From positions 1 to 38,039 of the forward strand of contig CAMEEX010000009.1 in assembly GCA_945915235.1 (NCBI GenBank): 38,039 nucleotides of DNA, written 5' to 3'. Positions 1-38,039 of this stretch are shown here, in pieces. Position 1 is the stretch's first letter. Each line of letters starts with the position of its first letter. The notes below the pieces were generated by a model, which worked only from the letters and a program-made list of their open reading frames with translations, did not search any database and was not told where the DNA came from. Position numbers and translations under genes: made by a program. This DNA is from an uncultured Clostridia bacterium. Lineage in GTDB: Bacteria; Bacillota; Clostridia; Lachnospirales; Lachnospiraceae.

Positions 1-852
1 GAACAGTTTCAGAAGATGGTAAGTGACATTACAGAGAAATATGACTTTGACTCGGTGGACTTTAACAGCATAGTTGCGAGTCTCTCAGACAATATCGAGA
101 AGTTTGCAAATAAGGCGCTGACCTATATAGGCAATATGGTGCCGCAGGTTGTGTCGTTTATGAGCAATATTGTGAGCTTTCTATTCAATATTATCATGGC
201 GATTGTGATTTCTGCCAATATTCTTGTTTATAAGGAGAAGCTCATTAACCAGATATCGAGGACGGTGAAGGTGAGCCTTCCGAAGTTCTATGATAGGCTT
301 GCGAAGCTGGCGGTTGTGACGGCGGACACGTTCAGGAGATATATTTCCGGGCAGTGCATAGAGGCGCTTATACTCGGCGGACTGTGCTATATCGGAATGG
401 TGATATTCAGATTTGACTATGCGCTTCTTATAAGCACGGTCATAGCCGTGACGGCGCTTATTCCGGTTGCGGGCGCGTATATCGGCGGAGCGGTGGCGTT
501 CATATTGCTCGCGATAATATCACCGATTAAGGCGGTTATGTTTATCGTGTATCTTGTGATATTGCAGCAGATTGAGACAAACCTCATATATCCGAGGGTT
601 GTCGGCTCGTCGCTTGAGCTTCCGGGCATATGGGTAATATTCGCGGTCACGGTCGGCGGCGGTGCGTTTGGAATACTCGGAATTATGTTTGCGGTGCCGG
701 TAATGTCTGTTGTCTATAAGTTCGTGAGAGAGGCAGTTGTAAAAAAGGAAGATAATGCAGAATTGAAAGATAGCCGTATAGATTTGGCAGGCAAAACCGA
801 TATCACTTCCGGCAATACGAAAGATGAAATAGAAAGCGAAAAGACAAAATAG
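1..852 (+). CDS. AI-2E family transporter (C-terminal part; 5' end outside window)
   Basis: Reading frame open from base 1; multiple TM helices and PerM/AI-2E-like motifs (ALIPVAGAYIGG, NLIYPRVVGSSLELPGIWVIFAV, GGGAFGILGIMFAVPV). Confidence 0.85.
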   Translation, partial: EQFQKMVSDITEKYDFDSVDFNSIVASLSDNIEKFANKALTYIGNMVPQVVSFMSNIVSFLFNIIMAIVISANILVYKEKLINQISRTVKVSLPKFYDRLAKLAVVTADTFRRYISGQCIEALILGGLCYIGMVIFRFDYALLISTVIAVTALIPVAGAYIGGAVAFILLAIISPIKAVMFIVYLVILQQIETNLIYPRVVGSSLELPGIWVIFAVTVGGGAFGILGIMFAVPVMSVVYKFVREAVVKKEDNAELKDSRIDLAGKTDITSGNTKDEIESEKTK

Positions 853-929
853 AAGGCGAAAAGACGAAATAGAAGGATAAAAGATAAAATAGGACATGAA
901 AAGATAAAATAAATCAAGAAATGACATTA

Positions 930-960
930 AACTTACACGGTTTAGCTGTGTAAGTTTTTT
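930..960 (+). terminator. Rho-independent terminator
   Basis: AACTTACAC ... GTGTAAGTT stem followed by T run. Confidence 0.75.
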
Positions 961-996
961 GCATTTTAGCGTTTTAAAGTATTATAGTGATTTGTG

Positions 997-1025
997 TTGA
1001 CAAATCAAGGTTCAGTTGCTAAAAT
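997..1025 (+). promoter_or_regulatory. sigma70-type promoter upstream of ilvN
   Basis: TTGACA (997-1002), 17 bp, TAAAAT (1020-1025). Confidence 0.7.
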
Positions 1026-1071
1026 ACTAGGTAACGTCCAACATATCGGATGATGATTTATGGAGGTGCTT

Positions 1072-2630
<1,559 letters not shown>

Positions 2631-2673
2631 TCTTCATTCGTTGATACATATTGGTGTCTTTTATAAAAATATA

Positions 2674-2709
2674 AGCCCCGCGGGGATAAGTTTCCTCGCG
2701 GAGCTTTTT
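2674..2709 (+). terminator. Terminator after ilvC
   Basis: AGCCCCGCGGGG-ATAAGTTT-CCTCGCGGAGCT then TTTT. Confidence 0.7.
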
Positions 2710-2763
2710 GTAACCTGAGCCTTAATGTCATAGAAGCGGGATAATGCCTGCTTAGAATAATTC

Positions 2764-3099
2764 CTACTTGGTTTCAATATCGAGCAGTTTGTTGACGGCA
2801 GGAGCCATCTCGGGGTGTTCCCGCAGTGCAAATATAACCTTTTTCTCATACTCGGTTGCGTTGATTGGGGTATTTTCTTTGTATCCGAAAGTGCTCAGAA
2901 TATCGTCGACTTGGTATATCTCACACAGGATGAGCAGGGTGTCAGCATCGGGCTGTGCCTGACCGCTCTCCCAGCCGTACAGCGTCTTGTCAGCTATATT
3001 TATGGATTTGTCGCTGAGCTTTATAACAACATCGTGAACGGTAAGGTCATTCTTCTTTCTGAGTTCCTTCAGAACCTTCGCAATCATCTCATTTTTCAT
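2764..3099 (-). CDS. XRE-family HTH regulator
   Basis: MIAKVLKELRKKNDLTVHDVVIKLSDKSINIADKTLYGWESGQAQPDADTLL; start could be 3099 or 3111. Confidence 0.7.
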   Translation of the reverse strand: MKNEMIAKVLKELRKKNDLTVHDVVIKLSDKSINIADKTLYGWESGQAQPDADTLLILCEIYQVDDILSTFGYKENTPINATEYEKKVIFALREHPEMAPAVNKLLDIETK

Positions 3100-3422
3100 A
3101 TATTCCTCCACTGCATATTTTTAGCATAAGTATTGTTTTATTCGATTGAATTTTTTTATTCTAAAATAATTGTAAATATTTTTTATTCATAATAGAAATA
3201 TTTCTTTATATATAGTTATTTTATCCATATCTCAAAAGAAAATATTCCGTTTCTATAATATCCCAGCGCAGTAAGCAGGTCAAACTATTCTTAGGTACGC
3301 AGAATTATTATGTTGAAATTCTTAATAACAAAGACTATAATAGAATTAATTTCCGTGAAACACAGAATAGAAGGAGTTTCGGAACAATAAAAATAACCTT
3401 GATTTGAATGGAGCTTTAAAGG

Positions 3423-3623
3423 GTGGACAGACAGACCGTGACGCAGCGAGTGGCGCGCTATTTAGAAGAGAACCATATATCGGCAGTGCAGGTTGGGCAT
3501 GACCTTGGAATTTCCGCTGATAAATTGACATGTGAGAAGAATATGGAGTTAGATGCGGCAGAGTTTTTGGAGCTGTGCAGGTATCTCAATGTCAAGCCTG
3601 AGAAGTTTAGGAGGAACGAATGA
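3423..3623 (+). CDS. small HTH-like protein, ATGA-overlapped with the downstream PAPS-reductase-like gene
   Basis: 66 aa VTQRVARYLEENHISAVQVGHDLGISADKLTCEKNMELDAAEFLELCRYLNVKPEKF resembles XRE HTH; GTG start. Confidence 0.6.
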   Translation: MDRQTVTQRVARYLEENHISAVQVGHDLGISADKLTCEKNMELDAAEFLELCRYLNVKPEKFRRNE

Positions 3624-5344
3624 GGCATTACAGGTGCACAGTGCATAACATAGAACTGGGAAAAAATTATTGCGATGAATGTGGCAGCAGGGAGCATGTG
3701 GAGAGTACATCGGATATCTACTACTGCATGGAGTGCAATGTTCCCGTCTATGAGGAGACCTGCCCCGTGTGCCGCAGCGGGTGCAAGAGGATAGCGACCG
3801 ATTTAAGACCGGTATTTCCGAAGGAGAGGCTTCTGTATGAGCTGTTGGAGAACGAACCTCTCAAGTATATCAATTCCTCAGTGTGGAATGCCTCGGGCAA
3901 TTACTATCTGATAGACGGAACTCTCAGGCGTTTTAATGTGGGAAGACTTGCTAAGCTGTCAGATGCCGATGTGGACAGGATAAGACAGCAGCTTTCCGAG
4001 TATGAGGAGCAGAACAGTAATAACAGGTTTGATGAGTATGTGAGCCGCTTTATCGAGTGCAACAGCAGCCGCTACGACGATATAACGCAGGAGGCATTAA
4101 GCTACATACAGGAGGTGTCGGAAGGCTACGATGCGAAGGATATGTTCGTGTCCTTTTCGGGCGGCAAGGACTCGACTGTGACCTCGGATTTGGTGATGAG
4201 GGCGTTGAGCAATCCTAAGATACTTCATATATTTGGCGATACCACCTTGGAATTTCCTAAGACTGAGGAGTATGTGAAGCGTTTTAAGAAATTGCACCCG
4301 ATGACTCCTGTGCTCTCGTCGAGAAATAAGGAGAAGAATTTTTCCGAACTGTGTGAGCTTATCGGACCGCCGAGCCGTGTCATGCGCTGGTGCTGTACAA
4401 TTTTTAAGACGGGAGCCATAAACAGGAAACTCACAGCTCTTTTTAAGGATAAGACGAAGATACTTGCTTTCTATGGGATAAGGCGAAGCGAGTCGGCGAG
4501 CAGAAGCAAGTACGAGAGGGAGACCGAAGGGCGAAAGATATCGAAGCAGAATACCGTGTCCCCGGCTATCGACTGGCTGGATTTTGATGTCTGGCTGTAC
4601 ATATTGAAGAGAAAAATTGATTTTAATGAGGCTTATACCTACGGTTACGCGAGGGTGGGGTGCTTCTGCTGTCCGAACAACAGCGTGTGGTCGGAGTTCC
4701 TCTCCAGGATATATATGCCCGAGCAGTACGGGAAGTGGCAGGATTTTCTGGTGGACTTTGCGCGTAAAATCGGAAAGCCCGATGCCGAGGAGTATGTACG
4801 CAGTGGCAAATGGAAGGCAAGGCAGGGCGGAAACGGGATAGCCTACGCGGACAATGCCGTGGTGAGCTTCACGCCGTGTGTCGTGGAGGAGAACAGCTAC
4901 AATTATGAGCTGTTAAAGCCTATAACCGATGAGCTGTACGAGCTTTTCAAGCCGTTCGGATACCTTGATTTCAACATGGGAAACGCGCGTCTGGGCGAGG
5001 TGTATGTCTTGAACAGAAAGGGTGTGCAGCTATTGAGGCTTCAGGGAAGAAAGGGCAGTACACAGCTTAGAATTACCATACTTGACCATCACATAGACGG
5101 GGCTAAGACTTTTGAGGCAGCCGAGGACAAGGTCAAGTGCCAGCTCACAAAATATCAGCTCTGTATGGGCTGCCGCGCCTGTGAGGGCGTGTGCAGGCAC
5201 GGTGCGATAAGAATTGAGAGCCTGCCTGACGGCGGGAACAGATATCACATAGACGATGAGAAATGTGTCCGCTGTGCGGAGTGTGTGAACCATTTCAATT
5301 CGGGCTGCTATATGAAGAAGGTGCTGGCGGTAAAGAGAGGCTAG
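3620..5344 (+). CDS. sspD: PAPS reductase/ATP pyrophosphatase-like DNA phosphorothioation protein (SspD-like) with N-terminal zinc ribbons and C-terminal ferredoxin-like Cys motifs
   Basis: SFSGGKDSTVTSDLV PP-loop; CDECG/CMECNVPVYEETCPVC zinc ribbons; CMGCRACEGVC...CVRCAECVNHFNSGC. Confidence 0.8.
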   Translation: MRHYRCTVHNIELGKNYCDECGSREHVESTSDIYYCMECNVPVYEETCPVCRSGCKRIATDLRPVFPKERLLYELLENEPLKYINSSVWNASGNYYLIDGTLRRFNVGRLAKLSDADVDRIRQQLSEYEEQNSNNRFDEYVSRFIECNSSRYDDITQEALSYIQEVSEGYDAKDMFVSFSGGKDSTVTSDLVMRALSNPKILHIFGDTTLEFPKTEEYVKRFKKLHPMTPVLSSRNKEKNFSELCELIGPPSRVMRWCCTIFKTGAINRKLTALFKDKTKILAFYGIRRSESASRSKYERETEGRKISKQNTVSPAIDWLDFDVWLYILKRKIDFNEAYTYGYARVGCFCCPNNSVWSEFLSRIYMPEQYGKWQDFLVDFARKIGKPDAEEYVRSGKWKARQGGNGIAYADNAVVSFTPCVVEENSYNYELLKPITDELYELFKPFGYLDFNMGNARLGEVYVLNRKGVQLLRLQGRKGSTQLRITILDHHIDGAKTFEAAEDKVKCQLTKYQLCMGCRACEGVCRHGAIRIESLPDGGNRYHIDDEKCVRCAECVNHFNSGCYMKKVLAVKRG

Positions 5345-5423
5345 TGCAAAATTGTGCCGCCGGGCGGCATGGAGATAAGTGCGAAGGATATATCCATTTG
5401 CTATAGAATTTCGGAGGAAAATT

Positions 5424-6314
5424 ATGTCAGAAAAGACTGGTAAGATAAGGCTGAAGGGGCATGAGACATTTATATTGAGGGAGGGCTGGCTTGCCAAGGG
5501 GCTCAGGGCTGTGTCCGATGACCCTAAGGTTTTTTCCGAGTACTCGGGCGCGGACGCGCTCGGTGTGGGAACGAACATGGCGAAGGCTATCCGCTACTGG
5601 CTGAGGGCGGGAGGCATCACCGTTGAGAGTAAGGGTGAGGTGAGGCTAAGCTGCATCGGGGAGCTGATAGGCAGGCATGACCCGTATTTCGAGGACACGT
5701 TCACACTGTGGCTTGTGCACGCCAATCTAGCCTGCAATGCAGAGCTTGCGACGAGCTGGTTCATATTTTTTAACAGGATAGGAAACGAGGAGTACACGAA
5801 GGACGAGCTGTGCGATGCCATGCTTAGGGAGATTAAGACATATTCGATGCAGCAGACAATCACCGAGAGTTCGGTGTCTGCTGATGTCACCGCAATCATA
5901 AACATGTATTCGCGGGAGAAGAACATAGACTATGACCCGGAGGAGAAGAAGGTAAGCCCGTTTGCCGAGCTCACTCTTCTAAAGAGAAATAGCGGCTCAT
6001 ACAAGAAATATATGCCGTCGCAGGAGCTTCTTCCGGACATGGCTGTGCTCTATCTCATAAGAAGATATTTTGCCGATGCAAAGACGGACAGCGTGAGCAT
6101 AGACACACTGCTAAACGGTGACAGGCTTCCGGGAAAGATATATAACTTAAACCGCGTAAACCTCAATTTTTACCTCGATAAACTGGCATCGGAGGGTTAT
6201 ATTGCCGTGAACAGGACGGCGGGGCTTGACATGGTATACGCGCAGAGTTCCATAGCGCCTGAAAAGGTGATTGAAAAATACTATTTGGACAAGGCAGAAA
6301 ATCAGAGGGGATAA
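5424..6314 (+). CDS. sspB: DUF4007 protein (SspB-like)
   Basis: LKGHETFILREGWLAKGLRAV...SGADALGVGTNMAKAIRYWLRA; RBS ggagga before ATG 5424. Confidence 0.72.
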   Translation: MSEKTGKIRLKGHETFILREGWLAKGLRAVSDDPKVFSEYSGADALGVGTNMAKAIRYWLRAGGITVESKGEVRLSCIGELIGRHDPYFEDTFTLWLVHANLACNAELATSWFIFFNRIGNEEYTKDELCDAMLREIKTYSMQQTITESSVSADVTAIINMYSREKNIDYDPEEKKVSPFAELTLLKRNSGSYKKYMPSQELLPDMAVLYLIRRYFADAKTDSVSIDTLLNGDRLPGKIYNLNRVNLNFYLDKLASEGYIAVNRTAGLDMVYAQSSIAPEKVIEKYYLDKAENQRG

Positions 6315-6316
6315 CG

Positions 6317-9300
6317 ATGACAGGCAGATTAAAGGATTGGGTTAAGATAGATAAGAGATTTGAAAATTCGGTCAATCTCTATCTGGATTTGGACAACAAG
6401 GAAAAGATAGATAATTATGTTTACACACGTTCCTCGCAGGACATCATAGACTACTATCTCGACAACATTGCTAAGGACAGGGAACACGCGACAATGCTAA
6501 TCGGTCCGTATGGCAAGGGAAAGTCACACATGCTGCTGGTGCTGCTCGACAGGCTCAGACACATGGACAGACCTTATCTGCCCGTGATCATCTCGGGCAC
6601 GGACGGGGATCTGAACCACGCATTTTTAATCGGAATTACCGATGCATTAAAGCGCGCGGGGCTTGAGAACATTGCGCCGGAGAGCTATTACAGCGAGGCG
6701 CTTAAGAAGATTACGCAGTGGAAAAATGATTTCCCGGAGGCGTACAGCCATTTTGAGCGCGAGCTTTCCGAAAACGGCTGCGCCGATGCTGAGACATTCC
6801 GTAAAAGGCTTGAAAAAAATGACAGGCAGGCGCTCGATTTATTCTGCCGAATTTATCCGGCGGTGACGAGTGGAAGTGAATTTAATCCTATAGTCATGCT
6901 CGAGACCGTGAGGATATATGAGCAGATTAAGGCGGTACTGTCGCGCGATTACGGCTTTGCGGGTATTTACATAATATTCGATGAGTTCAGTAAATACATC
7001 GAGGGGCATGAGAAGGAGACCTTTTCGAGGGACATGAAGGTGCTGCAGGATATGTGCGAGCTTGCGGGCAGAAAATCAGAGGGGCGCATGTTCATTACAT
7101 TCGTTGCACACAAGAGTGTCAAGGAGTACGGGGCGAAGCTTCCCGCGGACATGCGAAACGCCTTCCGCGGGGTCGAGGGACGAATAAAGGAGGTGCTCTT
7201 TGTCGTATCCTCGCAGAACAATTATGAGCTCATAGGAAATGTTTTGAAGAAGGACGAGTCCGTCCTGAAAAAAATTCCGGGAATAAAAAGATATTATGCC
7301 AATGCGGTAAATTCCTACAGATTTTCATGCTTCTCGGGCTTGTTTGACGAGGAGGATTTCAAAAAATATGTCGTGTGCGGCTGTTTTCCGCTTATGCCGC
7401 TGACGGCGTATATGCTGCTTCACATAAGCGAGAAGGTCGCACAGAACGAGCGAAGCATATTTACATACCTGTCACACGATGAAAAGGGAAGCCTGTGCAG
7501 AATAATAGAGGAGTGTGAGACCGGTTCTGACGATTACGGCGTGACGGCTGACACGGTGTACGAATATTTCAAAAGCCTGTTCAGGGAGGAGCCGTCGGAC
7601 ACGATTGTACACAATGAATGGCTGAAGGCGGAGTATGCGCTCTCGAGAACAGACGATGAGCTTGAGAGGAAGCTCATAAAGGCGGTAGCGCTCATAAACA
7701 TAATCGACATGCCTGACGAGCTTCTCGCGGACGTGCCGCAGCTTGCAGGTGCGCTAAATCTCTACGACGATGAATGTAAGAGGGTTGTCGATGCGCTGGT
7801 CGGAAAAAAGATTATCATATACCGCCCGCGCAAACATTCCTACAGCTTCTATAACAATGTGGGAGTGGATATTCAGGCGGAGATTTCGCAGAGGGCGGCA
7901 AAGCTGCCGGCAGATGCCGATATGCTGGGGACACTCAAGGCGATTTCAGAGTATGATTATGTGCTGCCTAAGAAATACAATCAGGTGTATTCGATGACCA
8001 GATATTTTGAGTATGTGTTCCTGTCACCTGAGCAGATAAGTAAGCTGCCGTCACCGGAGATTTTGTTTGAGGAGCATTTTTCCGATGGAAAAATTGTCGC
8101 GGTCGTGGCGGACGCACAGGTTGACTACGATGCGGAGCTTTCCGCAAGGCTTGCGGACGACAGGATAGTCGTGCTCGTCACACATGGCGTGTTTGACAGG
8201 GGCGAGAGCATAAGAAGATATATTGTTGCACAGAGTCTCATAAAAGATAAGAATTTTATTGAGGATAACCTTGTCCTCGAGAAGGAGCTTATCAACTACT
8301 GCGACGATATTTCCTACGAGATAAACAGGTACCTTGAGACCGCATATAACCCTGAGAGCGGCGCATGTGCCGTGTTCCACAACGGCGAGAGCTTTAATTC
8401 GGGGTTCAGGCACGGCATGAGCTTTAACCTGTTTTTAAGCAGCATAATGACTGAGTACTACAACAATTCGCCTATTGTAAATAATGAGCTTATAAACAGG
8501 CAGAACATATCGGCACAGAACAAGAAGGCGAGAAACAGGATTACGGATATGCTCCTCGCACATGAGGATTTTTCGGCATTGGAGAAGGGAACCTCGCCCG
8601 AGTCAACAATCTACAGGGCGGTTCTGGTGAACACGGGCGTCCTCGGGAATGGAGACCTTGACCGCGGCTGTGAGGTCGTGCTATCTGAGATAGAGCGCTT
8701 TATCGCGATGTGCGACAGCAGCAAATGTTCTTTTAAGGTGCTCTATGACCGCCTCATGGGAAGCGGCTACGGCGTGAGAAAGGGAATTATTCCGATATAT
8801 GTGGCTCTGTGCATTTCGAGGCTTCAGGACAAGCCGGTCATAAGCCTGAAGGACCGCGAGGTAAATATCGATGCAGCCATACTTGGAAATATAAACGATG
8901 CACCGCAGAATTATTTTCTGTATGTGGAGCATGAGACCATAGAGAAGCAGAATTACATTGCGGGGCTTATGGATTTGTTCGGCATTAAGGCGAAGGTGGC
9001 GGGCGCGCCGCAGGACAGGGAGGTGTTGGACGGCATACTCAAGTGGTACCGCTCACTTCCGCAGGCATCGGCAAATGTCGGGCGCGATGCTACCGTGTCC
9101 GAGGATATGGGGACATCGCTCAGAAGTCTGTGCTCTGCGCTAAGGCGGCAGGACTACAATCCGCATGAATTTCTGTTTAACGAGCTGCCTCGCGCAGTCG
9201 GAGTTAAGGAGAATGAGCTCTCGTCCGTGCCGGAAAAGCTCGGAGAGTTGAAGCGGTACATGGACGGTTACCTTGATGTGCTGTCAGGCAGAGTCGCAGA

Positions 9301-9802
9301 TATCATAAAGAAGCGCTGCGGCGCGGATACATCGGACAGCCTGAGAGCCGTGCTTGAGGGCTATTGCGGGGAGTACGGGGAGAAGCTTTCAAAGCATGTG
9401 ACTAAGAGCAGAACATCGGCGATACTGGCTTATATCTCGCATATGTCCACCTACGAGGAGCGCGAGCTGGTCGCTAAGCTGTCAAAGCTCGTCACGGATA
9501 TCTATATCGATGACTGGCGCGACGGCATGGTCGAGAACTTCCGCTCCGGCTGGAACGAGTTCTGCGACGAGGCTGAGAACAGCACTCACAGCGACGTCCC
9601 GCTAAGCAGCATTATCTTAAAGGGCGAGGGCGGAAGCCTGCTTGAGCGCAGCTATGAGGATATCGCTGACGACAGCACCGGGTATTTTCTCGAGAATGCG
9701 ATCAAGGACGCACTTGACGAATTTGGTGACAGTCTCGAGACAAACGAGAAGGTTGCAGTGCTTGCGAGAGTGCTCGCTAAGCTTGTTGCCGGAGAGAAAT
9801 AG
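6317..9802 (+). CDS. sspC: large P-loop ATPase (SspC-like, related to BrxC/PglY-type ATPases)
   Basis: Walker A GPYGKGKSH, Walker B IYIIFDEF; position inside PT cluster. Confidence 0.72.
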   Translation: MTGRLKDWVKIDKRFENSVNLYLDLDNKEKIDNYVYTRSSQDIIDYYLDNIAKDREHATMLIGPYGKGKSHMLLVLLDRLRHMDRPYLPVIISGTDGDLNHAFLIGITDALKRAGLENIAPESYYSEALKKITQWKNDFPEAYSHFERELSENGCADAETFRKRLEKNDRQALDLFCRIYPAVTSGSEFNPIVMLETVRIYEQIKAVLSRDYGFAGIYIIFDEFSKYIEGHEKETFSRDMKVLQDMCELAGRKSEGRMFITFVAHKSVKEYGAKLPADMRNAFRGVEGRIKEVLFVVSSQNNYELIGNVLKKDESVLKKIPGIKRYYANAVNSYRFSCFSGLFDEEDFKKYVVCGCFPLMPLTAYMLLHISEKVAQNERSIFTYLSHDEKGSLCRIIEECETGSDDYGVTADTVYEYFKSLFREEPSDTIVHNEWLKAEYALSRTDDELERKLIKAVALINIIDMPDELLADVPQLAGALNLYDDECKRVVDALVGKKIIIYRPRKHSYSFYNNVGVDIQAEISQRAAKLPADADMLGTLKAISEYDYVLPKKYNQVYSMTRYFEYVFLSPEQISKLPSPEILFEEHFSDGKIVAVVADAQVDYDAELSARLADDRIVVLVTHGVFDRGESIRRYIVAQSLIKDKNFIEDNLVLEKELINYCDDISYEINRYLETAYNPESGACAVFHNGESFNSGFRHGMSFNLFLSSIMTEYYNNSPIVNNELINRQNISAQNKKARNRITDMLLAHEDFSALEKGTSPESTIYRAVLVNTGVLGNGDLDRGCEVVLSEIERFIAMCDSSKCSFKVLYDRLMGSGYGVRKGIIPIYVALCISRLQDKPVISLKDREVNIDAAILGNINDAPQNYFLYVEHETIEKQNYIAGLMDLFGIKAKVAGAPQDREVLDGILKWYRSLPQASANVGRDATVSEDMGTSLRSLCSALRRQDYNPHEFLFNELPRAVGVKENELSSVPEKLGELKRYMDGYLDVLSGRVADIIKKRCGADTSDSLRAVLEGYCGEYGEKLSKHVTKSRTSAILAYISHMSTYEERELVAKLSKLVTDIYIDDWRDGMVENFRSGWNEFCDEAENSTHSDVPLSSIILKGEGGSLLERSYEDIADDSTGYFLENAIKDALDEFGDSLETNEKVAVLARVLAKLVAGEK

Positions 9803-9878
9803 AAAAACAAAGTGTGCAGCATTTAGGAGATTGACTCCGAACAGCTGCAACAAAATTATATAAATTTGGAGATTACGA

Positions 9879-11063
9879 ATGAGCATGATTTATTTTGACA
9901 ACGCAGCGACGACATACCCGAAACCGGAGTGTGTCTACGAACAGATGGACCTTACAAACCGCAGTCTGGCATTCAATGCCGGACGTGGTTCCTATGCTCT
10001 GGCGCAGCAGTCTGCCAACATCATCGACAATCTCAGAAAAGAATTACTCCGCATGGTAAATGCATCAAACGTAGCAGAGGTCGTACTGTCGTCCTCTGCT
10101 ACATTTGCATTAAATCAGATAATTGGCGGACTTGGGATTGAGAAGGGGCAGTACATATATATTTCACCTTACGAGCACAATGCGGTGGTGAGGACACTCT
10201 ATAACCAGAGGCTGTTTAGAGATGAGAACAAGGTGGCTGATGGTGAAGCGGATAATATTAAAAATCATATTATTGTCATGCCGCTTAAAGATGACGGCAG
10301 CATTGATATAGACAGACTTAGATATGAGTTCAGCGTCCATGCACCTTCCTACATTTTTATGACGCATGTAAGCAATGTCACCGGCTGCATACTTCCTATA
10401 GAGGAGGTTGCTGCCGCAGCCAAGGAGTACGGCGCGGTCGTCACGGTTGACGGCTCGCAGGCACTCGGGCTTGTGCCGTTTGACATGGCGCAGTCGGCAG
10501 TGGATTTCTATGTATTTGCCGGGCACAAGACGCCTTACGGACCTTTCGGGATTGGCGGATTTTTTATAAGAAACGGCAGGAAACTTGACACCTTCATCGC
10601 GGGCGGAACGGGCAGCGACTCGCTGAATGTGCGTATGCCGGAGACCGGAACTGTCCGCTACGAGCCCGCAAGCCCTAACGTGGTCGCGGCAGCAGGGCTC
10701 CTCGCCGCCGTAAAGGGTGTGAACAATGCGGAGATTAAGATTCGCTTAGAAAAAGAGATGAGCCTGACACATTACATGGTTGATAAGCTTCAAAAGCTGC
10801 ACAATGTGAAGCTGTATCTCCCACCTGCGGACAGGCATGTAGGAATTGTCGCCCTCAATGTCAGGGGCTACAAGGCTTCCGAGGTCGGAATGATATTGGA
10901 CGCTGACTACGGCATCGCAGTGCGGACAGGCTACCACTGTGCGCCTCTCGTGCACGAATTTCTCGATGACAGGGAATACCTTGGCGTTGTCAGGGCGAGC
11001 ATGAGCATGTTCACGACGGTAGATGAGATAGATGCGCTGGTGGGGGCGCTGGGGGAGATTTAG
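9879..11063 (+). CDS. sspA: cysteine desulfurase, aminotransferase class V (SspA-like)
   Basis: IYFDNAATTYPKPECV, PLP lysine motif VFAGHKTPYGPFGIGGF, GYHCAPLVHEFL. Confidence 0.82.
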   Translation: MSMIYFDNAATTYPKPECVYEQMDLTNRSLAFNAGRGSYALAQQSANIIDNLRKELLRMVNASNVAEVVLSSSATFALNQIIGGLGIEKGQYIYISPYEHNAVVRTLYNQRLFRDENKVADGEADNIKNHIIVMPLKDDGSIDIDRLRYEFSVHAPSYIFMTHVSNVTGCILPIEEVAAAAKEYGAVVTVDGSQALGLVPFDMAQSAVDFYVFAGHKTPYGPFGIGGFFIRNGRKLDTFIAGGTGSDSLNVRMPETGTVRYEPASPNVVAAAGLLAAVKGVNNAEIKIRLEKEMSLTHYMVDKLQKLHNVKLYLPPADRHVGIVALNVRGYKASEVGMILDADYGIAVRTGYHCAPLVHEFLDDREYLGVVRASMSMFTTVDEIDALVGALGEI

Positions 11064-11075
11064 GAGGAAGAAGAG

Positions 11076-12932
11076 ATGATTGCAAAAGAAGCATCAATAA
11101 AAGACGTGGTGGAGACAGAACCACATAGATTGGAAGTACCTTTTTTTCAGAGAAGATATGTATGGGAAGAAGAGAATTGGGAGGAAATGCTGCAGGCGAT
11201 AGAAAATTTTGACGAGGAAAGACCGTTCTGGGGCTCAATAATAATAAAAAAAGCAGGAAAGGACAAAAACAGAAAATTTGGAAGGGCGTATATTATTGAC
11301 GGTCAGCAAAGACTGACCACTATAGCTATCCTGACAAAGGCAATATATGACTCGGCAAATAAGCAGGAGAGGGAGAAAAGGTTTAGAAGAATTGTCGATT
11401 GTGATTTGCTTTTTAATCCATATGCGTCCGCAGCACCTGATGAATACGAGATTATAATTGAACATTCAAGGGCGGACAGAAAAGATTTTGAATATATCAT
11501 CAAAACGGGTATTTTCAATGACGAGGAAATACATATTGATACCAGCCAGGTAAATATGGATAAGCATACAGGAAGCGCAATTCTTAGATGCTATCTGTAT
11601 TACATGGAGATTATGAAAAAGAAGTCCCAGAAGGATTTAGAGCTTCTTATGAACAATCTGTACAATGATGAGAAGGTATTTGTTCTGATTACTTTAGACG
11701 ATGATGATATTAACGAACAGATAATATTCGACTCGATTAACAGGGCGGGACAGAAGCTTACGACATCGGATATCATAAAAAATAATATATTTAAAAAGCT
11801 GATGTCACATACGGAAAATAATCAGATTGTTGAAAAGAATTGTGATATTTATTGGGACAATATTTTTTGGGAAGATGAGTTCTGGTACACCAGCCGTCAG
11901 TTTGGAAACACGGAGAGGTCACACATCGACTTTTTATTATATTGTGTGGCATGTAATTTATGGTCAGAAGATGTTCTGCTGGAAAAGGGTATCAACTGTT
12001 CACTTGAAAAGGTATATGAGGAAAATACAAGTGAATATGGATATGATGAGATATTCAATGTCATCAGGAAAATAGCGGAGTTTGCCATCATATATAAAAA
12101 ATATATTTACAATTTTTCCCAGAATTTGGAGAATGAGACATTCAGTAAAAACGATAATCTGAAAAGACTTTTATTGATTATGGATAAATTTAAAATTCAA
12201 ATGTTTTATCCTGTTGTGTTAAAGCTGCTCTCAGAAAGTGTTGTTCATTGTGATTTAGAGAAAAAAGAGGTGGAAAGTGACTTAAACAGCAGTAAATGCA
12301 CTATAGGCGCACATTGTCTTGAGACCTATATTGTCCGCCATAAAATTACAGGTTCGAGTACTTCACAGTATTCAAAAAAATGTCTGGACGTAATTAGAAA
12401 TGGGTTTTCTGTTCTTTATTCAGACGCTAAGTCAAATAAATTGCAGATTATTAACGATGAAAATGACAGGATAAGGGAGGAACTTGAGCACCCTAAAACC
12501 GATGTAGCAAAGATGCTTTTATTTTGTCTCGAGCTTGAAAAATGGGACGAAAAGGACGATATAAATTCATTTTCGTATAATTTTGAATTGGAGCATATTA
12601 TGCCGAAACAGTGGGAACAGCATTGGGCTCTGACAAGGGGAAATTCATCGCCTGATGAAAGAAATGCTGCGATTAACAGCATAGGAAATATGCTTTTGTT
12701 GAGTCAGGGGTTAAACAAGCACATCAAAAACAGGGAATTTCGCATAAAGGTAGAAGGTGAAATAAAAGGAAAGAAGAAACTGGAGGGCTATAAGGATAAG
12801 ACACAGTTAAAGACCACAAAAGAGATAATAGATGCGTACAATAATGGAAAAACAGATTGGACTGAGACAGATATACATAACAGGACGCAGAAAATATATG
12901 AGGCTGTAATTTCACATTGGAATATAGAATAA
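11076..12932 (+). CDS. sspE: DUF262-DUF1524 protein, PT-sensing restriction effector candidate (SspE-like)
   Basis: DUF262: VPFFQRRYVWEEENWEEML and IIDGQQRLTTIAIL; DUF1524: FELEHIMPKQWEQHW...NSIGNMLLLSQGLNKHIKNREF. Confidence 0.78.
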   Translation: MIAKEASIKDVVETEPHRLEVPFFQRRYVWEEENWEEMLQAIENFDEERPFWGSIIIKKAGKDKNRKFGRAYIIDGQQRLTTIAILTKAIYDSANKQEREKRFRRIVDCDLLFNPYASAAPDEYEIIIEHSRADRKDFEYIIKTGIFNDEEIHIDTSQVNMDKHTGSAILRCYLYYMEIMKKKSQKDLELLMNNLYNDEKVFVLITLDDDDINEQIIFDSINRAGQKLTTSDIIKNNIFKKLMSHTENNQIVEKNCDIYWDNIFWEDEFWYTSRQFGNTERSHIDFLLYCVACNLWSEDVLLEKGINCSLEKVYEENTSEYGYDEIFNVIRKIAEFAIIYKKYIYNFSQNLENETFSKNDNLKRLLLIMDKFKIQMFYPVVLKLLSESVVHCDLEKKEVESDLNSSKCTIGAHCLETYIVRHKITGSSTSQYSKKCLDVIRNGFSVLYSDAKSNKLQIINDENDRIREELEHPKTDVAKMLLFCLELEKWDEKDDINSFSYNFELEHIMPKQWEQHWALTRGNSSPDERNAAINSIGNMLLLSQGLNKHIKNREFRIKVEGEIKGKKKLEGYKDKTQLKTTKEIIDAYNNGKTDWTETDIHNRTQKIYEAVISHWNIE

Positions 12933-12952
12933 CGGGAGAGGAGGCATCAAAA

Positions 12953-13105
12953 ATGAACAACATCGATGAAAAACTGGTCAAATCCGTCATGTTTGAAATC
13001 CTTCATCTTGAGCGAAAGAACCTCAGAACCAAGGCGCTCACAGACCAGAAGATGGCGGAGGAGATTGGGAAGATTATCAGCGAAAATCTGAAACTAAGCA
13101 AATAG
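12953..13105 (+). CDS. small protein of PT-linked cassette (50 aa)
   Basis: RBS GAGAGGAGG then ATG at 12953; tight operon spacing. Confidence 0.55.
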   Translation: MNNIDEKLVKSVMFEILHLERKNLRTKALTDQKMAEEIGKIISENLKLSK

Positions 13106-13124
13106 CGGGGAGGAGAAGGTACGA

Positions 13125-15158
13125 ATGAAGTTTAAGACACTTAAAATGAAGAATTTTATGCGTTACAAGGGTGTGAATGAGATTAATTTTAGCTGCGACG
13201 AGGAGCACAATGTCACGGTGGTATTGGGGGATAACACTGTCGGCAAGACGACGATAGCGCAGGCTTTCCGTTGGTGTCTGTATGGGGCGATTATGACCGA
13301 GCGCGGAAAGAAGGAGAGCGATTATCAGCTGCTTAACAATGATGTCCTCGCAAAGCTCGATGCGAACAGGACAGCGACGGTGTTCGTCGAGATAACGGCG
13401 ACGGACAATGAGCATCTGTATACCGTTCACAGGGAGATTGAGTACATGAGAGTGTACCCGAAATTTCTCACGAAGGAGTCCTACAAGACGTTGAAAATGT
13501 TTATCGCCGATGTGGACAGCCCTGACATAAAGCGCGAGGTTGAGCCGGGTGTAAATAATGTCAAAATCGACGAATTTATAAACGGGCTTTTTCCTAAAAA
13601 TCTGTCGCATTATTTTCTCTTTGACGGCGAGCGATGGGGCGATTTTGCACTGAACGGAGTGCGCGAAAATATCAAGGAGTCGGTGCATATTTTAACGGGC
13701 TTGTCCGCGTACAAATCGGCGATGATGCATCTTAAGGATATGGGAGACAACTCCGTAATTAAAAAATTCAGGAAAAATATTCAGGGCAAGGGAAACATAT
13801 ACGATGACTATGAGCGGGACAAGACGAGATTGGAGCGGGATATTGAGAGATGCCAAAAGCAGATAGAAAGTCTGGACGCGACAATCAGCCTTTGTAACAA
13901 AAAGTGTGAGGAGATTGAGTTGTATCTGGAGGCAAATAAGGATACGGAGCAGCTTCAGCAGGCATACAGGCAGTGCCAGAGCGTGATCAGGGCGCAGAGT
14001 GAAAGATACCTCGCAAACTACAGGACGTTTGTGCTCGAGTATAACGCAAATGCGTACAGAGTGTTTGCAAAGCCGCTTATCGAGGCTTCGTTAAGGCTGG
14101 TAAAGTCGATAGCGGGCGAGAGGCGTGACATACCGCATATGAGGCAGGCGAGCATTGATTTCATAATAAGGAGCGGGCGGTGTATATGCGGAACCCCGAT
14201 AACGAAGGATTCTTATGCGCTCGAGTGTCTCCTTGAACAGAGAAATTACCTTCCGCCAGCCGACATGGGTTCACTTCTGGGGGAATTTGAGAAAACAGCC
14301 AACCGCTGGAACAGGGTCGAAGATGATTTGGCGGAGGATGCGGCAAAGGTTGACGACAGTGTAAGGGACTATGAGGAAAACTGTATCCAGCTTCAGAAGA
14401 TTGAGCAGAAAATGAGCCGGAATATTAATTTTTCCGAAAAGAGGGCTGAACTCAAGCGCTATAGGAATGAAGCGAACAGCGCTGCGCTGAAAAAGGGCGA
14501 GCTAAAGAGCGCCATAGCATCAAATCAGAGCAGAATTCAGAGCATTGAAATCCAGATGAGAAATCAGGAGGCAAAAAATGCCGAGAATGAAAAGTGGCGG
14601 AGAAAAATCGAGCTTGCGGAAGCTGTGTACGACAAAATCAGTGCTGACTTTTCCGAGCGCGAGAAGAAAATTTTTTATGAGTTCAACAATGAGATACAGG
14701 CTAATTTTTCAAAGATGTTCAACGCAAAGGACAAGAAAATAAAGCTTACCGAAAATTATGAGATACAGATGTGCTACAAGACTGACATAGGAGGCTACAG
14801 GGAGGAGAAAAATCTGTCCGAGGGTGAGAAGGTTGCCAGAAATTTTGCTTTCATTGTCACGATAATGGACTACAGCCGCCGCAAGAAGCTTGAGTACAAC
14901 AGCGGCAACGCAGATATAAACAATGACGGAAATGATACACTTCCTATCGTTCTTGACGGACCATTTTCAAAGCTTGGCGAGGAGAATATTTCGCTCGTGG
15001 CGAATGTGCTCCCGCAGGTTTCGGAGCAGGTGATTGTGTTCATGCTGCGAAAGGACTGGGCGTATACAGGGCTCGACAAATACGTCGGGGCAGAGTACTC
15101 GATTGACAAGAAGCCTGATGAGAGCTTCGCATCTATAAGAAAGGTGGACAGGGCGTAG
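13125..15158 (+). CDS. DndD/SMC-like AAA ATPase
   Basis: MKFKTLKMKNFMRYKGVNEINF, Walker A GDNTVGKTTIAQAFRWCLYG, central coiled coil, CXC (RCICG), ABC signature NLSEGEKVARNFAF, Walker B LPIVLDGPF. Confidence 0.78.
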   Translation: MKFKTLKMKNFMRYKGVNEINFSCDEEHNVTVVLGDNTVGKTTIAQAFRWCLYGAIMTERGKKESDYQLLNNDVLAKLDANRTATVFVEITATDNEHLYTVHREIEYMRVYPKFLTKESYKTLKMFIADVDSPDIKREVEPGVNNVKIDEFINGLFPKNLSHYFLFDGERWGDFALNGVRENIKESVHILTGLSAYKSAMMHLKDMGDNSVIKKFRKNIQGKGNIYDDYERDKTRLERDIERCQKQIESLDATISLCNKKCEEIELYLEANKDTEQLQQAYRQCQSVIRAQSERYLANYRTFVLEYNANAYRVFAKPLIEASLRLVKSIAGERRDIPHMRQASIDFIIRSGRCICGTPITKDSYALECLLEQRNYLPPADMGSLLGEFEKTANRWNRVEDDLAEDAAKVDDSVRDYEENCIQLQKIEQKMSRNINFSEKRAELKRYRNEANSAALKKGELKSAIASNQSRIQSIEIQMRNQEAKNAENEKWRRKIELAEAVYDKISADFSEREKKIFYEFNNEIQANFSKMFNAKDKKIKLTENYEIQMCYKTDIGGYREEKNLSEGEKVARNFAFIVTIMDYSRRKKLEYNSGNADINNDGNDTLPIVLDGPFSKLGEENISLVANVLPQVSEQVIVFMLRKDWAYTGLDKYVGAEYSIDKKPDESFASIRKVDRA

Positions 15159-15664
15159 TGGCGGATTTTGAATTTTTTAAGAAGCAGTTTGAGTTTAAGG
15201 GTAAACACTCGAGAATGGTGAGTGAGCTGTGCATTGCAAACGACTACGAGCACACTTATTTCAAGCGAGTGATAGACGTATATATTTTTGCAGCCATAAT
15301 AGGCATAAGGATTGACAGAAAGGCTTCCGAGGACTACTCGCCGGTTGAGACTAAGAGTATTTTTCCAGAGCAGATGATAAATGCCAAGGAGGACTTGGAT
15401 TTCATAATGCAGATGATGGTGATGCTTGACCCGGCGTCCGGTGCGACTGACGAGGACAGGGTGCGCGAGGCATTCAGGGGCGCACAGACAAAGGAAGAGT
15501 ATGACAGGCTTATGGGAACCTTCAACGACTATGTGCGCGGAGGCGTCGAGGAGCTATACGAGAGGCTTGTTGTACGCAAGCCCGACTCCGAGGACAGGTT
15601 CTACGACGAAAAGACGGCTAATCTGATGGCACTCTATGACCGGTTTGCACCTAAAGAAGCGTGA
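15158..15664 (+). CDS. hypothetical protein, last gene of PT-linked cassette
   Basis: GTG start overlapping the stop of the ATPase gene; 168 aa. Confidence 0.65.
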   Translation: MADFEFFKKQFEFKGKHSRMVSELCIANDYEHTYFKRVIDVYIFAAIIGIRIDRKASEDYSPVETKSIFPEQMINAKEDLDFIMQMMVMLDPASGATDEDRVREAFRGAQTKEEYDRLMGTFNDYVRGGVEELYERLVVRKPDSEDRFYDEKTANLMALYDRFAPKEA

Positions 15665-15729
15665 AAATATTATCATATACAAATATAGTTGATTTTTAAT
15701 AAAAAATAGACAAATTTACAAAATAAGTC

Positions 15730-15758
15730 TTTACTTTTCTAAATAGATGAGATATAAT
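15730..15758 (+). promoter_or_regulatory. tracrRNA (and possibly cas operon) promoter
   Basis: TTTACT (15730-15735), 17 bp, TATAAT (15753-15758). Confidence 0.75.
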
Positions 15759-15764
15759 AAAAGC

Positions 15765-15881
15765 ACGTTATATCATACCAAGCGATAAACGGTTACAACA
15801 ATAAGGTCACCGCCTTTGGCGGTGTACCTCAAAGCTCTAATCCCATCTAAAGTGAATACTTTAGGTGGGATTATCTATTTT
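15765..15881 (+). ncRNA. tracrRNA
   Basis: Anti-repeat TTATATCATACCAAGCGATAA...ACAACAAT (15768-15802) pairs with the array repeat; nexus hairpin AGGTCACCGCCTTTGGCGGTGTACCT; terminator hairpin 15839-15872 then ATCTATTTT; layout resembles N. meningitidis tracrRNA. Confidence 0.85.
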
Positions 15882-15899
15882 ACGCGGAAAGGAATACTT

Positions 15900-18800
15900 A
15901 TGGAGGAAATGAAGCATTTAAACAGAAAAGCAGAGGTACCTAAGCCGGCAGATTTGAATTACAGAATAGGGCTTGATATAGGTATCGCGTCGGTCGGGTG
16001 GGCTGTGCTTGAGAACAACACTCATGACGAGCCGTTCAGAATTATTGATTTGGGAGTGAGGATTTTTGATACGGCGGAGCAGCCTAAGACGGGGGCGTCG
16101 CTCGCACTGCCAAGGCGTGAGGCACGTTCAGCCAGAAGAAGGCTCAGAAGGCGCGGACACAGATTAGAGCGCATCAAGAAGCTTTTTGAGGCGGAAGGAC
16201 TTATCGACATTGAGGAGTTTGAGGCACGCTACAGGAGAGCAGGGCTGCCTGACGTGTATAAGCTAAGATATGAGGGCCTTGACAGAAAACTTACCAATGA
16301 TGAGCTGGCACAGGTTTTGCTACATATTGCTAAGCATAGAGGATTTAAGTCGACGAGCAAGGCGGCGGACGGAGTCGATTCGGATACGGGAGAGGTTAAA
16401 AAGAGTATAAGCGCTAATAAGGCACTCATGCAGGAGAAGGAGTACCGTACGGTCGGCGAGATGATTTATCTTGATGAAAAATTCCGCACTGACTGTCCTT
16501 GGAGCGAAAACGGATACATACTCACACCGCGCAATAAGTCGGGTGATTACAAGCACACGGTTCTTAGAGATATGCTTGCCGATGAGGTGAGGGAGATATT
16601 TAAGGCGCAGAGAGCTCTGGAAAATGATGCTGCCACAGAGGAGCTTGAGAAGGGATACTTTGACATTATGCTCAGCCAGCGCTCATTTGACATGGGACCG
16701 GGCGCACCGAGCAAGTACGCCATGGAGGGCTTTGAGGACAGAGTCGGGCTGTGTACCTTCGAGGGTAAGAACGGAGAAAAGCGTGCTCCAAAAGCTGCTT
16801 ATACCTCTGAGCTTTTTGTCGCGCTTGAGAAGATAAACCATACGAAAATAGTGTCTGCCGATGGGAGTACAAGATTTTTTACGAGCGATGAGCGTCATGC
16901 CATTATAGCTCTTATGCACAGGCAGCAGACGGTAAAATACACCGCTGTGCGTAAGGCGATTGGCTTGGCGGAGGCGGATAAGTTCTATAATCTTAATTAT
17001 AGTCCGAAATCCGGAAACAAAAAATCTCCGGAAGATATTGATTTTGTAAAAATGGAGAATTATCACAAGATACGCAAGGCGCTCGGGGAAGAGGTTGTCT
17101 CGGAACATTTGTCACCGGATAAGATAAAGCTGTACGACGACATAGCTAAGATACTTACATTATACAAGAACGATGACAGCAGAATAAGGCGTTTGGCTGA
17201 ACTTGGCATCGCTCCGGAATGTTATGATGCACTGCTTGAAATGTCACCGAGCAAATTTCATAATCTATCACTCAAGACCATGGGGAAAATTATTCCGTTC
17301 CTGCTTCAGGGAAATACTTACGATAAGGCTTGTGAGCTTGCGGGGTATGATTTCAGGGCTGAGAATAACGGCGAAAAGTCGATTTTGTTAAAAGGTAAAA
17401 ATATCACAAACATAGTAAATGATATCACAAATCCTGTTGTCAGACGCTCGGTATCGCAGACCATCAAGGTAATTAATGCGATTATACTCGAGTACGGCAG
17501 TCCGCAGGCTGTGAACATTGAGCTCGCGAGAGAAATGTCGAAGGATTTCGATGAGAGAAGAAAAATCAAGTCCGACATGGAGGCAAGAGAGAAGGAAAAT
17601 GACAAGGTTTTAAAGCGCGTCAGGGAATACAAGCCAAATCCGACTGGGCAGGATATCGTAAAGTTCCGTCTTTGGGAGGAACAGGGCGGAGTATGTCTTT
17701 ATTCAGGCGAAAAGATTGATATAAATGACCTTTTCTCACAGGACGGTGGATATGATGTTGACCATATATTGCCGTACAGCATTACCTTTGACGACTCATA
17801 TCGCAACAAGGTGCTCGTGAAGGCTTCGGAGAACAGGCAGAAGGGCAACAGGACTCCTTACGAGTATTTCATGGCTGAGAAGGGCGAGCCGGCGTGGAGC
17901 AAATATGAGGCACTGGTCAAAAATACCGTTAAGGATTATAAAAAACAGCTTAAGCTCCTGAAAAAGCATATATCTGACGAGGAGAAAGCGGAGTTTAAGG
18001 AGCGCAATCTCACTGATACAAAGTACATAACAAGAATTATTTATAATATGATACGCCAGAACCTTGTGTTAAAGCCGTACCTCAATCTCGATAGGGAGAG
18101 AAAAAAGCAGGTTGTGGCTGTAAACGGAACTATAACACATTATCTAAGCAAGAGATGGGGACTTGCGGGCAAGGACAGACGCACCGACACCCATCACGCA
18201 CAGGACGCTGTTGTCATAGCATGTACAACCGATGGAATGATTAACAGGATATCCCGCTATTCAAAGGGAAGAGAGTTAGCTTATTCGAGAGGCTTCGAGT
18301 TCGTGGATGATGAGACGGGAGAAATATTAAACCGTGACAATTTTTCGCGCGAGGACTGGGACGAGAAGTTCGGAGTAAGACTTCCGTTGCCGTGGGAGCA
18401 TTTTAGGGATGAGCTGGATATTCGTATGTCAAGATACAGCACAATGGGAGAAAGTGTTGCCGCTGGGACATCGCCGAGGGAATTTATTCTGTCGCACAGA
18501 GATGTGTTTAATTGGATAAATTATCCTGAGTGGATGTTCGTCGAGGGCAGACCGGGACGCAGGGGCGTACTTGATGGAATATTTGTCTCGCGAATGCCAA
18601 ATCACAAGGTCAGCGGACAGGCACACGAGGAGACTATACGGTCGGCGAAGTATTATGAGGACGGGGGAAGTGTCTTTGAAACCGGCGGCTATGTGGTCAC
18701 TAAGAAATCTATTCAGGATATCAAACTGAAAGATGGCGAAATAAAGGAATTTTTTAACCCTGACAGTGACAGACTGCTCTACGAGGCACTGGTCGACCGA

Positions 18801-19406
18801 CTTAATCAGTACGGAAATGACCCTAAAAAGGCTTTTGCAGAGCCGTTCTATAAACCAAAGTCGGATGGAACTCCGGGACCGGTGGTCAAGAAAATTAAGG
18901 TGTTTGAAAAGCAGACATCAGGAGTGCTTGTAAGAGATGGAAATGGTATAGCCGCCAACGGTTCCATGGTAAGAATTGATGTGTTCTGCGAGGAAAGCAA
19001 GGGTAAGAAAAAATACTATTTTGTTCCGATTTACACGGCTGATGTGGTGAAGAAAAGATTGCCTAATCGCGCGGCTACAGCTAATAAGATGTTGTCAGAA
19101 TGGCGTGTGATGAATGATGAGAATTTTATTTTCAGCCTTTATTCGAGGGATTTGATTTATATTGAGAGTGATAAGGGGGTAGCTGTAAAAACAATTGATG
19201 GACAAACCATACGAGTGCAGAGTTTATACGCGTATTTTACAGGTGCTAATACAGCTACGGCAAGTATAGCAGGAAAACTTCATGATAGTGGCGCAACATA
19301 TGAAAGTCTTGGAATTCAGGGCTTAAAAAATATTCAAAAATGTCAGGTCGATGTGCTTGGAAATGTTTCATTTGTAAAAAAAGAGAAACGCATGACATTC
19401 AATTAG
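15900..19406 (+). CDS. cas9: CRISPR-associated endonuclease Cas9 (type II-C size, ~1168 aa)
   Basis: RuvC-I YRIGLDIGIASVGWAVL; Arg-rich bridge helix RREARSARRRLRRRGHRLERI; HNH DVDHILPYSITFDDSYRNKVLV; RuvC-III HHAQDAVVIAC; RBS ggaaagg before ATG 15900. Confidence 0.95.
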   Translation: MEEMKHLNRKAEVPKPADLNYRIGLDIGIASVGWAVLENNTHDEPFRIIDLGVRIFDTAEQPKTGASLALPRREARSARRRLRRRGHRLERIKKLFEAEGLIDIEEFEARYRRAGLPDVYKLRYEGLDRKLTNDELAQVLLHIAKHRGFKSTSKAADGVDSDTGEVKKSISANKALMQEKEYRTVGEMIYLDEKFRTDCPWSENGYILTPRNKSGDYKHTVLRDMLADEVREIFKAQRALENDAATEELEKGYFDIMLSQRSFDMGPGAPSKYAMEGFEDRVGLCTFEGKNGEKRAPKAAYTSELFVALEKINHTKIVSADGSTRFFTSDERHAIIALMHRQQTVKYTAVRKAIGLAEADKFYNLNYSPKSGNKKSPEDIDFVKMENYHKIRKALGEEVVSEHLSPDKIKLYDDIAKILTLYKNDDSRIRRLAELGIAPECYDALLEMSPSKFHNLSLKTMGKIIPFLLQGNTYDKACELAGYDFRAENNGEKSILLKGKNITNIVNDITNPVVRRSVSQTIKVINAIILEYGSPQAVNIELAREMSKDFDERRKIKSDMEAREKENDKVLKRVREYKPNPTGQDIVKFRLWEEQGGVCLYSGEKIDINDLFSQDGGYDVDHILPYSITFDDSYRNKVLVKASENRQKGNRTPYEYFMAEKGEPAWSKYEALVKNTVKDYKKQLKLLKKHISDEEKAEFKERNLTDTKYITRIIYNMIRQNLVLKPYLNLDRERKKQVVAVNGTITHYLSKRWGLAGKDRRTDTHHAQDAVVIACTTDGMINRISRYSKGRELAYSRGFEFVDDETGEILNRDNFSREDWDEKFGVRLPLPWEHFRDELDIRMSRYSTMGESVAAGTSPREFILSHRDVFNWINYPEWMFVEGRPGRRGVLDGIFVSRMPNHKVSGQAHEETIRSAKYYEDGGSVFETGGYVVTKKSIQDIKLKDGEIKEFFNPDSDRLLYEALVDRLNQYGNDPKKAFAEPFYKPKSDGTPGPVVKKIKVFEKQTSGVLVRDGNGIAANGSMVRIDVFCEESKGKKKYYFVPIYTADVVKKRLPNRAATANKMLSEWRVMNDENFIFSLYSRDLIYIESDKGVAVKTIDGQTIRVQSLYAYFTGANTATASIAGKLHDSGATYESLGIQGLKNIQKCQVDVLGNVSFVKKEKRMTFN

Positions 19407-19422
19407 TTTTCGGGAGGTATAT

Positions 19423-20325
19423 ATGGGATATCGTAACATAAAGATTGACAGTTCTATAGGTCTGCATATCAAAAACGAGCAGCTGGTTATAGGCGAAAAG
19501 GGCGTCAGTTTTCCGCTGGAGGATATTAACTGTGTTCTGATAGAAAATCAGGCTGTTACGATATCAGCATATATGCTTTCGGAGTTTGCAAAACAGGGAA
19601 TTGCTTTGTATGTATGCGATGAAAAACATCTTCCAAATGCGGTACTTCTTCCGATGGCGAAGCACAGCAGACATTTCAAACTGCTCACCAAGCAGATTGA
19701 GGTTGGAAAGCCGTTGATTAAGCGGTTGTGGCAACAGATTATTGTGTGTAAGATAAAAAATCAGGCATTGTGTCTCAAAGAGATGGGGCTTGATGGATAT
19801 GAAAAGCTTCTTTCTATGACAAAGGAAGTGCAGTCAGGAGATAAAACGCATGTCGAGGCAAAGGCAGCGGCATACTATTTTCGTGTTTTGTATGGTGATG
19901 GATTTACAAGAGCAGATGAGTGTATTATAAATTCTGCGATGAATTACGCATATGCGATAATAAGGGGGTTGATTGCAAGGTCGGTTGTGTGTTATGGTTT
20001 GGAGCCTTCGCTCGGAATGTTCCATCACAGCGAACTGAATGGATTTAATCTGGCAGATGACCTTATTGAAGTGTTTAGACCATTGGTTGATTTGTATGTG
20101 GCAAGCCATTTTGATATTTCGGAGGTTGACGCCGATTTGACTCCGCAGATAAAAAGAGAGTTATTTAATATAATTAACTACGATATGTCAGTGAAAGGAG
20201 AGAAGCGCATTATCAGCAACTGTATTGACATGCTTGTCTACAGCTATAGTGGGGCGATACAGGGAAACAGAACTGACTTGGAACTCCCGGAATTGATACC
20301 GTTGCAGGTGCATAGCTATGAATAA
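19423..20325 (+). CDS. cas1: CRISPR-associated endonuclease Cas1
   Basis: Type II Cas1: NCVLIENQAVTISAYMLSEFAKQGIALYVCDEKHLPNAVLLP; GLEPSLGMFHHSELNGFNLADDLIEVFRPLVD. Confidence 0.95.
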   Translation: MGYRNIKIDSSIGLHIKNEQLVIGEKGVSFPLEDINCVLIENQAVTISAYMLSEFAKQGIALYVCDEKHLPNAVLLPMAKHSRHFKLLTKQIEVGKPLIKRLWQQIIVCKIKNQALCLKEMGLDGYEKLLSMTKEVQSGDKTHVEAKAAAYYFRVLYGDGFTRADECIINSAMNYAYAIIRGLIARSVVCYGLEPSLGMFHHSELNGFNLADDLIEVFRPLVDLYVASHFDISEVDADLTPQIKRELFNIINYDMSVKGEKRIISNCIDMLVYSYSGAIQGNRTDLELPELIPLQVHSYE

Positions 20326-20638
20326 ATTTATGAGACTGATGGTATTTTTTGATTTGCCTGTCGTAAAGGACAGGGACAGAAAGGCGGCAGCGAAATTTCG
20401 CAGATTTCTTTTAAAAGACGGATATGTGATGGTTCAGTGGTCTGTATATTCAAGATTATGTAATGGCGTGGACTCAATCGAGATGCACAAGCAACGTTTA
20501 AAGCAAAATCTGCCTCAAAAGGGAGCGGTTCGCTGTCTGATATTGTCTGAAAAACAGTATTCATCTATAGATATTCTTTTGGGAACATCGACCTTCCACG
20601 ATATGGACGAGTCTACGGATTTGATAAATATTTTTTAA
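20318..20638 (+). CDS. cas2: CRISPR-associated endoribonuclease Cas2
   Basis: MRLMVFFDLPVVKDRDRKAAAKFRRFLLKDGYVMVQWSVYSRLC; overlaps cas1 by 8 nt. Confidence 0.95.
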   Translation: MNKFMRLMVFFDLPVVKDRDRKAAAKFRRFLLKDGYVMVQWSVYSRLCNGVDSIEMHKQRLKQNLPQKGAVRCLILSEKQYSSIDILLGTSTFHDMDESTDLINIF

Positions 20639-20692
20639 AAAAAGAATGGTTTGAGAGTTAAAAAGCATAATTGTGATTTGTTTTTTACATGC

Positions 20693-20730
20693 AAAATCCC
20701 CGTGAATATAAGTAATCACGGGGATTTTTT
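20693..20730. terminator. Bidirectional terminator between cas2 and array
   Basis: AAAATCCCCGTG - 12-nt loop - CACGGGGATTTTTT; U tract on both strands. Confidence 0.75.
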
Positions 20731-23700
20731 GTTCCCTATTATATCATACCAAGCGATAACTGGGAACAACAACTCACGTGCTCCAGTCCAGTTCTTTTTC
20801 TTATTATATCATACCAAGCGATAACTGGGAACAACAACTGCCCGTGCTGACACTCGAAAAGGCACGGAATTATATCATACCAAGCGATAACTGGGAACAA
20901 CAACTGCAGCAGAACAAAGGAGGACACAAAAATGATTATATCATACCAAGCGATAACTGGGAACAACAACCGGCCCCCGTGGATCCCGGCCAGCATCTCG
21001 ATTATATCATACCAAGCGATAACTGGGAACAACAACTCGAGCCGGTGAGCCGCTGGAAGGCGCAGCATTATATCATACCAAGCGATAACTGGGAACAACA
21101 ACTGATCCCGAAGTGGGGAACGCTTGGCGGGTATTATATCATACCAAGCGATAACTGGGAACAACAACTCGCTTCGAGATTCACGGTCTCGATCGCCAAT
21201 TATATCATACCAAGCGATAACTGGGAACAACAACACCCGCTTTGCCTGTCCTTTGGAGCTCCGGATTATATCATACCAAGCGATAACTGGGAACAACAAC
21301 CGGCCCCCGTGGATCCCGGCCAGCATCTCGATTATATCATACCAAGCGATAACTGGGAACAACAACGCGAAGGCCCGCGGGTATCACGATATTGAATTAT
21401 ATCATACCAAGCGATAACTGGGAACAACAACTAATATGTCGTCCACGGTGGAAGTGCGGAGATTATATCATACCAAGCGATAACTGGGAACAACAACTAC
21501 TTGAGAGCTTTTGTACCATTTGATTTTATTATATCATACCAAGCGATAACTGGGAACAACAACTTGTAATTTCGTCATAATAAAAACCACCTTATTATAT
21601 CATACCAAGCGATAACTGGGAACAACAACACGCTGCCAAAACCGCCAGAAAGAACATTATTATATCATACCAAGCGATAACTGGGAACAACAACCGGGTG
21701 AGTTTTTCGCTGACGCATTAGCAATTATATCATACCAAGCGATAACTGGGAACAACAACTTCCATTGTTGCCTCCTTTGTTCTTTAATAATTATATCATA
21801 CCAAGCGATAACTGGGAACAACAACAGCCGGGAACGTACCGTGAAGAGGACGTGCATTATATCATACCAAGCGATAACTGGGAACAACAACTGTATGCAA
21901 AGCGGACGCCTACAAGATAGAATTATATCATACCAAGCGATAACTGGGAACAACAACTAATCTTCTTGAGTGGGTACTCACTCATTAATTATATCATACC
22001 AAGCGATAACTGGGAACAACAACGACGACGAGCTCATGCTTAATGTCGAGAAGATTATATCATACCAAGCGATAACTGGGAACAACAACTATCCAGTGTT
22101 CGGGATTTGGCGAGTGCTGATTATATCATACCAAGCGATAACTGGGAACAACAACTGACAGGACACACACACACACACACACACAATTATATCATACCAA
22201 GCGATAACTGGGAACAACAACGGACACAGACGGATGAGTATGTGCTGAGAAATTATATCATACCAAGCGATAACTGGGAACAACAACCTTTTTTATTTGT
22301 ATAATCTTCCCAATAAAATTATATCATACCAAGCGATAACTGGGAACAACAACACAGGATAAGGCAGCAGTACAAGAGGGGTAATTATATCATACCAAGC
22401 GATAACTGGGAACAACAACCATACCTACAAAAAGAACTGAAGCTTGCCATTATATCATACCAAGCGATAACTGGGAACAACAACTCTATCATAAAAAGAT
22501 AAACGCTTGAATATATTATATCATACCAAGCGATAACTGGGAACAACAACGTTGTATAAACTATTAATTATATGGCTTAAATTATATCATACCAAGCGAT
22601 AACTGGGAACAACAACGTCCTCGGGTTAATCAAAATCATGCTCACAATTATATCATACCAAGCGATAACTGGGAACAACAACATTTCATTATCTGCTGTA
22701 TAGGTACTTAAAATTATATCATACCAAGCGATAACTGGGAACAACAACATTTACTAAACCATATACTACATTATCCAATTATATCATACCAAGCGATAAC
22801 TGGGAACAACAACGCCTTGATGTCCTTTAATCTCACCGTGAGTATTATATCATACCAAGCGATAACTGGGAACAACAACCTTTAATCCCATCACATAATC
22901 CATAGATAAATTATATCATACCAAGCGATAACTGGGAACAACAACCTACCTACCAAAATGTTAATTAAGCCTCTGATTATATCATACCAAGCGATAACTG
23001 GGAACAACAACTTATTGTGTTATATTCAATGTACCGGATCTATTATATCATACCAAGCGATAACTGGGAACAACAACCCCAGCGGCACCGCAGTGCCATT
23101 CAACATAATTATATCATACCAAGCGATAACTGGGAACAACAACTTTTCTTGTTACAATTCTTTTTGGCTTGACATTATATCATACCAAGCGATAACTGGG
23201 AACAACAACATTTACCGCGTTGTCAGGCTGTTTAAACGATTATATCATACCAAGCGATAACTGGGAACAACAACTACCCTTGCAAGAGTGACGAGCAACA
23301 GAGAATTATATCATACCAAGCGATAACTGGGAACAACAACGAAATGTATTCGAAACAGAGGGCGGAGGATATTATATCATACCAAGCGATAACTGGGAAC
23401 AACAACTGGTTTAGTGATATTTTTCAGCTTCTTTGATTATATCATACCAAGCGATAACTGGGAACAACAACCAGGCGTAATACCATTTTGCTAGGAGGAA
23501 TATTATATCATACCAAGCGATAACTGGGAACAACAACATTTACCGCGTTGTCAGGCTGTTTAAACGATTATATCATACCAAGCGATAACTGGGAACAACA
23601 ACTACCCTTGCAAGAGTGACGAGCAACAGAGAATTATATCATACCAAGCGATAACTGGGAACAACAACCGATTGACGGAGCTATTGTCGGTTGTACAGAT

Positions 23701-24730
23701 TATATCATACCAAGCGATAACTGGGAACAACAACATAAGCGGGCGAGGGCGATTAACTCAGGGATTATATCATACCAAGCGATAACTGGGAACAACAACT
23801 TTAATAGTTTATACCACGCACATACAAGTATTATATCATACCAAGCGATAACTGGGAACAACAACCAACAAATCTATCGTATGCACACTGTAAGTATTAT
23901 ATCATACCAAGCGATAACTGGGAACAACAACTGACTGCGGTATGGTAGATGCGGAGGTTGATTATATCATACCAAGCGATAACTGGGAACAACAACGTTA
24001 TTACTTGCCATCCTGTACCCCCTTAAATTATATCATACCAAGCGATAACTGGGAACAACAACTTAGGGTTGTACGTTGTAACTCTTGGTGCTATTATATC
24101 ATACCAAGCGATAACTGGGAACAACAACATTCAAGTTGATGAAAATGGGGGTGATAATATTATATCATACCAAGCGATAACTGGGAACAACAACATTCAC
24201 AATAACACCCCCTTTGCTATATGATTATATCATACCAAGCGATAACTGGGAACAACAACACGGTGCCGCCTGCTATGCACTGGCACACAATTATATCATA
24301 CCAAGCGATAACTGGGAACAACAACGTTTGATTGAAGAAACCTAGGACAGCTCTGATTATATCATACCAAGCGATAACTGGGAACAACAACCTTTTGATA
24401 ATTTAAGTTTCTGAAAACAAATTATATCATACCAAGCGATAACTGGGAACAACAACTGGCCAAGATGGCCATGGCTGAGGCCGAAAATTATATCATACCA
24501 AGCGATAACTGGGAACAACAACCTTAACGGTTCCACAACAGGCGGTGCCGTTATTATATCATACCAAGCGATAACTGGGAACAACAACGCGAGGAAAATC
24601 TCTGGGGCAATATCTGGAATTATATCATACCAAGCGATAACTGGGAACAACAACATTCGCAATCTATACATGTGTTAAAATTTATTATATCATACCAAGC
24701 GATAACTGGGAACAACAACCAATCACGACC

Positions 24731-25982
24731 CACGACAAACGCATGAATGATTATTTTCTCCAAATTTTTTCTCTTACCATTTTTTAAGCTTCTAGAATTT
24801 CTTCCAAGAATTGAATTGGACGCAAACTTATTACAAATCGTTTCTTTTTCATCGACAATTTATGTCTTGTCAGTTCTGCCGGTTTTAAAATACTCAGACT
24901 CCATTTCCTTATGATATTCAAATTTTGTGCCGCCATCTTATCGATGGTTGTATTCGCATCTTCTTTAAATGTCACATCTAAGTGCCAGTGCATGCTTTCT
25001 ATACTCCAATGTCCCCTTACTGCCCGGCTCACTTCTTTTATATCTGTTTTCAGACTACTTATAAAGTAGCGATATTCTTCCGATTCTTCTCCATCTTTCT
25101 GGATGCTTTTCTTCTCCATTACAATACTTTTCAAGCCCTTCCAGTTTTTCTTTTGACCCAGCCAGTCGATGTCTTCCGTCTGATAATACTCCCGTATTTC
25201 TATTTGTCCATGCGCCTTTTCATATGTTCTTCTATAATTTCCCTCTCTCCGGATTGCTTTTATAAATTCTTCATTTGAAAAATATTCTTTTACATCTTCA
25301 TAGAAACAGCTCTGGTTTTTCTTCAATGCCAATACATAGTCTGCCCGTTTCTCCCTGATTTTTTCTGCAATTGCCGTCTGCGTCCCCATTGCATCAATCG
25401 TTATAATCTGACCTTTTATCTGGATTTTGTCCAGTAATTCCGGAATTGCTGTAATCTCATTGCTTTTTTCTTCCACTGCTTTTTGTCCAAGACTGAACCC
25501 GTCTTCTTTACTCCATGCCGAGACAATGTGGGCTGCTTTTTCCTCTCCACGCTTACTGGAACGCATCGTTTTTCCATCAATACAGATGATTTTTTTCAAC
25601 AGTTCCCCATCATTCTGGTTTAAACGTTCCTGCCACTTCCCATAAAGTTGCTGGAGAATTTCAGGTGCAATCATTCCCATTACGCGTCGAATCGTATCAT
25701 GTGATGGCACTCCGTTCTTCAGTTCTATATATTTTCGAAGATAATCCTGATAGCAGTCTGCAAACAATGCCATTTCTACCCAGTCATCTGCATTTGCAAG
25801 TGTGGCAAAAAGCACGATTACCAGAATGTCCTTCAGTTTATGACGGACTTTTTTCTGCTGACGATTATCCTCAATGTATTCCATCCAATCTAATAATTCC
25901 TGCATATACCAACACCCCTTTTCTTTTTATTTTACCAGAAAATGGGCGTGTTCACAATTTATTTACTCATGCGTTTGTCGTG
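24731..25982 (-). mobile_element. ISAs1-family-like insertion sequence inserted in a CRISPR spacer
   Basis: 16-bp perfect terminal IR CACGACAAACGCATGA ... TCATGCGTTTGTCGTG; 9-bp target duplication ATCACGACC at 24722-24730 and 25983-25991. Confidence 0.93.
24784..25905 (-). CDS. ISAs1-family-like transposase
   Basis: 373 aa; KLKDILVIVLFATLANADDWVEM, PSHDTIRRVMGMI, ICIDGKTMRSS, HIVSAWSKEDGFSLGQKAVEEKSNEITAIPELL, RGHWSIESMHWHLDVTFKEDA. Confidence 0.92.
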   Translation of the reverse strand: MQELLDWMEYIEDNRQQKKVRHKLKDILVIVLFATLANADDWVEMALFADCYQDYLRKYIELKNGVPSHDTIRRVMGMIAPEILQQLYGKWQERLNQNDGELLKKIICIDGKTMRSSKRGEEKAAHIVSAWSKEDGFSLGQKAVEEKSNEITAIPELLDKIQIKGQIITIDAMGTQTAIAEKIREKRADYVLALKKNQSCFYEDVKEYFSNEEFIKAIRREGNYRRTYEKAHGQIEIREYYQTEDIDWLGQKKNWKGLKSIVMEKKSIQKDGEESEEYRYFISSLKTDIKEVSRAVRGHWSIESMHWHLDVTFKEDANTTIDKMAAQNLNIIRKWSLSILKPAELTRHKLSMKKKRFVISLRPIQFLEEILEA

Positions 25983-27034
25983 ATCACGACCTTGGCGGCA
26001 AAATGACCGATTATATCATACCAAGCGATAACTGGGAACAACAACCTATCGTTACTCGACTCAATTGTATAATCAATTATATCATACCAAGCGATAACTG
26101 GGAACAACAACCGGTGCTCTTCTTCAAGCTCTTCACGCGACATTATATCATACCAAGCGATAACTGGGAACAACAACACATTAAGTTTAAAAAATGTGCG
26201 TGGAAAAATTATATCATACCAAGCGATAACTGGGAACAACAACTTCCGCGTCAGATAACGAGTCTATTTTGTATTATATCATACCAAGCGATAACTGGGA
26301 ACAACAACTTTTACAAGTTATAGCTTGTACCCTTTCCTATTATATCATATCAAGCGATAACTGGGAACAACAACCAAAACTCACACAGAATGATGCAACG
26401 GGGTATTATATCATACCAAGCGATAACTGGGAACAACAACCTCCCATCATAACCGATTTACGGCTGATTGATTATATCATACCAAGCGATAACTGGGAAC
26501 AACAACTGATTTTGCATTGCCTGATATTGTTCTTGTATTATATCATACCAAGCGATAACTGGGAACAACAACCAACCGCCGAAGGCGGCGCACTGCCGGG
26601 GTATTATATCATACCAAGCGATAACTGGGAACAACAACAGGCGGAAAATTTGGTGACGGCGCATACAAATTATATCATACCAAGCGATAACTGGGAACAA
26701 CAACCTTGACAGCAACGATTACACGTTGGAAGGGATTATATCATACCAAGCGATAACTGGGAACAACAACAGGCGGAATACGTCCTTAATACGGTCACTA
26801 ATTATATCATACCAAGCGATAACTGGGAACAACAACAGCCGCTTCACAGGATAGACAGTCAGCGTTATTATATCATACCAAGCGATAACTGGGAACAACA
26901 ACAAACTATCTAATGGCAACACCGGAACAAGAATTATATCATACCAAGCGATAACTGGGAACAACAACGTCCTTAGAAGCTGCATAATATCCTAATGATT
27001 ATATCATACCAAGCGATAACCGGGAAAAACAACT

Positions 27035-27610
27035 AAACCTTGCGGCAAGTATATATATCCAGATGTATATCGCAGACATCAGAGGTGCAGATGTACTGTG
27101 GAGTATGATTCTGGGAGTGGTAAAGTCCAGAATGTTCATACGAAGCAGTGGAAAAGTATTGCTGGAAGTGATAAGATTGAAGCAAGAAAATTGACGGGTT
27201 TAGATGCTTCCGACGATGAAGTACAGAAGCATATAAGAGAAGAACTTATATCAAACTGTGATATAGATAACATTACCAATGACTAGGGCGTCCACAGACA
27301 AGGAACCAGAAGATATGAAGAATGTAAAGACATGCTGGAAGCCAAGGGACAGTATGGTTCTTCATATTTGCCAGTTAGTGATGATGAGGTTCTTGAACTA
27401 GTGCATAAATATTCAGGAAAAGGCGAAATACGAGTTGACTGTTCTGATAGGTGAAATAATAGAGAGGCAATTGTGAAAAATGACAAGATAGTGGGTGTTG
27501 TAGTTAATAACATGAATGGCAAGTCTGCGGAAACATCTGTGTTTAAAATTCACTACGCGAAAAAAGAATTTCATATTGTTCTGGACTATCCGAGCAAAAA
27601 GGAGGCAGTA
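27035..27610 (+). pseudogene. 3' remnant of prophage minor head (MuF-like) protein with C-terminal toxin-50-like domain
   Basis: Single frame KPCGKYIYPDVYRRHQRCRCTVEYDSGSGKVQNVHTKQWK...(TAG 27284)...KGQYGSSYLPVSDDEVLELVHKYSGKGEIRVDCSDR (TGA 27452) NNREAIVKNDKIVGVVVNNMNGKSAETSVFKIHYAKKEFHIVLDYPSKK. Confidence 0.65.
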
Positions 27611-27814
27611 ATGAAATATGAGATAATAGAAAAGTTTATAGATAAGAAAGTTATTTTGACTGATATTGATGGGAAGAGGTTCAGAGGAGTAATAACCAAT
27701 ACGGAAAGTGAATTTGATACGCTTTCAGGCAAAACGGAGGTTGAATTATATATTGGGAAAATATATATTGGGATACCATTTGATGAAATAGAAAATATTA
27801 TAGAGATTGAATAG
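27611..27814 (+). CDS. small protein, candidate immunity protein for the decayed toxin
   Basis: ATG 27611 preceded by AAGGAGG; 67 aa MKYEIIEKFIDKKVILTDIDGKRFRGVITNTESEFDTLSGKTEVELYIGKIYIGIPFDEIENIIEIE. Confidence 0.5.
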   Translation: MKYEIIEKFIDKKVILTDIDGKRFRGVITNTESEFDTLSGKTEVELYIGKIYIGIPFDEIENIIEIE

Positions 27815-28322
27815 CCGCCTGAGAAGGAGGTCTTTTCATGTTAAGTTGCACCGGTGCATGTATGGCTGACAAGATGAGAAAAGGCTGCCAGACGCCAACT
27901 CAATCCGTTGCCCTGCTTTATTATGAGTCCAACGGTGACATTGTATAAAGAGACGGGAAGAAAAGCTCAGAAATGTCAAGTTTAATAAAAATGCAAACAA
28001 CAGATTACACATGGATTGCCTGCATGAAGTGAGGGAACTTATGCATGCCCCAAAAGTAAGTGGTGATATCCGGCTATATTGTTCCGGAATTTTGTAAGGG
28101 ATGCAATGGAGAGACAATATTAATAAAAATCTGAACAAGATCGCCTTAGCGCTGAATAATTAATTTTCCCGTTGGGAGAATTGGTTGTTCGGTGTTTTTT
28201 GTTGAACTGTACTTTTTATAGAACAGGTGCCAAGTATAATGAGGGTAACAAACAAAAGCCGCGAATTGCAATACAAAATAGGCATTAGTTTACAGCCAAA
28301 AAATGGCAGAAAGGTGGCAGTT

Positions 28323-28535
28323 ATGCATATTTTAGCATTTATTTTATTTTTTGTGATGTGTTCAATTGGAGCAGCCTGCAAGGGAGATTATTCAGGATTA
28401 GCGGTAATAGGAAAAGTCATTGGATTTTTTGCATTATGGATTGGAATGATGTTTTTGTTTACACAGCCGGTATTGCTGTTTGTGGTGATAGTGATTATCG
28501 TTATTGTTTTTGTTGCCTTGAATTCCAAGACATAA
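28323..28535 (+). CDS. small membrane protein (70 aa)
   Basis: RBS AGAAAGGTGG then ATG; hydrophobic segments MHILAFILFFVMCSIGAAC and VIGFFALWIGMMFLFTQPVLLFVVIVIIVIVFVAL. Confidence 0.5.
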   Translation: MHILAFILFFVMCSIGAACKGDYSGLAVIGKVIGFFALWIGMMFLFTQPVLLFVVIVIIVIVFVALNSKT

Positions 28536-28664
28536 TGGGTAAAGATATAGGAATATGAAAAGTTTATCTGCCTTATAAAAGAACTCTACTTTTATTCTAC
28601 ATGAAAAAGTTGAAACAATATGAGAGTGGTATAAAATAAGATTAGCAGGTAACGGAGGAAAATT

Positions 28665-30140
28665 ATGAGAGACTATAGTTTTGGAAATTTTATCAGTACA
28701 TTGAGGGAGAGAGGTGGCATGTCTCAATATCAATTAGGTACACTCGTCGGTGTTTCGGATAAGGCGGTGTCAAAATGGGAAAATGGAGCTTCCAAGCCAA
28801 GAACAGATGTTATAAAAAAACTGGCAAAGGTTTTAGGTGTAAGCGTTGACGAGTTGTTAACCTGCGAATATGATTCTTCAAATTATGTAAGAAAGGAATT
28901 ATTTGCATTGAATAATAAAATTATTAAGCAGGCAGAAAAAAGGTTGAAAGAGCTATACGGGGACAAACCGCCGGTGATAATGGCTAACAGATTTAAGACA
29001 GAACAGATTATGCTTGATGGGCAGGAAACACTTCTGTGGATGGGATTTATGGGAGAGTTATATGGAAAATGCCGTGAAGCGGGAGCGTACTTTGAAGTAA
29101 GAAATGCCCAGATGGGAGCATCTCTTATTGCATGGCTTTTGGGTGGAACAAATGTGAATCCTTTGCCGGCGCACTATTATTGTCCGGCGTGTCATAAAAT
29201 TCAATTTATACCAAATGTAAAATGTGGGTTAGATGCTCCAAATAAAAAATGTATATGTGGAATGGAGTATTATAAGGATGGTTTCGGAATTGATGTAGGG
29301 AATATGTATCCTATTGAAAGAAGTAATGACATATATGTTTCTAACAATACAACGAAAATTGTGGAGGAATGTCTGAATGATTATTTCTTAAAATATGGCA
29401 GAATAAGAAAATTTAATATAATTTATACACCTATAACAGATGTGGAAATTCCGGAGGGCGATGATATTATTGGAACAAAGTTTGCACTGATATCACAGGA
29501 GATGTCAAAAGAGTTTCCTGAATATATAATAACAATGCAGTATGAGGATTTTCGTAAGGTGCGAGATGAATTTTCTATATTGACTGTTAATGAGAACAAA
29601 CAGGAGTATATATCTTTTTTTGACATGGAAAAGATAGGATATACAGACAAACAAATAAGATCGTATATTAATTATTCAGTGAAGGAGTGTGCGTTTAGAC
29701 ATTATTACAGCGGAGTAGATTTGAATAAATTATTTAAAAATCCTGACAATATGAATTTTAGTGGGTTGCTTGCGGTTTATGGTTTTTTACATGGCACCAA
29801 CGCATGGGAAAATAACTCGGAGTTTTTATACGAAAAGGGAATCCCAATGAATGATCTGATTTCATGCCGTGAGGATGTTTATTCTTATTTGTACCATAAG
29901 ATAGAGACAAAATATAACAATCCTTTAGGCTTGGTATTTGAAATAAAAGAGGATGTACGCAAAGGGAAATACTTTTATAATGGCATGCCTGCAGAAATCG
30001 AAAAATTGCTGTCAGAATGTGAAGTTCCTGATTGGTATATAGAAAGTATGAAAAAAATCAGATATTTGTTTCCAAAAACAAATTTGACTGTGCAGTTGAA
30101 ACGTAATGTATGCAAGACGTTGATGAAAAATGGATATTAA
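28665..30140 (+). CDS. XRE HTH protein fused to a PolC-like (DNA polymerase III alpha, Gram-positive type) region lacking recognisable catalytic motif
   Basis: N-term FISTLRERGGMSQYQLGTLVGVSDKAVSKWENGASKPRTDVIKKLAKVL; then NPLPAHYYCPACHKIQF..CGLDAPNKKCICGMEYYKDGFGID and FSGLLAVYGFLHGTNAWENN...LISCREDVYSYL...DVRKGKYF...EVPDWYIESMKKIRYLFPK as in PolC. Confidence 0.8.
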   Translation: MRDYSFGNFISTLRERGGMSQYQLGTLVGVSDKAVSKWENGASKPRTDVIKKLAKVLGVSVDELLTCEYDSSNYVRKELFALNNKIIKQAEKRLKELYGDKPPVIMANRFKTEQIMLDGQETLLWMGFMGELYGKCREAGAYFEVRNAQMGASLIAWLLGGTNVNPLPAHYYCPACHKIQFIPNVKCGLDAPNKKCICGMEYYKDGFGIDVGNMYPIERSNDIYVSNNTTKIVEECLNDYFLKYGRIRKFNIIYTPITDVEIPEGDDIIGTKFALISQEMSKEFPEYIITMQYEDFRKVRDEFSILTVNENKQEYISFFDMEKIGYTDKQIRSYINYSVKECAFRHYYSGVDLNKLFKNPDNMNFSGLLAVYGFLHGTNAWENNSEFLYEKGIPMNDLISCREDVYSYLYHKIETKYNNPLGLVFEIKEDVRKGKYFYNGMPAEIEKLLSECEVPDWYIESMKKIRYLFPKTNLTVQLKRNVCKTLMKNGY

Positions 30141-30308
30141 TGTTAAAGTAAACGATAACCTGTTCATCAGGCTTAACTCTAAAAATATCTTTTATGCATT
30201 TTGATACATAGAGAGAACGGAATGGGTTATAAATATGCCGGTGTTGAAAAATAGTTACAACTATGCTACACTATATTTATAACTGTAAAGTGAAGGGGGA
30301 TATCTGCT

Positions 30309-30497
30309 GTGGCATATACTAAGAAGGACGCGTATGATTATATCAATCGCTATCAGCGCGAAAAATATGACAGAATAACGATACTCAGGAAATCGGGTGA
30401 AAAAGAGCGCCTGACGAATATTGCCAAGAGTAACGGATACAAGACTGTAACAGAGTTTATCAATGCGTGCATTGATGAAAAGATCAGCAAAATGTAG
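30309..30497 (+). CDS. small protein, possible ribbon-helix-helix/antitoxin-like
   Basis: 62 aa MAYTKKDAYDYINRYQREKYDRITILRKSGEKERLTNIAKSNGYKTVTEFINACIDEKISKM. Confidence 0.55.
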   Translation: MAYTKKDAYDYINRYQREKYDRITILRKSGEKERLTNIAKSNGYKTVTEFINACIDEKISKM

Positions 30498-30626
30498 TAT
30501 ATTTATAAAAATATATCAGCATAGTTATAATTATATTGCATAGTCACATTGGTTGAGAGACTTATAGATGATACTCAAAAGGGTATCGAAGATAATTAGA
30601 ACCTAATAATCTAGTTGAAAAATATG

Positions 30627-30659
30627 AAGGACAGCGATGTATATAAGTTGTTCTTTTTT
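30627..30659 (+). terminator. possible terminator
   Basis: AAGGACAGC ... GTTGTTCTT (with G-U pairs) then T run. Confidence 0.4.
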
Positions 30660-30705
30660 ATCAGAAAACTGAAATATATATAATGCAGTAAAGGAGACCA
30701 CAACC

Positions 30706-31284
30706 ATGAAAAAAATCCGACTGACCTACAATGCACCTGTGACTTTGACTTTTGTGTTGCTGTGTTTTGTGGCGACACTGTTAAACTATATAACGCAGGG
30801 TGCGAGCAATGTGCTGCTGTTTATGACGTACCACTCGTCGCTTGCCAATCCGCTCACTTATCTGCGATTTTTTACGCATGTGCTCGGGCACAGCGGGTGG
30901 GCGCATTTTATTGGAAATGCGTCGTATCTGCTTTTGCTTGGACCGATGCTTGAGGAGAAACACGGGGGAGACAATATCGTGAAGATTATACTCGTGACAG
31001 CCCTTGTGACGGGAGTTATCAACTACATCTTTTTCCCGAGGGTGGCGCTGTGCGGGGCGAGCGGAGTAGTGTTTGCGTTCATTCTGCTCACGTCATTTAC
31101 AAGCTTCAGGGAAGGGGAAATCCCGATTTCCTTTGTGCTTGTGGCAGCGATTTTCCTTGGACAACAGGTGTATGACGGTCTGGTTTACGACGATAATATA
31201 TCAAATATAGCACATATTGCGGGAGGAGTTGTCGGATCCGTAACCGGATTTAAGTTTAACAGAATTGAGAAAAGCTCCTATTGA
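30706..31284 (+). CDS. rhomboid family intramembrane serine protease
   Basis: GHSGWAHFIGNASYLLLLGPMLEEKHG; catalytic GASGVVFA; NIAHIAGGVVGSVTGF. Confidence 0.88.
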   Translation: MKKIRLTYNAPVTLTFVLLCFVATLLNYITQGASNVLLFMTYHSSLANPLTYLRFFTHVLGHSGWAHFIGNASYLLLLGPMLEEKHGGDNIVKIILVTALVTGVINYIFFPRVALCGASGVVFAFILLTSFTSFREGEIPISFVLVAAIFLGQQVYDGLVYDDNISNIAHIAGGVVGSVTGFKFNRIEKSSY

Positions 31285-31400
31285 TTTGTAAAAAAAGTGT
31301 GAACAATGAGCAATAGCGATGTAAATTTCTTGAAAAACGGAAAATTCTGTATTACAATTAATCCGTATGTTAAGAGAATAAAAGAAACGAGGACGTGGTT

Positions 31401-33215
31401 ATGGATGCTGTATCGGTGACGTTATTATTTCTGGGATTGTTTAGTGGTGTTGCACTTTTTCTGTATGGTATGGGTGTGATGGGGGACGGTCTCAAGAAAG
31501 TCGCGGGAAATAAGCTTGAGACGCTTTTGTATGGGCTGACAAGTACTCCGCTTAAGGGAATTTTGTTGGGAGCGGGGGTTACAGCTATTATACAGTCGTC
31601 CTCGGCGACATCTGTTATGGTTGTCGGTTTTGTCAATTCCGGTATGATGAAGGTCGTGCAGGGAATTGGTATCATAATGGGTGCTAATATAGGAACGAGT
31701 ATCACGGGCTGGATTTTGTGTCTGTCGGATATTCAGGGGGCAGAGGGAGTAGCGGCGCTTCTGTCGTCATCGAGTATCGCCGCAATTGTTGCGATAGTTG
31801 GTCTTTTGGTGAGAAATCTTTCTAAGAAGGAGACGCACAAGGCTATAGGGGATATCCTGTTTGGATTTACCATTCTTATGATAGGTATGTCCACCATGAA
31901 GGAGGCTATGGCTCCACTTCAGAACAATCCGTTTTTTATGGGGATGTTAACGAAGTTTTCCAATCCTTTTCTTGGTATTCTTCTCGGTATTGTCATCACC
32001 GCAGTTTTGCAGAGCGCATCGGCGTCGGTTGGTATTCTGCAGTCGGTGGCCATGTCGGGATTTCTTCCGTTTTCGGCGGCACTTCCGATTATTATGGGTA
32101 TAGGCGTTGGCGCAGCGTGCCCGGTTCTTATGAGTGGCATGAGCTCCAACAAGAATGGTAAGAGAACAGCGTTAGTATATCTTTTTAACGATTTGGCAGG
32201 TATGCTCATCTGCGGAACAATATTTTATACCGTGCAGGCGATTGTTACGCACGGTGGACAGTTTGCGTTCATGGACATCGAGATGAAGTCAGTGTCCATT
32301 GCCCTTTTGAATACAATATACAGAATCTTGACGATCATTATTCTTGCGCCGTTTATCAAGCAGATTAATAAGCTCATGTTCTGGATAATCAAGGATACGC
32401 CGGACGATGTCGAGGACCAGGCGGATTTCGACCTGCTCGAGGAGCGTTTTCTTAGAAACCCTGAGCTTGCGCTTACGCAGGTTGGAACGGTTATGAACGG
32501 TATGGCAAGGAAGGCCCAGAAGAATGTTATGAGGGCATTTGACCTCATGGAGGACTATTCAGTTGAGAAATTCAATCTCATTCAGGAGAAGGAGACCGTA
32601 ATCGACAAATATGAGGATAAGCTCGATACATATATGATGAAGATTACGGCGATAGGGCTTAACAAAAATCAGACGAGGCAGAATTCCAAGTATCTGCATA
32701 CGGTCAGCGATTTTGAGCGAATTGCCGACCATGCCTGCGGAATATCGAGAGCGGCGAAGGAGATTGTCGAGAAGAAGATTAAGTTCTCCGACGATGCTAA
32801 TAGGGAACTTGCGATTTTGTACAGTGCAGTCAAGGAAGAGCTTGATATGACGGTCAAATCATTCACCGAGGATGACATTGACATGGCGCGTCAGGTTGAG
32901 CCTCTGAGGATAACGGTTCGAATGCTCTGTGCAGAGCTTAAAAGAAATCATATAGTGAGACTTCAGAGCGGTAACTGTGATGCCATAAACGGTTTTGTTT
33001 TCAATGATCTGCTCACCAACCTCGAGCGTATCGTGGCGCACTGCTCGAACATAGCTGTTGCGATGATGGAGTTTGAGTCAGATGATTTCAACACGCACCA
33101 GTATCTAAAGGATATGAGAAATTCTGAGGTTTCCGACATGGCGAAGGACGTGAATTATTATTCCGATAAATATTCCGTGGAGAAGGCTGTCGGTAAGGCT
33201 GGACAAGATAAATAA
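31401..33215 (+). CDS. Na/Pi cotransporter family protein with C-terminal PhoU-like domain
   Basis: GMGVMGDGLKKVAG, TAIIQSSSATSVMVVGFVNSG, GANIGTSITGW, LQSASASVGILQ; PhoU-like C-terminus. Confidence 0.9.
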   Translation: MDAVSVTLLFLGLFSGVALFLYGMGVMGDGLKKVAGNKLETLLYGLTSTPLKGILLGAGVTAIIQSSSATSVMVVGFVNSGMMKVVQGIGIIMGANIGTSITGWILCLSDIQGAEGVAALLSSSSIAAIVAIVGLLVRNLSKKETHKAIGDILFGFTILMIGMSTMKEAMAPLQNNPFFMGMLTKFSNPFLGILLGIVITAVLQSASASVGILQSVAMSGFLPFSAALPIIMGIGVGAACPVLMSGMSSNKNGKRTALVYLFNDLAGMLICGTIFYTVQAIVTHGGQFAFMDIEMKSVSIALLNTIYRILTIIILAPFIKQINKLMFWIIKDTPDDVEDQADFDLLEERFLRNPELALTQVGTVMNGMARKAQKNVMRAFDLMEDYSVEKFNLIQEKETVIDKYEDKLDTYMMKITAIGLNKNQTRQNSKYLHTVSDFERIADHACGISRAAKEIVEKKIKFSDDANRELAILYSAVKEELDMTVKSFTEDDIDMARQVEPLRITVRMLCAELKRNHIVRLQSGNCDAINGFVFNDLLTNLERIVAHCSNIAVAMMEFESDDFNTHQYLKDMRNSEVSDMAKDVNYYSDKYSVEKAVGKAGQDK

Positions 33216-33229
33216 TGATGGTGTAAAAT

Positions 33230-33261
33230 AATCACTGTGCAGGTATGTGCAGTGATTTTTT
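33230..33261 (+). terminator. Rho-independent terminator
   Basis: AATCACTG ... CAGTGATT then TTTT. Confidence 0.7.
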
Positions 33262-33326
33262 ATTTGCAGGCATACCGCATGAGAATAATAAGCACCTGTC
33301 CTGCGGGTGCGGAATGAGGATAAAAT

Positions 33327-34907
33327 ATGGCGGGTTCTAGGGATAAGGCGTTAAATATAGTATGTATAGTGATATGTCTGGCGGCGGCATGCGCTCTGTT
33401 TATATATCTTGGACAGGGGAAACGGCTGAGCTTCTGTGATGAGATATACTCTTATACGATAACTAACTCGGATAGGGCAACATACCAGTTTGATGCTGGG
33501 AGAGTGTATTCGAGGGCAGAGGTTGAGGATATGCTGTCGCATACGAAGGGGGATACCATTGTCGGCATGTTGAAGAATGTGGCTAAGGACAAGGTACACC
33601 CGCCGCTGTACTACATATTTATGTATATCTCCTCGGTTATACAGGGAGGATACTCGAAGTGGATTGGTCTTTGTGTAAATCTTTTGTTTCTGCTTGGCAC
33701 GGTGGGGCTTTTGTGGAACTTGATGTATGGTGTGACGGGAAACAGAATATTGGCGGGGGCTTCCGTCGGAGTGTACCTGTTTAATATGAGCACGCTGTCG
33801 GATATGCTTCTTGTGCGAATGTACATGGCGATGACGTTCTTTGCGATGGGGCTTTTAAGCTCAGAAATTAAGCGAGGTCCGGGCAGAAAATTCTATCCTT
33901 GGCTCATGCTTATAACCGCGGGGGGATTTCTTACCCAGTATTATTTTGCGTTCTTTGCGATGGCGTTCTTCGTGGTGGAATTTATTTTATATTGGAAGAA
34001 GGATAGGGCAAGGGTAAAGGCGTATTTTCTTTCGATGCTTGCGGCGGTAGGTCTTGCGACTGTATTGTGGCCGCTGTGGATGCCGAGTATGCTGTTTAAC
34101 AGCCATGCAGGGGCGATTGCTGAGAGCGCAACGGACTTTGTGCACATGTTCAGAAAGATATACGAGGCGTTCAGAATAATGCAGGTATCGGTTTTCCAGA
34201 GAGCGTATGTGTTCGGAATGATATTTGTCGTGGGACTCAGCGTGGCGTTTTTTATATCGCCGGCAGTGCGCGAACACAGGAAAAATATAAGAAATCTTGT
34301 TATGAAGACGCTGGCGGGAGCCTTTGCGTATGCCGTGCTGGTGCGTATACTTACACCTGACTATCTCACCTCCGGAAGATACTATTATCCGGCGCAGATG
34401 CTTGAGATAACGGCAATTTTGCTCATGCTGTATTCGCTCACGGCGGAGTACGTTGCAAAAGGAAGAGAGCTTGTGTTTGCGGGGCTCTGTGTGCTTTTCA
34501 TTGTGGGGGATTTTGCCGGGTACAGGTATGGATATGGGATTGACTACTATGGGGATGCGGCGGTGTACGATGAGAAGATGGCGGCTCTTGCAGAATATGC
34601 TGACGGGCTGTGGGTTCTGACCGAGAACAATTCCTATCAGCTTGACGCGATGCTGCCGTTCTGGTGTATTCCTGAGTACCTCGTGGTGCTTGATGATAGT
34701 GTGTCAGAGGAGTACGAGGTGCTAAATCAGCTTGATGGAGTGGACAGAACGATAATCGTCTCACAGGAGTATTTGACCGACGAGGGATTTAAAGATAATT
34801 CTGACAGGGGAATGTATTACCTTATAGGTTCAACGGGCAGATTTGCTACAGACGAGCTTCTGTTTCAGGATGGCGGGGTTCTTGTATATAAGGTTGAGTT
34901 TCAATAA
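33327..34907 (+). CDS. multi-pass membrane protein, glycosyltransferase-39/ArnT-like
   Basis: Polytopic; early SFCDEIYSYT acidic motif and DKVHPPLYYIFMY as in GT-C enzymes. Confidence 0.65.
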   Translation: MAGSRDKALNIVCIVICLAAACALFIYLGQGKRLSFCDEIYSYTITNSDRATYQFDAGRVYSRAEVEDMLSHTKGDTIVGMLKNVAKDKVHPPLYYIFMYISSVIQGGYSKWIGLCVNLLFLLGTVGLLWNLMYGVTGNRILAGASVGVYLFNMSTLSDMLLVRMYMAMTFFAMGLLSSEIKRGPGRKFYPWLMLITAGGFLTQYYFAFFAMAFFVVEFILYWKKDRARVKAYFLSMLAAVGLATVLWPLWMPSMLFNSHAGAIAESATDFVHMFRKIYEAFRIMQVSVFQRAYVFGMIFVVGLSVAFFISPAVREHRKNIRNLVMKTLAGAFAYAVLVRILTPDYLTSGRYYYPAQMLEITAILLMLYSLTAEYVAKGRELVFAGLCVLFIVGDFAGYRYGYGIDYYGDAAVYDEKMAALAEYADGLWVLTENNSYQLDAMLPFWCIPEYLVVLDDSVSEEYEVLNQLDGVDRTIIVSQEYLTDEGFKDNSDRGMYYLIGSTGRFATDELLFQDGGVLVYKVEFQ

Positions 34908-34913
34908 TGGCAT

Positions 34914-34953
34914 ACCCCATCTACAGTTTAACCTGTGAGATGGGGTGTCTTTT
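34914..34953. terminator. Terminator between convergent genes
   Basis: ACCCCATCTACAG-TTTAAC-CTGTGAGATGGGGT stem. Confidence 0.65.
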
Positions 34954-34957
34954 GGTT

Positions 34958-35323
34958 CTATTGTTTTTTGCTGCGATTAAGACGTGTGAACTCACGGGCG
35001 ATTAACAGAATAGATTCGTTGTATTCGAGAGGAAGAGTTGACATCATTGAGATTACATCTTTCTGCATGTCATCTTCGGCATCATTTCCAAAAACGATGG
35101 TATCAAGAGAGACATGAAGACCTTTTGATAGCTTAACCAGGGTATCCACGGACATTGATTTGCGTCCGTTCTCGATTTCCGATAAGAAAGTGACAGATAT
35201 TCCGATTTTGTCAGCGAGCTCCTGCTGCGTCATGTTAATAGAACGCCTGAGTTGGTAAATCTTGTTACCTATGATACGGTTGGTATCATGGGACGTACAG
35301 TTCATAGAAATCCTCCAGTACAT
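34958..35323 (-). CDS. XRE-family HTH regulator
   Basis: IGNKIYQLRRSINMTQQELADKIGISVTFLSEIENGRKSMSVDTLVKLSKGL. Confidence 0.87.
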   Translation of the reverse strand: MYWRISMNCTSHDTNRIIGNKIYQLRRSINMTQQELADKIGISVTFLSEIENGRKSMSVDTLVKLSKGLHVSLDTIVFGNDAEDDMQKDVISMMSTLPLEYNESILLIAREFTRLNRSKKQ

Positions 35324-35534
35324 TTATTTATTGTTAAAGTAAAATTTAACTACTAATACAAAATACCAAAAAATGGTAATGAATTAAATCAACAGCAGTT
35401 TAGAATTTGTTAAACGGAAGATAAATAGTGTAAAAAATACGCCTGATAGCATATTTTTCATTACTATTTACGCCACTATACGGAGGCGCGGAGAATTAAT
35501 TATTTAGAATATTAGTCTTTAAGGAGGCATAATA

Positions 35535-35894
35535 ATGGGAATAGATATGCAGGATATTCTGGGCTTTAATTTTTTTCAATATGGGAGCCCGTACATAGGA
35601 GAGTGCGGCGGAATGCATTTTCGCATGGCGAGAAATCCGCTCGAGAATGTGGTTTTCAACCATGACCCGCACAAGAACGATGAGGCGTTGTTCGACGTGA
35701 CCATATGGCGCGGACCGTTCAACTATGAAAAGACGAAGCAGAAGAAAACCACCGCACAGTTTCCTTTCACGCCAGAGGGGCGCAAGGAAGCCGTGCGGTG
35801 GCTTAATGAGCGGTACGCAGAGCGCGTTGAGTACTGGGCGGAGGGGATTCCGCTGTTTCCAAAATATAAGACGGATCCTGATGAGGAGGCGTAG
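35535..35894 (+). CDS. conserved hypothetical protein (119 aa)
   Basis: Clear RBS (AAGGAGG) and good ORF; no family recognised. Confidence 0.65.
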   Translation: MGIDMQDILGFNFFQYGSPYIGECGGMHFRMARNPLENVVFNHDPHKNDEALFDVTIWRGPFNYEKTKQKKTTAQFPFTPEGRKEAVRWLNERYAERVEYWAEGIPLFPKYKTDPDEEA

Positions 35895-35896
35895 GA

Positions 35897-36811
35897 CTAG
35901 AGAATGTAGTTGTCCAAAAAATCCATGGCGGCATCAGAGAGAGGCAGGCTGGAGTTGACACAGTAGCTTACCTCTCTTTTTTTTATGTCAATGTCGGGTG
36001 GGGTGACTTCCATGAGAGCTCCGGATTCCAGCTCGTTTTTGACAAATTCGCGTATGACACAGCCTATTCCGAGCCCTGTCTTTGCAAACTCAATGAGCAG
36101 GTCCATGCTTCCGATTTCCATGAGCGTTGTCTGGGAGAGAAGCATGTCATTAAGGTAGGAATCAACATAGGTTCTTGTGACATTGTCCCTTGTCAGCAGC
36201 ATAAGATTGGCACCTTGAAAAAGATTATGCATGTTGGTATTCTCTCTCAGAAGTAGATTTTTTATGTAGCCCGGGGAGGCGACGAATGTATCGTGGATTG
36301 AGCCCGCACTGTATAGCTTCAACCCTCTCTGGGAGTCGGGAGTGGCTATAAGTCCTATATCTATGTCGCGGCTGTCGATGAGAGCTCTTGTATGTAAGGA
36401 TGACTGACAGTTGATGGATATGCTGATGTGCGGATTTTTTCGTACATATTTCTGAAGTCTCGGAAGAAGGATATATTTGCACAGGGTATTGCTTGCGCCG
36501 AAGCGTATGCGTCCGACACCAAGCTCCTTCCTTGAGCGCAGCAGGAGCTCACCGGCGTTAATCTCGTTAAAGGCGGACTGAATGTGCGAATATAGAAGCT
36601 CACCGTCCTCTGTGAGGCTTACGCCCTTTGAACTTCTGAAAAAAAGGGTGGTGCCAAGCTCGTCCTCAAGCTGTTTAATCGCTTTGCTGACGGCAGGCTG
36701 GCTTATAAACAGCCGCTTGGAGGCTGACGAGATACTGCCTGTCTGCGCGACGGCGAGAAATATGTTGTAGAGATTTAGGGTGGTGTGCCCCATATTGCCT
36801 GAATTTGTCAT
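35897..36811 (-). CDS. LysR-family transcriptional regulator
   Basis: LNLYNIFLAVAQTGSISSASKRLFISQPAVSKAIKQLEDELGTTLFFRSSKGVSLTEDGELL. Confidence 0.94.
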   Translation of the reverse strand: MTNSGNMGHTTLNLYNIFLAVAQTGSISSASKRLFISQPAVSKAIKQLEDELGTTLFFRSSKGVSLTEDGELLYSHIQSAFNEINAGELLLRSRKELGVGRIRFGASNTLCKYILLPRLQKYVRKNPHISISINCQSSLHTRALIDSRDIDIGLIATPDSQRGLKLYSAGSIHDTFVASPGYIKNLLLRENTNMHNLFQGANLMLLTRDNVTRTYVDSYLNDMLLSQTTLMEIGSMDLLIEFAKTGLGIGCVIREFVKNELESGALMEVTPPDIDIKKREVSYCVNSSLPLSDAAMDFLDNYIL

Positions 36812-36873
36812 GTCAATTCTCCGTTTCTGAATGTTTTCTAATAGTTCGGCATGGACTGACTATATTAAATACC

Positions 36874-36898
36874 ATAACTTCAAGTTATACAAAGTATA
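36874..36898. promoter_or_regulatory. palindromic operator candidates for the divergent LysR regulator
   Basis: ATAACTT-C-AAGTTAT (T-N11-A type) overlapping TATAC-AAA-GTATA. Confidence 0.5.
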
Positions 36899-37004
36899 AA
36901 TAATATGTATTTTTAGAATAACACAAAATGTGCTATGATGCAATCAGTAACCTTGAAAGACCGCTGTGAAATGCGGGACAGGGATAGAAAAGAGGAATTA
37001 TTTT

Positions 37005-38039
37005 ATGGGTATGACGATGACACAGAAGATTCTTGCAGCACATGCGGGACTTCCTTATGTTGAGGCTGGACAGCTTATAGAGGCTGATCTTGATTTGGTT
37101 CTTGGAAATGATATAACATCTCCTGTTGCCATACATGAGATGGATAAGATGAAGGTTGACGGAGTGTTCGATAAGGATAAGATAGCTCTTGTCCCGGATC
37201 ATTTTGTGCCGAATAAGGATATCAAGTCGGCAGAGCACTGCAAGTGCGTGAGAGAATTTGCAAAGAGAAACGAGATTACGAATTATTTCGAGGTTGGTCA
37301 GATGGGAATTGAGCATGCGCTGCTCCCTGAGAAAGGTCTTACAGTTGCGGGTGATGTTGTCATAGGTGCTGACTCACACACCTGTACATACGGAGCGCTC
37401 GGGGCATTCTCTACAGGTGTCGGCTCGACCGATATGGCAGCGGGCATGGCTACAGGTAAGGCGTGGTTTAAGGTGCCTTCCGCAATCAAGTTTGTTCTCA
37501 CGGGAAAGCCTTCTAAGTGGGTGAGCGGCAAGGACGTAATTCTTCACATAATCGGAATGATCGGAGTTGACGGTGCGCTCTATAAGTCTATGGAGTTTGT
37601 GGGAGACGGAATAAAGAACCTCTCCATGGACGACAGATTTACAATAGCCAACATGGCGATTGAGGCGGGCGGAAAGAACGGAATTTTCCCTGTGGACGAC
37701 ATCGCTGAGGCGTACATGAGAGAGCACTCGACGAAGAAATATACAATCTATGAGGCGGACGAGGATGCAGTGTACGATGAGACATACACCATCGACCTCT
37801 CAACTCTCAAGCCTACGGTGGCATTTCCTCATCTTCCTGAGAATACACACACTGTCGACGAGGCAGGTGAGGTGAAGATTGACCAGGTTGTAATCGGTTC
37901 CTGCACCAACGGACGTCTTGATGACCTCCGCATTGCCGCTGAGGTGCTTGAGGGCAGAAAGGTGGCACTGGGTCTCAGGGTTATCATAATTCCTGCGACA
38001 CAGGCAATATATCTGAAAGCGATGGAGGAGGGGCTTTTA
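37005..38039 (+). CDS. leuC: 3-isopropylmalate dehydratase large subunit (truncated by window end)
   Basis: [61 protein letters not shown]; open to last base. Confidence 0.94.

Follow-up and report, generated by a model that had tools for sequence, protein, structure and literature searches.

C-family polymerases are described as having three absolutely conserved catalytic Asp residues, with PHP and (HhH)2 domains that are nearly universal (PMC3919608). The survey behind this description discarded sequences lacking an intact active site, so proteins like the one reported here would be missing from it. For Enterococcus faecium PolC (9qpc), the residues of the inhibitor/nucleotide pocket have been named as H1185, Y1274, F1276, H1280, and Y1284 (PMC12592400).

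On the regulator side, XRE repressors of the RstR, DicA, and C-protein kinds are small (~70–135 aa) and carry no enzyme-derived domain. As a kind, the protein described below can be grouped with one-component regulators built on a reused enzyme domain. ImuB, which comes from a different polymerase family and acts in induced mutagenesis, has no comparable DNA-binding regulator domain. It does offer a likeness, since this Y-family protein retains the polymerase fold after the loss of catalysis (mentioned in PMC3919608). The repressor Stl of SaPI1 is derepressed by the phage protein Sri, which chiefly targets the replication protein DnaI (PMC9638917).

Here we report a gene, HTH-PolC, that fuses an XRE helix-turn-helix (HTH) to part of PolC, located in a 38,039-nucleotide stretch of DNA (the window) from an uncultured Lachnospiraceae bacterium. 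HTH-PolC shares its HTH family with the small repressors and has the N-terminal palm, four-Cys site, and fingers collinear with those of PolC (3f2b, 9qpc), its fingers being ~40% identical to PolCs. It differs from PolC in the N-terminal XRE HTH, in length (491 aa vs. ~1400 aa), and in the absence of the catalytic Asp motifs, the PHP and exonuclease domains, and the post-fingers parts. In the open-access literature we found no description of dead PolC paralogs, of decoys, or of a protein in which a DNA-binding domain is joined to a dead replicase core; as far as we found, a non-catalytic regulatory or decoy reuse of a replicative polymerase core would be the first for the C family.

Results

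HTH-PolC joins an XRE helix-turn-helix to part of PolC

The HTH-PolC gene is a single open frame encoding 491 aa, with an ATG start, beginning ATGAGAGACTATAG, behind a good ribosome-binding site, AACGGAGGA (Table 1). As the original prediction had it, the product opens with an XRE HTH: Pfam places an HTH_3 domain at residues 12–64 (E = 5.9e-16), followed by a linker from about residue 67. The nearest type is that of the RstR repressors (NCBIfam, 6.9e-15), and a five-helix HTH in the structure model together with matches to known repressors identifies this part as the Cro/cI-type HTH of an XRE-family transcriptional regulator.

The region after the HTH, predicted to be PolC-like, matched the NCBIfam profiles NF001688 (6.1e-48) and TIGR01405 (4.7e-43) as well as PolC chains in the PDB (3f2b, Geobacillus PolC, 1.1e-32; 9qpc, 3e-32). 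Each of the two PDB matches consists of two collinear stretches, residues ~83–210 (N-terminal palm and zinc site) and ~356–475 (fingers), with a shortened middle. Profile-profile alignment (hhalign) of the two known HTH-PolCs against 25 PolCs was collinear over residues 86–478 (probability 100, E = 2.2e-43). The prediction depended on a significant PolC match past residue 70, and with these matches in place it survives; the E-values of the profiles (6.1e-48, 1.1e-32, 2.2e-43) rule out chance PolC-like words. HTH-PolC therefore has the homologous N-terminal palm, zinc site, and fingers of the C family in order. The similarity starts at the N-terminal palm and the frame terminates 16 residues past the fingers; HTH-PolC has neither a PHP nor an exonuclease domain and nothing of PolC past the fingers (tandem HhH, OB), and so lacks both the PHP and the (HhH)2 domains typical of C-family polymerases.

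Table 1. Features of the HTH-PolC gene and its surroundings (positions in the window, or in the named locus where a handle is given).
Feature	Position	Strand	Basis or remark
HTH-PolC fusion gene	28665..30140	+	ORF; PolC profile 6e-48; homolog of like architecture, 59% identity
XRE helix-turn-helix, RstR/HTH_3 type, residues 1–66	28665..28862	+	Pfam HTH_3, NCBIfam RstR; 83% identity to homolog; dN/dS 0.10
Linker helix, residues 67–92	28863..28940	+	weakly constrained, dN/dS 0.49; model helix 74–98
N-terminal palm of PolC, residues 93–172	28941..29180	+	PDB matches, alignments, profile-profile
PolC four-Cys site, C173, C176, C196, C198	29181..29258	+	alignments; all present in both HTH-PolC homologs
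Catalytic palm, shortened and rewritten, residues 211–355	29295..29729	+	without PDIDLNF, GQHPGG, LKLDILGHDD; model pLDDT <50 at 247–323
PolC fingers, residues 356–475	29730..30089	+	HGTNAWENN, REDVY, DVRKGK, WYIES, KKIRYLFPK; pLDDT mostly 78–95
Candidate private operator CTCTACTTTTATTCTACA, TCTAC repeated 11 bp apart	28584..28601	+	18-bp motif at −81
Sigma-70-like promoter, TTGAAA-16-TAAAAT	28610..28637	+	10/12 matches; just downstream of operator; TAAAATAA conserved in homolog
Ribosome-binding site AACGGAGGA	28651..28659	+	conserved in homolog
Variable defence island, HTH-PolC as last gene	3620..30140	.	~27 kb; congener G001 with other cargo
Ssp/Dnd/Pbe-like set	3620-15661		in defence island
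Cas9, putative Cas1 and Cas2	15816-20638		Cas1 and Cas2 named by eye
CRISPR array, 76 repeats, ~29–30 bp spacers	20740-26980		split by transposase gene
ISAs1-like transposase gene inside CRISPR array	24784-25905		named by eye
Mini-PolCs, 312–334 aa	L102:497-1501; L103:6130-7095; L104:5734-6702; L105:6192-7163; L108:8569-9507		matching boundaries, REDV(Y/F)

The catalytic motifs are lost while part of the nucleotide pocket is kept

The host genome encodes a separate PolC (1407 aa as far as the contig end) with intact motifs, as had been expected. The motifs PDIDLNFSGEYQ, GSRGSVGSS, DILGHDD, GQHPGG, and FPKAHA are present in this host PolC and absent from both HTH-PolC and its homolog, which agrees with the proposed replacement of the catalytic Asp and GSRGSVGSS motifs; in the N-terminal palm, VRNAQMGAS stands in place of GSRGSVGSS, with one Arg and G..S retained. 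The three catalytic Asp residues, carried in the host enzyme by PDIDLNFSGEYQ and LKLDILGHDD, have no counterpart in HTH-PolC, and the PDIDLNFSGEYQ stretch falls into a gap of the hhalign alignment. Motif replacement is only part of the change, however: the palm is also shortened (~146 residues vs. ~207 in PolC), and residues 211–355 could not be aligned to PolC with confidence. Of the columns invariant among the PolCs compared, HTH-PolC keeps 24/43 in the N-terminal palm and zinc site and 21/36 in the fingers, as against 6/56 in the catalytic palm. Judging from the sequence, polymerase activity has almost certainly been lost, and the loss of motifs led us to reject a polymerase-active PolC. 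Three of the pocket residues have counterparts in HTH-PolC (H1185 as H376, Y1274 as Y467, F1276 as F469); H1280 is replaced by N473 (His in the homolog) and Y1284 is lost. The VRKGK and YLFPK motifs are retained.

An AF2 model built with PolC rows in the alignment was confident for the HTH and the fingers, but pLDDT was <50 for most of residues 208–323. Foldseek with this model returned five significant PDB matches, all of them PolC; XRE repressors, Stl among them, came next, Stl matching the HTH part. Since PolC rows had been supplied, neither the PolC-like model nor the Foldseek result is independent of them. Without PolC rows the model was poor and uninformative (pLDDT 44). The expectation of a PolC fold thus held for the fingers but not for the middle of the palm.

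A homolog in another genus is under purifying selection

The search for further HTH-PolC fusions and their neighbourhoods, suggested with the original prediction, yielded one, a 491-aa homolog from a Lachnospira MAG (L044, identical to L060) that matches HTH-PolC in architecture and ends and is 59% identical to it. Nei-Gojobori estimates of dN/dS between the two genes, which are rough because synonymous sites are near saturation, were ~0.19 overall, 0.10 for the HTH, 0.11 for the N-terminal palm and zinc site, 0.33 for the middle, and 0.49 for the linker. On this comparison, the gene is kept intact by selection and is not debris. With the family-specific middle as query, 388 class-level and 299 phylum-level genomes yielded no third HTH-PolC, indicating that the HTH form is rare; two such genes are known from our search. 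The entries L061–L071, from a scan of genome contigs, look like ordinary PolCs, L060 alone being an HTH-PolC. By tblastn, no phage record covered 80% of the HTH-PolC query, and the plasmid records that reached this coverage are full-length PolCs; "PolC" matches on Lactococcus plasmids were likewise rejected as short relatives, being full 1339-aa PolCs. The two HTH-PolC loci have no neighbour genes in common, and a type II toxin-antitoxin pair is ruled out by the lack of a partner gene conserved beside both.

A candidate operator occurs only at the HTH-PolC promoter

Upstream of the two HTH-PolC genes, identity is 84% at −82 to −64 and 28–32% beyond −83, with further similarity around the ribosome-binding site and the −10 box. 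The pattern CTCTACTTTNNTTCTACA, defining a candidate operator that was drawn from two sequences, occurs exactly once in the host genome and once in the Lachnospira genome (G249), both times at −81 of the HTH-PolC gene. At up to 2 mismatches, the pattern gave background-level matches only, besides the own promoter, in both genomes, which speaks against a wider regulon. Since the motif occurs once per genome, at its own gene, HTH-PolC probably controls only itself. We suggest that it is probably autoregulated via the −81 site with no wider regulon, by either repression or activation.

HTH-PolC closes a variable defence island

HTH-PolC is the last gene of an island (Table 1) bounded by ilvN, ilvC, and an HTH gene at one end and by a rhomboid-like gene at the other. 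The congener G001 has the same flanking genes around different cargo, apparently a transporter set. The GC content of the gene is 34.7% vs. ~45% in the flanks, and the Lachnospira copy has 34.6% in surroundings of 33–37%. This match between low-GC copies and the Lachnospira surroundings suggests that the gene was likely acquired horizontally, from a low-GC relative. The phosphorothioation-type set at 3620-15661 is mixed, with BrxP/SspD-like, SspB, SspC, SspA/DndA, Orf5/HEC-06-like, and PbeC/DndD-like genes. Comparison of the CRISPR spacers with the HTH-PolC gene gave a best match with 7 mismatches of 26. Two small ORFs beside HTH-PolC, 27473-27814 (113 aa) and 30309-30497 (62 aa), had no NCBIfam match.

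Discussion

HTH-PolC as a possible autoregulated PolC mimic

We tentatively favour, short of any real confidence, the reading that HTH-PolC is an autoregulated PolC mimic, a decoy or sensor possibly directed against phage factors that target PolC. HTH-PolC would bind its own operator at −81 and set its own level, and its PolC-like part would mimic the host replicase, retained since something binds that surface; the likeliest binder would be a factor, encoded by a phage or a mobile element, by which PolC is attacked or recruited. Once such a factor had bound the mimic, the HTH would be released or altered and HTH-PolC synthesis would change, and the protein would then titrate the factor as an autoregulated decoy. 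The conserved homolog, the signs of purifying selection, the private candidate operator, and the island context all strengthen the original idea of an exapted polymerase scaffold. PolC homology together with motif loss, and a low GC shared with the Lachnospira copy, likewise count for the mimic. Since no other target of the operator-like motif was found, HTH-PolC itself is the likeliest output; control of nothing but its own gene would be hard to reconcile with a general sensor and would suit a decoy or sensor whose dose is controlled, and for this reason we place PolC mimicry ahead of nucleotide sensing and of a silenced inhibitor. Against the mimic, HTH-PolC is known from two genes, the candidate operator was drawn from two sequences, and the retained fingers residues include those of the nucleotide pocket, which suits the binding of a ligand no less than the mimicry of a protein. 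A version responding to the clamp seems least likely, since HTH-PolC has none of the PolC parts that lie C-terminal to the fingers.

The SaPI repressor Stl is comparable in having an XRE HTH with a large C-terminal part and in the logic proposed here, by which phage factors directed at host replication would be sensed. Stl resembles DnaI, the target of its inducer, in neither sequence nor structure, whereas the C-terminal part of HTH-PolC is itself copied from a replication protein. Nor does HTH-PolC control a SaPI-like element: control of island genes of the Stl type was not seen, the motif at ≤2 mismatches being found only at the own promoter plus background. If the mimic idea is true, HTH-PolC would offer a handle on phage factors targeting PolC, at which antibiotics are currently aimed, and would allow guard/decoy logic in bacterial immunity to be studied in a simple case of one gene.

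We consider it possible, though on the doubtful side, that HTH-PolC is instead a nucleotide-sensing one-component regulator, in which the dead PolC core binds a dNTP or analogue and signals nucleotide status to the HTH. Loss of catalysis while the pocket stays is a common route from enzyme to sensor, and the pocket is partly kept here (H376, Y467, F469, and N473, which is His in the homolog), as are VRKGK and YLFPK. However, Y1284 is not kept and GSRGS is altered, PolC normally binds dNTP together with template-primer whereas the parts that hold DNA are largely missing from HTH-PolC, and with no target found beyond its own promoter this would be a general sensor without output.

An unlikely alternative is abortive infection by a silenced replication inhibitor, the HTH keeping expression low until, on infection, the PolC-like part accumulates as a dominant-negative poison of the replisome. 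The defence-island location, the autoregulation-like candidate operator, and the retention of fingers and N-terminal palm all suit such an inhibitor, but the absence of the PHP, exonuclease, and post-fingers parts (tandem HhH, OB) means that contacts to DNA and replisome are largely lost, and no antitoxin partner is conserved beside HTH-PolC.

It is quite unlikely, too, that a mobile element's repressor for immunity or maintenance acquired a polC fragment merely as a dimerisation or stability domain, a reading prompted by the RstR-like HTH, the low GC, and the island context. The N-terminal palm, zinc site, and fingers are more constrained than the linker, pocket residues are kept that a passive tail would not need, and no integrase was recognised beside the gene in either genome. 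That a decayed polC fragment was joined to an HTH by accident is scarcely credible, for although the gene is rare and its catalytic part deleted, debris or a frameshift is contradicted by a homolog from another genus that is 59% identical and has matching architecture and ends, by dN/dS of ~0.19, by the absence of any frameshift, and by the conservation of candidate operator, promoter, and ribosome-binding site.

Mini-PolCs without the HTH in other Lachnospiraceae islands

A search of Lachnospiraceae and the order revealed six HTH-less PolC relatives of 312–404 aa (L102–L106, L108), for which we found no description in the literature. Like HTH-PolC, these mini-PolCs begin at the N-terminal palm, have a shortened palm, and end at the fingers helix, the fingers of HTH-PolC stopping at the same point. 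Five of the six have REDVY or REDVF, and both HTH-PolCs have REDVY, at the place where almost all PolCs that we examined have RDDIM; in 5/6 the first catalytic Asp is lost and the second is replaced by Glu. They differ from HTH-PolC in lacking the HTH and the zinc cysteines and in sitting in multigene islands, several of which carry a WYL regulator, an MBL-fold hydrolase, an FtsH-like AAA protease (IetA-like), and nuclease-like genes. A tree grouped the five REDV(Y/F) mini-PolCs with HTH-PolC (support 98/94, or 98/96 without the longest rows), a grouping in which long branches meet and the signature is short.

The occurrence of a mini-PolC beside a truncated DnaA in one island, and of a more diverged one with TIR and FtsZ-like genes in another, is expected if copies of the host replication machinery serve as bait, and so suits the autoregulated PolC mimic. 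With some scepticism, the idea may be widened to a Lachnospiraceae family of dead, exapted replicase cores (mini-PolCs with or without an HTH) that, along with truncated DnaA, extra DnaB, and FtsZ-like proteins, would act as bait for phage proteins hitting host replication; HTH-PolC would be its self-contained form, with bait, sensor, and switch in one autoregulated protein. If true, such islands would be categorically new.

Several of these loci showed further features. In L104, a DnaA cut to its AAA+ domain (6714-7454; profile positions 106–337 of 437) adjoins the mini-PolC. In L107 (4205-7224), an extra full-length DnaB (458 aa) and a 478-aa DnaE-like protein lie where related islands have the mini-PolC. 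At L106:721-7227, two TIR genes, a 557-aa gene, a 262-aa tubulin/FtsZ-like gene, and a diverged 404-aa mini-PolC follow in a row; this looks like a defence cluster and matched no known one. A conserved protein of ~111–124 aa without a PADLOC match accompanies islands of the mini-PolC type (L105:9907-10281, L107:2181-2516, L103:7116-7454). Finally, L039:613-3390 encodes a second PolC, of 925 aa, that has PHP and exonuclease-like parts, keeps PDIDLNF intact, and ends soon after the fingers (no HhH/OB); an HTH-regulator-like ORF lies opposite it.
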